NCBI GenBank assembly: GCA_025358305.1 | Contig: JANYJZ010000002.1 | Coordinates: 1-64,000 of the forward strand | DNA: 64,000 nt | Reading direction: 5' to 3' | DNA from: Ignavibacteriota bacterium | GTDB taxonomy: Bacteria > Bacteroidota > Ignavibacteria > UBA10030 > SZUA-254 | The notes under the pieces: model-generated | What the model saw: only the letters and a program-made list of their open reading frames with translations | Told to the model about the DNA's origin: nothing | Databases searched by the model: none | Translations under genes and position numbers: made by a program | Part shown: positions 1 through 64,000 of the stretch, one piece after another | Position numbering within the stretch: the first letter of the stretch is position 1 | Layout of the letters: each line of letters opens with the position of its first letter

Positions 1-385
1 AATTGTGAAGCTTTATGTGGCACTTGTCATAAAGGTACGTCGAGTTACGGGGGTTAAGTATCTTCTTCAGAGTGGAGAGCACCTTCTCTTTGGCCTCTAT
101 TCTGAACCGTAGTTCGGCCCGTGGAGTCTCCGTATTGAGGACGTCTATTGAAATGTAGACGTCCTCACCCACGGCTAATAAGAGTGGCGGGGCAAGCACC
201 TCGAAGATCAGCCTACCAATCTCTCTCCAGTCCCCAAACTCAAGAAAAACAAAGCCGAAGCCGTTATAAGCCTCGCAACTCTCGATTGTTTGCAGTCCCT
301 CGATCCGATTGAGAACTGATACGATTTCAACAATTCCCTCGTCGACAAACGCATTGACCTTTGTGCACACCTGCCTATGCTTCAT
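1..385 (-). CDS. Hypothetical protein, 3' end cut by window edge
   Basis: An uninterrupted reading frame runs leftward from ATG at 385-383 to the window edge, giving 128 codons with no stop; the C-terminus lies outside. The protein begins MKHRQVCTKVNAFVDEGIVE and alternates short helix-like and strand-like stretches. I see no signal peptide, membrane segment or motif that I recognise. Base use is more AT-rich than most genes here. Two copies of a 9-base direct repeat lie just upstream. The open frame over its whole length and the good start make it a likely real gene, but I assign no function. Confidence 0.6.
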   Translation of the reverse strand, partial: MKHRQVCTKVNAFVDEGIVEIVSVLNRIEGLQTIESCEAYNGFGFVFLEFGDWREIGRLIFEVLAPPLLLAVGEDVYISIDVLNTETPRAELRFRIEAKEKVLSTLKKILNPRNSTYLYDKCHIKLHN

Positions 386-428
386 ATTAGGACAAACCCC
401 TTCTAATTAGGACAGCACCCGTTGCCAA
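386..428 (-). promoter_or_regulatory. Direct repeats upstream of the truncated left-edge gene
   Basis: TGTCCTAAT (minus strand) occurs at 414-406 and again at 394-386, exactly 20 bases apart, so both copies lie on one face of the helix. A partial promoter match (TTG at 428-426, 20 bases, then TAGAAGGG at 405-398) places one copy on each side of the -7 region. This could be a repressor site. Only the sequence pattern supports it. Confidence 0.35.
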
Positions 429-630
429 GCCGTGTTCCGCGGTTCTCCTGTCCGGAATGAAGGCTTTCATTCTTTTCCGTCTGCGCATCCGCGGCACAAT
501 GGCCGTGTTGCGGCCCCGATCGGTGAGCGGCATCACAGGCTGTACGCGAACACACATTGCGCGGTGATATATTCCTCATGTGAGGAAGTCTGCGGTCCGT
601 TTCCGAGAACACGATGATATCGTATCACAC

Positions 631-2358
631 ATGGCACGATCGAACATGAACCGACGAATGTTTCTGACCGCCGCGAGCGGCCGCTCCAAGAGCGAACAGG
701 TCCCCAGACCTTCCGCCGTCAACGAGTTCGCGAACAAGAAGCTTCCCGTCTTCGCCAGAACGACGACGGGCCTCGAGCCCTACGCCGGGGTCTGGGAGTT
801 CGAACAGGCGGCGCATCTCCTTCGAAGGACCATGTTCGGCGCCACGCGCGCCGATGTCGCCGCGATCCTCCCAACGACGCCGTCCCAAGCCGTGGACCTC
901 CTCTTGGCGGACGCGCCCCTACCCGATCCGCCCGTGAACGTGAACGTCCTCGATACCGGGGTGAGCGTCGGTCAGACGTGGGTGAACGCCGCCTACGTCG
1001 ATCCCAACAACCCGACCTATAATCCCGACTCGGGCCGCAACAGTTCGCTTAAATCGTGGTGGGCAGGTCTCATGCTCAACCAGGGGATCTCCGCGCGGGA
1101 GAAGATGGTGATCTTCCTCCATAATCATTTCGTATCGGGGGCCGCTGACGTGTCGGATTCCCGGTTCATGTACAAGCAGAACGACCTCTTTCGGCGCTTC
1201 GCCTGGGGGAACATCCGGGAGCTCGCGCGGCTCGTCACCATCGATCCGGCGATGCTCCGGTACCTCAACGGCAATACGAACACGAAATCAAACCCGAACG
1301 AGAACTACGCGCGCGAGCTTCAGGAGCTCTTTACCATCGGCAAGGGCCCGGAGATCGCGCCGGGGGACTACACGAACTACACCGAAGCGGACGTCCAAGC
1401 CGCGGCGCGCGTCCTGACGGGGTGGAGGGACAGCCCCGCGGCCATCGATTCGACGTTCACGCCGTCCAGGCACGACGCCGCGGACAAGCAGTTCTCGGCC
1501 GCCTACGGCAACGCGGTCATTACGGGGCGCACCGACGTCGACGGGGCCCTGGAGGTCGACGACCTCATCGCGCTCATCTTCGCGCAGGACGCAACGGCGA
1601 AGAACCTCTGCCGCGAACTCTACCGCTGGTTCGTCTACTACGTCATCGACGACGCGGCAGAAGCGAACGTCATCGCCCCCTTGGCCGACATTTTGCGGAG
1701 TGGGAACTACGAGCTTAAGCCGGTCCTCGAAGCGCTTTTCAAGAGCGCGCATTTCTACGACCCGGCGAACGTCGGCTGCATGCTGAAGAACCCCGTCGAC
1801 GCGACCGTCGGCATGATGCGGCAGTTCGGCGTGCAGTTCGCGGGTGCGGACGCCCTTGCGGCGCAGTACGGGATGTGGAACTTCGTTCGGGGCCAGGCCG
1901 CCAACATGCAGATGAACCTCTGCGACCCGCCGAACGTCGCCGGGTGGGCTGCGTACTACCAGGAGCCGCAGTTCTACGAGCTGTGGATCAACACCGACAC
2001 GCTCCAGCGGCGCAACCAGTACACCGACCGGTTCATCGGAAATTCCGGCTACACGAACACCGGCGTACGGCTTCTCATCGATCCGGTCTCGTTCACGGAT
2101 TCGCTTTCGGCCCCTTCCGACCCCGTGGCACTCATCGACGATGCGGCGCAGGTCCTGTTCGCGTTCCCGATCACCGACAACCAAAAGGCATTTCTCAAGG
2201 ACACGCTCATCCCCGGCCTCCCGGACTATGAGTGGTCGGTCGAGTGGTCCGACTTCAAGGCGGATGCCTCGAACCCCATGAAGCGCACGGCGGTCGCGAG
2301 CAAGCTCCAGGCGCTCTTCAAGTTCATGATGAACATGGCGGAATATCAACTTTGCTAA
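631..2358 (+). CDS. DUF1800 family exported protein
   Basis: This 575-residue protein matches the DUF1800 family, whose members are exported proteins of unknown activity. Family wording is visible: KMVIFLHNHFVSG near residue 160 and the NENYARELQELFTIG stretch near residue 230. The N-terminus has a twin-arginine-like NRRMFLTAAS, suggesting Tat export. I chose ATG 631, because a longer frame from 580 would place the signal too far inside; ATG 646 is also possible. It lacks the 'NYPNPFN' tail of its downstream partner. Ten bases separate it from the DUF1501 gene. DUF1800 and DUF1501 genes are commonly neighbours, so a joint envelope or surface role is likely, but the reaction is unknown. Confidence 0.88.
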   Translation: MARSNMNRRMFLTAASGRSKSEQVPRPSAVNEFANKKLPVFARTTTGLEPYAGVWEFEQAAHLLRRTMFGATRADVAAILPTTPSQAVDLLLADAPLPDPPVNVNVLDTGVSVGQTWVNAAYVDPNNPTYNPDSGRNSSLKSWWAGLMLNQGISAREKMVIFLHNHFVSGAADVSDSRFMYKQNDLFRRFAWGNIRELARLVTIDPAMLRYLNGNTNTKSNPNENYARELQELFTIGKGPEIAPGDYTNYTEADVQAAARVLTGWRDSPAAIDSTFTPSRHDAADKQFSAAYGNAVITGRTDVDGALEVDDLIALIFAQDATAKNLCRELYRWFVYYVIDDAAEANVIAPLADILRSGNYELKPVLEALFKSAHFYDPANVGCMLKNPVDATVGMMRQFGVQFAGADALAAQYGMWNFVRGQAANMQMNLCDPPNVAGWAAYYQEPQFYELWINTDTLQRRNQYTDRFIGNSGYTNTGVRLLIDPVSFTDSLSAPSDPVALIDDAAQVLFAFPITDNQKAFLKDTLIPGLPDYEWSVEWSDFKADASNPMKRTAVASKLQALFKFMMNMAEYQLC

Positions 2359-2368
2359 AGGCGCTCCC

Positions 2369-3943
2369 ATGCAGTTGAAACGGCGTGATTTTCTCCGAAC
2401 GGCGGCGCCCGTGTCGCTTCTCCCGTTCGTCCTCGGCGGGTACAGCGTCCAGGCCTTCGGCCGGTCGCCGCTTCTTGAGACCCTCGTGGCGAGCGCGACC
2501 GAGACCGACCGCGTCCTCGTCCTCATTCAGATGAACGGCGGAAACGACGGCCTCAACACCGTCATCCCGCTCGACCAGTACACGAACCTCACGGGTGCGC
2601 GCGGCAACATCGTGATCAAGGAGTCGAAGGTCCTCCGGCTCACCGACGAGACCGGGCTCCACCCGGCGATGACCGGCATGCAGTCCCTCTTCGACCAAAA
2701 GAAGCTCGCCGTCATCCAGAGCGTCGGCTACCCGAACCCGAACTTCTCGCACTTCCGGGCCACCGACATCTGGCTCTCGGGATCCGACGCGAACCAGACC
2801 GTCCCGAGCGGCTGGATGGGGCGCTACCTCGACGATGAGTTCCCCGATTATCCGAACGGCTATCCCAGCGCCGTCGCCCCGGACCCCCTCGCGATCCAGA
2901 TCGGCTCGGTGGTTTCCACGGGGTTCCAGGGCCCCCAGACACAGATGGGGATCGCGATCACGAGTTCGAACTCCTTCTACCAGCTGGTGACCGGCGTGGT
3001 CGATACGGCGCCCGATTCGCGCGCCGGGCACGAGCTGACGTTCGTCCGGCACGTCGTCCAGCAGACGCAAGCGTACACGGCGCGGATCAAGGCGGCGGCG
3101 GCGAAAGCGGTGAACCGTTCCCCCCTCTACCCTGCGCCGGGCCAGAACTCCCTCGCCGATCAGCTGAAGATCGTCGCCCAGCTCATCGCGGGAGGCCTGA
3201 AGACGCGGCTCTACGTCGTGAGCATCGGCGGCTTTGACACGCACTCGGGCCAGGTCGACGGCTCCGCCACGGAACTCGGCGCGCACGCCGCGCTCCTGGG
3301 GCGACTCTCGGCGGCGGTGAGCGCATTCCAGGATGATCTCGCGCTCCTCGGTGCGGAGGATAGGGTGGTGGGAATGACCTTTTCAGAGTTCGGCCGCAGG
3401 ATCAAATCGAATGCGAGCCTCGGGACCGACCACGGGACGGCGGCACCCGTCTTCCTCTTCGGCAAACAGGTCGCCTCCGGGATCCTCGGGACGAACCCGG
3501 TGATCCCGGCGTTCGTCACGGGGAACGACAACCTCGAGATGCAGTTCGATTTCCGGAACATCTACGCGTCGCTCCTGTCCGACTGGTTCAAGGTCCCGGA
3601 CGATGAGCTCCAGAGCGTGCTCCTGAAGAACTTCGTCCCGCTCTCGCTCGTCGGGTCCCCCAACGTCGCCGAACTCGTGGCGCGCCGGGTCCGGCTGTTC
3701 CAGAACTACCCCAATCCGTTCAACGGCTCCACGCGGATCCGGTTCTTCACGAACGGGGACGAGCTGAGCATCAAGGTGTTCGACACGGTCGGAAGGGAAG
3801 TGGCGGTACTGGCGGAGGGGAGCTTTTCACCGGGGGAACACGAGGTCAGCTTCAATGCGGACAACCTGCCGAGCGGACTCTACTTCTACCGCGTCTCGAC
3901 GGGGAACGCCCGCGCGGTGAAATCGATGATGTTGGTGAAATGA
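2369..3943 (+). CDS. DUF1501 family protein with T9SS-type C-terminal sorting domain
   Basis: The 524-residue protein starts with a clear Tat-type signal (KRRDFLRTAAP) and carries DUF1501 hallmarks: GGNDGLNTVIPLDQY near residue 56, FSHFRATDIW, and SEFGRRIKSNASLGTDHGTA around residues 338-357. DUF1501 is distantly related to alkaline-phosphatase/sulfatase-like folds, but no activity is established for this branch. The last 80 or so residues form a separate domain beginning QNYPNPFNGSTRIRF and ending in GLYFYRVSTG, which is the type A sorting domain used for type IX secretion or outer-surface anchoring. A Tat signal combined with this tail implies folding before export and then display on the surface. 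It probably shares a transcript with the DUF1800 gene. It converges on the SRPBCC gene with 7 bases between the stop codons. Confidence 0.9.
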   Translation: MQLKRRDFLRTAAPVSLLPFVLGGYSVQAFGRSPLLETLVASATETDRVLVLIQMNGGNDGLNTVIPLDQYTNLTGARGNIVIKESKVLRLTDETGLHPAMTGMQSLFDQKKLAVIQSVGYPNPNFSHFRATDIWLSGSDANQTVPSGWMGRYLDDEFPDYPNGYPSAVAPDPLAIQIGSVVSTGFQGPQTQMGIAITSSNSFYQLVTGVVDTAPDSRAGHELTFVRHVVQQTQAYTARIKAAAAKAVNRSPLYPAPGQNSLADQLKIVAQLIAGGLKTRLYVVSIGGFDTHSGQVDGSATELGAHAALLGRLSAAVSAFQDDLALLGAEDRVVGMTFSEFGRRIKSNASLGTDHGTAAPVFLFGKQVASGILGTNPVIPAFVTGNDNLEMQFDFRNIYASLLSDWFKVPDDELQSVLLKNFVPLSLVGSPNVAELVARRVRLFQNYPNPFNGSTRIRFFTNGDELSIKVFDTVGREVAVLAEGSFSPGEHEVSFNADNLPSGLYFYRVSTGNARAVKSMMLVK

Positions 3944-3950
3944 CCCTTTT

Positions 3951-4406
3951 TTACCGACGGGCCGCCGAGACCTTGGCCGCGAGGTTTGCGAGTTCCTTCA
4001 TGTAGATCGGCCTGAGGAGCCGTTTCGTGAGCCAACCTTGGAGTGTCCCGAGAATGCCGTTGTAAACGCTCGTTGCGGTCGTGATCGTCACATTGCAGAC
4101 GTTCCCCAAGGCGGGCTCCACCAGGAACGTCGTCACCGTCCCCGATTTTTCGTCGGTCTCCCTCAAGACCCTCCCCGGTTCCGGTTCGTCGATCGTCGCA
4201 CGGAATGACCGGACCTTGCCCATGAATGTCATCTGGAAGCTCACGACCGTTCCGGCGCCTATGCCCCCGTGCTCCACCTGCATCGCGATGAAATGCGGCC
4301 GCGGGAGGATCGACGGGTGGCCTTGGTGGTAGTCGGCGAGGATCGCATAGACCGTCTCTGCCGGAGCGGGGATGCGGGCGGTTGCAGTAAAGCGGTGCTG
4401 TTTCAT
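3951..4406 (-). CDS. SRPBCC (START/polyketide-cyclase-like) family protein
   Basis: This 151-residue protein opens with KQHRFTATARIPAPAETVYA, the typical first strand and helix of the SRPBCC fold, and continues with alternating strands (GTVVSFQMTF, RSFRATIDEP, VTTFLVEPA) and a C-terminal helix. The family binds hydrophobic ligands in a deep cavity; the ligand here is unknown. ATG 4406 fits the fold start and has TTAGGAGCC upstream, whereas a longer frame from 4454 adds unrelated residues. It lies 70 bases downstream of the Fe(II) operon on the same strand. A GC-rich hairpin (4459-4465 with 4470-4476) in that gap may reduce read-through. Confidence 0.82.
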   Translation of the reverse strand: MKQHRFTATARIPAPAETVYAILADYHQGHPSILPRPHFIAMQVEHGGIGAGTVVSFQMTFMGKVRSFRATIDEPEPGRVLRETDEKSGTVTTFLVEPALGNVCNVTITTATSVYNGILGTLQGWLTKRLLRPIYMKELANLAAKVSAARR

Positions 4407-4476
4407 AGCGTGGCTCCTAAGAAGATTGAGCGTCAGCCGTTGTCGGTACTCCAATGTTCGCGCGCCCGAGCGCGCG

Positions 4477-4671
4477 TCACTGGTGCGCGGGGGAATCCTT
4501 CTTGAGCGTATAGGTGATCTTGTCGGCGAAGCCAGCGTTGTCCGTGGCGCAGTGGCAGTCGTGCCCGCAGGGCCGGAGTTTTGCCCGGCGGTGCTTGAGG
4601 ATCTGCCGCCGGACGAGGAGCGCCGCGGCGACGGCCACGATCGAGAGCGATATGATCTGTTGAGAGTCCAT
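4477..4671 (-). CDS. FeoB-associated Cys-rich small membrane protein
   Basis: The 64-residue protein has one N-terminal membrane segment (about residues 5-20, IISLSIVAVAAALLV), a basic stretch, and then a cysteine/histidine cluster, CGHDCHC. This matches small Cys-rich proteins encoded immediately after feoB, which are thought to assist Fe(II) uptake, perhaps by binding iron at the cytoplasmic face. Three bases separate it from the feoB stop, so the two are almost certainly co-transcribed. The role is inferred from context and from the cysteine motif. Confidence 0.8.
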   Translation of the reverse strand: MDSQQIISLSIVAVAAALLVRRQILKHRRAKLRPCGHDCHCATDNAGFADKITYTLKKDSPAHQ

Positions 4672-4674
4672 AGA

Positions 4675-6786
4675 TCATCCCTTCATGAAGAAGAGCCCGA
4701 CGCGGTAGACGAGGAACGTCACACCGTAGGCGAGCGCGGTCATGTAAACGATCTGGAAGATCGGCCATTTCCAGCCGTTCGTCTCGCGACGGACGACCGC
4801 GACGGTCGACATGCACTGCATCGCGAGGACGTAATAGACCATGAGGCAGATGGCCGTCAGAATGTTGAACGTCGGGAGTCCCGTCGCCGGGTCGGTATCC
4901 GAGTGGAGCCGATCGAGGAGCGAGACGTTGCCCTGGCCCTTGTCCGCGTCCTGAATGTTGTAGATCGTCCCCATCGTGCTGACGAAGACCTCTCGCTGAA
5001 GGACCGAGCCGATGAGTCCGATGCCGATCTTCCAGTCGAACCCGAGCGGTTTGATGAGCGGCTCGATGAGGTGCCCCGCTTGGCCAGCAAAGCTCCGCTC
5101 GAGCTGTTCGGCCGAGGTCCCGTGCTCGATCTTCGGGTAGGAGGCGAGGAACCAGAGGACGATGGAGACCCCGAGGATGAACGTCCCTGCACTCTTCAAG
5201 AACTGCAAGGAGCGCTCCCACATCTGGATGAGGACGGAACGGAGCGACGGGCGCTTGTAGGGGGGAAGCTCCATGATGAAGACAGGCACTTCGCCGCGCA
5301 AGAGGGTCTTTTTGAACAGCCAGGCCATGCCGAGCGCCATGACGAGCCCGAGGAGGTACATCGAGACGAGCGTGAGGCCAGGTAAGGAAAAGATCCCGAA
5401 GAGCTTCTTCGTCGGAATGAACGCCGCGATCAGGAGCGTGTAGACCGGAAGGCGTGCGCTGCACCCGATCAACGGGACGACGAGCATCGTGACGATCCGG
5501 TCCTTGCGGCTCTCGATCGTCCGGGTGGACATGATGCCGGGGATGGCGCACGCAAACGAGCTCAGCAGCGGGATGAACGATCTTCCGTGGAGCCCCACCT
5601 TCCGCATGATGTTGTCCATGAGGAACGCCGCCCTCGCCATGTAGCCGGTGTCCTCGAGGAGCCCGAGGAAGAGGAAGAGGAACATGATCTGGGGGAGGAA
5701 TGTGACGACCGCGCCCACCCCGGCCAAGGCGCCCTGGACGATGAGGTTCTGGACGTCGCCGGGGGGGGTGACCGAGACGACCTTCGTGCCGACCCAGTTG
5801 AAGAACCCGCCGATGAGCTGCATGGGGATGTTCGCCCAGGAGAAGATCGTATGGAAAATGAGCGACATCACGGCGAGGAACACGAGAAGTCCCCAGACCG
5901 GATGCGTGAGGATCCGGTCGAGCTTGTCGGTGAAGCTGAGCCCAACGAGGCTCTTCTTCGTGACGGCCTCGGAGCAGATGCGGTTGATCCAATCATAGCG
6001 CGACTCGACGAAAAGGGACTGGCAGTCGTACCCGAGAAAATCGAGCTTCTGGTGGTCCTTCTTCACGTGCGCGATGACCTCGGGGGAGAACCGGTCCTCA
6101 TGGTCGTGGAGGGCGCCCGGAGAGGTGAGCAGCATCGCCGCCTCGTGGAACGCCAGAGGCTCGGAGAGCCGGCCGTCGCGCTGGAGGATCTCGCGGAGTT
6201 CGTCGTATTCGGCCTGGACGGGAGCGGGGAGCGTCCACTGCCGGGAGCGCGCCGAGACGGCGTTCTTCATGGCCGCGGCCGCCCGAAGCTCGCTCACGCC
6301 GATCCCCCTGCTCGCGATCATCGGTACGACCCGGACCCCGAGGAGCTCGGAGAGGCGCTTCGTGTCGATCGTGATCTTGTCGCGCTCGGCGATGTCCATC
6401 ATGTTGAGGGCGACGAGGATCGGAAGATGGCAGTCGATGATCTGGGTGACGAAATAGAGGTTCCGCTCAATATTGCTCGCGTCGACGACGCAGATGACGA
6501 GGTCGGGGGGAGGGGTGTCCTCCCGGCGGCCGAGGAGGACCTCGGTCGCGACACGTTCGTCGGGGGAGTTCGCGTTGAGGCTGTAGGTGCCCGGCAGGTC
6601 GAGGAGCGTCGCGCTCGTGCCGTCGTCGAAGGTGATCTTGCCTTCCTTCTTTTCGACGGTGACGCCGGGGTAGTTCGCGACCTTCTGGTGGAGCCCGGTG
6701 AGGGCGTTAAAGACCGATGTCTTGCCAGCGTTGGGATTGCCGATGATGGCGATCCGTCGCACCGGTATGTCGACAGCAGCGCCCAT
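4675..6786 (-). CDS. feoB: Ferrous iron transport protein B
   Basis: A 703-residue inner-membrane Fe(II) transporter. The N-terminal G domain is complete: P-loop GNPNAGKTS at residues 16-24, G3 DLPGTYSL, and G4 NMMD. A helical spacer follows, and then a polytopic C-terminal half with two Gate motifs, including GCSARLPVYTLLIAAF and the earlier PFLSSFACAIPGIM-like segment. Length is normal for the family (about 650-800). It sits between feoA and the Cys-rich gene in one leftward operon headed by a Fur-type regulator, so transcription should rise when iron is scarce. No damage to key motifs is visible. Confidence 0.97.
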   Translation of the reverse strand: MGAAVDIPVRRIAIIGNPNAGKTSVFNALTGLHQKVANYPGVTVEKKEGKITFDDGTSATLLDLPGTYSLNANSPDERVATEVLLGRREDTPPPDLVICVVDASNIERNLYFVTQIIDCHLPILVALNMMDIAERDKITIDTKRLSELLGVRVVPMIASRGIGVSELRAAAAMKNAVSARSRQWTLPAPVQAEYDELREILQRDGRLSEPLAFHEAAMLLTSPGALHDHEDRFSPEVIAHVKKDHQKLDFLGYDCQSLFVESRYDWINRICSEAVTKKSLVGLSFTDKLDRILTHPVWGLLVFLAVMSLIFHTIFSWANIPMQLIGGFFNWVGTKVVSVTPPGDVQNLIVQGALAGVGAVVTFLPQIMFLFLFLGLLEDTGYMARAAFLMDNIMRKVGLHGRSFIPLLSSFACAIPGIMSTRTIESRKDRIVTMLVVPLIGCSARLPVYTLLIAAFIPTKKLFGIFSLPGLTLVSMYLLGLVMALGMAWLFKKTLLRGEVPVFIMELPPYKRPSLRSVLIQMWERSLQFLKSAGTFILGVSIVLWFLASYPKIEHGTSAEQLERSFAGQAGHLIEPLIKPLGFDWKIGIGLIGSVLQREVFVSTMGTIYNIQDADKGQGNVSLLDRLHSDTDPATGLPTFNILTAICLMVYYVLAMQCMSTVAVVRRETNGWKWPIFQIVYMTALAYGVTFLVYRVGLFFMKG

Positions 6787-6797
6787 GGGCCAGACGC

Positions 6798-7085
6798 CTA
6801 CTTCGACTTCTTGACGAAGATCGAGGATGCTTCCTCCCGGCGAAGCGAGAGGCGGTACCCCCGGACGGCGATCTCGATCGGGTCCCCCATCGGGGCGACG
6901 CGGATGAGTTCGATGGTCGTACCCCGGGTGAGGCCCATCTCGAGCAGCCTGCGACGGAGCGAGGGGGAGGAGGCCGCGATCGTTTCGACCGTGCCGCGCT
7001 CGCCGGGGGTGAGGTGGTTCAGTGATGTCGGCTGGCTGTTCTGTCTGGTGGTCACGGCGTCAGGATGATGTACAGTGAGATGCAT
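6798..7085 (-). CDS. feoA: Ferrous iron transport protein A
   Basis: A 95-residue protein with the FeoA SH3-like fold: SLNHLTPGERGTVETI, then RRRLLEMGLTRGTTIELIRVAPMGDPIEIAVRGYRLSLRREEA. FeoA is a small cytoplasmic partner needed for FeoB-dependent Fe(II) uptake. It is somewhat longer than typical (about 75-85) because of an N-terminal extension of roughly 20 residues, so an internal start is possible. It lies 11 bases upstream of feoB and 6 bases downstream of the regulator gene, within one operon. Confidence 0.92.
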   Translation of the reverse strand: MHLTVHHPDAVTTRQNSQPTSLNHLTPGERGTVETIAASSPSLRRRLLEMGLTRGTTIELIRVAPMGDPIEIAVRGYRLSLRREEASSIFVKKSK

Positions 7086-7091
7086 AGGGGG

Positions 7092-7532
7092 TTAGCGTTT
7101 GTCTTGGCAATTGGAGCAGATCCCGAAGATCTGCAGGGTCGAGTTGTGGAGCGTGAACTTGTTCTCCTGGCAGACGTCCTTCTGTATCTTGTCGAGGCGG
7201 TCGTTGACGAACTCGATGATCTCGCCGCAATCGAGACAGATGAGGTGGTCGTGGCGTGGGCGGCCGAACGCCTTCTCATACCGGGAATGACTGTCGCCGA
7301 ACCGGTATTTCGAAATAAGCCCGCACTCCACCAGGAGGTCGAGGGTGTTATAGACGGTGGCCCGGGAAGCCTTGAGGCCTTTCGCATTGAGCGAGGCGAA
7401 GAGCTGGTCCGCGTCGAAATGCCCGCTTGTCCGCATGATCTCCTCCAGAAGGAGGAAGCGCTCTCTGGTCGGCCGGAGCTTCTTTTGTCGCAGATACGTG
7501 TCTAATGTCTCTTTTGCAGCGCTGCTGTCCAT
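7092..7532 (-). CDS. fur: Fur family metal-dependent transcriptional repressor
   Basis: The 146-residue protein has the N-terminal winged helix of Fur (KLRPTRERFLLLEEIM, then GLKASRATVYNTLDLLVECGLI) and the metal-binding dimerisation part with HDHLICLDCG and a second pair, GICSNCQ, which together make the structural four-cysteine zinc site. A true Fur and a PerR-like sensor look alike at this level; the operon with feoA and feoB favours iron. It is the first gene of the operon, and a perfect inverted repeat over its own promoter indicates autoregulation. Confidence 0.92.
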   Translation of the reverse strand: MDSSAAKETLDTYLRQKKLRPTRERFLLLEEIMRTSGHFDADQLFASLNAKGLKASRATVYNTLDLLVECGLISKYRFGDSHSRYEKAFGRPRHDHLICLDCGEIIEFVNDRLDKIQKDVCQENKFTLHNSTLQIFGICSNCQDKR

Positions 7533-7539
7533 TGCTTTT

Positions 7540-7564
7540 TATATTTAGACTTGGTCTAAATATA
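7540..7564. promoter_or_regulatory. Putative Fur operator (perfect inverted repeat)
   Basis: The half-site TATATTTAGAC at 7540-7550 is mirrored exactly by GTCTAAATATA at 7554-7564, with a 3-base centre. It covers the -7 element of the predicted fur promoter and ends 8 bases before the fur start codon. An 11-bp perfect arm at this place strongly suggests the binding site of the adjacent regulator. Confidence 0.82.
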
Positions 7565-7587
7565 AACAAAATATACCCGATTGTCAA
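7557..7587 (-). promoter_or_regulatory. Predicted promoter of the fur-feoAB operon
   Basis: On the minus strand, TTGACA begins at 7587, followed after TTG by 20 bases and then TATATTTA (7564-7557). This matches the TTG-N20-TAnnTT layout seen elsewhere in the window. The operator overlaps it. Confidence 0.6.
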
Positions 7588-7613
7588 GTCCGAATTGACC
7601 AAAAGCCCGGAAA

Positions 7614-7645
7614 TTGGATAGTGTCCGTGTAAAAAAGTACATTAA
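7614..7645 (+). promoter_or_regulatory. Predicted promoter of the SDR gene
   Basis: TTG at 7614-7616, 21 bases, then TACATTAA at 7638-7645. A clear ribosome-binding site, AAGGAGG, follows at 7651-7657, five bases before the ATG. Confidence 0.45.
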
Positions 7646-7662
7646 AAAAAAAGGAGGTTTCC

Positions 7663-8421
7663 ATGATAGATTTGCACCAACAGGTCGCCATCGTTACGGG
7701 CGGATCACGCGGCATCGGCGCCGCAACGGCGGCGCTTCTGGCCCAGGCGGGAGCGGACGTCGCAGTGATCTACGATTCGAACGGTAGAGCGGCCCGAAAG
7801 ATCGTCGCTAGGGTCGAGAGGGCGGGTGGGCGCGGTATCGCGTTGCGAGCAAACGTCGCGCGCCCGCCAGATTGTGTCAGCGTCGTTCGCGCGACGCGCA
7901 AGGCGTTTGGAAGGGTTGATATTCTTATCAATTCAGCGGGTATTTGGGAGTACGCCGAATTGGGGCGCATGAGCCTCCGGCAATGGCGAAAGACGCTCGG
8001 TGTGAACCTTGACGGCACGTTCAATATGTGCTCTGCGGTCATACCGGCGATGAAACGGAACAAATACGGACGTATCGTGAACGTTTCAAGTACGGCCGCC
8101 CAACGGGGAGAGGCGTTCCACGCGCACTATGCGGCGTCGAAAGGAGGGGTCATCTCGCTGTCGAAATCGGCCGCCCAGGAACTGGCGCCGTTCGGCATAC
8201 ATGTCAATTGCGTCGCCCCCGGCTGGGTCGATACGGAGATGGTCGAAGGTGTGATGAAGAATTCTAGGAAAAAGAATGAAATTTTGCGATCGATCCCGCG
8301 CGGTAAAGTGGCAACGGCGGAAGAAATCGCCGGTCCCATTCTCTTTCTCTGTTCCCGGCTCGCAAACCACATTGTGGGCGAAGTCGTGAATATTAACGGT
8401 GGAAGCGTTCTTTGCGGTTGA
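7663..8421 (+). CDS. Short-chain dehydrogenase/reductase (FabG-like)
   Basis: A 252-residue classical SDR. It shows the NAD(P)-binding TGGSRGIG at residues 12-19, NSAG at 90-93, and the catalytic serine (S143) with Y156-AAS-K160. The C-terminal WVDTEMVEG and GEVVNINGG segments are typical of the FabG/3-oxoacyl-ACP reductase-like branch. The substrate cannot be read from the sequence. ATG 7663 has a strong AAGGAGG ribosome-binding site. It is divergent from the fur operon and sits alone with its own promoter, 150 bases before the next gene, so no pathway is implied by neighbours. Its base composition is less extreme than that of the surrounding genes. Confidence 0.93.
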   Translation: MIDLHQQVAIVTGGSRGIGAATAALLAQAGADVAVIYDSNGRAARKIVARVERAGGRGIALRANVARPPDCVSVVRATRKAFGRVDILINSAGIWEYAELGRMSLRQWRKTLGVNLDGTFNMCSAVIPAMKRNKYGRIVNVSSTAAQRGEAFHAHYAASKGGVISLSKSAAQELAPFGIHVNCVAPGWVDTEMVEGVMKNSRKKNEILRSIPRGKVATAEEIAGPILFLCSRLANHIVGEVVNINGGSVLCG

Positions 8422-8497
8422 GAAAAACCTTCAACATGAGCGGAAAAGGCCATTCTTGGCGAGGTTCACAAAAATGTGCATTTTTCAAAGATTCTTC

Positions 8498-8529
8498 TTG
8501 CTTAATATGAATCAAAAATAGTATATTTG
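8498..8529 (+). promoter_or_regulatory. Predicted promoter of the deoxyhypusine-synthase-like gene
   Basis: TTG at 8498-8500, 21 bases, then TATATTTG at 8522-8529, which is a perfect match to the Bacteroidota -7 consensus TAnnTTTG. The region is AT-rich. The gene starts 43 bases downstream. Confidence 0.65.
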
Positions 8530-8572
8530 TGCCGAATTAGTGTTAGGGTATTCTTTTAGAATGAAAATTTAG

Positions 8573-9682
8573 ATGAAGGCTGTTAAACATAGGCTTCTTA
8601 AAGGTAAGCGGATCGTTCCGAAGCCTATACCGAAGAATGTATCTGTTACGAACCTTGTTGACGAATATTTTCAGGCATATAACGCTGGAAGATTGAGGGA
8701 AGGATGCCAACTCTTTTCGAACAAGATGCTCGCTTCTGACTCCACTGTGGGCATGAGTCTCACCGGAGCGCTGACTCCCGCGGGTCTCGGGGGCTCATGC
8801 GTCGTTCCGCTGATGAAGGCGGGGTTCGTCGACTGGATCGTCAGCACCGGCGCGAACCTCTACCATGATACGCATTTCGCCATCGGCCGGTCACTGCACA
8901 GGGGTACGCCCTTCACGGATGATAGACTCCTGCGAAAAGAGGGGATTATCCGCATATACGACATCGTGTTCGAGTACGACGTGCTTCTTTCCACCGACGC
9001 GTTCTTCCGCAAGCTCTTGCGTCTACCTGAATTTCAGAAGGAAATGGGGACCGCGGAACTCCATTACCGCCTCGGCAAGTACATCGCCTTGAGGGAAAAG
9101 GTCCTCGGCATCAAGCACTCGAGCCTCATCGCGACCGCCTACCGCTGCGGCGTGCCCGTCTACACCTCCTCGCCGGGGGACAGCTCGATCGGCATGAACA
9201 TCGCCGAAGTTGCCTTGAACGGCTCCCGGATACGCCTCGACGTCCTGTTGGACGTCAATGAAACGGCAGCCCTCGTCCTCGACGCGAAGCGCAAAGGGGG
9301 CAAAAGCGGCGTTCTGATCATCGGCGGCGGTTCCCCGAAGAACTTCATGCTCCAGACCGAGCCCCAGATCCAAGAAGTGCTCGGCATCGACGAGAAAGGC
9401 CATGATTATTTTCTCCAGGTGACCGACGCCCGGCCCGATACGGGCGGATTGTCGGGCGCCACACCGGGCGAAGCCGTGACGTGGGGGAAGGTCGACCCCG
9501 ACAAGCTTCCCGACGCCGTGGTGGCATACGTCGATTCGACGATCGCATTGCCGATCCTCACGTCGTACGCCCTGGCCCGGCGCAAGCCGAGGCGCCTGAA
9601 GAGGCTCTACGATCGGCGCGGAGAACTTATCGCAGCATTGTACAAAGAACATAAGAAAGCGGTCGCACGGAAACGAACGTAA
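8573..9682 (+). CDS. Deoxyhypusine synthase family protein
   Basis: The 369-residue protein is a deoxyhypusine synthase (DHS) homologue: [10 protein letters not shown] at about residues 64-73, STGANLYHD at 91-99, a nucleotide-binding GGGSPKNF at 251-258, and [11 protein letters not shown], in which K306 aligns by motif with the lysine that forms the covalent enzyme intermediate in eukaryotic DHS. The reaction in DHS is NAD-dependent transfer of the aminobutyl group of spermidine to a lysine of eIF5A. Bacteria lack canonical eIF5A, and bacterial members may instead make homospermidine or modify another acceptor, so I name only the family. The gene follows a good promoter with a 43-base leader and is followed by the Hc1-like histone gene after 84 bases. 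Confidence 0.88.
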
Positions 9683-9766
9683 TACACGAAACATAAACCC
9701 TTTCCTCTGGCTTGCCCGTCGCAGACCCGGGGGAACTTCATTTCAATCACAACATGGAGGACTACC

Positions 9767-9964
9767 ATGAGCAGATTCACAGAGCTTCAAGAGTTGCTGA
9801 ACAGTTTCGAGAAGGACTTCATCAAATTCTACGAAAAAGGCAACAAGTCTGCAGGCACGCGCGTCCGTAAGGACATGAACGACCTGAAGAGAAAGGCTCA
9901 GGATATCCGCAAGGAGATCCAGGAGATCAAGCAGAAGGCGAAGGAAGCCGAAGGCGGCGCGTAA
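9767..9964 (+). CDS. Hc1-like histone H1 family protein
   Basis: A 65-residue, highly charged helical protein (MSRFTELQELLNSFEKDFIK, then KGNKSAGTRVRKDMNDLKRK) matching the small histone H1-like Hc1 family found in Bacteroidota and Chlamydia. These proteins bind DNA and are presumed to be nucleoid-associated. Unlike chlamydial Hc1 it has no long lysine/alanine tail; the C-terminus stays acidic and basic in alternation and ends AEGGA. A GGAGG site precedes the ATG. It is followed at once by a strong terminator, so it ends a transcription unit. Confidence 0.85.
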   Translation: MSRFTELQELLNSFEKDFIKFYEKGNKSAGTRVRKDMNDLKRKAQDIRKEIQEIKQKAKEAEGGA

Positions 9965-9990
9965 GCGTCTCTGCTGTTGCAGCTTGAAAA

Positions 9991-10027
9991 AGGAGACATT
10001 CTCGTTCGCGAGGGTCTCCTTTTTTTA
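9991..10027 (+). terminator. Rho-independent terminator after the Hc1-like gene
   Basis: AGGAGAC (9991-9997) pairs with GTCTCCT (10014-10020), with an inner CTCG-TTCG-CGAG stem (10001-10012) and a seven-T tail. Confidence 0.9.
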
Positions 10028-10316
10028 TCGTTCGATCGGGGCCGGATGGGCATCATCCGGCCCCGTTGTATCTCCGCAACGGCCCCGCGCGGCGGGCCTC
10101 GGACAGGTTCCCCGAGATTATTCTTCATCCCATTTTCAGCACCGGCCCCGGACTGTAGCGAATAGCCTTCTAGATGAAGATTCTCCGTCGACCCCAGAGA
10201 AACAGGCCGGCACGGGGGATGAGTAGCATTGGAGGCGACGATCGAGAGGGCGGAGAACGTATTCCGCCCTTTCGGTTTTTTGGGCCGCACCTGTTGTTAC
10301 CGCGCCGACAGAACTC
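10028..10316 (+). other. Intergenic segment with two further hairpins, no gene seen
   Basis: A perfect 12-bp stem (10037-10048 with 10054-10065, 5-base loop) lies 10 bases beyond the T tail. A third hairpin, AGGGCGGA (10247-10254) with TCCGCCCT (10263-10270), is followed by TTCGGTTTTTT and is a good rightward terminator. No convincing gene lies between them in either strand, although the last terminator implies that something upstream is transcribed. Confidence 0.6.
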
Positions 10317-10347
10317 TTGCATCCCTCGCCCTCTTTCCGTAGATTGG
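10317..10347 (+). promoter_or_regulatory. Predicted promoter of the dipeptidase gene
   Basis: TTG at 10317-10319, exactly 20 bases, then TAGATTGG at 10340-10347, placing the start site about 20 bases before the ATG at 10375. Confidence 0.6.
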
Positions 10348-10374
10348 CCCCTTCACTTGCCGAAAGGGCTCTCC

Positions 10375-11568
10375 ATGCCGATACGCATCATCTTCTTTGT
10401 CGCCGCCACGATCCTCGTCAGTGCGTCAGGGGCTTTTTCACAGCCGCGGACGGCCCGGGATATCCATTTTGACGCGGTTGTCGTCGACACGCACAATGAT
10501 GTCGCCCAGCGCATGCTTAACGGCGAGGACATCTCCGTTCTCACCCAGGCGGGCCATTCCGACCTGCCTCGGTTCCGACAAGGAGGCGTGGACGTCGAGA
10601 TGTTCTCGATCTGGGTCCCCCCGGAGAAGACCCAGCGCTCGTATTTTGACCAGGCGGACGAACAGATCGATTCCGTCGAGAGCCTCGCACGGCGCAACCC
10701 GGCGGCTGTCGTTCTGGCGCGGTCGTCCTTTGACGTCGACCGGGCGGTGCGGGAGCATAAACTTGCGGCCATGTTGGGGATGGAAGGGGGGCATCCTCTC
10801 GGGGATGCGATCGGCAACCTCGACCATTTCTACAATCGCGGCGTCCGATACCTGACGCTCACCTGGAACAACAGCACGAGCTGGGCCACGTCCGCCAAAG
10901 ACGAAACCAACCCGGAAACGACGCTCGCGCACCGGGGCCTCACGGTGTTCGGGAAGGCGGTCGTCCGGAAGATGAACGACCTGGGCATGCTCGTGGACGT
11001 GTCGCATGTGGGCGAACGGACCTTCTGGGACGTCATCGGCACGTCGACACGGCCGATCATCGCATCGCATTCCTCGGTCTGGAGCCTCTGTCACCACCGC
11101 CGGAACCTCAAGGACGACCAGCTCAAGGCGATCGCGAAGAACGGCGGCGTCGTCTTCATCAACTTCAATCCGGCCTTCATCGACAGCACGTTCGCGGACA
11201 AGGAGGCGAAGATGCGGGCCCCTCACCAGCGCGAGATCGATTCCCTCGTCCGGGTCCTCCCCGGGGACACGTTCACGAAGGAGAACGCTATAGCGCGGCA
11301 CTTTGCGGCGGAGTATCTCCCGATCCGGCCGCCCCTGTCGGTCCTCGTGGACCATTTCGATTACGTCGCGAAGCTCATCGGCCCCGACCACGTCGGCATC
11401 GGATCGGACTTTGACGGCATCAACGTCACGCCGCTGGGGATGGACGATGTGACCGCGCTCCCAAATTTGACCCGCGCGCTTCTCGAGCGCGGCTACTCAG
11501 AGGCCGACGTCAAAAAGATGCTCGGCGGGAACTTCCTCCGTGTGCTCAAGGAAGCGGAACGCCACTAA
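10375..11568 (+). CDS. Secreted membrane dipeptidase (peptidase family M19)
   Basis: A 397-residue zinc dipeptidase of the renal-dipeptidase family. A signal peptide covers about residues 1-22 (IIFFVAATILVSASGAFS). The metal ligands are visible: H40 and D42 in DTHND, E137 in MLGMEGG, H211 in DVSHVGE, H232 in ASHSSV, and the late GIGSDFDG. The frame is open upstream to 10174, but the promoter and signal peptide place the real start at ATG 10375. Family members cleave dipeptides, including D-amino-acid ones, so a role in peptide scavenging or peptidoglycan turnover in the periplasm is likely. It converges on the protease gene across a shared terminator. Confidence 0.95.
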   Translation: MPIRIIFFVAATILVSASGAFSQPRTARDIHFDAVVVDTHNDVAQRMLNGEDISVLTQAGHSDLPRFRQGGVDVEMFSIWVPPEKTQRSYFDQADEQIDSVESLARRNPAAVVLARSSFDVDRAVREHKLAAMLGMEGGHPLGDAIGNLDHFYNRGVRYLTLTWNNSTSWATSAKDETNPETTLAHRGLTVFGKAVVRKMNDLGMLVDVSHVGERTFWDVIGTSTRPIIASHSSVWSLCHHRRNLKDDQLKAIAKNGGVVFINFNPAFIDSTFADKEAKMRAPHQREIDSLVRVLPGDTFTKENAIARHFAAEYLPIRPPLSVLVDHFDYVAKLIGPDHVGIGSDFDGINVTPLGMDDVTALPNLTRALLERGYSEADVKKMLGGNFLRVLKEAERH

Positions 11569-11611
11569 AGGGGTTGTTCTGCGCGCGGGGCCCCCTGTGC
11601 GCCCCACAAGA

Positions 11612-11645
11612 AAAAGCCTCCTGACTCTGACGTCAGGAGGCTTTT
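11612..11645. terminator. Bidirectional terminator between convergent genes
   Basis: A perfect 14-bp stem, AAAAGCCTCCTGAC (11612-11625) with its complement at 11632-11645, has A and T runs on either side, so it can stop both the dipeptidase and the subtilase transcripts. Confidence 0.92.
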
Positions 11646-11673
11646 CGTAGCTGGTCGAACGGAGGGCGCGGCG

Positions 11674-14600
11674 TCACCGCATGAGCATCATCTTCTTGAC
11701 CGCGGTGAAGCGCTCCGACTGCATCTTGTAGATATAGACGCCGCTCGGGAGCGCCGAAGCGTCGAAGACCGCAGAGTGGAATCCCGCTTCCTGCGTGCCG
11801 TTGACAACGCTTGCGACCTCGTTACCGAGGATGTTGTAGATCTTGATCGTGACGAACCCTGCGACAGGGAGCTCGTACGAGATCGTTGTCGAGGGGTTGA
11901 ACGGGTTCGGATAGTTCTGCTGGAGCGCGAACTCCTTCGGCAGCACCGGATCGGAGTAGGAGATCGTCAGCGTCCGTTCGCCGGCGCCCGAGCCGGAGAG
12001 CGTCAGTCTTCCGTTCGGCGCCATGTCGACGGGCGATCCCGCCTCATCGGTGATCGTGTACCGGCGCTTGTCGGCTCCGAGGATGTTCCACCGGACGATG
12101 ACCGGGTTGTCGACAGGGGTCACCCGAACGACGAGTGAGTGAGCTTCGGAGGCGGGACTCACCGTCTCGACCATCATACCCGAGGCGAACCGGGCGTCGA
12201 AGCTCCCCGCCGGCGGCGCCGGAGGCATCATGGTCACTGCACGGCCGGCTGCGCCCGCCTCACCGAAGTAGAGCGTTTGTCCGTTCTTTGCACCGTCCTC
12301 CAGTGTAATCGTGTTGAGCCCGTCGAACATCGACCGCGCCGACTGTTTCGGCAGCGCGGAGGGGCCCGCATGCATCAGGACCGACCCGGAGGCGTTCGCA
12401 TGCACAAAATAGCCTTTTCCTGGCCGCAGGCTGTCGGCGATCGCGAACCCGGTCGTATACTCGAAGAACGGGGACGACAGGATGCCCAGAGGCACCGTGG
12501 AAACGCTGGCAGTGGCGACCGGATCAGAGACCGCCCCGACCATGTTCCAGCCGCTGGCGACCGGGATCGTGTCGGAGGTGAACGTGTACCCGTCGATCGT
12601 GACGATCTGAGCCGACGGAAACTTCATCCAGTACCCTGACCTGTTCTTCAGCGTATCCTTCTGGACGTACATTGCGCCGTTGAAGGACCAGGCCGGCGAG
12701 GAGGCCGTCGGATAGAGTGACGTTTTGAGGAAGGTGAACGGACGCACCGGGAGAGAGACGATGTTCCAGCGGCTATGGACGTTGACCCCAAACGGCATCC
12801 GCGTTCCGACGTGGAGGTCGACTTGGGTCACGACGGGACCGGTGGACGTATCGTTGCTCGCAACCGTGACGAGCGTCGTGTAGTCGCCGACCGGCTGCGA
12901 GACGGCGTTGAACGTCATGATGGCTCGGGCGCTGTCGCCCGGAGGGATCGTGCCGTCGGTGTCGTTCACCGTCATCCAGACGGGGAAGTTCCCCGCGTTG
13001 TCCTTCATGACGTAGGCCAGAGGCGAGAACCCGGTGTTGTGGATCGTGATCGTATCGGCGCCCACGGCGCCGGAGTCCACGTCCACCACCACGTATGACG
13101 GCGAGGTGCCGATCTTTGGCCCGAGCGTGTGCAAGGTGAAGGGGAGGATGACCGGGCTCGCCGCGCCGGAAAGCGTGACGTTCGTCGAGAAGGTGGTCCA
13201 CTGCGTCAGTCCCGCCGCGTTGATCGTGTAGTGGAAGTAGGCGGAATCCAGCGGCGCCACGCTCCCGGAGTCCTCGGCGAGCGAGATCCAGGAGAGGGTC
13301 GTGTCGTACGCGAGGTGGTAGTTCAGCGTCGTGTCGCCGGTGTTCGCGACGCGGATCGAATCGAGTTTCACGCCGCCCGGCAGAAGCGAGAGGGTGACCG
13401 AGGACGGCGTGGTGGTCACGATCGGGCCGATCGAGGGGACGTTTCCGCTCATGACGATCGAGAAGTTCTGCGCTCCGCCCGAGAGGGAGCCCTTGTGCGT
13501 CACCCGTACGGTGTAGACGGCGCGCTCCGGGGAGGCGATATAGACCTGCTCGACGTTGTCGCGGAAGTTGTCGCCGGTCGTGGCCGCCGCGGTCGGGTTC
13601 GTCGGGTCGAGGATCCAGGGCTGGTACGTCGTGAGGTCCTTCTTTTTGATGATCCGCACGTCGAGGTCGTTGATCAAGAGGAGTGTCGTCGGGTTGAGGG
13701 AGGCGGGGAGCGCCGTGTGCGCCGGGTCGACCCAGGCGATCGTTGCCTTGAGGGGCTGCGTGCCGTCGGAGCTGATGTCGAACTGCACGCTTGTTCCCTG
13801 GTTGAGGACGATCTCCCGGATGTGCGAGCCGCTTCCCTGTGCGCTGTCGAGGGTCATGAGCTGTGCGGCGTGGAGGGTGTTCATGACACCCCAGCCGTAG
13901 ACATAATCGGGTCCGGTGCTCGGACCTGCTTCGTCGGCCGTGTTGACGATGATCGCCTTCATCGTGGAGGAGCGAAGTGGGGTCGAGCCATGGAGGTTCT
14001 GCTGGAGCTGGAGGAGGAGGCCTATCGAGCCGGTGACGTTCGGGGTCGCCATCGATGTGCCGGAAAAGACGCCGTACGCGTTGTTGGCCGTCTCCACCGA
14101 GGAGGTGAGGCCGACGCCGTTCCCGCAGATGTCGGGCTTGATCCGGCCGTCATCCGTCGGTCCCCAAGAGCTGAAGCTCGACATGATGACGCCCGCCGGG
14201 TTGACGTAACCGCCTGTCATGTCGTCGATCGCGCCGACGGTGAGGATATTCTTCCCCACGCCCGCGCCGTTGATGCAGTCATAACCGCCGAGTCTGCCGT
14301 CTCTGGACCGCGCCTTGGAGGAGAGGGTTTGAACGCCGTTCTTGAAGAACCAGTGCAGCACCGCGCCCGACGGACCTTCGTTCCTGTCGTTTCCTGCGGC
14401 CTTGCAGATGAGGTAGTTGGGGTTCGTTTCGGCGACGCCGTCCCAGTTCTCGGCCTCGGAGTTGTAGAAGCCGAACCCGTAGTCCTCCGTTTCGCTCACC
14501 GAGCTGTCGCCGAACCAGACCCACTTGTTGTCGTTGAAGTAGTTGAACGTCCAGCCGGTGATGAGGCCGTACGAGTGGTTGGACGTCTTGAGTCCCGCGA

Positions 14601-15150
14601 TCGCCTCGTTGTTCATTTCGATGACGTCGTTGGTCCATTCGTGGGAGATGAGCGTCGCCTGGTTCGCCATGCCGTGCGCGGCCGCGTTGACGCCGGTCGC
14701 GATCATCGTTCCGGCGACGTGCGTGGAGTGGGCGCTGAGGGAGGCGAGATCGGCGGCGGTGACCCGGCCGGTGAGCTCCTGATGGGTCGTCAGGACCTTC
14801 CCGCCGTCCCATTCGCCGAGGAGGACGCCCAGGCCGCTCAGGGCGTAGCCGAAGCCGGCCCCGGACCAGAGCTTGTTCGAAGAGATCGTCTTGGCGGCAT
14901 TGAGGTTTTCGGTGATATAATATCGCGGTATGCCGCGCTCGATCCGCATGAGTTCAAAGATGGTCCCGTCTGGGCGTTCGACCCGGATCGGCAGCTGTTG
15001 CACCAAGGCGACCGAATCCGCCTCCGTCTTCTGCATCTGCATCCGGTGCGACACCTCCTGCACCTGGAACGGCAGATGTTTTTGCGAGAAGAGGCTCCCG
15101 GGGAGGAGAATGAGCAGAATGACGAGTAAACGTGATAGCGAAGTTCGCAT
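11674..15150 (-). CDS. Secreted subtilisin-like serine protease (S8) with T9SS-type tail
   Basis: An 1158-residue exported protease. After a signal peptide (about 1-22) and a short pro-region comes an S8 domain at roughly residues 95-440. Catalytic residues by motif are D115 (GEWDGG), H144 (HSTHVAGT), N254 (AAGNDRN, oxyanion) and S366 (SGTSMATP). Next are a galactose-binding-like P-domain region and repeated Ig-like/abnormal-spindle-type beta modules around 590-790 (two similar stretches with TDTITIHNTGFSPL and DSIRVANTGDTTL). The protein ends in a 'NYPNPFNPSTTISYELP' sorting domain that finishes with IYKMQSERFTAVKKMMLM. It is probably a surface-bound or released protease secreted by a type IX system. 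It is a single-gene unit with its own promoter. Confidence 0.95.
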   Translation of the reverse strand: MRTSLSRLLVILLILLPGSLFSQKHLPFQVQEVSHRMQMQKTEADSVALVQQLPIRVERPDGTIFELMRIERGIPRYYITENLNAAKTISSNKLWSGAGFGYALSGLGVLLGEWDGGKVLTTHQELTGRVTAADLASLSAHSTHVAGTMIATGVNAAAHGMANQATLISHEWTNDVIEMNNEAIAGLKTSNHSYGLITGWTFNYFNDNKWVWFGDSSVSETEDYGFGFYNSEAENWDGVAETNPNYLICKAAGNDRNEGPSGAVLHWFFKNGVQTLSSKARSRDGRLGGYDCINGAGVGKNILTVGAIDDMTGGYVNPAGVIMSSFSSWGPTDDGRIKPDICGNGVGLTSSVETANNAYGVFSGTSMATPNVTGSIGLLLQLQQNLHGSTPLRSSTMKAIIVNTADEAGPSTGPDYVYGWGVMNTLHAAQLMTLDSAQGSGSHIREIVLNQGTSVQFDISSDGTQPLKATIAWVDPAHTALPASLNPTTLLLINDLDVRIIKKKDLTTYQPWILDPTNPTAAATTGDNFRDNVEQVYIASPERAVYTVRVTHKGSLSGGAQNFSIVMSGNVPSIGPIVTTTPSSVTLSLLPGGVKLDSIRVANTGDTTLNYHLAYDTTLSWISLAEDSGSVAPLDSAYFHYTINAAGLTQWTTFSTNVTLSGAASPVILPFTLHTLGPKIGTSPSYVVVDVDSGAVGADTITIHNTGFSPLAYVMKDNAGNFPVWMTVNDTDGTIPPGDSARAIMTFNAVSQPVGDYTTLVTVASNDTSTGPVVTQVDLHVGTRMPFGVNVHSRWNIVSLPVRPFTFLKTSLYPTASSPAWSFNGAMYVQKDTLKNRSGYWMKFPSAQIVTIDGYTFTSDTIPVASGWNMVGAVSDPVATASVSTVPLGILSSPFFEYTTGFAIADSLRPGKGYFVHANASGSVLMHAGPSALPKQSARSMFDGLNTITLEDGAKNGQTLYFGEAGAAGRAVTMMPPAPPAGSFDARFASGMMVETVSPASEAHSLVVRVTPVDNPVIVRWNILGADKRRYTITDEAGSPVDMAPNGRLTLSGSGAGERTLTISYSDPVLPKEFALQQNYPNPFNPSTTISYELPVAGFVTIKIYNILGNEVASVVNGTQEAGFHSAVFDASALPSGVYIYKMQSERFTAVKKMMLMR

Positions 15151-15205
15151 GGAGTGGTCTCCGGAATGATTCTTAAGGTGGTGGACCGCGACGTTACGAT
15201 CATCT

Positions 15206-15236
15206 GAAATCTATCGAATTGCCAGCACTCATTCAA
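15206..15236 (-). promoter_or_regulatory. Predicted promoter of the subtilase gene
   Basis: On the minus strand, TTG at 15236-15234, exactly 20 bases, then TAGATTTC at 15213-15206. The gene starts 56 bases further on. It is divergent from the next promoter. Confidence 0.62.
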
Positions 15237-15261
15237 GTCTTTTTTCGATGCGAAGGAGTCA

Positions 15262-15292
15262 TTGATTATCTGAGGAAAATATCGTATTTTGG
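15262..15292 (+). promoter_or_regulatory. Predicted promoter of the polysaccharide block
   Basis: TTG at 15262-15264, exactly 20 bases, then TATTTTGG at 15285-15292, with the GT2 start codon 22 bases beyond. It heads the long rightward series of envelope genes. Confidence 0.62.
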
Positions 15293-15313
15293 CACACACC
15301 ATATGGGAACTGA

Positions 15314-16885
15314 ATGAGCGATCAAGAGCAGGAATTTCAACCAAAACCACCGGAATCAACTCCTTCCACGCCAGAACCTTCGCAGGCGCCCGAACAGCCA
15401 TCCATGCAGAGCGCGCCGATGGACGCTCCCGAGTCGTCCGAGCGGCCCGCCGCACCAGACCAGCCGGGACAGCCGGGCCAGCAGTCCCAGAGGCCGCCGC
15501 AGCAACGGGAACGGCGTGACCGGTTCCAGCGGGGCCGTCGGCCCCAGCGCGGCCGCCAGGGCGATTCCCAGGAAGGACGTGAAGGCCAGGGCGATCCTCA
15601 GGAAGGACGTGACCGCCAGGGCGATTCTCAGGAAGGACGTGAACGGCAGGGCGGCATTCCAGGGGGAGGGCGCGTACGTCAAGGCGGGTGGCAGGACGGG
15701 CGCGAACGGACCGAACCGCTCCAGCAGTCCGAGGGACAGACCGAACCGCAGGAACAGCCCGAGGGACAGACCGAACCGCAGGAACAGCCCGAGCGGCAGA
15801 CGGAACCTCGGGGTCCGCGTGAACGCCGGGACGACTCCCGCGGTCAGCGCGAACGCCGGGAAGGGTCCCGGGACCAGCGTGAACGCCGCGACGACTCCCG
15901 CGGTCAGCGCGAACGCCGCGACGATTACCAGGGCGGCCGCGATACCGGCGGAGCCAGAGAACTTTCCATCGTCATCCCCCTCTATAATGAGGAGCAGTCG
16001 CTCCGCGAGCTCTATGACGATATCCGGTCGGCCCTGAGCCGCATCAACCGGTATGAGATCATCTTCGTCGACGACGGCAGCACCGACAACTCTTCGCGCG
16101 TCCTCCAAGACATCCGTCAGCGCGACAAGGCCCGAATCAAGATCATCCGCTTCCGCCGTAACTTCGGCAAATCCGCGGCCCTCGCCGCCGGCTTCGCGCT
16201 CGCCCAGGGAAGCATCGTCATCACGATGGACGCCGACCTTCAGGATGACCCCGCGGAGATCCCAAGCCTCATGAACGAGATCAAGCGGGGATCCGACCTC
16301 GTCTCCGGCTGGAAGAAGAAGCGGAAGGACCCCATCACGAAGACGATCCCGTCGCGGTTCTTCAACTTCGTCACGGGCCTCCTCACCGGCATCAAGATCC
16401 ACGATTTCAACTGCGGCCTCAAGGCCTACCGGAAAGAGGTCGTCAAAGAGGTGCGCATCTACGGGGAGCTCCACCGTTACATCCCGGTGCTCGCCCACTG
16501 GCTCGGCTACAAGATCAGCGAAGTTCCCGTTCGGCATCGGCCCCGGCGCTTCGGCAAGACGAAGTTCGGCATCGGCCGTTTCTGGAAGGGGTTCCTCGAT
16601 CTGCTGACGGTCCTGTTCACCACCCGGTACCTCCAGCGGCCCCTGCACCTCTTCGGTTTCTGGGGTGCCGTCTTCTTCCTCTGGGGACTGGCGATCGATG
16701 GCTATCTCGTGTACCTCAAGCTCTACGAGGGCGCATCGCTGAGCAACCGCCCCCTCTTCACCGGCGGCATCCTCTTCATCATCGTGGGGATCCAGTTCAT
16801 CTCCGTCGGACTTCTCGGGGAGATGATCTCGAAGACGCGGCAGTCGGGCGAAGAACAATATTCCATACGGGAAACCTGGAAATAG
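15314..16885 (+). CDS. Family 2 glycosyltransferase with long disordered repeat N-terminus
   Basis: A 523-residue protein with two parts. Residues 1 to about 213 are low-complexity, rich in Q, E, R, G and P, and built from decapeptide repeats. From about 215 a GT-A domain begins (ELSIVIPLYNEEQSLRELYD), with the metal-binding MDADLQDDP and the HRPRRFGKTKFG stretch typical of dolichol-/undecaprenyl-phosphate sugar transferases, followed by two C-terminal membrane segments (about 440-500). Such enzymes load a sugar onto polyprenyl phosphate at the inner membrane for lipid-linked glycan assembly. The next gene, a GT39-like transferase, uses exactly such donors. The hydrophilic extension of about 200 residues is unusual for this family. 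Confidence 0.9.
   Translation: MSDQEQEFQPKPPESTPSTPEPSQAPEQPSMQSAPMDAPESSERPAAPDQPGQPGQQSQRPPQQRERRDRFQRGRRPQRGRQGDSQEGREGQGDPQEGRDRQGDSQEGRERQGGIPGGGRVRQGGWQDGRERTEPLQQSEGQTEPQEQPEGQTEPQEQPERQTEPRGPRERRDDSRGQRERREGSRDQRERRDDSRGQRERRDDYQGGRDTGGARELSIVIPLYNEEQSLRELYDDIRSALSRINRYEIIFVDDGSTDNSSRVLQDIRQRDKARIKIIRFRRNFGKSAALAAGFALAQGSIVITMDADLQDDPAEIPSLMNEIKRGSDLVSGWKKKRKDPITKTIPSRFFNFVTGLLTGIKIHDFNCGLKAYRKEVVKEVRIYGELHRYIPVLAHWLGYKISEVPVRHRPRRFGKTKFGIGRFWKGFLDLLTVLFTTRYLQRPLHLFGFWGAVFFLWGLAIDGYLVYLKLYEGASLSNRPLFTGGILFIIVGIQFISVGLLGEMISKTRQSGEEQYSIRETWK
15556..15937 (+). repeat. Three sets of 30-bp tandem repeats inside the GT2 gene
   Basis: Three different 30-bp units follow one another: QGDSQEGREG-type units from about 15556 to 15645, QPEGQTEPQE-type units at 15725-15814 (the first two are nearly identical), and RERRDDSRGQ-type units at 15818-15937 (four copies). 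All keep the frame. The shared unit length of 10 codons suggests repeated slippage-type expansion in a disordered segment. Confidence 0.85.
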
Positions 16886-16895
16886 CTCCTCCTCA

Positions 16896-18353
16896 ATGAG
16901 CAAAACGCGCGCTTCGTCACGCCGTACCCGGGGGGTGAACGTCTCTGCGGGGAACTGGGCTCCCGGAACGGAACGGATCGTTGTCGGCGCGCTCGCCCTT
17001 ATCGCCATCGCCGTGCGGTACTACGCCGTCTCATTTCATCCGCTCGTGGCGTGGGACGGGGCCTACTACATCAACTACTTCCGCGATCCAAGCTGGCGGT
17101 GGGTCTTTCCGCCCGGCTACCCTCTCGCCATCGAGTTCTTCCGGTTCTTCGTCGCCGACCCTGTGCTCGCCGCGCAGTACGCCTCCGTCTTCTTCGGCGG
17201 GCTCCTGGTGGTCCCGCTCTTCGTCGTCGCCCGGGAGTTCCTCGACTCCCGCGCCGCGCTTGCCGCCACCGTCATCGCCGTGTTCAACCCTCTCATGATC
17301 CGGTACGGGGCCATGGCGATGTCGGAATCGCAGTTCATCTTCTTCGCCGTGACGGCGTTCGCATGCTACCGGCTACGGTACCATGTATTGTTCGGTGCGG
17401 CGTGCGGCATCGCATACCTGACGCGGCCCGAGGCGCTCCTCTTCTTCGTCCTCATCCTCGGGTACGACGCCTGGAAGCGCCACGATGTGAAGTTCATCGC
17501 CTTTGCCGCTGCGGGGCTCCTTCTGTTCGCGCTCCCGTACATCATCTCCCTGCGCGTTGAGACCGGGACCTGGTCCCTCTCGCCGAAGAGCGATAACCTG
17601 CGCGCCTGGGACGTCGACTGGCGTGCGAACCTTGCCCGGGAAGCACTCGCCCCGGCCGCCCCGACCCCTTCGACGGGCCAGGCGGTCCTGACCTCGCTCT
17701 CGTATTACCCGGAGCACTTTCTCGCCCACGGTGCGAACCTCCTGACCTACGCCGGAGTTCCTGTGCTGGCCGCCGGCCTCTACGGCATCGCCCGGCACCG
17801 GAACATTCTCATGGCAGGGCTCGTCATGTTCCTCCTCTTGCCGTTCTTCGGCCTGAACCCATTCTCCCGGTTCGTGCTGCCCTATATCCCGTTCCTGGCG
17901 GTCTTTGCACTCCTTGCGCTGCGGCACATCCCGAAAGCGGAGTTCTTCTATCTTAGTGTGCTTGTCTGCGTGCTCGGCACCGTGCCGACGCTGTCGGAGA
18001 TCCAGAAGCAGGACGATGACATGATCGAACTCAAGACCGCCGCGCTCGCGATCAAATCCCGCGTCGCGCCGGGCGACATTTTCCTCGACCGGAAACCGTA
18101 CACCGCCTTTTATGCGGACGGGCGGTATACGCAGATCCCGAATGAACCGGTCGACACCATCCTCGCATTCGCAAAGAGGGCCGGCGCGCGGTTCCTCGTC
18201 CTGGGGGAGAGGGTGGTCTACGTGTTCCGTCCCCAGCTCAAGCCGATCCTCTACGGCAAGGAGCCGGCGCTCGCCGCCAAGGGACTCACGACGATCTACG
18301 TCGACGCGCTGCAAACTGGAAGAGGAGTACGAATCTTGGAGATCAACAAATGA
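16896..18353 (+). CDS. GT39-like polytopic glycosyltransferase
   Basis: A 485-residue membrane protein with about ten hydrophobic segments. After the first one is the acidic WDGAYYINYF, followed by WVFPPGYPLAIEFF, as in the first periplasmic loop of ArnT/PMT-type (GT39/GT83) transferases that use polyprenyl-phosphate sugars. A small soluble domain follows the membrane part (from about 370) and ends in GRGVRILEINK. It likely transfers a sugar from the carrier made by the preceding GT2 onto an envelope acceptor. It starts 11 bases after the GT2 stop and overlaps the next gene by four bases (ATGA). Confidence 0.82.
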   Translation: MSKTRASSRRTRGVNVSAGNWAPGTERIVVGALALIAIAVRYYAVSFHPLVAWDGAYYINYFRDPSWRWVFPPGYPLAIEFFRFFVADPVLAAQYASVFFGGLLVVPLFVVAREFLDSRAALAATVIAVFNPLMIRYGAMAMSESQFIFFAVTAFACYRLRYHVLFGAACGIAYLTRPEALLFFVLILGYDAWKRHDVKFIAFAAAGLLLFALPYIISLRVETGTWSLSPKSDNLRAWDVDWRANLAREALAPAAPTPSTGQAVLTSLSYYPEHFLAHGANLLTYAGVPVLAAGLYGIARHRNILMAGLVMFLLLPFFGLNPFSRFVLPYIPFLAVFALLALRHIPKAEFFYLSVLVCVLGTVPTLSEIQKQDDDMIELKTAALAIKSRVAPGDIFLDRKPYTAFYADGRYTQIPNEPVDTILAFAKRAGARFLVLGERVVYVFRPQLKPILYGKEPALAAKGLTTIYVDALQTGRGVRILEINK

Positions 18354-19438
18354 AACTTACGGTGAACGACCTGAAACGCGACTGCCGTTCGTTCCGCGGC
18401 GACCTACCCTGCAAACCGCACAAGGAACACGGCGTCCACTGCGTCGACGCGAACGGGAAGGACTGCACGCACTACGACCCCGTGCGCAAACGGATCCTCA
18501 TCGTCAAACTTGGGGCCCTCGGCGACGTCATCCGGACGACGACGCTCCTCCGAAAGATCAAGAAGGACGAGCCCCAAGCCGAGATCTGGTGGCTGACGCT
18601 CTCGCCCGACGTGCTGCCGAAGGGGATCGACGTCGTCCTGGCGTTCACGCCGCAGAGCTTGGCGACGCTGGAGGCGGTGAGCTTCGACGCCCTCTACAAC
18701 CTCGACAAGGAAAAGGAGGCGTGCGCGCTCACATCGAAGATCTCCGCAACCGTCAAGAAGGGGTTCACGCTCGTTGACGGGAAGGCCGCGCCGATCGACC
18801 GGGACGCGGAGCACAAGTATCTCACGGGCGTCTTCGACGACCTGAGCAAGGCGAACACGAAGAGCTATCAGGAGGAGATCTTCGAGATCTGCGGCTATCG
18901 GTTCGCCGGCGAGACCTACATGATGCCCGAACTTGGTACGTTCGCCTGGAAGCTCCCGAAGAAGAAGCGGATCATCGGGCTCAACACCGGCTGCGGCGGC
19001 CGCTGGACCTCCAGGCTCTGGCCCGAGGAGTACTGGTCTAAGCTCGCCAAACAGCTCAAGAAGGCGGGATACGTCCCGCTCCTCCTCGGCGGCGAACTGG
19101 AGCATGAGAAGAACGTCCGTCTTGCGAAAAAGAGCGGCGCCCTCTACCTGGGGCATTTTCCCCTGAAGCAGTTCCTGAGCGAGATGAACCAGTGCGAGCT
19201 CGTCGTCACCGCGGTGACGATGGGGATGCACTTCGCCATCGGACTGGAGAAGAAGATCGTGCTCTTCAATAACATCTTCAACAAGCATGAGTTCGAGCTC
19301 TACGGGAAGGGGGAGATCCTCGAGCCGGATTTCGAGTGTGACTGCTTTTACGCCCCGATCTGCCCGAACGACTGCATGCAGTACCTTGAGGTGAAGACCG
19401 TGTTCGATTCCTGCACTCGGCTCCTCAAGAAGAAGTAG
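18350..19438 (+). CDS. Family 9 glycosyltransferase with cysteine clusters at both ends
   Basis: The 362-residue protein has a GT9 (heptosyltransferase-like) core: RILIVKLGALGDVIRTTTLLRKIK from residue 48, and a second Rossmann half with NTGCGGRWTSRLWPEEYWSKLAKQL and PLLLGGE. Outside the core are cysteines at C12, C21, C31 and C39 in the N-terminal 40 residues, and C330, C332, C338, C342 and C355 at the C-terminus (DCFYAPICPNDC). They could bind zinc or an Fe-S centre or form disulfides, which is unusual for GT9. It overlaps the GT39-like gene by four bases and is probably a cytoplasmic, membrane-associated enzyme of surface glycan synthesis. Acceptor and sugar are unknown. Confidence 0.85.
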   Translation: MKLTVNDLKRDCRSFRGDLPCKPHKEHGVHCVDANGKDCTHYDPVRKRILIVKLGALGDVIRTTTLLRKIKKDEPQAEIWWLTLSPDVLPKGIDVVLAFTPQSLATLEAVSFDALYNLDKEKEACALTSKISATVKKGFTLVDGKAAPIDRDAEHKYLTGVFDDLSKANTKSYQEEIFEICGYRFAGETYMMPELGTFAWKLPKKKRIIGLNTGCGGRWTSRLWPEEYWSKLAKQLKKAGYVPLLLGGELEHEKNVRLAKKSGALYLGHFPLKQFLSEMNQCELVVTAVTMGMHFAIGLEKKIVLFNNIFNKHEFELYGKGEILEPDFECDCFYAPICPNDCMQYLEVKTVFDSCTRLLKKK

Positions 19439-19446
19439 CCGACGCG

Positions 19447-21738
19447 ATGGCGAAGCATCCATCCCGGAACCGTTCACAGGATTCACCCGGCATCCTGCCC
19501 GCGATGCGCCACTGGCACGCTCTGGGGCTCATCGCGCTCATGGTCGTGTTCTTCTTCCGCGACATCCTCTTCCAGAAGGCGTTCTTCTGGGAGGACTTCA
19601 TCTATCAGTATTATGCGTTCCGGGACTTCGCGGCCGTCTCGCTGTCCCACGGCCACCTCCCCTTGTGGAACCCGTACACCTTCAACGGGATGCCGTTCCA
19701 AGCCGACATCCAGACCGCGTTCTTCTACATCCCGAACCTCCTTCTGACGTTCGCCGTACAGGGGGACCGACTCCACTTCTTCTGGGTGGAGGCTCTCATC
19801 ATCGCGCATTTCGTGCTCGCGGGGTTCTCGATGTACCTTCTCACGGAGGACCTCGGCCTCGAGCGGCCGTATGCGCTGTTCAGCGGCATTGTCTATGCGT
19901 TCTCCGGGTTCATGATCACCCACGCGATCCACCACACGTTCATCTCGCAGGTGGCGTGGACGCCGCTCGTTCTCCTCTTGTTCCGCAAAGCCGTCCTCGG
20001 CCGCTCGGTCGTTTCGATGATCCTCGCGGGCCTCGTCCTCGGGCACTCGATCCTTGGGGGATCGCCGCAGTTCTCGCTCTATACGTTCGTTTTCCTCTTC
20101 GCGTACGCATGCTTCGAGTTCGTCTCCTCGTTGCGTTCCGACGCCAAGAAGGCCTGGTCGATGGTCCCGTTCGCCGCGGGCGTGATCGCGATCGCCCTCG
20201 CCCTGACTGCGATCCAGCTCCTGCCGACCATCGAGCTCGCGGGCCTCTCGGCGAGGTCGGAGATCACCTTCCAGAAGTCGGCGGAAAGCTCGCTCCAGTG
20301 GCCGCAGCTCATCACCCCGTTCATACCGAAGTATTTCGGCGCGTCGGGAGCCCAAGGTACGACCTATTGGCTTACGCCGACATCGTGGGACTACTGGGAG
20401 ACCTGCCTCTACGTCGGCATACCGGGCATCGCGTTCGTCGCCGGAGCGATCCCGCTCCTGCGCAAGAACCGGATTGTGGCGTTTTTCTTCGGGGTGGTCG
20501 TCTTCTCGATTCTGTACGCGCTCGGTGACAACTTTTTTCTCCATGCGTTCTTCTTTCGGTTCGTCCCGGGGTTCGACAAGTTCCGGATACCGGGGAGGAT
20601 GTCGTTCCTGTTCACCTTGAGCGCTGCGATCCTGAGCGGGTTCGGTCTCCGGTGGCTCTTGAGCGCAATGGCCGGCCGGGCCAAGCACTTCGACCGGTTC
20701 CTCATCGCCGCCGCCGGTATCGGCGCGCTCCTCTGGATCGGAGGCCAAGCAGGGATGTTCATCCCGTCGCCCAATGCGCAGTTCTACTCCCAGGTCCATC
20801 CACAGGCCGCGGCGGAGGCGACGGCGGCATTCGCGCTCATCCTGGCCTTGTGCGTGCTCCTGTTCCTGGCGAAGCGGAAGGTCCTCACCGCGACGGCCGC
20901 GCTCGCAGCGATCCTCCTCCTCCAGGTGATCGACGTGAACGTGTTCGGGTTCAACCAGAACAACGGATCGCTCAGCCCTGAGGAGTACTACGGACGCACG
21001 GCGGACATCGTGAACATGCTGAAGAAGGCGGGGGAGAAGGAGTACTTCCGCATCAACTCGCGCCTGGGCGGCGCCATGATCCTCGACCGAAACCAGGGGA
21101 TGGTCGACCGGGTCTTCCTCATGGAAGGATATACGCCGCTGAGCCTTCAGCGCATTTACACTCCCGGCCGCGATTGGTCGGGCATCTGCGACATTCTGAA
21201 CGCGCGGTACAGGATCAGCGTCGACCAGCAGAAGCACACCATGGGCATCGAGGTCGCCGAGCATCCCCTGCCCCGGGCATACATGGTCTATGACGCGAGG
21301 ATCATGCAAGATTCGCTCGTGTCGCCGTTCATGACGAGCACCGCGTTCGATCCGACCCGGATGGTCGTTCTCGAGGAGCACCCCGGCCTGCCAGTCACTG
21401 ACACCGCCTACGCCGCGTCATCGTCGGCTTCGATCATCGCGTACAGCGAGAATGAGATCGCGCTCGCCGTCGAGACGCCGAAGAACGGCTATCTCGTCCT
21501 CTCCGAGATCTATTACCCGGGTTGGAACGCGTATATCGACGGGGCGAAGCAGGAGGTCTTCCGCGCTGACTGGAACCTCAGAGCCGTCGCGGTCCCCGGC
21601 GGGACGCATACGGTCGTGGTCCGGTTCGAACCTGCATCGTTCACGCGCGGGGCGTGGATCTCCTCGTTCGCGCTCCTCTTCTCACTTGCGGGCCTCGTGG
21701 TGTTCCGGCGCGCGCCGCGCACGGCGGCGCCGGCATGA
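19447..21738 (+). CDS. YfhO family polytopic membrane protein
   Basis: A 763-residue protein with an N-terminal membrane half of about 12 segments and a soluble C-terminal part. The first periplasmic loop has LWNPYTFNGMPFQADIQTAFFYIPN, and the end carries the YfhO-type NGYLVLSEIYYPGWNAYIDG with VPGGTHTVVVRFEP, followed by a last membrane helix. YfhO proteins are GT-C-like and in Firmicutes take part in glycosylation of wall or lipoteichoic polymers; here a role in modifying lipid-linked or surface glycan is inferred. It overlaps the next gene by four bases (ATGA). A second, diverged YfhO protein is encoded at 38692. Confidence 0.87.
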   Translation: MAKHPSRNRSQDSPGILPAMRHWHALGLIALMVVFFFRDILFQKAFFWEDFIYQYYAFRDFAAVSLSHGHLPLWNPYTFNGMPFQADIQTAFFYIPNLLLTFAVQGDRLHFFWVEALIIAHFVLAGFSMYLLTEDLGLERPYALFSGIVYAFSGFMITHAIHHTFISQVAWTPLVLLLFRKAVLGRSVVSMILAGLVLGHSILGGSPQFSLYTFVFLFAYACFEFVSSLRSDAKKAWSMVPFAAGVIAIALALTAIQLLPTIELAGLSARSEITFQKSAESSLQWPQLITPFIPKYFGASGAQGTTYWLTPTSWDYWETCLYVGIPGIAFVAGAIPLLRKNRIVAFFFGVVVFSILYALGDNFFLHAFFFRFVPGFDKFRIPGRMSFLFTLSAAILSGFGLRWLLSAMAGRAKHFDRFLIAAAGIGALLWIGGQAGMFIPSPNAQFYSQVHPQAAAEATAAFALILALCVLLFLAKRKVLTATAALAAILLLQVIDVNVFGFNQNNGSLSPEEYYGRTADIVNMLKKAGEKEYFRINSRLGGAMILDRNQGMVDRVFLMEGYTPLSLQRIYTPGRDWSGICDILNARYRISVDQQKHTMGIEVAEHPLPRAYMVYDARIMQDSLVSPFMTSTAFDPTRMVVLEEHPGLPVTDTAYAASSSASIIAYSENEIALAVETPKNGYLVLSEIYYPGWNAYIDGAKQEVFRADWNLRAVAVPGGTHTVVVRFEPASFTRGAWISSFALLFSLAGLVVFRRAPRTAAPA

Positions 21739-22874
21739 AGATCCTCATCGTCGGCACGGCGTTTCCCTTGAGAGGCGGGATCGCGCATTTCAACGGGCTC
21801 CTCGCCTCGCATCTCGCGAAGCGCCATATCGTGGAGACCATCACCTTCCGGCGTCAGTATCCTTCGTTCCTCTTCCCCGGCACGACGCAGTCGGAGACGG
21901 GGGGGACCCCGCCGGACGTCACGCCCGCGCCGGCGCTCATCGATTCGATCAATCCCTTCAACTGGATCGCCGTCGCCCGCGAGATCCGCAGGCGCGGGCC
22001 CGACCTCCTGATCTTCAAGTATTGGCTCCCGTTCTTCGGCCCCTGCTTCGGGACGATCGCGAAGTGTGCGAAGCGCGGGACGCGCACGAATGTGATCTTC
22101 ATCTGCGACAACATCGTCCCGCACGAACGCCGTCCCGGGGATATCCTCTTCACGAACTACGCGTTTCGGCAAGCCGACGCGTTCATCGTCCAGTCCGACG
22201 CGGTCGAGCGGGACCTGCTTGAGCGTTTTCCGGGACGGCGATATAAAAAAGTTCCCCATCCGGTCTACGAGAACTTCGGCGCGCGGATCGACAAGGATCG
22301 CGCCCGGGCGACCTTGGGTATTGCGGCAAAAAAAGTTTTGCTATATTTCGGGTATGTCCGCCCGTATAAGGGCGTGCTCGTGCTCCTTGAAGCGGTGAAG
22401 CGGCTGAAGGACGCCGGCGCCGCCGAGGATCTCGTCGTTCTCATCGTCGGGGAGTATTACGACGACGAGTCGAAGTACCGGGGCTGCGCCTCGGAGCTCG
22501 CACTGGGGGATTCGGTCCGGTTCGTCTCGGAATACGTTCCGAACGACCAGGTGGGGAGATATTTCAGCGCGGCGGACGCGGTAGTCCTGCCGTACCTGTC
22601 GGCGACGCAAAGCGGCATCGCCCAGATCGCCTACAATTTTGACACGCCGGTAATCGCAACCGAGGTCGGCGGACTCGCCGAGGTGGCCCGAGACGGCGTG
22701 ACAGGGTACGTCGTGCCGCCGAACGACCCCGGCGCACTGGCGAGCGCCATCCGGCGTTTCTATGACGAAGGGCGCGGTCCGGCATTTTCGGCGAACGTGG
22801 CCGAGGAGAAGAAAAAATACTCCTGGGACCGTCTCGTCTCAAGCATTGAAGAACTTTCGGGAATGAGCGCATGA
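21735..22874 (+). CDS. Family 4 (group 1) glycosyltransferase
   Basis: A 379-residue GT-B enzyme. It starts MKILIVGTAFPLRGGIAHFNG (glycine-rich N-terminal loop), and the C-terminal half has LLYFGYVRPYKGVLVLLEAV and VVLPYLSATQSGIAQIAYNFDTPVIATEVGGLAE, the nucleotide-sugar binding region of GT4. ATG 21735 overlaps the YfhO stop in ATGA and matches the fold start, while an earlier frame from 21654 reads through YfhO sequence. It is cytoplasmic and adds one sugar of the envelope glycan; which one is unknown. Confidence 0.9.
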   Translation: MKILIVGTAFPLRGGIAHFNGLLASHLAKRHIVETITFRRQYPSFLFPGTTQSETGGTPPDVTPAPALIDSINPFNWIAVAREIRRRGPDLLIFKYWLPFFGPCFGTIAKCAKRGTRTNVIFICDNIVPHERRPGDILFTNYAFRQADAFIVQSDAVERDLLERFPGRRYKKVPHPVYENFGARIDKDRARATLGIAAKKVLLYFGYVRPYKGVLVLLEAVKRLKDAGAAEDLVVLIVGEYYDDESKYRGCASELALGDSVRFVSEYVPNDQVGRYFSAADAVVLPYLSATQSGIAQIAYNFDTPVIATEVGGLAEVARDGVTGYVVPPNDPGALASAIRRFYDEGRGPAFSANVAEEKKKYSWDRLVSSIEELSGMSA

Positions 22875-23983
22875 GCAAGCATATCGCGGTCGTGTTTGGT
22901 ACGCGGCCCGAGACCATCAAGATGGCTCCGGTCGTGAAGGAGCTCGAGCGCCGCGGCGTCGGGCACTCGGTCATCGTCACGGCGCAGCACCGCGGAATGC
23001 TCGACCAAATGCTCGAGGTCTTTTCGATCACGCCTGCGCACGACCTCAACGTCATGCTCCACAACCAGGACCTCTTCCACGTGACGACCGCCGTCCTGAA
23101 CCAGATCAAGCCGATCCTGGCGGCCGAACGGCCCGGAGCGCTCCTTGTCCAGGGCGATACGACGACGACCTTTGCCGCGAGCCTTGCGGCGTTCTATCTC
23201 AAGATCCCCGTCGGCCACGTCGAGGCGGGACTTCGGACGTGGAACAAGTACGACCCGTTCCCCGAAGAGATCAACCGACAGCTCACGACGAGGCTCACCG
23301 ACCTGCACTTCACGCCGACCGACTGGGGAAAGCGGAATCTCCTCGCCGAAGGGGTGAACCCGGCGGCGATCTTCACCACCGGGAACACCGTGATCGATGC
23401 CCTCCTCATGACGGTCGATCCCGCGTACACGTTCGCCGATCCCACGCTGGGAAAGATCGATTTTCAGAACCGAAAGGTCATCCTCCTCACCTCGCACCGC
23501 CGGGAGAACTTCGGCGAGCCGATGAAGGAGATCTTCCGGGCCTGCCGCGAGCTCGTGGAGTCGCATCCGGACGTGGAGCTCGTCTATCCTGTCCACCCGA
23601 ACCCTAACGTGCAGGCGAGCGCCAAGGAGATCTTGGCCGGCGTCGCCCGCGTCCACCTCATCGAGCCGATGGACTACCGCCCGTTCGTTCAGCTCATGAA
23701 CAAGTGCACCCTCATTCTCACCGACTCTGGCGGCGTGCAGGAAGAGGCGCCGAGCCTCGGCAAGCCGGTGCTCGTCCTGCGGAACACGACCGAGCGGCCT
23801 GAGGCGATCGAGGCCGGAACCGGGATCCTCGTGGGGACCGACCGGGCGCGCATCGTGAAGGAAGCCACGAGGCTCCTCACCGACAATGCGGCGTATGCGG
23901 ACATGGCCAACCAGATCAACCCCTACGGCGACGGCAAGGCCTCCGGACGCATTGTGGACGTTCTCCTCAAGCATATCTCCTGA
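22871..23983 (+). CDS. wecB: UDP-N-acetylglucosamine 2-epimerase (non-hydrolysing)
   Basis: The 370-residue protein matches WecB/MnaA closely. It contains VFGTRPETIKMAPVVKEL at residues 8-25, the catalytic-site VEAGLRT and EEINRQLTTRLTDLHFTPT, HRREN, and the UDP-binding LTDSGGVQEEAPSLGKPVLVLR with NTTERPEAIEAGT. The enzyme interconverts UDP-GlcNAc and UDP-ManNAc, precursors of many surface polysaccharides. It overlaps the GT4 gene by four bases and the next GT2 by one base, so the products are likely used together. ManNAc, or a sugar derived from it, is therefore a probable component of the glycan made here. Confidence 0.95.
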   Translation: MSKHIAVVFGTRPETIKMAPVVKELERRGVGHSVIVTAQHRGMLDQMLEVFSITPAHDLNVMLHNQDLFHVTTAVLNQIKPILAAERPGALLVQGDTTTTFAASLAAFYLKIPVGHVEAGLRTWNKYDPFPEEINRQLTTRLTDLHFTPTDWGKRNLLAEGVNPAAIFTTGNTVIDALLMTVDPAYTFADPTLGKIDFQNRKVILLTSHRRENFGEPMKEIFRACRELVESHPDVELVYPVHPNPNVQASAKEILAGVARVHLIEPMDYRPFVQLMNKCTLILTDSGGVQEEAPSLGKPVLVLRNTTERPEAIEAGTGILVGTDRARIVKEATRLLTDNAAYADMANQINPYGDGKASGRIVDVLLKHIS

Positions 23984-24900
23984 TGGCGGCGGACTTCCCC
24001 TCGGTGTTCGCTGCGGTCCTTCACTACGGCGTAAAACCCGACGGGAGCGCCAGGGCGCTTCTCAAGGAAACGCTCGATTCCCTCTTGAAGATGACCTACC
24101 CGCATGTCACCCTTGCGGTTGTCGACAACGGCTCGACCGACGGCAGCCTCGAGATGGTGCGCGAAGAGTATCCGGGCGTGCTCCTTATCGCCAACGGCGC
24201 GAATCTCGGCGTCGGAGAGGGCTATAACGTGGGTCTGCGCGAAGGGCTCAAGCGCGGCGCCGACTGGGTGTTCCTCCTCAACAACGACATCTTCGCCGGC
24301 CCGGACATGCTCTCCGCGATGATTGAGGCGGGCATGAGCGACCCGAAGATCGGCATCCTGGGTCCCAAGACCTACTTCTCCGCGGAGCCCACGACATTCT
24401 GGTATGCCGGCGGAAGGGTGAACTTCTTTACGGGCGTCGTCTCCCACCGGGGAATCCGCGAGCTTGACCGGGGCCAGTACGACCCGACGGAGGACACCGG
24501 CTACGTCAACGGCTGCGCCATGCTCATCCGCCGCAGCGTCATCGACGCGATCGGGTTCATGGACCACGCGTTCCACCCCGCCTACGGCGAGGATGCGGAC
24601 TTTTCGCTCCGGGCGCTCCGTGCCGGCTTCCGTCTCGTGTACGTCGGGGAGGCGAAGCTCTGGCACCGCGTGTCGGCTTCCAGCGGCGGCGGCGCGACGC
24701 CGCTCAAGACCACGCTCAAGACGGAGCACAACTTTCTCCTTCTCCGCCGCTACGCGCGCTGGTATCACTGGCTTACCATCCCCTGGTGCGTCGGCGCGGT
24801 GGCGCTCGTCTTCATCCTCCGCGAGCTTCTTCAGGGGAACTTCCGCATCGTGGCTGCCCTGGGCAAAGGAATCGTTTCCATCTTCCGGAAGGCCTCCTGA
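23983..24900 (+). CDS. Family 2 glycosyltransferase (rhamnosyltransferase-like)
   Basis: A 305-residue GT2 enzyme: SVFAAVLHYG at the start, AVVDNGSTDGSLEMVREEYP, the metal-binding FLLNNDIFAGPD, and GYVNGCAMLIRRSVIDAIGFMDHAFHPAYGEDADFSLRALRAGF, the acceptor-site block of the WbbL/rhamnosyltransferase-type branch. A hydrophobic C-terminal stretch (about 265-285) may attach it to the membrane. Its start overlaps the stop of the epimerase gene by one base, and its own stop overlaps the flippase start by one base. Confidence 0.9.
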   Translation: MAADFPSVFAAVLHYGVKPDGSARALLKETLDSLLKMTYPHVTLAVVDNGSTDGSLEMVREEYPGVLLIANGANLGVGEGYNVGLREGLKRGADWVFLLNNDIFAGPDMLSAMIEAGMSDPKIGILGPKTYFSAEPTTFWYAGGRVNFFTGVVSHRGIRELDRGQYDPTEDTGYVNGCAMLIRRSVIDAIGFMDHAFHPAYGEDADFSLRALRAGFRLVYVGEAKLWHRVSASSGGGATPLKTTLKTEHNFLLLRRYARWYHWLTIPWCVGAVALVFILRELLQGNFRIVAALGKGIVSIFRKAS

Positions 24901-26225
24901 TGCAGTTCGGGCGGCACATCGGCAAGGGGCTTTGGGCGTTCGCCGATAAGGCGCTTCCGGCCTTCTACGGCATCGGGTTCATTCTCCTGGTCATTCGCGT
25001 TCTGCCGGAAGGGGAGTACGGCGCGTTCGTTGTCGTGCAGTCGCTCTATATGATCATCGCGGCGCTCGGCGGCGCGCTTGCCCTGCAGCCGCTGACAAAG
25101 TTCGGCGCGGAGACGAAGGAGAACGGGGCCTACATCGTCGCCGGACTCGGCATGATTACCGCATTCTTCGCCGCAGCATCGCTCCTGACGTTTGTTGGAG
25201 GCCCGCTCCTCCTCTCGTTGGTCAGCCCGCACGACGACGGAAAGGTGGCTTCGCTCCTGCGCTACATGCCGCTTCTTCTCTTCTCGGGACTCTACCGGAC
25301 GTTCGCGGTGAGCCTCCTCCAGACGACGTACGCCGTCGCTCGCATCTTCTGGATCGACGCCGTCTACTTCCTCGGGACGCTCGGCCTCATCGCCGGCATG
25401 GGGGCCCTCGGGCGGTTCACGAGCGCCTCGGACCTCGTCGTCCTCATTATTGCGGGACAAACCGCCTCGACGCTTCTCGCGCTCGTCCTCTCGCGCAGGG
25501 AGATGTCTGTCCGCTTGACGTTCAGCCGTCAGGCCCTGGCGGCGATGTGGCATTTTGGGAAATACACGTTCGGGGGAAGCTCCGTCTACTCGGTCTTCTC
25601 CCAGATGGATATTTTCTTCATCTCGTCGTTCGTCGGCGTCGCGGGCGTCGCGGTCTACAGCGCTTCCAAGATATTTACGAGGATCTTCGACATGCTCGCG
25701 CAGGTGGCCCAGATGTTCCTCATCCCGTTCTCGTCCAAGGCTTACAAGGAGGGAGCCATCGAGAAGATGCGGATCACCGCCGAAAAGGCCATCTGCTTCT
25801 CGACGCTGCTGCTCCTGCCGGTCTTCCTCGCGATGGTGTTTCTCCCCGGACCGATGATGCATCTGCTCTACAAGGGAAAGTACGACCACGGCGCCATCAT
25901 CGTGCAGATCTTCGGCTTTCTCGCCCTTGTGAACCCCTGGAACGTCGTCCTGTCGAACTACATTGTCGGCATCGGGAAGGCGCGCGAAACGTTTTACTAT
26001 GCGCTCCTCTTCCTGGCGCTCGCAGGCCTCTCGATGTATTTCCTGACGTCGTGGTTCGGCGTCGCCGGAGCGGCCTTGGGGTATGTCGGGTCGTTCGCCG
26101 CCATTTCGCTCCTCTTCTTCCTCTTCATCCAGCGCTTCTTCCGCCTGACGCTGGCAAGTGTCGCAGGCCGGGTCGCGGACTTCTGGATGTTTGTCCGCCA
26201 GTCTCTCGGACGTGTCCGCCCCTAG
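24900..26225 (+). CDS. Wzx-type polysaccharide flippase (MOP superfamily)
   Basis: A 441-residue protein with about 12 membrane segments. The N-terminus, LWAFADKALPAFYGIGFILLVIRVLPEGEYGAFVVVQSL, is typical of Wzx/RfbX flippases, which move lipid-linked oligosaccharide across the inner membrane. ATG 24900 overlaps the previous stop (TGATG) and places the first membrane helix at the normal position. Its presence implies a Wzx/Wzy-like assembly route for the glycan. It is the last gene before the transposon, which landed 79 bases beyond its stop. Confidence 0.88.
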   Translation: MQFGRHIGKGLWAFADKALPAFYGIGFILLVIRVLPEGEYGAFVVVQSLYMIIAALGGALALQPLTKFGAETKENGAYIVAGLGMITAFFAAASLLTFVGGPLLLSLVSPHDDGKVASLLRYMPLLLFSGLYRTFAVSLLQTTYAVARIFWIDAVYFLGTLGLIAGMGALGRFTSASDLVVLIIAGQTASTLLALVLSRREMSVRLTFSRQALAAMWHFGKYTFGGSSVYSVFSQMDIFFISSFVGVAGVAVYSASKIFTRIFDMLAQVAQMFLIPFSSKAYKEGAIEKMRITAEKAICFSTLLLLPVFLAMVFLPGPMMHLLYKGKYDHGAIIVQIFGFLALVNPWNVVLSNYIVGIGKARETFYYALLFLALAGLSMYFLTSWFGVAGAALGYVGSFAAISLLFFLFIQRFFRLTLASVAGRVADFWMFVRQSLGRVRP

Positions 26226-26296
26226 GGGGAGGATCACTGACCCGCGGTATCGGCCTCGTTCCTGAACGGCGTGCGCGCCGCGTGGATGCGGCCCCG

Positions 26297-26323
26297 GTCC
26301 GGCCGGTAGTGTCTCAGTTTGAA
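26297..26323 (+). repeat. Left target duplication and left terminal inverted repeat
   Basis: The 8-bp GTCCGGCC (26297-26304) is followed directly by the 19-bp end GGTAGTGTCTCAGTTTGAA (26305-26323). Both recur at the right end, the 19-mer in inverted orientation without any mismatch. Confidence 0.95.
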
Positions 26324-26355
26324 TTGGCTTTTTTCAGAGGAAGAATGTACCTTAT
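26324..26355 (+). promoter_or_regulatory. Predicted promoter just inside the left transposon end
   Basis: TTG at 26324-26326, immediately after the terminal repeat, 21 bases, then TACCTTAT at 26348-26355. It would drive the two-gene rightward cassette. Confidence 0.45.
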
Positions 26356-26387
26356 GCGTAAATACCAATCTACCTATATAAAATCGA

Positions 26388-26819
26388 TTGAAATCCCAAG
26401 TTACAGAGGAGTCCATAGATCATGTAATCCACCGCCTGAGGACATGGTTTGAGGAGAGTCCCGTTTGGATTAAGCAGGGGTCAATGTACACGATCGATTT
26501 GCCAATCAAGAATGAAGAGGGATTGGAGTTACGTTTTTGTGCAGCAGCACAAGACGCGGCGATATGGTTGCCAAGATTTACTTATCTGTTCAATAATAAC
26601 AGAATCAGGGGAATAGACTATCACGCATCATATATCAACCATGATGGCAATAGGGCTTCTGGTTGGCACGAACATTTGTGGAACGACAAATTGCAGATGG
26701 CTCCACGCTACCCAAATGATGGTTTTCAACATGTGCCAAGAGATAATCAAATTGATTATGTACTGAAGCGATGGACAATTGAGTACAAAGAACAACTTCG
26801 ATTGGACTTTCAGGAATGA
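26388..26819 (+). CDS. Transposon passenger protein of unknown function
   Basis: A 143-residue protein, probably soluble, that I do not recognise. It starts at TTG 26388 (LKSQVTEESIDHVIHRLRTW). No in-frame ATG exists before 26484, which would remove a well-formed first helix. The middle has alternating strands (MYTIDLPIKNEEGLELRFCA), and later there is a GWHEHLWND motif with two histidines and several aromatic residues. The C-terminus is a charged helix. Its stop overlaps the start of the next gene by four bases (ATGA), so the two proteins are probably made together. Such a coupled pair on a mobile element can be a toxin-antitoxin or defence pair, but nothing in the sequence proves it. Confidence 0.7.
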   Translation: MKSQVTEESIDHVIHRLRTWFEESPVWIKQGSMYTIDLPIKNEEGLELRFCAAAQDAAIWLPRFTYLFNNNRIRGIDYHASYINHDGNRASGWHEHLWNDKLQMAPRYPNDGFQHVPRDNQIDYVLKRWTIEYKEQLRLDFQE

Positions 26820-27559
26820 ACTGCGACAAACTACTTAAGAGTTATCTCGATGCATTTGCGCGACATTCTGAGATAATTCCCATGAAAGACGGATGCATAC
26901 TTATAACGCCATACCTACATTCTCATGGGGTGTACATTACAATTTATGCGAAGGCAGAGGGGGATCGTATTGTTTTGCATGATAATGGAGAAACGCTTCA
27001 ATCTCTCTTCATGCGCGGGGTAAGACTATTTGAAAATGAACACCGGGAGCAATTACTAAGAAGTATTTGCAAGGCATATAGTGTAGATTTGTCCGGTTGG
27101 GCGATTGAGAAGACAGTTACAACTGATTTGACTGGAGAGGGAATTATCGACCTAATTAATGCACTGAAGTCTGTAAATGACATGATCTATCTCCATCAAG
27201 CATCAACTTCGGACGTCTTCAAGTTCCAGGTTACGATGTTCTTCAAGGAACGGCAGTTAAATGTGACGCAAAACCACAAGGTAAATGGAAAGACTACTAC
27301 GCATAAAATTGACTTCTACTATCGACGTCGTCAAGTTGACCATTTTATTAAGGTAATGTCCGGCTCACAGTTGCAGATGAAAGTAATACGCGCGGGTTTT
27401 AGCTATTATGATATTAGGGAAACGAAGAAAGAATTTTCTTGGATTAACATTATTAATCCTGAAGATGAGTGGTCAAGCAGTTCCCTTGAAATATTGAATG
27501 GCTTCTCTAAGGTGATTAGTTGGGAGCATAAGGATAGTCTCGTTAAGTTACTAAATTGA
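26816..27559 (+). CDS. DUF1828/DUF1829-like protein
   Basis: The 247-residue protein has an N-terminal region resembling DUF1828 (KDGCILITPYLHSHGVYITIY, then DRIVLHDNGETLQSLFMRGV, about residues 23-70). The C-terminal half, with MFFKERQLNVTQNHKVNGK and KIDFYYRRRQVDHFIKVM, is compatible with DUF1829. These domains have no established activity and occur sporadically in accessory regions. There is no signal or membrane segment. It is translationally coupled to the upstream 143-residue protein and converges on the transposase, with 12 bases between the stop codons. AT-rich codon use sets it apart from the host genes. Confidence 0.75.
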   Translation: MNCDKLLKSYLDAFARHSEIIPMKDGCILITPYLHSHGVYITIYAKAEGDRIVLHDNGETLQSLFMRGVRLFENEHREQLLRSICKAYSVDLSGWAIEKTVTTDLTGEGIIDLINALKSVNDMIYLHQASTSDVFKFQVTMFFKERQLNVTQNHKVNGKTTTHKIDFYYRRRQVDHFIKVMSGSQLQMKVIRAGFSYYDIRETKKEFSWINIINPEDEWSSSSLEILNGFSKVISWEHKDSLVKLLN

Positions 27560-27571
27560 TTTTCATTGACA

Positions 27572-28411
27572 TTACTTGGCTGCATCCGTTAGTTTCACCA
27601 AATCCTCAACGCACCAAAGCCTCTTCGTGATCCCCGCCGCCTGAGCAGGTGTAACCCTCGTAGTCTTGTGAATCCGGCAGAAGTTGTAGTACATGAAGTG
27701 CAACGCGATTGCATATTCATGATTCTCAATCTTTTTCGAGAACGCATTGGTGAGGCGTGTGAACCGGCGCATACTCATACGCATGGTAAGATTCTGACGC
27801 TCCACGAAGCTCGTAGAAACGTGCTTCGGGTTAGGCTTACCAACAACAAGCTCTTTCCGCGTACCCGTACACTCCGCAGGACTATACCGCTTCTCCCCTC
27901 CGGGCGCTTCTCCGTAGATCTTAACTAACTGCGCGTAGTCGATGTTCGCGCCGAACGCTCCTTCAACGGCGGCGAGATATACCTTGAGTCCATCCGTCGT
28001 AAGCTGAATGCGATTGGTAAGACGCTTCGCAACATCCTGCATGAACATGGTTGCGTAGCTCGCGTCTCGTTCCCCAACGAGATATGAAATGATGAGTTTG
28101 GAATCCGCATCAATCGCCGTCCATGTCCAAGCGTCCCCAACATCCTTCCGGTGCTTCATATCTTCGGGAACATTCTTTTCCTTCGCATACACGAACGACC
28201 AAATTTCATCGCACTCAACCCGCTTCGTCTTGAGGTTGCGGACGTTCTCGTTGTGATACCACTGGCATTCGCGGCCTACCTCAACGAGCAGCTTTGTCAC
28301 GGTATTGATGGAAACATCCGCAATGCGGGAGGCGGAGCGGAGGCTATTTCCCTCAACAAGGAGGCTGATGATCTGGGTACGTTTTTCGAGCGAGAGGCGG
28401 TTCATTGTCAT
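27572..28411 (-). CDS. IS1-family transposase
   Basis: A 279-residue, single-frame DDE transposase. It has an N-terminal helix-turn-helix (EGNSLRSASRIADVSINTVT, about residues 20-39), then CDEIWSFVYAKEKN (D68), DADSKLIISYLVGERD (D101/D103), LTTDGLKVYL (D140), and FVERQNLTMRMSMRRFTRLT with E204. The last motif is typical of the single-ORF branch of IS1 (ISMhu11-like), in contrast to classical IS1, which needs a frameshift. The 8-bp target duplication agrees with IS1. No stop or frameshift interrupts it, so it may still be active. It has its own promoter behind a terminator that insulates it from the right-hand passenger genes. Confidence 0.93.
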   Translation of the reverse strand: MTMNRLSLEKRTQIISLLVEGNSLRSASRIADVSINTVTKLLVEVGRECQWYHNENVRNLKTKRVECDEIWSFVYAKEKNVPEDMKHRKDVGDAWTWTAIDADSKLIISYLVGERDASYATMFMQDVAKRLTNRIQLTTDGLKVYLAAVEGAFGANIDYAQLVKIYGEAPGGEKRYSPAECTGTRKELVVGKPNPKHVSTSFVERQNLTMRMSMRRFTRLTNAFSKKIENHEYAIALHFMYYNFCRIHKTTRVTPAQAAGITKRLWCVEDLVKLTDAAK

Positions 28412-28432
28412 GCTTTCGATTATTGATCTATA

Positions 28433-28463
28433 CCAATATACGACATTAATCTTGACTTGTCAA
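28433..28463 (-). promoter_or_regulatory. Predicted transposase promoter
   Basis: On the minus strand, TTGACA starts at 28463; 20 bases after TTG comes TATATTGG (28440-28433), 22 bases before the transposase ATG. It is one of the best matches to the shared promoter layout in the window. Confidence 0.65.
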
Positions 28464-28501
28464 GTATATAGTTCAGTTTAAAGAAATACGTGATTTGAGA
28501 C

Positions 28502-28538
28502 AAAAAAGAACCCGCACCGGCCTAAACCGATGCGGGTT
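28502..28538 (-). terminator. Rho-independent terminator (leftward) inside the transposon
   Basis: AACCCGCACCGG (28509-28520) faces CCGATGCGGGTT (28527-28538). The single C/A mismatch becomes a G-U pair only when the minus strand is transcribed, and the run of six T also lies on that strand, so it acts leftward, ending a transcript that comes from 28790 or beyond. Confidence 0.85.
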
Positions 28539-28793
28539 TGGGTAATCAATCGCCCTGGGACTATAACCGTAGCGGAATAGGGGTTCTCCGATTGCTCGGA
28601 AAAGTTACCCTACGAGACGGTTTTGTCCTGTTCCATTTGAGATGCTGCTTGGACATAGGAACTCCGTGATTTGTGACTGAAAGCTCTTGCGCGAGTCACG
28701 GAGATTCCTTACCTTACGTCTGCATGATCTACCGTGACCACGCGGAAGCGTGGTTTAGTGCCCGATGTGAACGCATCGGGCACTTTCATTATA
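28503..28793 (-). ncRNA. Candidate structured non-coding RNA in the transposon
   Basis: Between the 264-residue passenger gene and the transposase promoter lie about 290 bases without an ORF but with dense base pairing. Stems: 28758-28767 with 28774-28783 (10 bp), 28737-28743 with 28748-28754 (7 bp), 28662-28669 with 28696-28703 (8 bp), 28565-28570 with 28617-28622 enclosing 28578-28582 with 28608-28612 and 28587-28591 with 28596-28600. The last is closed by GCAA, a GNRA loop, on the minus strand. GGGTAA (28540-28545) can also pair with TTACCC (28605-28610), suggesting a pseudoknot or a switch. TATAAT is read on the minus strand at 28793-28788 and the terminator at 28538-28502 closes it. Orientation is probable, not certain. 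I recognise no known RNA family. Confidence 0.5.
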
Positions 28794-28825
28794 ACGCCAT
28801 TTAATATGTTTTACATGTACGTTTA

Positions 28826-28861
28826 TATGATCGCTTACATGAATTTCTCCTTGCGATCATA
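28826..28861 (-). repeat. 9-bp inverted repeat around the stop of the 264-residue gene
   Basis: TATGATCGC (28826-28834) is mirrored exactly by GCGATCATA (28853-28861) with an 18-base centre that contains the stop codon. It may be a hairpin at the 3' end of the passenger transcript. Confidence 0.5.
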
Positions 28862-29629
28862 AATTCCACGAATCTGGCCCGCAGTTAGCCTCTCTCCGAA
28901 AAGCGCCTCCGATTTCTGCTCCAACGTCTTGAAAACATCCACCGTTGATTGCTTGCCCGTACCGTAAAGTTCATGGTAAGCCGTCACAATTAGCGGGGTA
29001 AGTTCGTTTAATCGTTCCCGCGTTCTACGAGTCCTACTTTTGGTGGTCGTTATGGGATGGCTCGCGGTAGTCTTACTTTCTTGAATCGATCCGGCCCCGC
29101 CTTGGATGAGATTGATGGGAAGGATCAAACGAAACGCTTTATGACGCTCAATTAGCTGGGAGTATGCTCCGCCTCTCCGCTGAACAACTGCGGTCTTGCG
29201 CTCTATCGATTCAATTCTTTCGCGCTTTTCGCGATTCTCCTCCTCCGTCAACTCATCGTCTGTTTTCGTAATGGGTAATCTATTCACAATTTGCCCGGTT
29301 GTTTGGTCTCTCCACTCTTTATACCGAACCCAGGGTCCATTCTGGGAGATAGCACGTTTTTCATGATTCATATCTAATAGCATATTATCGTATACTTCTA
29401 TGAACCATTCTGGAGTTCGTACACGACTATCTTCTTCGAGCCGACAATCGAGAAGAAGAAGCTTATTCGACTCGAATATATTGGTAACTCCATCAGATAT
29501 CAAGATTTCAAATAATTCCAACTCTGTCATACGCGATAAAAAAAATGCTTCTCGTGCGTTGGAATGGGTTCCCCCATCCTCGCCGTCAAAGCGGCGAACG
29601 AGAAGCATTAAAAATGTTGATTGGCGCAT
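28835..29629 (-). CDS. Transposon passenger protein of unknown function (264 aa)
   Basis: I recognise no family. The protein is soluble and mostly helical, with a very charged middle (DDELTEEENREKRERIESIE, then RKTAVVQRRGGAYSQLIERH), a basic linker (TTTKSRTRRTRERLNE) and a C-terminal helical block (ELYGTGKQSTVDVFKTLEQK, GERLTAGQIRGIYDRKEKF) that has the look of a small DNA- or RNA-binding helical domain. It begins 40 bases after the 78-residue gene and is probably co-transcribed with it. The start at 29629 could be later, for example the methionine at MTELELFEIL. Codon use is AT-rich like the rest of the element. Confidence 0.65.
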   Translation of the reverse strand: MRQSTFLMLLVRRFDGEDGGTHSNAREAFFLSRMTELELFEILISDGVTNIFESNKLLLLDCRLEEDSRVRTPEWFIEVYDNMLLDMNHEKRAISQNGPWVRYKEWRDQTTGQIVNRLPITKTDDELTEEENREKRERIESIERKTAVVQRRGGAYSQLIERHKAFRLILPINLIQGGAGSIQESKTTASHPITTTKSRTRRTRERLNELTPLIVTAYHELYGTGKQSTVDVFKTLEQKSEALFGERLTAGQIRGIYDRKEKFM

Positions 29630-29669
29630 CCAACGCGGCGAGCCAATTCACAGATATGTCGGGGTAAAA

Positions 29670-29906
29670 CTACTTCTTTTTAGCCCATCGGGTTTGAGCG
29701 GCTTTCTTGGCGATCTGTGAGCGTTTCTTAGGGCTGAGCGCGTCGGCCCTTGCCCTGCCTCCTTTGAGGCCGCCTAATCGTCCAAGAGCAACGGCGGCGG
29801 GGTTGCGTGTATCGGGAGGTAAGTTCTCCTCCTTCTGATGCGTGGCGAGATCGGTAACGAGCTTCGCCAGGGTATTGGGGTCGCGGGGTCTTTTGGGTTT
29901 CTTCAT
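29670..29906 (-). CDS. Small basic protein with SPxxR-x3-A-x3-A-x4-W-type motif
   Basis: A 78-residue, strongly basic protein. The second half, ALGRLGGLKGGRARADALSP then KKRSQIAKKAAQTRWAKKK, matches a short family found widely in bacteria, often beside mobile-element genes, whose function is not established. A nucleic-acid-binding role is suggested by the Lys/Arg content and the glycine-rich LGGLKGG stretch. It is the first gene of the right-hand passenger pair. The predicted -7 element ends only three bases before the ATG, so the transcript may be leaderless. Confidence 0.7.
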   Translation of the reverse strand: MKKPKRPRDPNTLAKLVTDLATHQKEENLPPDTRNPAAVALGRLGGLKGGRARADALSPKKRSQIAKKAAQTRWAKKK

Positions 29907-29909
29907 ACC

Positions 29910-29940
29910 ATAATATAACCAATCCTGCCTATCCGGTCAA
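29910..29940 (-). promoter_or_regulatory. Predicted promoter of the right-hand passenger genes
   Basis: On the minus strand, TTG at 29940-29938, exactly 20 bases, then TATATTAT at 29917-29910. The start codon is at 29906, so the start site would fall at or near the A of the ATG. Confidence 0.55.
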
Positions 29941-29961
29941 GCATAAATCGGGAGCGAGGAT

Positions 29962-29988
29962 TTCAAACTGAGACACTACCGTCCGGCC
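29962..29988 (-). repeat. Right terminal inverted repeat and right target duplication
   Basis: TTCAAACTGAGACACTACC (29962-29980) is the exact reverse complement of the left end, and GTCCGGCC (29981-29988) repeats the 8 bases found before the left end. Confidence 0.95.
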
Positions 29989-30065
29989 AGTCTATTAGGA
30001 ATTCAGCGGATTATTCAGTAAAATTATCCCCGACACATGGCACACTCGCACGAAAACGACGTCGT

Positions 30066-30800
30066 ATGCTCCGTGATTTAATCCGGACGATGGGCCTAAA
30101 GGCGCCCGAGGTGGCTCCCACGAAGGATTTTTCGGACGAGCAGCGCGCGCTTTACGACCGATTGAAGCCGTTCACGATGACGAGCCTCGAGCGCGTCGCT
30201 TCCCTGGTCTCCGCCGTGGAATATCTCACCGCCAATACGCTCGACGGACCGATACTCGAATGCGGCGTGTGGCGCGGCGGCAGCATGATGGCCGTCGCAC
30301 TGACCCTTCTTCGGCTCGGCGACACCTCTCGCGAGCTCTATCTCCTCGATACGTACGAAGGCATGACGCAGCCGACGGCGAAAGATACCGACGTCGACGG
30401 ACGGGCGGCGAGCGAGATACTCCGCTCCGCGGAAAAGACCGCGATCGGCTCCGCCTGGTGCTTCGCCTCCCTGGACGACGTCCGACAGAATCTTGCCTCG
30501 ACGGGCTACCCGATGGAGAAGGTCCATTTCGTGCAGGGCCGCGTCGAGGAGACCATTCCCGGGACGCTTCCGGAGAGCCTCGCGCTCCTTCGTCTCGACA
30601 CGGACTGGTACGAATCGACCCTCCACGAGCTCAATCACCTCTACCCGCGGCTCATGAGGAACGGCATCCTCATCATCGACGACTACGGGCATTGGGACGG
30701 GGCGAAGCGCGCGGTCCACGAGTACTTCGCTCGGCAGCCGTTCTCGCCGCTCCTCCAGCGGATCGACTACACCGGTAGACTCGTGGTGAAGACCGCGTGA
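30066..30800 (+). CDS. TylF/MycF-type O-methyltransferase family protein
   Basis: A 244-residue protein of the TylF (macrocin O-methyltransferase) family. It has GPILECGVWRGGSMMAVAL as the SAM-binding first loop (about residues 59-77), ELYLLDTYEGMTQPTAKD, and the metal-site-like LALLRLDTDWYESTLHELNHLYPRL with ILIIDDYGHWDGAKRAV. The family methylates sugar hydroxyls in natural products, and in polysaccharide clusters it probably methylates glycan residues. It is the first gene to the right of the transposon and its stop overlaps the next start (GTGA). No good promoter is visible between the transposon and the gene, so expression may have been disturbed by the insertion. Confidence 0.88.
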   Translation: MLRDLIRTMGLKAPEVAPTKDFSDEQRALYDRLKPFTMTSLERVASLVSAVEYLTANTLDGPILECGVWRGGSMMAVALTLLRLGDTSRELYLLDTYEGMTQPTAKDTDVDGRAASEILRSAEKTAIGSAWCFASLDDVRQNLASTGYPMEKVHFVQGRVEETIPGTLPESLALLRLDTDWYESTLHELNHLYPRLMRNGILIIDDYGHWDGAKRAVHEYFARQPFSPLLQRIDYTGRLVVKTA

Positions 30801-31525
30801 CGTCGGCAGTGATGTCCGCTGCCGACGACATCGCAGCCGCCCGCCTCCGCCGTCCTGCAACCTCGCTCGCGAACTGGGACTACCTCGTCATGCGGCCCCT
30901 CATCGACTGGATGCGCGACGTCGCCGTCCAGTACGTCCAGGGGGCTGTTCTGGACTACGGATGCGGGAACAAGCCGTACCAGTCGTTCTTCGAAGGGCGG
31001 TTCACCTCGTATGTCGGAGCGGATGTCGCACAGAACACCATCGGCACCGTGGAGATCGTGCTCGGCGCGTCGACCACGCTTCCGGTCGCCGACCGGTCGT
31101 TCTCGACGGTCCTCTCCACCCAGGTTTTCGAGCACGTTCCCAATCCCGACGTCTATCTTGCCGAAGCGTCGCGTGTTCTCGCCGCGGGGGGTCATCTCAT
31201 CCTGACGTGCCCCGGTGCGTGGATGCTGCACGAAGAGCCGCATGACTACTGGCGGTATACGCGGTACGGACTGGCGCACATCCTGCAGAAGCACGGCTTT
31301 GACGCCGTCCGGATCGACGCGGGCGGGGGAGCCTGGCGGCTGATCGGCCAGACGTTCCTCAATCATTTGGCGTTCGGACGGAAATATTCCATTCCTCTGG
31401 TCTCGAAGGCTGCATTTTGGATCTGGGTCGTCGCCGTGAACGTGCTCTTCTCCTTCCTCGACAGGATCAACACGAACACGAAGGACACAGTCAACTACAT
31501 GGTTATTGCACGAAAGCGCGATTGA
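30797..31525 (+). CDS. Class I SAM-dependent methyltransferase
   Basis: A 242-residue protein with a Methyltransf_11-type core: VQGAVLDYGCGNKPYQSFF (SAM motif I), TLPVADRSFSTVLSTQVFEHVPNPDVYLAEASRVLAAGGHLILTCPG. A C-terminal hydrophobic stretch (FWIWVVAVNVLFSFLD) may touch the membrane. GTG 30797 overlaps the previous stop in GTGA; ATG 30812 in the same frame is an alternative. It overlaps the following methyltransferase by one base. The substrate is probably a glycan or its lipid carrier, by context only. Confidence 0.85.
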   Translation: MTSAVMSAADDIAAARLRRPATSLANWDYLVMRPLIDWMRDVAVQYVQGAVLDYGCGNKPYQSFFEGRFTSYVGADVAQNTIGTVEIVLGASTTLPVADRSFSTVLSTQVFEHVPNPDVYLAEASRVLAAGGHLILTCPGAWMLHEEPHDYWRYTRYGLAHILQKHGFDAVRIDAGGGAWRLIGQTFLNHLAFGRKYSIPLVSKAAFWIWVVAVNVLFSFLDRINTNTKDTVNYMVIARKRD

Positions 31526-32355
31526 TGGCGGAGCATTCACCAAAGTTGGCGATCGTTGACAAGCACGCGACCATCGAGTCGGGGCGCCTTCCTGAGATGC
31601 ACGGTTCGACGATCGTGGAGCAGATCCACATCGAACGCTACCGCTATGCCCTGTCGTCGATCGGGGGCGGGGCCGTGCTTGACATCGCGTCCGGCATCGG
31701 GTACGGGACCAATATGCTGGCGCAGGATGCCCGCGTGAAGAGCGTGACGGGCGTCGACGTGTCGAAGGAGGCGATCGCAAAGGCGCGCTCGGCGTTCGCG
31801 GCCCCCAACCTGCGCTTCGAGCTCGTGGACGGCAACTCCCTCCCGTTCGCCGACGAATCGTTTGATGCAATCGTCAGCTTCGAGACGATCGAGCACACGG
31901 CCGACCCGCACGCGTTCCTCGCGGAGCTGCGCCGGGTGCTCCGGACCGGCGGCGCGCTCGTCATCTCGACGCCGAACAAGCGCTTCCATTCCCACCGCAA
32001 GCGCGCTCCCTGGAATCCGTTCCACACCGTTGAGTATTATCCCGAGGAGTTCCGCGGCGTCCTCCGCAGCGTCTTTCCGAACATCACGTTCTGGGGAGGG
32101 CAGGAGTTCCTCGAAACGGGGAGAAGGGACGTCCTGCGGTACAACTGGGTGGAGTTCCGGTACTACAATCTCGACCACCATCCGCTCCTCTCGAAGATCG
32201 TCACGCCGCTCAAGCAGCTGAAGCGCTCCGTCGCCGGGTCGGCGAAGGATGCCGGCGCTCCTCCCGATCCCGCGCTCCTACGGTTCCGGACGGCCGTCGT
32301 GCCGGCGGTGGAGGGGAGGGAAGCCTTCACGATGGTCGCCCGCTGCACAAAATAG
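31525..32355 (+). CDS. Class I SAM-dependent methyltransferase
   Basis: A 276-residue methyltransferase. It contains GGGAVLDIASGIGYGTNMLAQ as motif I (about residues 47-67), LPFADESFDAIVSFETIEHTADPHAFLAELRRVLRTGGALVISTPN, and a C-terminal extension. ATG 31525 overlaps the previous TGA by one base; an earlier frame from 31417 only reads through the previous gene. It belongs to the same coupled run as its two neighbours, so three methyltransferases are probably made together, suggesting a heavily methylated surface glycan. Confidence 0.86.
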   Translation: MAEHSPKLAIVDKHATIESGRLPEMHGSTIVEQIHIERYRYALSSIGGGAVLDIASGIGYGTNMLAQDARVKSVTGVDVSKEAIAKARSAFAAPNLRFELVDGNSLPFADESFDAIVSFETIEHTADPHAFLAELRRVLRTGGALVISTPNKRFHSHRKRAPWNPFHTVEYYPEEFRGVLRSVFPNITFWGGQEFLETGRRDVLRYNWVEFRYYNLDHHPLLSKIVTPLKQLKRSVAGSAKDAGAPPDPALLRFRTAVVPAVEGREAFTMVARCTK

Positions 32356-32372
32356 CGAAGCCCGAAGCGTCC

Positions 32373-33500
32373 GTGGTCCCCGCAAAAACCAGCCTCCTCA
32401 TCACGACGGACAACCTCGACCACGGCGGAGTGGAGGAAGTCATCTTCAATTATGCGAAGCTCCTCGACAAGGAGGCTTTCGATGTGACTGTCGCCTGTCT
32501 CCGGCCGGGGACGATCTCAGCGAAGATCGCCGCGGTCCCGGGAGTGCGGCTCGTCCACATTGCGACGAAGAGCCGCATCCTGCGGCTCGTCCGGTTCGCC
32601 GCGCTCGCCCGCGCGGTGAAGGCGGATATCGTTCACAATCATGCATGTTGGTACGGTCATCTCGCGGGCACGCTTTCCGGCGCGAAGAACGTCGAGACCA
32701 TCCACAACATGTTCTCCTGGTTCACCTGGTTTGAACGCTGGCACTACGGGCTCTACAGCCTCTTGGCGCAGACGATGATCGCAGTTTCCGACCATGTTCG
32801 GCGCTACACGCTCGACCACATTCCCCTCATGAACCCGTCGAAGCTCGTCGTGGTACGCAACGGCATCCCCGTCGAACGCTTTCGTGACGTCAAAGCGGAC
32901 GAGGAGCTCCGGCGCCGCCACGGCATCGCTTCCGGCGCGCCCGTCATCGGGTTCGTCGGCCGGCTCACGTTCCAGAAAGGGGTCGAACATCTCATTGACG
33001 CGGCCGCCCTCCTCGCGGCGACGCATCCGGAGGCGAGGATCCTCATTGTCGGAGAAGGGGATCTCTGGGATGACCTGCAGACGCGTGCCGCGGACCGGCC
33101 ACAGGTCATCTTTGCCGGATACCAGCAGGAGATTCCGCGGTATCTTGCCATGTTCGACGTCTTTATCCTTCCGTCGCAATTCGAAGGACTGCCGATGAGC
33201 GTCCTCGAGGCGATGGCGGCCGGCAAGCCGGTCGTTGCGACCGCCGTCGGAGGGACGCCCGAGGTCGTCGTCGACGGGGTGACGGGCTTTCTCGTGGAGC
33301 CGAAACGAGCGGACCAGCTTGCAGAGCGACTTTCGCGCCTCATCGGCGATCCGGAGCTGCGCCTGCGGATGGGAGCGGCCGGACGTGCGCGCGTCATGTC
33401 CCATTTTTCCGCAGAGGGGATGGTCCGGGCGACGGAAGCAATCTACGCTGATCTCGTCGCAGGTCGGCGACGGCGGGCCGGGCAGCGGACCCCCGGATAA
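32373..33500 (+). CDS. Family 4 (group 1) glycosyltransferase
   Basis: A 375-residue GT-B enzyme: LLITTDNLDHGGVEEVIFNYAKLL at the start, VRNGIPVERF in the middle, GFVGRLTFQKGVEHLIDAAALL, and FEGLPMSVLEAMAAGKPVVATAVGGTPEVV, the E-x7-E nucleotide-sugar site. It starts at GTG 32373, 17 bases after the preceding gene. It likely adds one sugar of the glycan in the cytoplasm. It is followed by a terminator, so a transcription unit appears to end here. Confidence 0.92.
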   Translation: MVPAKTSLLITTDNLDHGGVEEVIFNYAKLLDKEAFDVTVACLRPGTISAKIAAVPGVRLVHIATKSRILRLVRFAALARAVKADIVHNHACWYGHLAGTLSGAKNVETIHNMFSWFTWFERWHYGLYSLLAQTMIAVSDHVRRYTLDHIPLMNPSKLVVVRNGIPVERFRDVKADEELRRRHGIASGAPVIGFVGRLTFQKGVEHLIDAAALLAATHPEARILIVGEGDLWDDLQTRAADRPQVIFAGYQQEIPRYLAMFDVFILPSQFEGLPMSVLEAMAAGKPVVATAVGGTPEVVVDGVTGFLVEPKRADQLAERLSRLIGDPELRLRMGAAGRARVMSHFSAEGMVRATEAIYADLVAGRRRRAGQRTPG

Positions 33501-33547
33501 GTCTCCGATGGCGCTTGCGGTCGGCCGTGCGAATGGACCCCGATCTG

Positions 33548-33581
33548 CGGACGGCATCTCGTGCCGCCCGTTTTCTTTTTT
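33548..33581 (+). terminator. Rho-independent terminator after the GT4 gene
   Basis: CGGACGGCA (33548-33556) pairs with TGCCGCCCG (33562-33570), one mismatch, 5-base loop, followed by TTTTCTTTTTT. Confidence 0.75.
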
Positions 33582-33649
33582 CCTCAAAAAATTGGATATT
33601 GTTCCCGTTCACGGCAGCGGGCCGTGCGAATGATCATTCTCTGGAACCC

Positions 33650-34456
33650 ATGAGCGTACAGCGGACCCCCTATAAGATGTATCATCCGGCCGAGCAGGTG
33701 ACGGCGCTGGACACCCACGGCCAGTCGTGGCGCGGCGAGGCCGTGCAGGAAAATATCGATCTCTGTCAGTATCAGCTGATCGAACCGGTGTTCCGAACGT
33801 ATCTCCCGAAGACGGGAAGGATCCTCGAATCGGGAAGCGGGATCGGGCGGTGGGTCTTCTACCTCCTGAAGCTCGGGTACGACATCATCGGGATCGATAT
33901 CGCGGAGGATGTCTTCCGCATCGTGAGGGAATACGATCCGAACGCGCCGATCTATGCCGAAGATATTCTCCATTCGTCGTACGCCGACCGATCGTTCGCG
34001 GCGGTCATCTCGCTCGGGGTTCTCGAGCATTTTGAGGAAGGCCCCCAGGCCGGGCTGCGCGAGGCGCACAGGCTCCTGAGCGACGATGGGCTCTTCTTCG
34101 TCTCCGTGCCGCTGCAGAATGCGAGCAGGCTCACGCTCGCCAACCGCCTCAAGGCGCTCAAGCGCCGGCTCCGGGAAGCGAAGGGAGCCGCGTACGTATT
34201 TGAAGAGTACCGGTATACCCGGGCGGAGTTCGAGGCGCTCCTTTCCGAATCGCGGTTCGACATCATCGCGGTCACCCCCGATGACTTCACGCCGCCGAAA
34301 AACATCGGACTCTATGTCGACTATCCCTTCCTGCGGCACGCAACCCGAAAGTGGGAGCTCAACATTTTTGGACGGGCGCTCTTTGCGCTCCTGAACGCCG
34401 TATCACCCTGGATCTGCACCGGCGGCATTCTCTGGGTCTGCCGGAAGAAGCCCTAG
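33650..34456 (+). CDS. Class I SAM-dependent methyltransferase
   Basis: A 268-residue methyltransferase with GRILESGSGIGRWVFYLLKLG as motif I, IGIDIAED as motif II, and SFAAVISLGVLEHFEEGPQAGLREAHRLLSDDGLFFVSVP. A C-terminal hydrophobic region (FGRALFALLNAVSPWICTGGIL) could contact the membrane. ATG 33650 fits the fold start; the longer frame from 33515 runs through the terminator and is unlikely. It begins a new unit with the GT87-like gene 12 bases downstream. The methyl acceptor is unknown. Confidence 0.85.
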   Translation: MSVQRTPYKMYHPAEQVTALDTHGQSWRGEAVQENIDLCQYQLIEPVFRTYLPKTGRILESGSGIGRWVFYLLKLGYDIIGIDIAEDVFRIVREYDPNAPIYAEDILHSSYADRSFAAVISLGVLEHFEEGPQAGLREAHRLLSDDGLFFVSVPLQNASRLTLANRLKALKRRLREAKGAAYVFEEYRYTRAEFEALLSESRFDIIAVTPDDFTPPKNIGLYVDYPFLRHATRKWELNIFGRALFALLNAVSPWICTGGILWVCRKKP

Positions 34457-34468
34457 CGGTTAGGCCCG

Positions 34469-35539
34469 ATGACGCCGACGCTCCGGGCAATACCGAGGTT
34501 GAATCTCTGGGTCTGCGCCTGTTTCCTGGCGGGACTCCTGGTCTTCCTGCCCCATTCGCTCCGCCGCCAGGAGGCGCTGGGGATCGATTACCCCATTTTT
34601 TACGCCGCGGCAAACCACGCGGGTGCCGCTGACGGCTACATCTACCCGCCCTTTCTCGCCTGGATCCTCTATCCGCTAGGCCAGCTTCCCGTCGGAGTCT
34701 CTTCGCTCGTCTGGTATCTCCTCACGGCGGCGATCTTCGTTGCAGCGCTTTGGGACTGCTTGCCGCCGGCGCTGTCCCTCGATGAACGGGCCACTTCAGC
34801 CATCCTTGCCGTTTCGCTCGTTGCGACGGCGTGGCTTGCCCTCCTCAACGCAGAACTTGGACAGGTGAACGGAGTGGTCTTGTGCCTGATCCTTGTCTCC
34901 GCCGGGAGCGCTGGGCGATCTTCGCTCGGCGCGTTCTCGATCGGTCTTGCCTCGGCCCTGAAGATCTCGCCGGTTCTCGTCCTGCCGTACCTGCTCATGC
35001 GCGAGGGCCGCCGATGGATGCGGGCGCTTTTTGTCTGTCTTGGAACGGCCGCCGCCGCGCTGGCGCTGCCGTTCGTGTTCGGCTACAGCTTCGCGGGCAT
35101 CGCAAACCTTAAGACGGTGTCGGAGAACGCGACCGCAAATCTCGGCTTCCACGACTACCTTGGAGCCTTCTCCACGCCCTTCTCCGCGGTCCTTCTGCTG
35201 GCATCGCTCGTTGTTGCGTACCGCGCGAGGAAGAGGGGAGAGATCTGGTATCTTCCCGTTCTTCTCATGATGGTGCTGCCGCCGTTCGTCCGAAAGGCGC
35301 ATCTGATCTACGGGATGCCGCTCATGCTGCTTCTCCGGAGACCCGTCGGGAGGCAGTCATGGATCCCCCTCCTCTGGGCGCTCGGGGCGCTCGGCACCAT
35401 GGCGTGGGGCCCGAGCGCCGTCATTGGGAATACCTCCGGACTCGGCCTCCTTCTCTGGGACCTCTTCCGATCGCCGGAAGAAGAAACCCCCGGCGCGCCA
35501 GCATCGTCCGTCCCCGCAGGAAACGCCGCAGCGATTTGA
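34469..35539 (+). CDS. GT87-like (DUF2029) polytopic glycosyltransferase
   Basis: A 356-residue membrane protein with about nine hydrophobic segments. Early in the protein are GIDYPIFYAAANHAGAADGY and IYPPFLAWILYPLGQLP, the acidic and YPP motifs of the GT87/DUF2029 family, which includes mycobacterial polyprenyl-phosphate-mannose-dependent mannosyltransferases. It likely transfers a sugar from a polyprenyl carrier on the periplasmic side. The C-terminus is hydrophilic (PEEETPGAPASSVPAGNAA). The next promoter overlaps its last codons. Confidence 0.83.
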   Translation: MTPTLRAIPRLNLWVCACFLAGLLVFLPHSLRRQEALGIDYPIFYAAANHAGAADGYIYPPFLAWILYPLGQLPVGVSSLVWYLLTAAIFVAALWDCLPPALSLDERATSAILAVSLVATAWLALLNAELGQVNGVVLCLILVSAGSAGRSSLGAFSIGLASALKISPVLVLPYLLMREGRRWMRALFVCLGTAAAALALPFVFGYSFAGIANLKTVSENATANLGFHDYLGAFSTPFSAVLLLASLVVAYRARKRGEIWYLPVLLMMVLPPFVRKAHLIYGMPLMLLLRRPVGRQSWIPLLWALGALGTMAWGPSAVIGNTSGLGLLLWDLFRSPEEETPGAPASSVPAGNAAAI

Positions 35540-35566
35540 CACTGGGAGGAAGTATTCCTACCTTAG
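35536..35566 (+). promoter_or_regulatory. Predicted promoter of the beta-propeller protein gene
   Basis: TTG (within TTTGACA) at 35536-35538, exactly 20 bases, then TACCTTAG at 35559-35566. It starts inside the stop region of the GT87-like gene. Confidence 0.6.
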
Positions 35567-35598
35567 CACACGCATTCAACCTCTCCGCCATTTTATTG

Positions 35599-37332
35599 AT
35601 GAGAAGGGAGCGCACGACCTCCATGAAGATCTCGCATCTGTCGCTGAATCCGCCGGTTCCATCTCAGTCCAGTTGGTCCTTGTTCACCGCCGCCCTCGTT
35701 TTTATTCTGCTCGTCGCCGCCCAGACAGGCGCATCGGCGCAGCCGTCCCTGAGGTGGGCGCGGTTCACGGACGCCTACGGCAAGGACGACTACATCGAAG
35801 ACGTCGCGGTCGACCCCGCCGGCAACATCTATGTGGCGGGGTGGATCACGAACCACGCGAACAACCGCGACTACTATGTCGCCCGCTATGACGCCCAGGG
35901 AACAAGAACGTGGTACAAAGTCTATGACGGCGGGGGCGATGACGAGGCGCGGTCGATCGCGGTGAACGGCTCCCGAGTCTACGTCACCGGCACAAGCCGC
36001 GTCGGCGGCGAGCTCGGCGCGGACGAGGACATCGTGTCGTTCATCCTTGATTCGAGCGGCACGGCGGCCATGGACAGCGCGGCCGCCTTGCGCTACGATT
36101 TTGGGACGCTCCATCAGAACGACGCGGCCATTAAGGTCGTCGCCGGCGCACAGGACACGTTTTTCGTGGCGGGGACGCACCGGGATTCCCTGTCGAGTGC
36201 GGACCACTACACTGTCCTGGAGTACGGCTCCGGCGGTCTTCTCCATGAGGGGGGCTACTCGAGCGGGAACTCTGACCACCTGGTCGCAATGGCCGTGACG
36301 AACGCTTCGGATGTCTACATTACCGGGACGTCGTTCATACTGGCCTCCGGGGTGTACGAGTTCACGACCGTGAAGTATGACCGCGCTCTCCAGCAGCAGT
36401 GGGTGCGGACCTACAGCCATGCCGGCTTCGACGAGGCGATGGCTCTGTTCGTCGACAACTCCGGCGTCTATGTTACCGGCAGGAGCGCGGCGACGTGCGG
36501 CGATCTTGACGTCGCCACTGTCCGCTACAGCGCCGGGGGCTCTCAGGTGTGGGTCGCTCGGTCGTTTGAGTGCGCCTCGACGCAGGTGGCGCCGGGGGGC
36601 ATCACCTCCGATGCGGACTATGTCTATGTCACCGGCTATCACGCCAACGGCTCGGAGCTGTACAAGTACGAGAAGACCACCGGCATCATGCGCCTCCGAC
36701 CTCAGTCGCCGCTCCAGAGCTACTGGAATACGATCCTCGTGGAGGACGGGACGGGATCCATCTACGCCGCCGGACACCACCTGTGGTACGATCAGCCCTC
36801 CGACGGCTGGCATCTTGCGAAGTTCAACGCGGCCGGCGATCTGCTGGCGGACATCCTCTACGACGGGAGCGGAGCCGGCAACGTGAACACCATGGCGAAG
36901 ATGGTGCAAAGCAATGCCGACAGCAGCCTCGTCATGGTCGGCTCGACGACGATCGGCGTCCAGCAGGACATTATGATCCTCAAGTACGGGGTCGGCGGGA
37001 CGTTTTTCACCGACGGCGTCTACGAGAACGACGGTCCGGCGAGCGTGCACTCCCTCCCGGATCAGTTCGCGCTCTCCCAGAACTATCCCAACCCGTTCAA
37101 CCCGTCGACCAGGATCCAGTTCGCCCTTCGCGAAGGGGGAATTGTCTCGCTCGATATATACGACATGCTCGGACAAAAGGTGAGGACGGTCCTCAGCGGC
37201 CAGGCGATGCCGGCCGGCATGCACGAACTGACGGTCGACGCCTCCGGCCTCACGAGCGGGGTCTATATCTACCGGATCATCGCGGACCGGGGCAAGTTCA
37301 CTGCATCGAAGAAGATGATCGTCGCGAAGTGA
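35599..37332 (+). CDS. Secreted SBBP-type beta-propeller protein with T9SS-type tail
   Basis: A 577-residue exported protein. A signal segment (LFTAALVFILLVAAQTGASA) ends near residue 47. Then come repeats of about 50 residues of the type VAVDPAGNIYVAGWITN...DYYVARYDAQG, seen again as VYVTGTSRV, VYITGTSFI, VYVTGRSA and VYVTGYHA, which are characteristic of SBBP-like beta-propellers. It ends in the sorting domain 'NYPNPFNPSTRIQFALREGG'. ATG 35599 lies soon after the predicted promoter; ATG 35623 is a good alternative. Probably a surface or released protein without catalytic motifs. It is placed within the polysaccharide block but has its own promoter and no obvious link to it. Confidence 0.9.
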   Translation: MRRERTTSMKISHLSLNPPVPSQSSWSLFTAALVFILLVAAQTGASAQPSLRWARFTDAYGKDDYIEDVAVDPAGNIYVAGWITNHANNRDYYVARYDAQGTRTWYKVYDGGGDDEARSIAVNGSRVYVTGTSRVGGELGADEDIVSFILDSSGTAAMDSAAALRYDFGTLHQNDAAIKVVAGAQDTFFVAGTHRDSLSSADHYTVLEYGSGGLLHEGGYSSGNSDHLVAMAVTNASDVYITGTSFILASGVYEFTTVKYDRALQQQWVRTYSHAGFDEAMALFVDNSGVYVTGRSAATCGDLDVATVRYSAGGSQVWVARSFECASTQVAPGGITSDADYVYVTGYHANGSELYKYEKTTGIMRLRPQSPLQSYWNTILVEDGTGSIYAAGHHLWYDQPSDGWHLAKFNAAGDLLADILYDGSGAGNVNTMAKMVQSNADSSLVMVGSTTIGVQQDIMILKYGVGGTFFTDGVYENDGPASVHSLPDQFALSQNYPNPFNPSTRIQFALREGGIVSLDIYDMLGQKVRTVLSGQAMPAGMHELTVDASGLTSGVYIYRIIADRGKFTASKKMIVAK

Positions 37333-37345
37333 CCGAATTGCGCTT

Positions 37346-37376
37346 CGGCCGCAGGGGGGCAGAGCTCCTGCGGCCG
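37346..37376 (+). terminator. Strong hairpin after the beta-propeller gene, possible terminator
   Basis: CGGCCGCAGG (37346-37355) pairs perfectly with CCTGCGGCCG (37367-37376), starting 13 bases after the stop. No T run follows directly, so termination may need Rho. A -7-like TACCTTGG at 37453-37460, without a good TTG partner, may start the next unit. Confidence 0.45.
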
Positions 37377-37521
37377 GAGCGGCTGCAGTGCGAGCCGAAC
37401 CTTCCCCCGGGCCGTCTCCGAGGCGGGGAGCAACATTTTCGATTTTTTTTCTTACCTTGGTGCTCGCGGGCGCACGAACCCGTGGACATGATGCCACTAT
37501 GGACGAGACAGAGCACCGGCA

Positions 37522-38682
37522 ATGGTTGTTTTTGTGTCAGATATTCAGTTTGAAGGGCTCCACCAGCGCCCGCAGCACCTCGCGGAGGCGCTCTCGGCCG
37601 CATCTCCTGTGCTGTGGCTCGAACCAGCCACGCTCTCCCACCGTGCCTCGTTCCGCGTACGACCGATCTCGAAAAACCTCTTCGCGTTGAGCATCCCCGT
37701 CATCCCCTACAATGCCAGGAACGCCGTCATCCGGCGCCTGGCGCGGGCGGCGGGCGGCGTTCCGGGGGTTGGAACTCTCCTAACGGCGGTGCAGCTGCGG
37801 CTTGTGCAACGGGCGCTCAAAGCGCTTGGGAGCTCCGCGCGGCCGACGGTCGCCGTCGTCCACAACTTTCATGCGATCGGTCTCGTCCGGCGGCTCTCGC
37901 CGCAGGTCGTTGTCTACGATTACATTGATAATGCATTCGGATTCACGGCGCTTCCGTCCCGCGTCCGGGACTTGTGGGTCGAAACGATCGACGCAGCCGG
38001 CGTCATCACGGTGACGTCGCCGGGCCTCGGCGCCCAGATTCGCGAAGCGGGCGGGAAGAATGCCGTCTATATCGGCAACGGCGTGGAAGTCGAACGCTTC
38101 GCGGCCAGCGGGGCCGCCCGGCCGGCCGATCTTCCGGAGGGCAAGCCTGTCGTTGTCTACGTCGGTGCGGTCTATCCATGGCTCGACTATGCGCTTCTTT
38201 CCAAGGCGGCGAAGCGCCTCACCGACGTGAACTTCGTCCTCATCGGACCGGTCCATCCGGACGCCGCGGCGGCCGTCGAGGATCTCAAACGGCGCGGAAA
38301 CGTCGTCGCCCTCGGGGTCAAGCCGTATCAAGCGCTGCCGGCGTATCTGCACTATTCGGACATCGGCATCATTCCGTTCCAGAAGAACGAGCTCACCAGG
38401 ACGGTGAACCCGGTGAAGCTTTATGAATACAGCGCCGCAGGGCTCCCCACGATCGCGACCGACTTCTCCGACGACGTGCGGGCGTTCCGCGGCCTCGTCA
38501 CGCTCGTCGCTTCCGAGGATGAGTTTGCGGCCGCGGTCCGCACCCTTCTTGCGCGTCGGGGTGATCAGGCAGGGAAGGAGCGCCTTGTTGCGTTCGCCCG
38601 GGAGCATGACTGGCGGCAGATCACGAAGGAGTTTATCGACATCATCAATCGGCAGCAGACTACTTCACACGCTTCAATATAA
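37522..38682 (+). CDS. Group 1 family glycosyltransferase (TuaH-like)
   Basis: A 386-residue GT-B-type protein. It begins MVVFVSDIQFEGLHQRPQHL, the 'HQRPQHLA' opening of a branch that includes TuaH-like transferases, has VVYDYIDNAFGFTALPSRVR, then IGNGVEVERF, and ends with IGIIPFQKNELTRTVNPVKLYEYSAAGLPTIATDFSD, the nucleotide-sugar region. It is cytoplasmic and presumably adds a glycan sugar. It lies nine bases before the second YfhO gene on the same strand, so the two are probably co-transcribed, echoing the YfhO-GT4 pair at 19447-22874. Confidence 0.87.
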   Translation: MVVFVSDIQFEGLHQRPQHLAEALSAASPVLWLEPATLSHRASFRVRPISKNLFALSIPVIPYNARNAVIRRLARAAGGVPGVGTLLTAVQLRLVQRALKALGSSARPTVAVVHNFHAIGLVRRLSPQVVVYDYIDNAFGFTALPSRVRDLWVETIDAAGVITVTSPGLGAQIREAGGKNAVYIGNGVEVERFAASGAARPADLPEGKPVVVYVGAVYPWLDYALLSKAAKRLTDVNFVLIGPVHPDAAAAVEDLKRRGNVVALGVKPYQALPAYLHYSDIGIIPFQKNELTRTVNPVKLYEYSAAGLPTIATDFSDDVRAFRGLVTLVASEDEFAAAVRTLLARRGDQAGKERLVAFAREHDWRQITKEFIDIINRQQTTSHASI

Positions 38683-38691
38683 GGAGCAGCA

Positions 38692-41169
38692 ATGGCAAAA
38701 CAGCAAAGCGCATCCCAGGGCTCCCGGCGGCAGCAGGGTCAGGCCTCCTGGTTCGAGAAGTTGGAGCCCTGGAAGCAGAACGGCATCTGCGTGCTCGCCC
38801 TCTTCGTTCTTCTCCTCTTCCTCTTCAACGACATCATTCTGAAGGGGATGATTTTCTCCGACGGGGGGGACACGGCGACGCACGACGCCTGGCCGACGGC
38901 GATGACGCATATCCGGGAGACGGAGCACGTCGAGCCTCTCTGGATCCCGTACATCTTCAGCGGGATGCCGATCTCCGGGGCCCTCATCTTCCCCACGCGC
39001 GTGAATCTTATCCAGGACTTTGTCGTCTTCTGGGGGTCCAAGATCCTCTTCTTCGGCGCGCAGCTCCATTGGCTTCTCGTGCCGTTCCTCATCATGGGGT
39101 GCGGGATGTTCTTCCTCGCCCGAGAGCTGAAGTTCTCCCTGCCGGTGTCCCTCTTCGCCTCGATCGTCATGATGCTCAGCCCGTACGCCGTCGGCCTTCC
39201 CGAAACCGGCCACGGCTCGAAGCTCATCGTCCTCGGGTACATCCCGCTCCTCTTCCTCTGGGTCTACAAGCTCTTCCAGGAGCGCACGCTCCTCCTGTTC
39301 GCGCTTGCGGCAGCGACCCTCGGGACAATGCTCCTGGCCGATCATCCCCAGATGGCGTTCTACGGTCTCTTCCTTCTCGGCCTCTACCTCCTGTCGGAGA
39401 TCGCCTTTGACGCCCGCCAGGCCCCGAAGGCGGCGGCTCTCAAGACTGGACTCTTCGTCGCGGCCGTCGTTCTCGGCTTTGCGCTCTACGCCTACCATGC
39501 CCTCCCGACGCTGGAGTACGCGCACTACTCCATCCGCGGCGGCGGAGGGGAGTCTGCAGGCGTGGCCGGGGCGGCCGGCGCCGCCGGATTGAGCTACGAC
39601 TACGCGACGAACTGGTCGTTCCACCCGTTCGAACTGGCGAACCTCGTCGTCCCGTCGTTCTTCGGCTACGAGAACCCGTATTATTGGGGATGGATGCCGT
39701 TCACCAATTCGACCGTGTACGTCGGCCTCCTGCCGCTCCTCTTCGCCGGCGTCGCGCTTGCCTACAACCGGAACCGGATGACCTGGTTTCTTCTCGGGTT
39801 CACCGTGCTTATTTTCTTTATCGCGTTCGGCAGGCATCTTTCGATCATCTACGACCTCATGTTCAACTACTTTCCCTTCTTCAACAAGCTCCGCGTGCCA
39901 GTGATGATTCTTCACCTGGCGCCCTTTTCGATCGGGCTCCTCTCGGCCTACGGCCTTGACTGGGTCGTGACGCGGTTCCAGCAGATGAAGGAGGTGGAGA
40001 TCCAGGCCGCGAAGAAGAAGCTCCTGCGGATTCTTCTGGCGGTGGTGCTGCTCGTCGGCGTGCTCATCGTTCTGAAGAGTTCGGTGTTCGGGTTCCTCTC
40101 GGGATCGATGTTTGCAAAGGAAGGGGAACTCGCCCAGTTCCGCCAGAAATACGGCGCACAGGCCTCGCAGGCTTTCGCGCAGCTGAAGGAAATGCGCTTC
40201 GAGCTGCTCTGGAAGGATGCGGTGAAGTGCCTCATTCTCGCCGCGCTCTCGCTCGGGCTCATCCTCTCGTTCCTCCAGCGCAGGATCGGCGCGTTCGTCT
40301 TCGTCCTGGGCGTCACCGTCATCACGATCGGCGACCTCTGGTACTACGACGTGAAGTACATCAGCCCGAAGCCGGCGTCGGCGATGACGGACCGCTTCGC
40401 TCCCGATCCGAACCTCGGGCGGCTCGCCGCCGAGAGCGAACGGAGCCCCTTCCGGGTCCTCGATCCAAGCGGCCAGTTCGACCAGGACAACTCGCTCATG
40501 CACGCGCTCCTCCAGTCGGTCGAGGGGTACAGCCCGGCGAAGCTCCAGATCTACCAGGACCTGCGGGACTCCTGCTTCGCGCGGGGGAACCGAAACGTCT
40601 TCGACATGCTCAACGTGAAGTACATCGTCGGCCGGCAGCAGACGCAGTCCGGCGGCCTCGAAACGGTGGTCCAGCAGAACCCGGAAGCGCTCCCGCGCGT
40701 CTGGTTCGTCGACAGCGTCGTCGTCGCCGCGTCGAAGGCCGCGGTGTTCCATGTGCTCCAGGACCCGACGTGGAACCCCCGGACGACCGCGGTGCTGGAA
40801 AAGGCGATTCCTTCGGCCGTCTCGGCCGCGCCGGACAGCCACGCGACGATTTCGAAGTATGCGAGCAGCGCGTTCGAGATCGCGGCCGCGCCGGCTGCGG
40901 CGAAGCTCCTCGTCGTGAGCGAGGTCTATTATCCCGCCGGGTGGAAGGCGTTCGTGGACGGCAAGGAGACGGAGATCTTCAAGACGAACTATGTCTTGCG
41001 CTCGGTCATCGTCCCGGCGGGACAGCATATGGTGGAGTTTCGATTCGCACCGGCGTCCTACGAGACCGGCCTGACGGTGACGGAGTCTGCCTGGGGGTTG
41101 ACGGCATTGTTGCTTCTCGGCGGGGCGTACCTCGATCCGAGGGTTCGCAAGAGGCTCGGGAAGAAGTAG
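38692..41169 (+). CDS. YfhO family polytopic membrane protein (second copy)
   Basis: An 825-residue protein: a short basic, Q-rich N-terminus, then about 12 membrane segments. The first outer loop has SDGGDTATHDAWPTAMTHI and PLWIPYIFSGMPISGALIF, and the C-terminal soluble domain ends with LLVVSEVYYPAGWKAFVDGK and VPAGQHMVEFRFAP plus a last helix. The same architecture and closing motifs as in the protein at 19447, but strongly diverged, show an old duplication or separate acquisition. An AAGGAG site precedes the ATG. A GT-C-like role in glycan modification outside the membrane is inferred. It ends at a shared bidirectional terminator. Confidence 0.87.
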   Translation: MAKQQSASQGSRRQQGQASWFEKLEPWKQNGICVLALFVLLLFLFNDIILKGMIFSDGGDTATHDAWPTAMTHIRETEHVEPLWIPYIFSGMPISGALIFPTRVNLIQDFVVFWGSKILFFGAQLHWLLVPFLIMGCGMFFLARELKFSLPVSLFASIVMMLSPYAVGLPETGHGSKLIVLGYIPLLFLWVYKLFQERTLLLFALAAATLGTMLLADHPQMAFYGLFLLGLYLLSEIAFDARQAPKAAALKTGLFVAAVVLGFALYAYHALPTLEYAHYSIRGGGGESAGVAGAAGAAGLSYDYATNWSFHPFELANLVVPSFFGYENPYYWGWMPFTNSTVYVGLLPLLFAGVALAYNRNRMTWFLLGFTVLIFFIAFGRHLSIIYDLMFNYFPFFNKLRVPVMILHLAPFSIGLLSAYGLDWVVTRFQQMKEVEIQAAKKKLLRILLAVVLLVGVLIVLKSSVFGFLSGSMFAKEGELAQFRQKYGAQASQAFAQLKEMRFELLWKDAVKCLILAALSLGLILSFLQRRIGAFVFVLGVTVITIGDLWYYDVKYISPKPASAMTDRFAPDPNLGRLAAESERSPFRVLDPSGQFDQDNSLMHALLQSVEGYSPAKLQIYQDLRDSCFARGNRNVFDMLNVKYIVGRQQTQSGGLETVVQQNPEALPRVWFVDSVVVAASKAAVFHVLQDPTWNPRTTAVLEKAIPSAVSAAPDSHATISKYASSAFEIAAAPAAAKLLVVSEVYYPAGWKAFVDGKETEIFKTNYVLRSVIVPAGQHMVEFRFAPASYETGLTVTESAWGLTALLLLGGAYLDPRVRKRLGKK

Positions 41170-41173
41170 GGGC

Positions 41174-41205
41174 AAAAAAAAGGCCGACGATCGTCGGCCT
41201 TTTTT
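41174..41205. terminator. Bidirectional terminator between yfhO-like gene and rpsU
   Basis: The palindrome AGGCCGACGA/TCGTCGGCCT (41181-41200) is flanked by seven A on the left and six T on the right, so it can stop both convergent transcripts. Confidence 0.93.
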
Positions 41206-41220
41206 ACTCTCTGGAGAGTC

Positions 41221-41415
41221 TTACATCTCTTCCATCAGTGTTCTCTGCAAGCGGCGGACTGCCTTGATCTTCTTCATCCGCTTCTGAACAGAAGGTTTGG
41301 TGAAATACGCGCGTTTCTTTACCTCTTTGAGGATACCCGATCGCTCGTACTTCTTCTTGAAGCGACGGATCGCGCGGTCGATATTCTCGTTCTCGTTGAT
41401 AACGATACCGACCAT
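41221..41415 (-). CDS. rpsU: Small ribosomal subunit protein bS21
   Basis: The 64-residue protein is bS21 by length and sequence (IDRAIRRFKKKYERSGILKE, then KKRAYFTKPSVQKRMKKIKA). It binds near the 3' end of 16S rRNA on the small-subunit platform. The Shine-Dalgarno site before the ATG is unusually complete. It sits 25 bases downstream of a zinc-ribbon gene, likely in one operon, and ends at the bidirectional terminator. Confidence 0.96.
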   Translation of the reverse strand: MVGIVINENENIDRAIRRFKKKYERSGILKEVKKRAYFTKPSVQKRMKKIKAVRRLQRTLMEEM

Positions 41416-41420
41416 CTAAA

Positions 41421-41430
41421 TCACCTCCTT
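41421..41430 (-). promoter_or_regulatory. Extended Shine-Dalgarno site of rpsU
   Basis: AAGGAGGTGA (minus strand, 41430-41421) is complementary to ten bases of the usual 16S rRNA 3' tail and ends five bases before the rpsU ATG. It is the longest such match I noticed at any gene in this window. Confidence 0.8.
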
Positions 41431-41440
41431 CCGATGGGAT

Positions 41441-41830
41441 TTACAATACTGCATCTAACAATTCCGGTTTGAAATTCTCAAGCAGCCTGCGCTGCCCCTG
41501 TTTTTCGAACGTCACAACGATCGCCATGTGGCCGTCCGAGGTCTTGATCTTACTGGTGACCTTGCCGACGTCGTCCCACTCGGAGTGGAAGATCGCCTGT
41601 CCGACCGAAAAGATCTGCTCGGGAGTGTACTTCGTTGCGGACGCCGCATCGAGCTTGCCGTTCTTCGAATCGTTGGCACGAAGCTTGAGATCCATCTGCG
41701 ACATGTGGTGGCACCTCGTGCACTTCAGCCACATCTTCTCCTGACCTACCTGCAAATCCCCGACCATCTCCATCTTGGTATTCTTATTGCAATAGCCACA
41801 CAAAAACTCAGTATATTTTGTTCGTGCCAT
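41441..41830 (-). CDS. Zinc-ribbon protein of unknown function
   Basis: A 129-residue protein. The N-terminal third is a zinc ribbon with C11-x2-C14 and C37-x2-C40 (FLCGYCNKNT, LKCTRCHHM). A charged linker follows, and then a compact beta domain beginning YTPEQIFSVGQAIFHSEWDDVGKVTSKIKTSDGHMAIVVTFEKQGQRRLLE, whose 'W-D-VGKV' wording resembles small Tudor/KOW-like modules found in CarD and helicase tails. This suggests a nucleic-acid or polymerase-binding protein, but I cannot name a function. It is the first gene of a probable two-gene operon with rpsU, and has a predicted promoter 155 bases upstream. Confidence 0.75.
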   Translation of the reverse strand: MARTKYTEFLCGYCNKNTKMEMVGDLQVGQEKMWLKCTRCHHMSQMDLKLRANDSKNGKLDAASATKYTPEQIFSVGQAIFHSEWDDVGKVTSKIKTSDGHMAIVVTFEKQGQRRLLENFKPELLDAVL

Positions 41831-41984
41831 GCAGAATTCCTACTGTTGATGAAAGGTTTCAGTGGACTTGAGAGAGATGCGTGGGGAAGTCTTTACACCG
41901 AGGTCGCAAGATCTTTTTCTCTGCACGGTAAGCTTGTACATCCTCCGCTGCTACGCCTGAAAAGATGGTGCATCTCAATCCTTA

Positions 41985-42015
41985 GTAATATAAGCAATTT
42001 TCAGGCTGGAGTCAA
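41985..42015 (-). promoter_or_regulatory. Predicted promoter of the zinc-ribbon/rpsU operon
   Basis: On the minus strand, TTGACT starts at 42015; 20 bases after TTG comes TATATTAC (41992-41985). The leader to the ATG at 41830 would be about 145 bases. Confidence 0.5.
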
Positions 42016-42357
42016 CCAATTTGTCCCATGGAGGCCACACCTCGGGAGAACGTCCGTGTCCGGAGATATCCGGAGTGCGTTCACCGAGATCCGTTAAATG
42101 GGCCCTAAGGGCTTCAGATGCAGGAATTCACCTCATCGCGTGTATGGCGAAGGATGGTGATGGTTCCGTGCCTCCCCATCCTTCAGTGAGGCGCCATTCA
42201 GAGATAGAGACGGGCGGTCTGAACATCAGTCCCCTCGGGCCCTTCTTCCGTGCGCTCTTCGACGAGAGTGCCTTTTTCCAAAATTCTCATCGAATCCGGA
42301 TGTTCAGGGCATCTCCGTGGTTCCTTCATACAAGGTCTCTATTCAAGCATTTCAGCA

Positions 42358-42388
42358 TTGAGTATGTCCTAAATTATCGATAACTTTA
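42358..42388 (+). promoter_or_regulatory. Predicted promoter of the kinase array
   Basis: TTG at 42358-42360, exactly 20 bases, then TAACTTTA at 42381-42388. The first kinase ATG lies about 290 bases beyond the expected start site. Confidence 0.5.
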
Positions 42389-42516
42389 ACGCTGATTCTG
42401 GCCTGCGGGGTGCCTGTCGATTGGATCGTTTCATGGCGATGGGAGGGGGGCGGATGCCATGGAATCCACGGACTTGAGAAGGCGTCAAGGGCACCGTCTA
42501 TAAAGAACGCGCGCAT

Positions 42517-42539
42517 CGCGTGATCCAGCGGATCACGCG
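42517..42539 (+). promoter_or_regulatory. Perfect inverted repeat in the kinase-array leader
   Basis: CGCGTGATCC (42517-42526) and GGATCACGCG (42530-42539) are exact mirrors with a 3-base centre. It could be an operator or a leader hairpin. There is no T run, so it is not a typical terminator. Confidence 0.5.
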
Positions 42540-42683
42540 TAGATCGCCTCGGCCGCAATCACAGCGGCATGTTCGTGTGTTACCGCCTTCCCAGCGCAAC
42601 GCCTCGATGATCGCTGGATCGCACCGAGAGTTCGACCGGAAGCGGCGCCTCACTCACGTATTCCTGAATGAAGAATAGGAACT

Positions 42684-45059
42684 ATGATCGGACAGACCGT
42701 ATCGCACTATAAGATCCTCGAGAAGCTCGGTGAAGGCGGCATTGGCATCGTCTACAAGGCTGAGGACCTGAAGTTGAAACGCATCGTCGCGCTGAAGTTC
42801 CTCCCCCAGCATCTCACCTCCACCGAGGCGGAGCAGGCGCGGTTTCTCCAAGAGGCGCAGGCCGCTGCGACCTTGAACCATCCGCACATCTGCACGATCC
42901 ATGCGATCGAGGAGTTCGACGGTCCAGGCGGCAAGCAGCAGTTCATCGACATGGAGTATATCGACGGGGCGACGCTTCGGCGCAGGCTCCCGTTCGACAA
43001 AGCGGCTGACGCGGTCGCCTACGCGGCGCAGATCGGCGAAGCGCTCCAGGAGGCGCACACGAAGGGGATCGTCCACCGCGACATCAAGGCGGACAATATC
43101 ATGCTCAACGCGAAGAACCAGATCAAGGTCATGGATTTTGGTCTCGCGAAGCTCAAAGGCTCGCTGAAGCTCACGAAGACCTCGAGCACCGTCGGCACGC
43201 TCGCCTACATGGCGCCCGAACAGATCCAGGGGGGCGAGGTCGACGCTCGCTCGGACATCTTCTCCTACGGCATCCTCCTGTTTGAAATGCTCACCGGCAA
43301 GACGCCCTTCCGGGGCGAACACGAGGCGGCGGCGATGTATTCGATCGTCAACGAGGAGCCCGAATCAGTGCTGAAGTACAAGCCGGACCTCTCCCCGGAG
43401 CTCGATCGGATCATCAAACGGGCCCTTGAGAAGGACCCCGAGGACCGGTTCCAGTCCGCCGCCGACATGGTGAGCGAACTGCGGCGCGAGCAGAAGAAAT
43501 CGACGCGCGTCACCCGGTCGGTTACCATGGACGTCGCTCCGCAGCGATCGTCCGATGCCGTCCTCGCGGCCACTCCGGCTCTGGCACGGTCCAAGAAGCC
43601 CCTCCTGTTCGGAGGAATATTGGGCGTCGTGATCCTCGCAGCCGGCCTTGCCTACTACCTCTTCATGGGGAGGACGCAGCCGATCGATTCCTTGGTCGTG
43701 CTGCCGTTCGAGAACGTGGGCGGGGGAGCCGACCTCGATTACCTGAGCGACGGCATCACGGAGAACATCATCAACAGCCTGACGAAAATCCAGGGCCTCA
43801 GGGTCGTCCCCCGAAGCTCCGCTTTCCGGTTCAAGGGGAAGGACATCGACCCCTCGGAGATCGGCGCAAAGCTCAACGTCCGTGCGATCCTCTCCGGCAA
43901 GATCGTCCACCGCGGGCCCTCTCTCGACGTCCAGGTCGATCTCATCGACGTGAAGAACGAGTCGCAACTCTGGGGGAACCGCTACCAGTCCGATATGAAC
44001 GGAGTGCTCACGCTCCAGGACAATATCACGAAGGAAGTGAGCGCGAAACTCGGCATTGGGATCACAACAGAGACCCGGCAAGAGCTCACGAAGCGCTACA
44101 CTGAGAACACCCAGGCGTACCAGCTCTATCTCCAGGGGCGTTACTATTGGAACAAGCGCAATGCGAAGTCCCTCGACCAGGCGTCGGGATACTTCCGCCA
44201 AGCGATCGCTCTCGATTCGAACTTCGCCCTTGCCTATACGGGTCTGGCGGATTGCTTCCTCCTTGCGCCGCAATACCAGGGGATCTCTACAAAGATCGCC
44301 ATGCCCCAAGCAGAGGCGAACGCCGAGCACGCCTTGGCACTTGACAACACGTTCGCCGAGGCGCACACGACCCTCGCGTTCTGTTACTACAGCCAGTTCA
44401 AGTACGACGACGCGGAGCGTGAATTCAAGCGGGCGCTTGAACTTAATCCGCGCTATCCCACGACCTATCACTGGTATGGGATCATGTCCGGAAGGCGGGG
44501 CGATCCTGCCAAGTACCTCTCGCTCATGCTGCAGGCCGTCGAGATCGATCCCTACTCTCCAGTGCTCACGCTCAACTTGGGCGTCGCGCAGATGATGCTC
44601 GGTAATCTCGACGAGGCGAAGAAGACGTACAGCAAATGCATCGGGCTCGATTCCTCCTCCTTCTTCGGCTATACGTATATGGGGATCATCGAGGCGCGCC
44701 AGAAGAACTACCCCGAAGCGATCAAATTTGCCCAGCGAGGTGTCGAGCTGGCGGGCCGGTCAAGCGAGACTCTCGGCATGCTCGGCTTTATCTACGGCAA
44801 GGCCGGGATGCGCGACGAAGCGCTCAAGCTCGCCACGGAGGATGAGGAGCGCTACCATGCCGGGACGGGCGCCGCGTTCAACATCGCGAGGATCTACGCC
44901 GGCCTCGGCGAGAAGGAAAAGACGATCGAACTCCTGGAACAAGACTGGAAGGACCAGAGCACCTACCTTTCAACGCTTCTGACCGATCCCATGTTCGAGA
45001 GCGTACGGAGCGACCCGAGGATCGTGGCGCTCCTGAAGCAGATGGGGCTCGCAAAGTGA
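42684..45059 (+). CDS. Ser/Thr protein kinase 1: TolB-N-like region plus TPRs
   Basis: A 791-residue kinase. The PknB-like kinase domain covers about residues 9-275, with loop GEGGIG (16-21), K38, E57, HRDIKADN with D133, and DFG with D151. Its glycine loop has I where the paralogues have M, and KADN replaces the usual KPEN. A membrane helix lies at about 304-326. Beyond it come SLVVLPFENVGGGADLDYLSDGITENII, typical of the TolB-N-like region linked to TPR signalling proteins, and TPRs from about 485 to the end (for example AYTGLADCFLLAPQYQGIS). It likely senses something outside the membrane or by TPR contact and phosphorylates cytoplasmic targets. It is the first gene of the array. Confidence 0.93.
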   Translation: MIGQTVSHYKILEKLGEGGIGIVYKAEDLKLKRIVALKFLPQHLTSTEAEQARFLQEAQAAATLNHPHICTIHAIEEFDGPGGKQQFIDMEYIDGATLRRRLPFDKAADAVAYAAQIGEALQEAHTKGIVHRDIKADNIMLNAKNQIKVMDFGLAKLKGSLKLTKTSSTVGTLAYMAPEQIQGGEVDARSDIFSYGILLFEMLTGKTPFRGEHEAAAMYSIVNEEPESVLKYKPDLSPELDRIIKRALEKDPEDRFQSAADMVSELRREQKKSTRVTRSVTMDVAPQRSSDAVLAATPALARSKKPLLFGGILGVVILAAGLAYYLFMGRTQPIDSLVVLPFENVGGGADLDYLSDGITENIINSLTKIQGLRVVPRSSAFRFKGKDIDPSEIGAKLNVRAILSGKIVHRGPSLDVQVDLIDVKNESQLWGNRYQSDMNGVLTLQDNITKEVSAKLGIGITTETRQELTKRYTENTQAYQLYLQGRYYWNKRNAKSLDQASGYFRQAIALDSNFALAYTGLADCFLLAPQYQGISTKIAMPQAEANAEHALALDNTFAEAHTTLAFCYYSQFKYDDAEREFKRALELNPRYPTTYHWYGIMSGRRGDPAKYLSLMLQAVEIDPYSPVLTLNLGVAQMMLGNLDEAKKTYSKCIGLDSSSFFGYTYMGIIEARQKNYPEAIKFAQRGVELAGRSSETLGMLGFIYGKAGMRDEALKLATEDEERYHAGTGAAFNIARIYAGLGEKEKTIELLEQDWKDQSTYLSTLLTDPMFESVRSDPRIVALLKQMGLAK

Positions 45060-45168
45060 ACCTCTCGTTCGGTTCGACCAGCCGTCTCAGACCGCCCCAT
45101 GGTCTCCGGATCCACTTTCACCCCGTGAAGATCCAAGGCGGGGGCATGTGGACATGGGAGATCATCGA

Positions 45169-47865
<2,697 letters not shown>

Positions 47866-48091
47866 GGCGAGACGCGCGCGCGGGGACCACGCCGGAGAGG
47901 TGCGTCAGTTCGACGTGGTGCTCTCAACCTGTACACCGGTCCACGCGCCGCAGTTCCTCCTCAGAGTGGCTCTCGTAGAGTCGGGATCGTCCGTACGCGT
48001 AGTGGAGGTGCTTTCACGCTGCACATGGTACTCGCAGCTCCGATGTAGCGCCTACGACCTCGATAGATTGCCGCGTACAGCCGAGTGGCCG

Positions 48092-48274
48092 TTGAACGTC
48101 GTCCGGGCCTACGACTGGCTGGGAGTGGCCTATGAGCAGCTCGGAAAGAAGGACCAGGCCTTGCGGGAATACCAGAAATTTCTTGAAATTTGGAAGGAAG
48201 CCGATTTTTCGTCGAAAGAGATCGAAGATGCGAAGGTCCGCGTTGCGAAACTCAAGGGAATGGGCTCCCAGTGA
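48092..48274 (+). pseudogene. Decayed C-terminal TPR tail of a further kinase
   Basis: In the 540-base gap between kinases 2 and 3 one frame encodes, up to TGA at 48272, a clear TPR end: AYDWLGVAYEQLGKKDQALR, then EYQKFLEIWKEADFSSKEIE and DAKVRVAKLKGM. This is how many TPR-type Ser/Thr kinases end, but no kinase domain or start precedes it, and the sequence from 47866 to about 48090 has no recognisable protein similarity. It is best read as the remnant of a deleted array member rather than a functional gene. Confidence 0.7.
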
Positions 48275-48405
48275 CGGATTTGACAAAAAAATAGTTATCT
48301 TGGAAGGCTTTCTCGCAGGTTCTGCCCGGCGGGTATAATCGGCCCCACCCGGCGGCCTGTTCAATGCAGCACGGGGGGGAAACACGTCACTTTCCTTGGA
48401 GAACT

Positions 48406-51102
48406 ATGGTCGGAACGACAATATCGCACTACAAGATCCTCGAGAAGCTCGGCGAGGGGGGCATGGGTGTCGTCTACAAGGCCGAGGACACCAAACTCGA
48501 CCGCGTCGTCGCCTTGAAGTTCCTTCCGGCCCGACTCGCCACCTCCGTGCAGGATAAGGCCCGGTTCATCCAGGAAGCGAAGTCGGCCGCGTCGCTCAAC
48601 CATCCGAACGTCTGCTCCATCATCGACATCCAGGATCTCGACGGCCAGATGTTCATCGTCATGGAGTTCGTCGACGGCCAGACGCTGCGAGACAAAGAGG
48701 GGTCGCTCTCGTTCAAGCAGGCGGTCGACATCGGCATCCAGATCGCCGACGGCCTCACGGCCGCCCATGAGAAGGGGATCGTCCACCGGGACATCAAGCC
48801 CGAGAATATCATGGTCCGGAAGGACGGCATCTGCCAGATCATGGACTTCGGCCTGGCGAAGCTGCGGCACGCTTCGAGCAAAATCAACCGCCTCACGATG
48901 GAGGGGAGCACCGTCGGGACGGCGGGCTACATGTCGCCCGAGGCGGTCCAGGGCCAGGACACCGACCAGCGCTCCGACATCTTCTCGTTGGGCGTCGTTC
49001 TGTTCGAACTCTTCACGGGCCAGCTCCCGTTCAAAGGCGTGCATGAGACCGCGCTCTTGTACGAAATTGTCAATGTCGACGCTCCGCCCATGTCGTCGGT
49101 GAAGCCCGAGATCGACCCGGCCTTGGATGCGATCGTCCTGGAGTGCCTCGCAAAGGACCCGGGGGAACGTTTCCAGTCGGTCGCCGAGGTGGGGAAAGAA
49201 CTCCGGCGCTTCAAACGGGAGTCCAGCCGATCCCGCGTGAGCCGCGTGACGAGCGTGCGCCCGATCGGACAAGGGATGCCGAGTTCGGCTTCCATGACGG
49301 TTCCCGAACTTGCGGCGCCTGCCGCGGCGCCCGTCAAGAAGAGCCGCCCGGTGCTCATGATGGCCCTCGCCGGCGTCTTCTTTCTTTCGACCGTCGGACT
49401 TGCGTATCTCCACTGGCGCGAGACGACAAAAGAGCTGACCCCCATCCGGTTCATCGTTACTCCGCCGGAGAAGGGATCCTTCAACGGCGATATACCCCTC
49501 ATTTCTCCCGATGGGCTCACGGTCGCCTTTGTCGCGCAGGATTCCGTGGGAAAGATCCTCATTTGGCTGAGGCCGCTCTCGTCCTTGACCCCGCGGTCCC
49601 TCCCTGGCACCGATGGGGCGTCGTATCCGTTCTGGTCTCCGGACAGCCGCTTCCTCGGGTTTTTCCAGAATGGAAAGCTCAAGAAGATCGAGGCCTCGGG
49701 CGGTCCGCCGCAAACGATCGCCGATGCGCCCCAGGGGAGGGGAGGGGCGTGGAGCAGTCAGGGAGTGATCGTCTTCGCGCCGAACTACTCAGGGGGGATC
49801 GCCCAAGTCTCCGAAGCCGGGGGAACGCCAACGGAGATTTCCTCACTCGATTCGGCCCGCAAGGAGGATTCGCACCGTTGGCCGAACATGCTGCCGGACG
49901 GGAAGCACTTTACCTACGAACGGCGCAGCACCGATGATGAAAAGACAGGCGTGTTCCTTGGATCGCTCGATTCGAAGGACTACTCGCTCCTGGTGAACGT
50001 CAGATCCAACGCGGTCTATGCCGCGCCCGGGTATCTCCTCTACGCGAGGGAGTCGTCCCTCATGGCGCAGCCGTTCGACGCACGGAAAGGTGCTCTCACC
50101 GGCCAGGCGTTTCCGATCGCCGACGAGGTGGGATTCGACCAGGCCTTGACGTTCGGACTCTTCTCCGCCTCCGCGAACGGTGTCCTCATTTTCGACATGG
50201 GAACGGGAGCGAAGGGGAGCAGGCAGCTCGTCTGGTTCGACAGGACCGGAAAGCGCATCGGGGAGGTCTCGTCGACCGGGGCCATCTTCGACTTCGCACT
50301 TTCTCCCGACGAGCACCAGGTCGTCTTCCGCCGGATCGATCCGCAGACCCAGAATCAGGACCTTTGGACGAACGACCTTCTCCTGAAGACCGAATCGCGG
50401 TTCACGTTCCGCCCCGCCCGCGACGACGATCCGATGTGGTCGCCGGACGGAACGACGATCTACTTCGATTCCAATCCCGACGGCGCGCCAAATCTTCACC
50501 GGAAGATCGCATCGGGGACAGGATCCGAGGAGATCCTCTTCAAGTCCGCGACACTCAATACCCCCCTTGACTGTTCCCCTGATGGGAAGTCCATTCTCCT
50601 CCAGGTGGTGACGACGAAGGGGCGGGAAGACATCTGGGTCTTCCCCCTCACCGGCGGTGAAAAGCCCTATCCGTTCCTTGAGACTGCTGCCTCCGAGTAT
50701 TCGGGGCGATTCTCTCCCGATGGACGCTGGGTCGCATACTCCTCCGACGAATCGGGGAAGTACGAGATCTATGTCCAGGCGTTCCCCAAGGGGGACGGGA
50801 AATGGCAGGTCTCCAACGGCGGCGGCGGGAACCCGATGTGGGGCAAGGATGGAAAGGAGCTCTTCTACCTCGCGCCCGACAAGAAGCTCATGGCGGTTGA
50901 TGTCCAGGGGGCGGGCGCGAAATTTGAGCGTGGCATCCCCAAGCCGCTGTTTACCACCGACGTGGATTTTTATGCGAGCGTCAACCGCTTCGCCGTCACC
51001 GCGGACGGCCAGCGTTTCCTCATCAACTGTTCCGTCGATGGTAAGAATGAAAAGCCCGTCGCGGTCATCGTCAACTGGACATCGGAGATCCGCAAGCAAT
51101 GA
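48406..51102 (+). CDS. Ser/Thr protein kinase 3: membrane kinase with PD40 propeller
   Basis: An 898-residue paralogue of kinase 2. It contains GEGGMG, K38, HRDIKPENIM, DFGLAKL and STVGTAGYMSPEAVQGQ, where A replaces the usual Q after PE. The membrane helix is at about 314-334. PD40 repeats follow (SPDGLTVAFVA, WSPDSRFLGFFQNGKLKKI, WSPDGTTIYFDS, FSPDGRWVAYSSDESGKYEI), and the end is VIVNWTSEIRKQ. ATG 48406 matches the family start and has GGAG a few bases before; a longer frame from 48364 is not needed. The stop overlaps the start of kinase 4 by four bases (ATGA), so the propeller kinase and the TPR kinase are translationally coupled. Confidence 0.93.
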   Translation: MVGTTISHYKILEKLGEGGMGVVYKAEDTKLDRVVALKFLPARLATSVQDKARFIQEAKSAASLNHPNVCSIIDIQDLDGQMFIVMEFVDGQTLRDKEGSLSFKQAVDIGIQIADGLTAAHEKGIVHRDIKPENIMVRKDGICQIMDFGLAKLRHASSKINRLTMEGSTVGTAGYMSPEAVQGQDTDQRSDIFSLGVVLFELFTGQLPFKGVHETALLYEIVNVDAPPMSSVKPEIDPALDAIVLECLAKDPGERFQSVAEVGKELRRFKRESSRSRVSRVTSVRPIGQGMPSSASMTVPELAAPAAAPVKKSRPVLMMALAGVFFLSTVGLAYLHWRETTKELTPIRFIVTPPEKGSFNGDIPLISPDGLTVAFVAQDSVGKILIWLRPLSSLTPRSLPGTDGASYPFWSPDSRFLGFFQNGKLKKIEASGGPPQTIADAPQGRGGAWSSQGVIVFAPNYSGGIAQVSEAGGTPTEISSLDSARKEDSHRWPNMLPDGKHFTYERRSTDDEKTGVFLGSLDSKDYSLLVNVRSNAVYAAPGYLLYARESSLMAQPFDARKGALTGQAFPIADEVGFDQALTFGLFSASANGVLIFDMGTGAKGSRQLVWFDRTGKRIGEVSSTGAIFDFALSPDEHQVVFRRIDPQTQNQDLWTNDLLLKTESRFTFRPARDDDPMWSPDGTTIYFDSNPDGAPNLHRKIASGTGSEEILFKSATLNTPLDCSPDGKSILLQVVTTKGREDIWVFPLTGGEKPYPFLETAASEYSGRFSPDGRWVAYSSDESGKYEIYVQAFPKGDGKWQVSNGGGGNPMWGKDGKELFYLAPDKKLMAVDVQGAGAKFERGIPKPLFTTDVDFYASVNRFAVTADGQRFLINCSVDGKNEKPVAVIVNWTSEIRKQ

Positions 51103-53342
51103 TCGGACAGACCATATCCCATTACAGAATCCTCGAAAAGCTCGGCGAGGGCGGCATGGGAGTGGTCTATAAGGCAGAGGACCTCAAACTCAAGCGCGTC
51201 GTCGCGCTGAAGTTCCTCCCGGCGAGCGTCTCCGGCTCGCCGGACGAACTTGCGCGATTCCAACAGGAAGCCGAGGCGATCTCCGCCCTCAACCATCCGA
51301 ACATCGCGACCATCTTCGATATCGACGAAGCCGGCGGAAAGCGATTTCTTGCCCTCGAGTACATCGCTGGCGGCACGCTCAAAGCCAAAATGCGGACCCT
51401 CGCCGCTGAAGGGAAGCGCCTTCCGGAGGCCGATGTCACCTCGTATGCGCTGCAGATCTGCGAAGGGCTCGCGCATGCGCACCGCTCCCAGATCGTCCAC
51501 CGCGACATCAAGTGCGACAACGTCATGCTCACCGCCGACGGCGTGGCGAAGATCACCGACTTCGGTCTGGCGAAGCTTCGCGGGACCTCGCAGCTGACGA
51601 AGACCGGCAGCACCGTCGGAACGCTCGCCTACATGGCTCCCGAGCAGATGCAGGGCGAGGAGGTCGACGCCCGAGCGGACCTCTTTTCCCTCGGCGTCGT
51701 CATCTTCGAGCTTCTCACCGGCAAGATGCCCTTCCGGGGCGAGCACGAGGCGGCCATCATGTATTCGGTCCTCCATGAGGAACCCCAGCGCACAGAGCAG
51801 TTCCGGACCGATGTCCCTGCGTTTCTTCAGAACGTCATCGCGAAGGCGCTCCAAAAGGATCCCCTGGCACGCTACCAGAGCGCTTCCGAGATTCTCTCCG
51901 ATCTGCGATGCGGGAAGGCCGACGCGCCGCTCGGTGCGCCGGAGCAGAAATCGATCGTCGTCCTGCCGTTCGGGGACATGAGCCCCGGCAAAGACAACGA
52001 GTACTTCAGCGACGGCCTCACCGAGGAGATCATCTCGGATCTGTCGAACATCCGCTCCCTCAAGGTCATCTCCCGTACCTCCGCGATGCGGCTGAAGGGG
52101 TCGTCCAAGGACGTCCGCGCGATCGCGCAGGAACTCGGCGTCCGGTACGTGCTCGAGGGGAGCGTCAGGAAGTCGGGCCAAAGCCTGCGCATCACCGCAC
52201 AGCTTATCGACGGCCGGGCCGACGCGACGCTCTGGACGGAGAAGTACAGCGGCACGCTCGACGACGTCTTCGAGATCCAGGAAAAGGTCTCCCGAGCCAT
52301 CGTCGGCGCCCTCAAGGTCGTCCTCAGCACGGACGAGGAACGGCGCATCGAAGAGCGGCCGATCACAAACGCGCAGGCGCACGACCTCTACCTCAGAGCG
52401 CGAAAGGCGCTCCAGCGCGGCGAACCCGAAGCGCTCGCGCAGTCGCTCGCGCTCCTGAACGAAGGACTTGCCCTCGTCGGACCGAACGAGCTGCTCTACG
52501 CCGCCCTCGGCCAGACCTACTTCGCGTTCTTCCGGTGGATCAACAAGGCTGACGAAAGTTACATCCGTCAGGCGCACGAATATCTCATCAAGACCTTCGC
52601 CATGAACCCCTCCTCGCCGCACGGATTCGTCCTCCAAGGGCTGCTCCACTGCACCGAGGGGGATATCGCAGGTGCGATCGGGTCGATGAAGCGTGCTGTC
52701 GCGATCGACCCGACGAACACCGAGGGACTCTTCTGGCTCGGGATCTACTCGACGTGGGTCGGCCGGTTCGAAGATGCGATGCGCTATGCCGAGAGGCTCT
52801 GCGGGATCGATCCCCTGCTGCCGATTAATACCGTCATCAGGGGTGTCACGTACATCTACCACGGCGACTTCGCCCAGGGGCTGACGTGGCTCATGCGGGG
52901 ATACGAGATGGACCCGGGCTCCCCGCTCTCGGAGTGGACGGTCGCCATCGGGCTTGCCTGGAGCCGGGACCCGCAACGGGCGATCGTCCACATCGACGCC
53001 CTTGCCCGCCTGGCCCCGAACTGGGTCTATACGCATCACGCGCTCTTTCTCAAGCACGCATTGCGCGGCGAGAAGGAACTTGCGCTAGGGTATGATACGC
53101 CGGAACTGGCCTTGGAGGCGAAACACGACATGCATTTCTCGCTCCATGTCGCACACTGCTACGCCCTGATCGGCGAGAAGGCGAAGGCGCTCGACTTTTT
53201 GGAGCACGCGGTCAAGATGGGCATGCTCAATCATCCGTTCCTCTCGCGGATCGACCCCCTGCTGGAACCACTACGGGGTGAACCGCGCTTCCAGGCCCTT
53301 ATGATCGAGGCCAAACAACGTATGGAACAACTTTCGGTATAA
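51099..53342 (+). CDS. Ser/Thr protein kinase 4: soluble TolB-N-like/TPR kinase
   Basis: A 747-residue kinase with GEGGMG, K38, HRDIKCDN, DFGLAKL and STVGTLAYMAPEQMQGEE; KCDN and LAYMAPEQ match kinase 1 rather than the propeller kinases. There is no membrane helix: the kinase domain passes by a short linker at about residue 275 straight into KSIVVLPFGDMSPGKDNEYF and the TolB-N-like region (to about 410). TPRs follow to the end (ELLYALGQTYFAFF-type, GLFWLGIYSTWVGRFEDAM). It is therefore predicted to be cytoplasmic and could link the membrane kinases made around it. It overlaps kinase 3 by four bases and lies three bases before kinase 5. Confidence 0.93.
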   Translation: MIGQTISHYRILEKLGEGGMGVVYKAEDLKLKRVVALKFLPASVSGSPDELARFQQEAEAISALNHPNIATIFDIDEAGGKRFLALEYIAGGTLKAKMRTLAAEGKRLPEADVTSYALQICEGLAHAHRSQIVHRDIKCDNVMLTADGVAKITDFGLAKLRGTSQLTKTGSTVGTLAYMAPEQMQGEEVDARADLFSLGVVIFELLTGKMPFRGEHEAAIMYSVLHEEPQRTEQFRTDVPAFLQNVIAKALQKDPLARYQSASEILSDLRCGKADAPLGAPEQKSIVVLPFGDMSPGKDNEYFSDGLTEEIISDLSNIRSLKVISRTSAMRLKGSSKDVRAIAQELGVRYVLEGSVRKSGQSLRITAQLIDGRADATLWTEKYSGTLDDVFEIQEKVSRAIVGALKVVLSTDEERRIEERPITNAQAHDLYLRARKALQRGEPEALAQSLALLNEGLALVGPNELLYAALGQTYFAFFRWINKADESYIRQAHEYLIKTFAMNPSSPHGFVLQGLLHCTEGDIAGAIGSMKRAVAIDPTNTEGLFWLGIYSTWVGRFEDAMRYAERLCGIDPLLPINTVIRGVTYIYHGDFAQGLTWLMRGYEMDPGSPLSEWTVAIGLAWSRDPQRAIVHIDALARLAPNWVYTHHALFLKHALRGEKELALGYDTPELALEAKHDMHFSLHVAHCYALIGEKAKALDFLEHAVKMGMLNHPFLSRIDPLLEPLRGEPRFQALMIEAKQRMEQLSV

Positions 53343-53345
53343 GGC

Positions 53346-56045
53346 ATGATCGGAACAGTCATATCGCACTACAAGATCCTCGAGAAGCTCGGCGAAGGCG
53401 GCATGGGCGTCGTCTACAAGGCAGAGGACACCACCTTGAAGCGCGTCGTGGCCTTGAAGTTTCTCCCGCAGCACATCAGCGCGACGGAGAACGACAAGGC
53501 GCGATTCCTCCAGGAGGCCCAGGCGGCCGCCGCATTGAACCACCCGAACATCTGCACCATCTACGGCATCGAGGAGCACGAACATCAGATCTTCATCGCC
53601 ATGGAGTTCGTCGACGGCGTGACCCTGAGGCAGAAAATGGGCTCCCTGAACCAGAAGCAGGCCCTCGACATCGGCGTCTTCATCGCCGACGGCTTGGCCG
53701 CCGCCCACGACAAGGGGATCGTTCACCGGGACATCAAGCCCGAAAACATCATGATCCGCAAAGACGGCATCGCGCAGATCATGGACTTTGGCCTGGCAAA
53801 ACTCCGGTCGAGCTCCAGCAAGATCAACCGGCTCACGAAGGAGGGAAGCACCGTCGGAACCGCGGGCTACATGTCCCCGGAGCAGGTCCAGGGACACGAC
53901 GCAGACCACCGGTCGGACATCTTCTCCCTCGGCGTCGTTCTCTACGAGCTCTTCACCGGGCAGCTGCCGTTCCGGGGCGTCCATGAAACAGCGCTCATGT
54001 ACGAGATCGTCAACGTCGATGCGGCGCCGATGTCGTCCCTGAAGCCTGAGCTCGACACGAACCTCGACGCCATCGTACTTGAATGCCTCGAGAAAGACCC
54101 GGCGGACCGCTACCAGTCGGTGGCGGAAACGTCGAAGGACTTGCGGAAGTTCAAACGAGAGTCGAGCCGCGCCCGGGCCAGCCGGGTCACCGGAACGCGC
54201 CCCGTCTACCAGTCGTCGGTGATGCAGCCCCTTGCAGTTCCTGTTCAATCTGAGCCTGTGCTGCAACCGAAGCGAGCAGTAGTGCTTCCCTGGCTGGTTG
54301 CGGGGCTCTGTTTCATTGTAGCGGCCGCGGCGGTCGGCTACCAGATCCTTCATACACCCCATGTCGTCGAGCCCCTGCTCTACCAGGCCCAGATCAATCC
54401 GCCGCCGAAGGTCAATTTCACGGTCACGCAGGGAGGCCACCTTGCTCTCTCTCCGAACGGCCGGATGGTCGCATTCGTCGGCACCGATACGACAGGCACG
54501 GACCTCCTCTGGATTCGGCCGGTCCAATCGCTCACTGCCGTGCCCTTGGCCGGGACTGAGGGAGCGAGCTATCCTTTCTGGTCGTATGACAATAGATCGA
54601 TCGGGTACTTCATCACCGGGAAGCTCAAGCGCATCGACGCCGCCGGCGGGCCTGCCCTCACCATTTGCGACGCAGCATCCGGCCGCGGTGGCAGCTGGAA
54701 CAGGGACGGGGTCATTATTTTCGCTCCGTCGCAGTTCGATCCTATCTACAAGGTAGCGGCTGCAGGCGGGACGCCGGATGTGGTCACCCATCTCGATACC
54801 GCCACGAATCAACGAAATCACCGCTGGCCCCATTTTTTGCCGGACGGACGGCATTTTATTTACGTCACCCAGACACAGGCGTCCGGGAGCGACAATGACG
54901 TCGTCCATATTGTCGATCTTGCCTCCGGCGTCGACTCGCTCCTCATGCACGGAAATTCGAACGTTGAGTATGCGTCAGGGTACCTCTTGTTCCATCGGCA
55001 GGGGACGCTCATGGCGCAACCGTTCGATACGCTCACCCTGCGGACCACGGGAGACGCTGTCCCGATCGCCGAAGGCGTTCAGTACAATCCTCTCCGGAGC
55101 CGCGCGACCTTCGCCGTCTCCCAGTCCGGCGTCCTCATCTATCAGACCGGGGTCGCCCAGTTTGCGAGGGCCGCGACGTTCAACCGGCACGGCGATCGGC
55201 GAGAGATACTCAACGTCGCCGCAGTGTCGAGCGGCAGGATCTCGCATAACGGCAAGCGGATGGCGATCGTGCAAACCGACATTTCGGCGCGTAATGCGGA
55301 TATCTGGCTGTACGAAATGGACCGGGGAACGAGCTCGCGCTTCACGTTCGATCCGGCGCTGGAGACGAACCCGGTCTGGTCACCGGGGGATGATTCCGTG
55401 ATCTTCAGCTCGAACAGAAATGGGAAGTACTTTGACCTCTTTATCAAGAGTGCGAACGGAACCGGGCAGGACAAGGAACTCTTCCGCGGAGAGCTCGACA
55501 AGTTCGTGACCGACTGGTCGCTCGACGGGCGCTACCTGCTCATGCAGACCACCGGAAACTCGAAAACGAAGACCGATCTTTGGATTGTCCCGACATTCGG
55601 CGACCGAAAACCCGTCCCATTCCTCAACAGCGAGTTCCGGGAAGCGAACGGCACGTTCTCGCCCGATGCGAAGTGGGTTGCCTATCAATCTGATGAGTCC
55701 CAACGATTCGAGGTGTATGTCCGGCCGTTCGGCGAAGCGCAGGGGAAGTGGCAGGTCTCCCTGAACGGAGGGTTCAATCCGCGCTGGATCGCCGCCGGAA
55801 AGGAGATCCTCTTCGTCACCCCGGATCGGAAGCTCGTTTCGGCGCATGTCCGGCCGACGGCCACGGGTTTTGTGACCGACTCCCTCCAGACGATGTTCGA
55901 CTATGATTCCCGGGGCATCGTCGGGGCCGGATTCGATGTCAGCATGGACGGACAAACGATCTTTTGCCTCGTGACCGACGCGCGACAGGTGTCTGCTCCG
56001 GTCACGCTTGTCGTAAACTGGGAGGAGGAGATACGAAAGAAATGA
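53346..56045 (+). CDS. Ser/Thr protein kinase 5: membrane kinase with PD40 propeller
   Basis: An 899-residue member of the propeller class. It starts MIGTVISHYKILEKLGEGGM and has K38, HRDIKPENIM, DFGLAKL and STVGTAGYMSPEQVQGH. The membrane helix is at about 311-334 (LPWLVAGLCFIVAAAAVGYQI). Outside, it reads LALSPNGRMVAFVG, FWSYDNRSIGYFITGKLKRI, WSPGDDSVIFSSNRNGKYFD and FSPDAKWVAYQSDESQRFEV, with the PD40 signature weaker in several repeats, and it ends LVVNWEEEIRKK. The start is three bases after the kinase 4 stop. Its stop overlaps the kinase 6 start in ATGA. Its outer domain resembles that of kinase 8 most closely (shared NFxVTxGGHxAxSP opening). Confidence 0.93.
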   Translation: MIGTVISHYKILEKLGEGGMGVVYKAEDTTLKRVVALKFLPQHISATENDKARFLQEAQAAAALNHPNICTIYGIEEHEHQIFIAMEFVDGVTLRQKMGSLNQKQALDIGVFIADGLAAAHDKGIVHRDIKPENIMIRKDGIAQIMDFGLAKLRSSSSKINRLTKEGSTVGTAGYMSPEQVQGHDADHRSDIFSLGVVLYELFTGQLPFRGVHETALMYEIVNVDAAPMSSLKPELDTNLDAIVLECLEKDPADRYQSVAETSKDLRKFKRESSRARASRVTGTRPVYQSSVMQPLAVPVQSEPVLQPKRAVVLPWLVAGLCFIVAAAAVGYQILHTPHVVEPLLYQAQINPPPKVNFTVTQGGHLALSPNGRMVAFVGTDTTGTDLLWIRPVQSLTAVPLAGTEGASYPFWSYDNRSIGYFITGKLKRIDAAGGPALTICDAASGRGGSWNRDGVIIFAPSQFDPIYKVAAAGGTPDVVTHLDTATNQRNHRWPHFLPDGRHFIYVTQTQASGSDNDVVHIVDLASGVDSLLMHGNSNVEYASGYLLFHRQGTLMAQPFDTLTLRTTGDAVPIAEGVQYNPLRSRATFAVSQSGVLIYQTGVAQFARAATFNRHGDRREILNVAAVSSGRISHNGKRMAIVQTDISARNADIWLYEMDRGTSSRFTFDPALETNPVWSPGDDSVIFSSNRNGKYFDLFIKSANGTGQDKELFRGELDKFVTDWSLDGRYLLMQTTGNSKTKTDLWIVPTFGDRKPVPFLNSEFREANGTFSPDAKWVAYQSDESQRFEVYVRPFGEAQGKWQVSLNGGFNPRWIAAGKEILFVTPDRKLVSAHVRPTATGFVTDSLQTMFDYDSRGIVGAGFDVSMDGQTIFCLVTDARQVSAPVTLVVNWEEEIRKK

Positions 56046-58741
56046 TAGGACAGACGATCTCGCACTATACGATCCTCGAGAAGATCGGCGAAGGGGGCAT
56101 GGGCGTCGTGTATAAGGCCGAAGACACGACCTTGAAGCGCATCGTCGCGCTGAAGTTCCTTCCGCCGCACGTCGCGGCGAGCGACTCGGACCGGGCGCGT
56201 TTTCTGTTGGAAGCGCAGGCCGCGGCCGCCCTGAGCCACCCGAATATCTGCACGATCTTCGGGATCGAGGAGACCGACGGGCACTCGTTCATCGCCATGG
56301 AGTACGTCGAGGGACAAACGCTCAGAGAGAAGCGCGGCACGATCACTCTTGCCAAGGCGATCGACATCGGCATACAGGTCGCCGAAGGCCTCTCGGTCGC
56401 GCACGAGAAGGGGATCGTTCACCGCGATATCAAGCCGGAGAACATCATGGTCCGCAAGGACGGGCTCGTCCAGATCATGGACTTCGGCCTGGCGAAGCTT
56501 CGGGCCTCCCGGGCGAGCCGATTGACGAAGGAAGGAAGCACCGTCGGCACCGCCGGCTACATGTCCCCCGAACAGGTCCAGGGCCAGGAGACCGACCACC
56601 GTTCGGACATCTTCTCGGTCGGTGTGCTCTTGTACGAGCTTTTCACCGGCGAACCGCCGTTCAAGGGGGTCCATGAAACGGCGCTCCTCTACGAGATCGT
56701 CAACGTCGACCCCGCGCCGATGAGCTCGGTGAAGCCGGAGATCGACCCCGAACTCGACCGCATCGTCCTCGAATGCCTCCAGAAAGAGCCCGACGAGAGG
56801 TACAATTCGATGAAGGACGTCGCGAAGGACCTGAAGCGCTTCAAGCGCGAATCGAGCAAGCAGCGCCTTAGCCGGACGATGTCCGTCCGGCCTGCCTTGA
56901 CGGCATCCCGGGTGGGGATGAGCGTGCCGGCGCCGGAACCCGCGTCCGCTCGGTTCCCCGTCCGCGAGATGATCGCGTGGGGAGTGGCGGCAGTACTCTT
57001 GGCCGCGGCGATCTACCTGTTCGCCCGACCCGCACGCGCTCCTTCTGGTCCGCTTATGCTCATTCGGTCCTCCATCGTGACGCCGGATAGCATCTACATC
57101 CACAGCTTCGGCGCCGGCCTCGGCGCTCCGGCGCTGTCGCCGGACGGCCGTGCGATCGCGTTCGCAGGCGTCACCCCCGACGGCACGCAGGCGATCTATC
57201 TTCGGATGATCGATGAGATGGAGACGCGCATGTTGCCGGGGACGGAAGGGGGAAGCCAGCCGTTCTGGTCTCCGGACGGGAAGTACGTCGGCTTCTTTGA
57301 TACGCAGAGAATGAAGAAAGTCGATATCGTCGGCGGCTCGCCGACGACGATCGCCGTCGTCCCAAATCCGCGGGGAGGGACCTGGGCGGCGGACGGCACG
57401 ATCGTCTTCACTCCTGACTACCAGGCGGGACTCTTTCGTCTTAACGCCGACGGCACGGGTAAAGCCGAGAGGGTGACCTCGCTTGATTCCACACGGCACG
57501 AAGGCTCGCACCGCTGGCCCCAGTTCCTCCCTGACGGCAAGCATGTGCTCTATCTTGCGCGCGCCGCATCGGAGACCGGAGAGGCCGAAGGGGACGCGAT
57601 CTACGTCTCGTCGCTCGATGGAACCGAAAAGAAGATGCTCGTCCAATCGTCGTTCAATCCGACATATGCCGGAGGGTATCTCTTTTTCGCCCGGAGCGAG
57701 GTGCTCATGGCCCAGCGGTTCGATCTCGACAAGCTCACGCTCGAAGGGGACCCCGTGAAGGTGCAGGAAGGAATCCTCACCGACGTCTCCTATAATATGG
57801 CGGTCTACACACTCTCCCATACCGGCATGCTCCTCTACCAGACGGGCAAGGCGGAAGCAGGAGCGAGGCCCATCCTCGTCGACCGGTCCGGGAAGGTCGT
57901 ACATACGATCAATGACCGGAGCGAGCAGGACCAGGTCCGCTATTCTCCGGACGGCAAGGAGGCGGCGCTCTATCTCTATGATACGCGTTCCAGAAGAAGC
58001 AACATCTGGATCTATGACCTGAAATCCGACAACCGACGGCGTCTGACGACCGGCGCCAAAGGGGACTTCTATCCGGTCTGGTCCGCAAACGGGAGCGAGA
58101 TGTTCTACTCCATCGGCGGGAGTACCCAAGCGGACATCTTCGTCCAGCCTTCGTCGCGCAGCGGCGGCGAGAAGCTCTTCGCGTCGGTCGGTACGATCAA
58201 CCGCGTCCTCGACGCCTCGCCTGACGGGAAGACGCTTCTACTGACCACGTTCACCTCCCTGGAGACGAAGACCGATCTCTGGCTCGTTCCGACCTCCGGC
58301 GAGACGCGCACGCCGGTACAGTTTCAGCACACGAAGTTCAAGGAGGACGACGGCCGGATCTCCCACGATGGCCGCTGGGTGGCGTACGTGTCGGATGAGA
58401 GCGGCGAGAGCGAGGTCTATCTGAAGCTCCTTGCCGAACCGTCTTCCAACGGATGGAAGGTCACCTCCGGCGGCGCGACGTTGCCCCTGTGGGGACCTTC
58501 GGGAACCGAACTCCTCTACGTGAATACGAAGCGAGAGGTCGTCTCGGCGACGATCAAGCTTGCGGGCAATGCCGGCGAGGTCGTGAGCACGAAAGTACTC
58601 TTCGTCACGCCTCCGTTCGCGCAGAGCTTTGACATATCCCCCGACGGCACGACGTTCTTCATCACCAGGAGTCTCGAGATGGAGAAGTACCCTTCCCTCT
58701 CCCTCGTGACGAACTGGGAAGAGCTGCTGAAGAAACAGTGA
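56042..58741 (+). CDS. Ser/Thr protein kinase 6: membrane kinase with PD40 propeller
   Basis: An 899-residue propeller-class kinase: MIGQTISHYTILEKIGEGGM at the start, K38, HRDIKPENIM, DFGLAKL and STVGTAGYMSPEQVQGQ. The membrane helix is at about 308-326. The outer propeller has ALSPDGRAIAFAG, FWSPDGKYVGFFDTQRMKKV, YSPDGKEAALYLY and ISHDGRWVAYVSDESGESEV, ending LVTNWEELLKKQ. ATG 56042 overlaps the kinase 5 stop (ATGA) and aligns with all paralogues, so the longer frame from 55964 is rejected. The activation segment is three residues shorter than in kinases 2, 3, 5, 7 and 8 (RASRASRLTKE). Confidence 0.93.
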   Translation: MIGQTISHYTILEKIGEGGMGVVYKAEDTTLKRIVALKFLPPHVAASDSDRARFLLEAQAAAALSHPNICTIFGIEETDGHSFIAMEYVEGQTLREKRGTITLAKAIDIGIQVAEGLSVAHEKGIVHRDIKPENIMVRKDGLVQIMDFGLAKLRASRASRLTKEGSTVGTAGYMSPEQVQGQETDHRSDIFSVGVLLYELFTGEPPFKGVHETALLYEIVNVDPAPMSSVKPEIDPELDRIVLECLQKEPDERYNSMKDVAKDLKRFKRESSKQRLSRTMSVRPALTASRVGMSVPAPEPASARFPVREMIAWGVAAVLLAAAIYLFARPARAPSGPLMLIRSSIVTPDSIYIHSFGAGLGAPALSPDGRAIAFAGVTPDGTQAIYLRMIDEMETRMLPGTEGGSQPFWSPDGKYVGFFDTQRMKKVDIVGGSPTTIAVVPNPRGGTWAADGTIVFTPDYQAGLFRLNADGTGKAERVTSLDSTRHEGSHRWPQFLPDGKHVLYLARAASETGEAEGDAIYVSSLDGTEKKMLVQSSFNPTYAGGYLFFARSEVLMAQRFDLDKLTLEGDPVKVQEGILTDVSYNMAVYTLSHTGMLLYQTGKAEAGARPILVDRSGKVVHTINDRSEQDQVRYSPDGKEAALYLYDTRSRRSNIWIYDLKSDNRRRLTTGAKGDFYPVWSANGSEMFYSIGGSTQADIFVQPSSRSGGEKLFASVGTINRVLDASPDGKTLLLTTFTSLETKTDLWLVPTSGETRTPVQFQHTKFKEDDGRISHDGRWVAYVSDESGESEVYLKLLAEPSSNGWKVTSGGATLPLWGPSGTELLYVNTKREVVSATIKLAGNAGEVVSTKVLFVTPPFAQSFDISPDGTTFFITRSLEMEKYPSLSLVTNWEELLKKQ

Positions 58742-58781
58742 GCGCGGATCAGCATACCATAGCACAGGAAGAGCAAAGCGC

Positions 58782-61457
58782 ATGATCGGCCAGACCATAT
58801 CGCACTACAACATCCTCGAGAAGCTCGGCCAGGGCGGCATGGGAGTCGTCTACAAGGCCCTGGACACGAAGCTCGACCGGACGGTCGCGCTGAAGTTCCT
58901 TCCGCCGCACCTCGCGGCCTCCGACCAAGACAAGGCGCGCTTCATCCAGGAAGCGAAGGCCGCCGCGGCCCTGAACCATCCGAACGTCTGCTCGATCATC
59001 GACATTCAGGAACATGACGGGCAGATGTTCATCGTCATGGAGTTCGTCGATGGGGAGACCTTGCGGGACAAGCGCGGAAATCTCTCGTTCAAGCAGGCCG
59101 AAGAGATCGGGATACAGATCGCCGACGGCCTCGCGGCCGCCCATGAGAAGGGGATCGTCCACCGGGACATCAAGCCGGAGAACATCATGGTGCGCAAAGA
59201 CGGCATCGCCCAGATCATGGACTTCGGTCTGGCGAAGCTCCGGTCAGCTTCGAGCAAGGTGAACCGCCTGACGAAGGAAGGAAGCACCGTCGGGACCGCA
59301 GGGTATATGTCCCCGGAGCAGATCCAGGGCCAGGACGTCGACCACCGGAGCGACATCTTTTCCTTCGGCGTTGTCCTGTATGAAATGTTCACCGGTCAAT
59401 TGCCGTTCAAGGGGGTCCACGAGACGGCCCTCGCCTACGAGATCGTGAACGTCGATCCCGCCCCCATGGCGACGATCAAGCCGGAGATCGACCCGGCATT
59501 GGACGCGATCGTCCTCGATTGCCTCGAGAAGGATGTGAAGGAGCGCTGCCAGTCGGTCGCCGAAGTGGGCAGGGACTTGCGCAAGGTCCGCCGGGAGTCG
59601 ACCCGGAACCGCGCAAGCCGCATCACGGCCGCCCGTCCGGCGATCAAGGTCCAGCAGGGGTCTCCCGCGCCTGAAGCCCGGCCGAGCTCTTGGAAGATGT
59701 ACGGCGGATATGTCCTTGCCGGTCTCTTAGCGCTCGTCATCGTCGGTCTCCTTGTCACACCGTGGCGGAGCCAGATGGTCTCACCCCGCCCGTCCATGCG
59801 GTTTTCGATCGATCTCCCATCGGCCAGTCCGTTGTCGTCGGTGGAGGCAGAGATCGCAGTCTCGCGCGACGGGAAGGCGTTGGTCTATCTCGCAGCGCTC
59901 CCCTCCGGTTCATGGCAGCTCTATCTTCATCGGATGGACCAGCTCGGATCTCAGCCGATCCCCGGCACCGAGCGCGCCATCTCGCCTGCTTTCTCGCCGG
60001 ATGGCCAATGGGTCGCGTTCAACTCCTCTCAGAAGATTTACAGGGTCTCGATCTCTGGGGGAGTGCCGCAGGAACTCTGTCCCACGCAGATCACGACACG
60101 AGGTATCTGCTGGCCGACGGACGATGTGCTGTATGCCGGATCTCTGAGCGGCGGCATCGTTCGGCTTCCGGCGACCGGCGGCACGCTCGAAGAGGTGACG
60201 AAGATCGACACTACCGCCGGCGAACTCAGCCACCGTTTTCCCCAACTCCTCCCGGACGGGAAGACCCTCATCTACACGGTGAAGCAGAATAATATCGCTT
60301 CGTTCGACGAGGCGACGATCGTTGCGGAGCGGCTCGGTTCCGGAGAGCGAAAGGTGCTCGTCCGTGGCGGCACCTATGCCCGGTACGTACCGACCGGTCA
60401 GATCGCGTGGATCCGCGACGGCAAGATCTATGCGCAGTTGTTCGATGCGGGGGAACTTGCATTGCGGAGCGCCCCCGTCCCGATCGAGACAGGTGGTTGG
60501 ATGTTCTCCGGATCGGGAGAGGCGTGCCTTGCGTTCACCGACGCGGGGACCATGATCTTTGCGCCGCAGACGCTCGACCTCGCATACCAGTCCTCGATCA
60601 GCCTGATGGACATGCATGGCACGCAGTCGTCGCTCTTCGACACACTCCGGTGGTACAATACCGCCTTTCTCTCTCCCGACGGCAAGAAGCTTGCCATTGG
60701 GATCAACGCGGCGAACGATGATATTTGGGTCTACCAGATCGAGCGCGGCGTCCTGACGCGGGTGACGTTCGGGGGAGGCAATAATGACGCCCCGATCTGG
60801 TCGCCGGACGGGAAGTATCTCGTGTACTCCGCGGAAAAGGGGAAGGTGCCCAATCTCTACCGGAAGCCCTGGAACGGCAGCGGTGCGGAGGAACGCCTCC
60901 TCTCGAGCCCGCATCTCCAGATCCCCGTCTCCTTCTCTCCAGACGGCAAGAACCTGGCCTTCGACGAAGCAGGCGACATCTGGATCCTTCCGATGGACTC
61001 CGCGGGTGCAGGAAAACCAGAGCCGTATCTGCAATCTCCCGCCGAAGAGACAGGGGGCCTGTTCTCCCCCGACGGCCGATGGCTGGCCTATATGTCGAAC
61101 GAGTCGGGAAAGAACGAGATCTATGTCTCAGGGTTCCCGAAGCGGGAAGGGAAGTCGCAGATCTCCGACGGGGGCGGCTACCTCCTCTGCTGGTCGAGGG
61201 ACGGGAAGGAACTTTATTTCGGTACCGGCACGACGATCAAGGCCGTTGATGTGCTCCCTTCGGCGATGTTCGACTTTTCAATGCCCAAGAAGGTCTGCGA
61301 CGTTCCGCCGAATGTCATCCCGTGGGACATATCTTTGGACGGCAAGAGCTTCATTTCGATCGTCTCCAAGAGTGCGAAGGTGACCCTCCCGCGCCTCGAA
61401 GTGGTCAGCGACTGGCTTGAGACGGTGAAGGACAAATTCTCCGACAACAAGAAATAG
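58782..61457 (+). CDS. Ser/Thr protein kinase 7: membrane kinase with PD40 propeller
   Basis: An 891-residue propeller-class kinase: MIGQTISHYNILEKLGQGGM, with Q replacing E in the glycine loop as in kinase 8, then K38, HRDIKPENIM, DFGLAKL and STVGTAGYMSPEQIQGQDVD. The membrane helix is at about 305-325 (YVLAGLLALVIVGLLV). The outer part has AVSRDGKALVYLA, FSPDGQWVAFNSSQKIYRV, WSPDGKYLVYSAEKGKVPNL and FSPDGRWLAYMSNESGKNEI; the end, VVSDWLETVKDKFSDNKK, departs slightly from the usual N-W-x-E-E-I-R. Kinase domains 7 and 8 are nearly identical while their propellers differ, which suggests recent duplication with divergence or exchange of the sensor part. It starts 40 bases after kinase 6. Confidence 0.93.
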   Translation: MIGQTISHYNILEKLGQGGMGVVYKALDTKLDRTVALKFLPPHLAASDQDKARFIQEAKAAAALNHPNVCSIIDIQEHDGQMFIVMEFVDGETLRDKRGNLSFKQAEEIGIQIADGLAAAHEKGIVHRDIKPENIMVRKDGIAQIMDFGLAKLRSASSKVNRLTKEGSTVGTAGYMSPEQIQGQDVDHRSDIFSFGVVLYEMFTGQLPFKGVHETALAYEIVNVDPAPMATIKPEIDPALDAIVLDCLEKDVKERCQSVAEVGRDLRKVRRESTRNRASRITAARPAIKVQQGSPAPEARPSSWKMYGGYVLAGLLALVIVGLLVTPWRSQMVSPRPSMRFSIDLPSASPLSSVEAEIAVSRDGKALVYLAALPSGSWQLYLHRMDQLGSQPIPGTERAISPAFSPDGQWVAFNSSQKIYRVSISGGVPQELCPTQITTRGICWPTDDVLYAGSLSGGIVRLPATGGTLEEVTKIDTTAGELSHRFPQLLPDGKTLIYTVKQNNIASFDEATIVAERLGSGERKVLVRGGTYARYVPTGQIAWIRDGKIYAQLFDAGELALRSAPVPIETGGWMFSGSGEACLAFTDAGTMIFAPQTLDLAYQSSISLMDMHGTQSSLFDTLRWYNTAFLSPDGKKLAIGINAANDDIWVYQIERGVLTRVTFGGGNNDAPIWSPDGKYLVYSAEKGKVPNLYRKPWNGSGAEERLLSSPHLQIPVSFSPDGKNLAFDEAGDIWILPMDSAGAGKPEPYLQSPAEETGGLFSPDGRWLAYMSNESGKNEIYVSGFPKREGKSQISDGGGYLLCWSRDGKELYFGTGTTIKAVDVLPSAMFDFSMPKKVCDVPPNVIPWDISLDGKSFISIVSKSAKVTLPRLEVVSDWLETVKDKFSDNKK

Positions 61458-61463
61458 GGATCT

Positions 61464-64000
61464 ATGATCGGACGGACCATCGCGCATTACACCATCCTTG
61501 AGAAGCTCGGCCAGGGCGGCATGGGGGTCGTCTACAAGGCCCAGGACACGAAGCTCGACCGGATGGTCGCGCTGAAGTTCCTCCCGCCGCACCTCGCGGC
61601 ATCCGACCAAGACAAGGCGCGCTTCGTCCAGGAGGCGAAGGCGGCCGCCGCGTTGAACCATCCGAACGTCTGCTCCATCATCGACATCCAGGAGCATGAC
61701 GGCCAGATGTTCATCGTCATGGAGTTCGTCGACGGGGAGACCTTGCGGGACAAGCGCGGGAACCTCTCGTTCAAGCAGGCGGCCGACATCGCCATCCAGA
61801 TCGCCGACGGTCTGGCAGCGGCCCACGAAAAGGGGATCGTCCACCGGGACATCAAGCCGGAGAACATCATGATCCGCAAAGACGGCATCGCGCAGATCAT
61901 GGACTTCGGTCTGGCGAAGCTCCGGAGTGCCTCGAGCAAGGTGAACCGCCTGACGAAGGAGGGAAGCACCGTCGGGACCGCAGGCTACATGTCGCCGGAG
62001 CAGATCCAGGGCCAGGATGTCGACCACCGTAGTGACATCTTCTCGTTCGGCGTCGTCTTGTACGAGATGTTCACCGGCGTTCTCCCGTTCAAGGGGGTCC
62101 ACGAGACAGCGCTCGCCTATGAGATCGTGAATGTCGACCCGGCCCCCATGTCGACGGTGAAGTCCGATATGGACCCGGGATTGGACGCGATCGTCCTCGA
62201 CTGCCTCGAAAAAGATGTGAAGGAGCGCCGACAGTCGTCCGCGGAGGTCGCCCGGGACCTCCGCAAGGTCCGAAGGGAGTCGTCGCGGCTGCGTGCGAGC
62301 CGGGTCACCGCCGCGCGGCCCGCCTATCAGCAGGTGTCCGGCCAAGCCGCGGGAGAGGCGCCTGCGCCGAAACGGTCTCTCCTTCCCTGGATCGTGAGCG
62401 GCGTCTGCGCGCTCGTGGCCTGCGGCGTGCTCGCCTACCATATTCTGACGATCCCCGCCCCTCCGGCAAGGTATGTGTCGCGCTCGCTCATCCTGCCGCC
62501 GCTCACGACGAACTTCGACGTCACGTGGGGAGGCCACATCGCCATCTCGCCCGACGGGATGATGATCGCATTTGCGGCCACGGACACGCTCGGCGTTAAC
62601 CATCTCTTCGTCCGCAAGGTGAGTTCCACGTTGCCGATGATGCTTCCGGGAACGGATGAAGCGAAGTACCCATTCTGGTCCCCCGACAACCGAAAGGTCG
62701 GGTTCTTTGCCCGCGGCAAAATGAAGACGATCGACGCGATGGGCGGGCCCGCATTGACCGTGTGCGACGCAGGCGACGGCCGCGGCGGAGCATGGAATCA
62801 GGGCGGCATTATCATCTTTGCTCCGGGTCCGTTGGAGACGCTCTCCAAGGTCCCGGCCGCAGGCGGGGCCCTCCCGACGAAGCTCACCGCGCTTGATACC
62901 ACGCAGCGCGAGAGCAGCCATCGGTGGCCGGTGTTCCTGCCGGACGGCAATCACTTTTTCTACTCAACCCTCTCCGCGATCGGGTCGGGGAGCGACCTCG
63001 ACGTCGTGCGGATCGCCACGCTCGATTCGTCGATGAACAAGATCGTCTTCCGCGGGACCTCAAACGTCCAATATGCCGGGGGGTATCTCATGTTCATCCG
63101 GCAGGGGACGCTCATGGCGCAGCACTTCGATGCGGGATCCTTTGAGGTCGTCGGCGATCCCGTCCCGGTCGCCGAGCAGGTCATCTACAGTCCGCCGTAC
63201 AGCCGCGGAAGCTTCTCCCTGTCGCAGAACGGCGTGCTCATCCTTCAAAGCGGCGAGAATCAGGCGCAGCATGCGGCGATCTTTGATCTGGCCGGCAACC
63301 GCCTCTCACTCATTTCTGACCTCAATCCCGCCAGTCCGAGGTTTTCCCCGGACGGAACGAAGATCGCGTTCTTCATCGTCGATCCCCAGTCCCGGAACGG
63401 GGACATCTGGGTGCACGAGCTCGCCAGGGGAGCAAGCTCTCGGGTGACGTTCAGCCCGCTTCTTGACATCACGCCGATTTGGTCGCCGAAGGGCGATACC
63501 ATCGTCTTCCAGTCGAACCGGAATGGCGGATATGATCTCTTCATCAAGAGCGCGAACGGCGAGGGGGAAGATCAGCTGCTCGTCCGGTCAAGCCGGAACA
63601 AGTCGGCGGTCGATTGGTCCCCTGACGGACGGTACATTGCCTACCAGTCAAACGGCGATCCAAAGACGAAAAATGATATCTGGCTTCTTCCGATGTTCGG
63701 TGACCGCCAGCCGATTCCGTTCGTCCATACCGAGTTCAATGAATCGCCGGGCACGTTCTCTCCCGACGGCCGCTGGCTCCTCTATACGTCGGATGAGACC
63801 GGCCGCAATGAGATCTACGCGCGGCTCGTCGACGGGTCGGGCGGAAAGTATCAGATCACGACGGACGGCGGCAGGAAGCCGATCTGGAAATCCGACATGA
63901 AGAGGCTCTATTTCTCCTCCATGGAGCGCAAGCTCGTGGAGGCATTCGTGAGGACGGGGCCGTCGTCTATTGTCGTGGACAGCGTCCGGACGCTCTTCGA
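61464..64000 (+). CDS. Ser/Thr protein kinase 8, cut by the right window edge
   Basis: From ATG 61464, six bases after the kinase 7 stop, an open frame of 845 codons runs to the window end. By my translation it starts MIGRTIAHYTILEKLGQGGM and has K38, HRDIKPENIM, DFGLAKL, STVGTAGYMSPEQIQGQDVD, a membrane helix at about 306-328, and PD40 repeats such as AISPDGMMIAFAA, FWSPDNRKVGFFARGKMKTI, WSPKGDTIVFQSNRNGGYDL and FSPDGRWLLYTSDETGRNEI. By comparison with paralogues of 891-899 residues about 50 residues are missing. The array may continue beyond the window. Confidence 0.92.
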   Translation, partial: MIGRTIAHYTILEKLGQGGMGVVYKAQDTKLDRMVALKFLPPHLAASDQDKARFVQEAKAAAALNHPNVCSIIDIQEHDGQMFIVMEFVDGETLRDKRGNLSFKQAADIAIQIADGLAAAHEKGIVHRDIKPENIMIRKDGIAQIMDFGLAKLRSASSKVNRLTKEGSTVGTAGYMSPEQIQGQDVDHRSDIFSFGVVLYEMFTGVLPFKGVHETALAYEIVNVDPAPMSTVKSDMDPGLDAIVLDCLEKDVKERRQSSAEVARDLRKVRRESSRLRASRVTAARPAYQQVSGQAAGEAPAPKRSLLPWIVSGVCALVACGVLAYHILTIPAPPARYVSRSLILPPLTTNFDVTWGGHIAISPDGMMIAFAATDTLGVNHLFVRKVSSTLPMMLPGTDEAKYPFWSPDNRKVGFFARGKMKTIDAMGGPALTVCDAGDGRGGAWNQGGIIIFAPGPLETLSKVPAAGGALPTKLTALDTTQRESSHRWPVFLPDGNHFFYSTLSAIGSGSDLDVVRIATLDSSMNKIVFRGTSNVQYAGGYLMFIRQGTLMAQHFDAGSFEVVGDPVPVAEQVIYSPPYSRGSFSLSQNGVLILQSGENQAQHAAIFDLAGNRLSLISDLNPASPRFSPDGTKIAFFIVDPQSRNGDIWVHELARGASSRVTFSPLLDITPIWSPKGDTIVFQSNRNGGYDLFIKSANGEGEDQLLVRSSRNKSAVDWSPDGRYIAYQSNGDPKTKNDIWLLPMFGDRQPIPFVHTEFNESPGTFSPDGRWLLYTSDETGRNEIYARLVDGSGGKYQITTDGGRKPIWKSDMKRLYFSSMERKLVEAFVRTGPSSIVVDSVRTLF

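Follow-up and report, generated by a model that had tools for sequence, protein, structure and literature searches.

The glycosyltransferase gene and its neighbourhood

The window, that is the whole 64,000-nucleotide stretch of Ignavibacteriota DNA that was analysed, encodes a glycosyltransferase (GT2) with a long N-terminal arm, and the following features are found at and around its gene:

11674-15150, reverse strand: subtilase with a type IX sorting domain at its C-terminus; its gene faces the GT2 operon
15262..15291, forward strand: promoter-like element TTG-N20-TATTTTG, from counts of the pattern in family upstream regions against shuffles
15314..16885, forward strand: whole open reading frame (ORF), arm plus GT2, 523 aa with an ATG start
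15959..16882, forward strand: ArnC/GtrB-type GT2 catalytic and membrane part, residues 216-523, from domain, profile and fold matches
16646..16843, forward strand: two long C-terminal helices, residues 445-472 and 479-510, in the AlphaFold2 model and at the place of the GtrB membrane helices
16896..18353, forward strand: GT-C-like gene (PMT_2, below the cut-off), with a homologue in one of 12 family neighbourhoods
18350..19438, forward strand: GT9 (heptosyltransferase-like), following the GT2 gene in the same orientation in 11 of 12 family neighbourhoods

PF00535 is matched at residues 218-380 (1e-36), corresponding to the GT2 GT-A domain, and the best solved relatives by sequence are ArnC (5e-53), GtrB and DPMS, an order which Foldseek reproduces. 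The two C-terminal helices fall within a fold match of 302-322 columns to ArnC/GtrB chains and are predicted membrane helices; two C-terminal membrane helices likewise characterise the GtrB architecture (PMC4728340). The DxD-like metal site, T304-M-D-A-D-L-Q-D-D-P313, is invariant in 16 aligned sequences and aligns with a like stretch of ArnC and GtrB. In GtrB, D157, R122 and R200 have been named as the catalytic Asp and the acceptor Arg residues, and the invariant alignment columns D364, R337 and R411 are, by their invariance, candidates for the corresponding positions. On the basis of these sequence and model matches, the enzyme is classed as an ArnC/GtrB-type polyprenyl-phosphate glycosyltransferase. 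Its score against the ArnC equivalog PRK10714 is 207.2 bits, below the cut-off of 529, and because the equivalog cut-offs are missed the transferred sugar is not predicted.

Aside from the GT9 gene, YfhO-like, GT4-like and WecB-like genes occur further downstream in eight, nine and six of the 12 family neighbourhoods, respectively, while a GT-C-like gene stands directly behind the GT2 gene in one and a subtilase homologue lies upstream on the opposite strand in eight (one of them a short partial match), all of these counts being lower bounds as some stretches end at contig ends. The domain matches, the AlphaFold2 model and the neighbourhoods thus bear out the description, given in an earlier note on this DNA, of a normal GT2 whose disordered arm is expanded by repeats and which heads a polysaccharide gene cluster, the cluster being partly conserved. 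In the GT9 protein (window 18350-19438), a Cys/His-rich N-terminal segment, CRSFRGDLPCKPHKEHGVHC...CTHY, precedes the glycosyltransferase part and is possibly a metal site.

Start codon and reading frame

The start at 15314 is firm. An in-frame TGA immediately precedes this ATG, and 22 bases separate it from the end of the promoter-like element, which occupies a similar position in most family members. In its strict form the TTG-N20-TATTTTG pattern is present in 10 of 13 family upstream regions (the window included) and in its loose form in 12 of 13, as compared to 1% of shuffled upstream regions; it is also found at 11 of 62 other class loci. The pattern resembles the -33/-7 promoter type of the Bacteroidota. 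A sigma-70 scan yielded no site. The arm begins with M-x-[DE]-Q in nine of the 13 family members (the exceptions being L009, L012, L013 and L014), and codon position 3 is the most-changed position of the arm in nine of 11 congeneric pairs, the pairs L126/L128 and L123/L130 being the exceptions. A later true start near 15930, named beforehand as the finding that would overturn the translated arm, is contradicted by the stop before the ATG, the conserved promoter-like pattern, the shared arm N-terminus and the codon-position pattern. A four-codon frame, ATGGGAACTGAATGA, at window positions 15303-15317 overlaps the GT2 start, with similar overlaps in L007 and L009, and is perhaps a purine-rich ribosome site only.

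Composition of the arm and its three tandem arrays

The arm itself contains the following features, all on the forward strand:

15314..15448: acidic head, residues 1-45, net charge per residue -0.16
15506..15559: Arg/aromatic patch RERRDRFQRGRRPQRGRQ, residues 65-82, net charge per residue +0.39
15554..15653: array A, 30 bp x 3.3, RQGDSQEGRE, Tandem Repeats Finder (TRF) score 165
15709..15807: array B, 30 bp x 3.3, QTEPQEQPEG, TRF score 142
15812..15924: array C, 30 bp x 3.8, GQRERRDDSR, TRF score 149

The arrays are in frame, with units of 10 residues, and the base identity at a lag of 30 over 15521-15943 is 0.66; TRF detects one single further array (score 59) in the rest of the window. The three 30-bp arrays reported ahead of a normal polyprenyl-phosphate GT2 are thus confirmed by TRF and the domain match. 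The arm had further been described as about 210 disordered, repeat-built residues, of which the disorder stands, with AlphaFold2 pLDDT values below 50 and no secondary structure at residues 1-7, 12-38 and 40-211 and a mostly confident fold C-terminal of residue 211. The repeat-built character applies to part of the arm: the repeats encode only approximately residues 81-205, and residues 1-80 are non-repeat and match the shorter arm of relatives in length and make-up.

Per residue, arrays A, B and C carry a net charge of -0.04, -0.21 and +0.09, so that A and C are nearly charge-balanced and B is acidic. In the repeat part, charge mixing is slightly above the level of shuffled sequences (z -1.8), a mild difference, and well-mixed charged chains are expected from polymer physics to behave as expanded spacers. 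The proposal that the repeat segment is of an RNA-binding type does not agree with these values, since the repeat part is not net basic; its link to RNA binding is weak because the basic part of the arm, residues 65-82, lies ahead of the repeats. With two arrays nearly balanced and one acidic, the patch, rather than the repeats, is the better candidate for binding. A function of the repeats as RNA structure is not supported, as 19 of 20 shuffled sequences reach an equal or better fold (z +1.58). Nor do the arrays behave as a mobile or dispersed repeat: the array DNA gives only short non-self matches in its own genome (E 0.098 or worse), in which the arm, used as a protein query, finds no other matching place. 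Synonymous and non-synonymous changes within the arrays are too few in number for use.

Across the class, the arm appears from its sequence to follow a loose grammar, in which an acidic head is followed by an Arg/aromatic patch and then by a Q/P/E-rich spacer. As a positional alignment of the arms is meaningful only for close pairs, order and composition were evaluated in 53 non-redundant class arms with 500 composition-keeping shuffles. Aromatic residues have 2.03 K/R within three residues as compared to 1.17 in shuffles (z 11.6), net charge over 15 residues peaks at 6.2 versus 4.6 (z 11.1), and residues 2-13 carry a net charge of -1.8 versus +0.7 (z -9.6); the acidic start may in part reflect a general bias of gene starts. 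Basic and often aromatic patches are found across the listed class arms. In the window the repeats sit between the patch and the enzyme and add approximately 110-125 residues, and the patch-to-enzyme distance is 135 aa, as compared to 9-23 aa in eight of the ten other listed family members and 56 aa in L016. In L012, with an arm of 218 residues, the scan picked no basic patch; by eye, this arm has an Arg/Ser/Asp-type repetition of its own, unlike that of the window, and includes one TRF array of period 45.

Distribution of the arm

An orthologue was found in 13 of the 15 family genomes (the window's own included, and one match partial), and all 13 orthologues bear an arm, of 64-218 aa; the two genomes without an orthologue match are 83% and 61% complete. 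Within the class, the enzyme is matched at E 1e-90 or better in 275 of 294 genomes, once in each except for G066, which has two matches. Arms of at least 35 aa are present at 59 of 75 chosen class loci and shorter ones at 11, these loci being no random sample but made up of 35 best hits and 40 picked from the matches listed, long frames included. Sixteen of the 75 were left out of the arm statistics, namely the 11 short arms and L120, L137, L139, L152 and L155, where the mechanically called start ran into an unrelated upstream frame; the kept arms of L119, L121-L123 and L130 also seem to start too early. Arm length at the class loci ranges from less than 10 to approximately 310 aa. The longest kept arms, of 256 and 310 aa, belong to L162 and L178, which are of the same genus, and carry degenerate RQDN/REPVVR repeats; the L162 arm contains a TRF array.

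In a sample of 118 genomes of the phylum (best match per genome), an open frame of at least 350 occurs in 23 of 29 class members as compared to 20 of 89 others. None of the 20 longest-frame loci outside the class has a convincing arm of this kind, these loci representing 20 of the 89 genomes; arms of up to approximately 40 aa are possible in the other 69. Two of the 20 loci, L221 and L233, are borderline by the cut-off of the group count given next (hydrophobic fractions of 0.31 and 0.30), and their extensions look like unrelated upstream frame with a later start just before the core. By record title, the near relatives are Ignavibacteria and unclassified Bacteroidetes. In a count with manual grouping by record title and a cut-off set after the data had been seen, a basic, hydrophobic-poor arm of at least 20 aa was present in 22 of 30 near relatives, five of nine Kapaibacterium/Chlorobi, none of six Balneola, four of 23 members of a mixed set that included KSB1 and Marinimicrobia among others, and none of 12 from other phyla. 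A few loci of other groups, e.g. L038 and L097, have an Arg-rich arm, and with a basic arm at some KSB1 and other loci the trait is not strictly confined to the class. Judged by this occurrence, the arm is no single-genome oddity and appears to be a standing, old trait of the class.

Similar stretches in other proteins

A basic, hydrophobic-poor stretch of 50 residues is encoded by three of 305 ORFs in 400 kb of one family member, the ORFs having been called mechanically at 120 aa or more, with genes cut by piece ends lost. Besides the GT2 enzyme, these encode an RNase E/G and a DUF6600 protein. Such a trait is thus uncommon in this stretch, and the company it keeps does not decide between membrane and RNA. 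The RNase E/G (L216:3133-4653, genome G011) has an S1 match followed by an acidic and then a basic stretch, probably disordered, and the DUF6600 protein (L201:11281-12483, reverse strand, G011) ends in an Arg-rich C-terminal tail. When the arm of a relative was compared with ten genomes, it matched itself and the arm of a congener and gave four weak matches (E 0.03-0.44).

The arm is not common to the other GT2 enzymes of the window's own genome, being absent from all five other GT2-like matches. In four of these, which lack a basic arm, the start lies 1-59 residues ahead of the match (the 59 residues of L004 are hydrophobic), and the fifth, L006, has 81 residues by its mechanical start that are unlike the arm. 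A like extension is lacking on the full Rho of this genome, and of its seven DEAD-type matches only L141 has a short basic tail at its end; the other six have no extension at the ends examined, some of their frames running off the locus. Besides the full rho there is a second Rho-like gene, which scores 423.8 bits, below the rho cut-off. The loci concerned are G000:C36:3987-5054 (L149) and G000:C42:88909-90147 (L148).

Selection and repeats across the class

The dN/dS of the arm is below 1 in all 11 congeneric pairs (0.09-0.66, median 0.144), while that of the core is 0.015-0.060 in the nine pairs with a value; with the arm well above the core, the constraint on the arm is modest. The value for L123/L130 is raised because these kept arms seem to start too early. 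Gap columns (4 to 54) occur in the arm of seven of the 11 pairs, the alignments of three pairs having been inspected by eye; in two of the seven the gap matches the difference in length and seems to reflect start-codon choice. TRF repeats with a score of at least 40 are found in 20 of 59 class arms versus three of 59 cores, mostly with approximately two copies, and the arm in the window scores highest among all 59. Local duplication has thus lengthened arms recurrently in the class.

Proposed function of the arm and alternative explanations

The reading we prefer, tentatively and at a little short of an even chance, is that the GT2 bears a class-wide disordered tether arm, made up of an acidic head, a candidate binding patch and a spacer, which has been lengthened by repeats in the window species. 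It is supported by the open and conserved frame and start, the predicted disorder, the order of the pieces, the class-wide occurrence and the purifying selection in other members. The enzyme would be membrane-bound and of the ArnC/GtrB type, with the disordered N-terminal arm in the cytosol. The patch would be a binding element, most likely for a polyanionic surface beside the enzyme, such as polyprenyl phosphate or the headgroups of anionic lipids on the cytosolic side, and less likely for RNA; the membrane is preferred as its target because of the location of the enzyme. The active site of GtrB lies approximately 15 A from the membrane, and its authors pose the question of how water-soluble and membrane substrates meet (PMC4728340). 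The acidic head might act as an intramolecular competitor for the patch. This role is proposed, and an RNA-based alternative is kept, because in Bacteroides thetaiotaomicron Rho (BtRho) short charged motifs of opposite sign in a bacterial disordered region can restrain each other (PMC13269538). The spacer may serve as an entropic tether, with in-frame duplications of the 30-bp unit having lengthened the distance between patch and enzyme by approximately 110-125 residues. The 30-bp copying probably adjusts a flexible tether, and growth of the spacer would be tolerated because composition, rather than sequence, is needed.

An alternative, which we consider somewhat unlikely, is that the arm is an inert tail on an enzyme tolerant of N-terminal additions; the arm, and above all its repeats, would then be near-neutral products of slippage, with selection acting solely on solubility and the absence of structure. 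The range of arm lengths among the class loci, from below 10 to approximately 310 aa, the excess of TRF repeats in arms over cores and an arm dN/dS well above that of the core are consistent with such a tail. However, the dN/dS remains below 1 in every pair, the order of acidic head, Arg/aromatic patch and spacer is non-random and the arm is retained at 59 of the 75 class loci. It is unlikely that the arm binds RNA or forms condensates in the manner of Bacteroides Rho, with the Arg-rich patch gathering RNA or ribosomes and the acidic head restraining it. The make-up of the patch from Arg and aromatic residues, the opposite charge blocks within one disordered region, as in BtRho (PMC13269538), and the similar stretch on the RNase E/G of a family member would fit this alternative, but the arm sits on a membrane enzyme, its repeats are not net basic and the full Rho of the same genome has no such extension. 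Docking to a protein partner of the same polysaccharide pathway, be it a flippase, a GT-C enzyme or the adjacent GT9, is improbable: although the GT9 gene follows the GT2 gene in 11 of 12 family neighbourhoods, the genome of the sole neighbourhood without it (L112) still encodes a long arm (L012), and the patches of different members resemble one another only loosely in sequence. That the region is an untranslated leader or the arrays are misassembled is hardly credible, for while short tandem arrays are prone to miscounted copies in assembly, the evidence for the start given above and the open arms in all 13 family orthologues stand against it, and miscounted copies would not explain the arms of relatives.

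The lipid carrier for surface glycans is loaded by polyprenyl-phosphate glycosyltransferases. A bolder proposal is rather unlikely at present: the GT2 would bear a class-wide disordered control arm of acidic head, Arg/aromatic anchor and spacer, tandem duplication would repeatedly reset the spacer length, and a repeat array would thereby tune where this enzyme, with which the assembly of surface glycans starts, is placed or how active it is. A class-wide arm with a candidate binder of anionic surfaces, occurring naturally with spacers both short and long, would make it possible to test directly whether enzymes of this type are regulated by tethering. A search of titles and abstract openings in the open-access literature, with subscription journals mostly outside its scope, returned no description of such an arm.

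Comparison with known systems

Bacteroides thetaiotaomicron belongs to the same phylum as the window organism. Its Rho likewise has a disordered addition to a conserved enzyme, with oppositely charged short motifs (PMC13269538). It differs in being an RNA-binding hexamer with a KE-rich part. Among the solved relatives, the ArnC entries (Salmonella 9asc and 9bhe, and also 9hwj) are the best Foldseek and phmmer matches of the window enzyme and are like its residues 215-507 in fold and sequence, with 32-33% identity (Foldseek). In 9hwj the match begins at chain residue 8, so that a long arm is absent from that ArnC. A disordered Arg-rich arm also goes unmentioned for GtrB in the available portion of PMC4728340. 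The GT-A domain, the juxtamembrane region and the two C-terminal membrane helices are common to the window enzyme and GtrB of Synechocystis (sll0501; 5eke, 5ekp and 9nyc). Although it is C-terminal, has a known target and shows no homology to the GT2 arm, the disordered linker of FtsZ offers a comparison in terms of how the arm may work, as in it an unstructured spacer joins a folded domain to a short element that binds.

Follow-up and report, generated by a model that had tools for sequence, protein, structure and literature searches.

The stretch at positions 28502-28793 of the analysed window (the whole 64,000 nucleotides taken from an Ignavibacteriota bacterium, assembly GCA_025358305.1, contig JANYJZ010000002.1) is most likely the message of a small protein and not a new guide-like RNA. 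It lies within a complete IS1-like transposon and probably represents a transposon mini-gene, in which a short minus-strand mRNA would code for a 31-residue, strongly basic peptide. Three features of the sequence carry this reading: an open reading frame (ORF) whose residues are conserved at the equivalent place in a second copy of the element, a terminator that lies upstream of a separate predicted transposase promoter, and predicted pairing of the start region. The peptide would most likely regulate the element or its cargo; a toxin is less likely.

The transposon and its second copy

The transposon occupies positions 26305-29980 (3,676 bp) and contains the whole stretch. Its features are as follows.

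26297..26304, no strand: left target-site duplication GTCCGGCC, with the same 8 bp at 29981-29988
26305..26323, plus: left terminal inverted repeat GGTAGTGTCTCAGTTTGAA, 19 bp, with an identical 19-mer at the other end
26388..26819, plus: cargo gene, 143 aa, partner of the DUF1828 gene; the pair is kept together in loci L013/L168
26816..27559, plus: cargo gene with DUF1828, matching the PADLOC candidate defence model PDC-M24B
27572..28411, minus: IS1-like DDE transposase, 279 aa, above the PF03400 cutoff and below that of NF033558
28835..29530, minus: 231-aa gene (start inferred) upstream of the stretch, no homologue found
29544..29609, minus: terminator-like hairpin, 15 bp, then a T-run, between the 78-aa and 231-aa genes
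29670..29906, minus: 78-aa gene; 107 related loci also have it upstream of the transposase
29962..29980, minus: right terminal inverted repeat, perfect 19-bp partner of the left repeat
29981..29988, no strand: right target-site duplication GTCCGGCC, same 8 bp as the left

The element has an IS1-type DDE transposase between terminal inverted repeats and is flanked by a short target duplication, as in the IS1 family, where duplications are 8-10 bp long. Its transposase matches PF03400 (E 6.5e-8, 33.4 bits, cutoff 24.1) and scores below the cutoff of 100 for NF033558 (E 6.3e-17, 62 bits). Neither a TnpB/IscB-type nuclease nor a reverse transcriptase was found in the element, in agreement with an earlier reading made from the sequence only. 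Searches of viral contigs, phylum genomes, plasmids, phages and the PDB gave no relative of the 231-aa protein. Around the insertion site (window 19447-38682), the transposon sits within an apparent polysaccharide gene cluster with a glycosyltransferase-like gene and a UDP-GlcNAc 2-epimerase, in a genome that has a T9SS sorting domain protein.

One further complete element with the same terminal repeats occurs in the same genome (copy 2; G000:C34:132712-136553, loci L022/L171). Its transposase is 83% identical to that of the window element and its 78-aa gene 77% identical, but its cargo is different: a SecB-like chaperone matching PD-T4-9_C plus a protein with a weak PARP-type match, with PD-T4-9_A also weakly matched, so that PD-T4-9/CmdTAC-like genes stand where the window copy has DUF1828/PDC-M24B. 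In the 107 loci fetched through a transposase search, the 78-aa gene precedes the transposase, and a variable pocket separates the two. Pocket genes belong to several families and occur in both orientations; one of them (L022:459-1037), together with about 18 related pocket genes, forms a family of ~130-200-aa proteins with an apparent N-terminal coiled coil and a winged helix, and the L022 protein has no Pfam match.

Folding of the stretch

In minus-strand order, the stretch and its downstream flank contain the following parts.

28788..28793, minus: TATAAT, candidate -10 box for which no good -35 was seen
28757..28784, minus: first hairpin, 11-12 bp, presumed 5' end (from folding)
28737..28754, minus: second hairpin, 7 bp (from folding)
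28657..28709, minus: leader stem AGGAATCTCCGTGA / TCACGGAGTTCCT, extending as far as the last base ahead of the ATG, with GGAG (28665-28662) buried in it
28561..28656, minus: 31-codon ORF MSKQHLKWNRTKPSRRVTFPSNRRTPIPLRL, conserved in copy 2
28503..28538, minus: intrinsic terminator, 13-pair stem then a T-run, strong
28435..28463, minus: predicted transposase promoter TTGACA-17-TATATT, 3' of the terminator, surrounding sequence conserved in copy 2

Strong folding of positions 28502-28793 is confirmed, and the stems noted in the sequence-only reading are all present. Predicted folding energy is -115.8 kcal/mol (z -7.5) for the minus strand and -126.5 kcal/mol (z -8.3) for the plus strand, and none of 200 shuffles was as good. 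When the whole window was cut into 218 consecutive 292-nt tiles, the stretch ranked first on the minus strand with z ~-6.2 against -3.9 for the runner-up; over the tile ranking and the shuffle tests, z is ~-6 to -8. Most of the excess comes from the hairpins at 28757-28784 and 28737-28754 plus the terminator. The middle 196 nt (28541-28736), which exclude these three, reach z -3.2, the leader stem alone -2.1 and the ORF part alone -1.7.

Individual elements of the earlier structural reading fare differently. The terminator (28538-28509 followed by CTTTTTT) is present, with a plus-strand C-A mismatch that becomes G-U on the minus strand, and so is the minus-strand TATAAT at 28793-28788. The helix formed by AACCGT (28565-28570) and ACGGTT (28617-28622), thought to close a nested region, also exists, but it sits within an ORF that had been overlooked. 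A proposed GNRA-type loop is found as GGAA (28744-28747) on the plus strand only; on the minus strand, along which promoter and terminator point, the loop is UUCC. The suggested pseudoknot has its complementary hexamers, GGGTAA (28540-28545) and TTACCC (28605-28610), but a six-base match may be due to chance. A covariance-model search, which the same reading had advised, found no Rfam family above its gathering score in the window (best sub-threshold match ctRNA_pGA1, 26.5 bits against 45). What survives of the structured-RNA proposal is a likely short minus-strand transcript ending near 28503, but one that carries a residue-conserved ORF and reads as mRNA.

A conserved reading frame

Copy 2 has a 31-codon ORF (MSRHHKWKRDKPQKKRVYLLPKWIVRIPLRL, L022:1190-1285) that corresponds to the window ORF (MSKQHLKWNRTKPSRRVTFPSNRRTPIPLRL) of the same genome. 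Both lie on the transposase strand in the same slot between the pocket gene and the transposase, just upstream of the latter; in copy 2 the ORF lies about 150 nt after the coiled-coil/winged-helix gene. The two peptides share 15 identical residues as well as start and stop (E 3e-5), and similarity starts at the Met and stops at the stop codon. With the stop counted, 11 of the 14 identical degenerate codons differ synonymously, and identity by codon position is 17/20/9 of 31, which reads as a coding pattern. Across all reading frames of both regions, the best ORF pair scores 52; in 400 double shuffles no pair exceeded 49. The reading frame is conserved with synonymous substitutions, and this support comes from two sequences only, both from one genome.

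A fold common to both regions was considered and rejected: the consensus of the two sequences reaches only -16.9 kcal/mol, against about -115 to -122 for each region, which is weak and not meaningful. Since residues are kept while codons change synonymously and no common fold emerges, the copies appear to keep the peptide and not the structure. Outside the ORF, the clearest nucleotide similarity between the regions lies around the transposase promoter. Both peptides have 9 to 11 K/R and 0 to 1 acidic residues in 31; the window peptide has 9 K/R, 0 D/E and 4 P and is without a hydrophobic stretch. This positive charge suggests binding to nucleic acid (RNA or DNA) or to the ribosome.

Possible operation of the proposed mini-gene

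The mini-gene RNA would be made from the TATAAT at 28793 or by read-on from the 231-aa gene; as no good -35 accompanies the TATAAT, it could equally be the tail of a transcript that starts at that gene. The 5' hairpins may protect the RNA, and the terminator may also keep its transcript out of the transposase gene. Translation of the 31-codon ORF is itself deduced from sequence. In the window copy, the leader stem is predicted to pair the short GGAG and most of the AUG, and would hold translation low until something opens the stem. The GGAG has an unpaired probability of 0.001 there and is equally buried in only 1% of shuffled leaders, whereas the ribosome site in copy 2 is 0.27 unpaired, which is nothing unusual (54% of shuffles at or below). 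Leader repression is therefore plausible for the window copy and not common to both. Clear Shine-Dalgarno sites occur in 0 to 1 of 12 sampled host genes; with such sites hardly used, burial of the GGAG may matter little.

Alternative explanations

That the stretch is a structured non-coding RNA of the transposon, acting as a regulator or guide, with an accidental ORF, would fit its place as the best-folding of 218 tiles and the promoter-like and terminator signals on one strand. We consider this unlikely: the ORF is conserved with synonymous changes in copy 2, the two copies have no fold in common, Rfam gives no match and the energy excess lies mostly in three plain hairpins. Those same hairpins could instead be read as insulation only, with end-of-cargo hairpins and the terminator shielding the transposase while the rest is spacer and the ORF similarity a relic; close relatives with divergent cargo genes are without such a stretch, which is consistent with that view. 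A relic, however, would not keep its residues while 11 of 14 codons change synonymously, and insulation as the sole function is quite improbable.

Two further explanations accept the ORF and assign it another task. In a type I toxin-antitoxin system, the peptide would be a toxin made from a silent folded mRNA and restrained by a plus-strand antisense antitoxin ending at the hairpin 28757-28784. The locus is similar to aapA1 (PMC8309996) in the length of its peptide and in a stable folded mRNA whose start is buried, a terminator-like hairpin exists for the opposite strand, and these transposons carry defence or TA-type cargo. Yet most type I toxins are small and hydrophobic with a transmembrane helix (PMC8309996), whereas the window peptide contains 9 K/R and 4 P and lacks any hydrophobic stretch; a search for a plus-strand promoter found none, and copy 2 does not share the start-site burial. 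Such a system is improbable here, and a membrane-type toxin is not supported, with the defining transmembrane stretch missing. Alternatively, the ORF could be the leader peptide of an attenuator, its translation deciding whether the terminator forms and hence whether transcription reads through into the transposase. Both copies have the order small ORF, terminator, transposase; related elements (L202, L210, L009, L165) carry in this slot a tiny ORF with a ribosome site and a GC hairpin, and in some of them the stop codon lies within a few bases of the GC hairpin. Against this, the terminator begins ~22 nt past the ORF stop in the window and ~55 nt past it in copy 2, no alternative anti-terminator is apparent, and few co-oriented transposases (3 of 44) are preceded by a terminator. 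A promoter of the transposase itself is predicted 3' of the terminator, so an attenuator is possible but unneeded, and we regard it as a doubtful explanation compared with a mini-gene for a basic peptide.

Distribution of the stretch and the peptide

As a whole, the stretch matches only itself in nucleotide searches of its own genome; in 395 phylum genomes it gives 30-32 nt chance matches, several of them within unrelated genes, and plasmids and phages yield nothing meaningful. The peptide has no match in Pfam, NCBIfam, the PDB or viral contigs, and among 391 class genomes it has weak matches only, of which eight of the best were inspected and look chance-like. Closer relatives of the element (transposase 57-76% identical) have other sequence in the slot, where enough upstream sequence is present. 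So far a single genome has yielded the peptide, whose putative gene had not been annotated.

The same slot in related elements

Other tiny ORFs, each accompanied by a strong ribosome site and by a GC-rich hairpin, also occur before the transposase in related elements. One type reads MSKVLKLIT, MSKILKTIP or MSNVLKLLISPHLNG; further types are MAWYRQSLLSVSV / MAWYRQSSSSVDV and MRSTWGEVVDFFAGFTTCARAII / MKIYWGRLINPFEGFINCARDIS. These ORFs are a lead only. Across 143 elements, the combination of ribosome site and small ORF ahead of the transposase is not significantly enriched (31, against 17-32 in shuffles); after coiled-coil/winged-helix genes there is moderate enrichment (5/20 against 8/200, counted at six or more matching bases). 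It is conceivable, though rather unlikely, that IS1-like cargo elements keep this slot for tiny translated peptides with folded mRNA, of 7 to 38 aa and several unrelated types, that control cargo or transposase alongside the neighbouring regulator gene. If true, a family of transposons would repeatedly use such slot peptides as a control device. The terminator as a general transposase insulator is not supported (3/44 co-oriented against 0/46 divergent, in a scan that allowed loops up to 8 nt and so missed the terminator of copy 2).

In a sister branch (L009:1273-1500, L165:4790-5010, L013, L202 and L210), the stretch between tiny ORF and transposase is similar in all five elements. Apparent structures there are one hairpin, a nested stem of GGGCTT..AAGCCC that includes a GTGCNNTAACAC-like hairpin, and a long stem surrounding an AATATAA segment; paired changes are visible by eye. 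Rfam gives no match to this stretch in L009, L165, L168, L202 and L210. It is a better covariation target than 28502-28793. Elsewhere, two elements of one genome (L010 and L023/L167) have this slot filled by a 65-aa helix-turn-helix protein resembling excisionases, ~325-341 nt upstream of the transposase.

Significance

An unannotated stretch of a mobile element that folds strongly can turn out to be an overlooked gene for a small protein and not a new non-coding RNA. The element group is widespread and carries defence or toxin-antitoxin-like cargo, which makes a conserved peptide beside the transposase a testable candidate for control of cargo or transposition.

Comparison with known systems

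The Helicobacter pylori aapA1/IsoA1 system, in which aapA1 codes for a 30-aa toxin, is alike in its ~30-aa peptide, folded mRNA and a ribosome site that is paired in the window copy (PMC8309996). The window peptide differs in having no transmembrane segment and being far more basic, and its locus in that no antisense promoter was found and no sequence similarity is shown. Copy 2 (L022) resembles the CmdTAC / PD-T4-9 defence system in carrying genes that match PD-T4-9_C (SecB-like) and, weakly, PD-T4-9_A; the window copy differs in its PDC-M24B-type cargo, and the peptide lies outside that system. Leader-peptide attenuators such as the tna and erm leaders place a short ORF and then an intrinsic terminator ahead of a gene. 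The window stretch has the same arrangement but differs in that its downstream gene has a predicted promoter of its own, no alternative anti-terminator is apparent and the stop codon is not close to the terminator. From the IS1 family, the element differs in a transposase below the cutoff of NCBI's IS1 equivalog model, and in its 78-aa gene, its variable pocket and the cargo that lies beyond the transposase; with the passenger-gene versions of that family it shares the PF03400 DDE transposase, the terminal repeats and the 8-bp target duplication.
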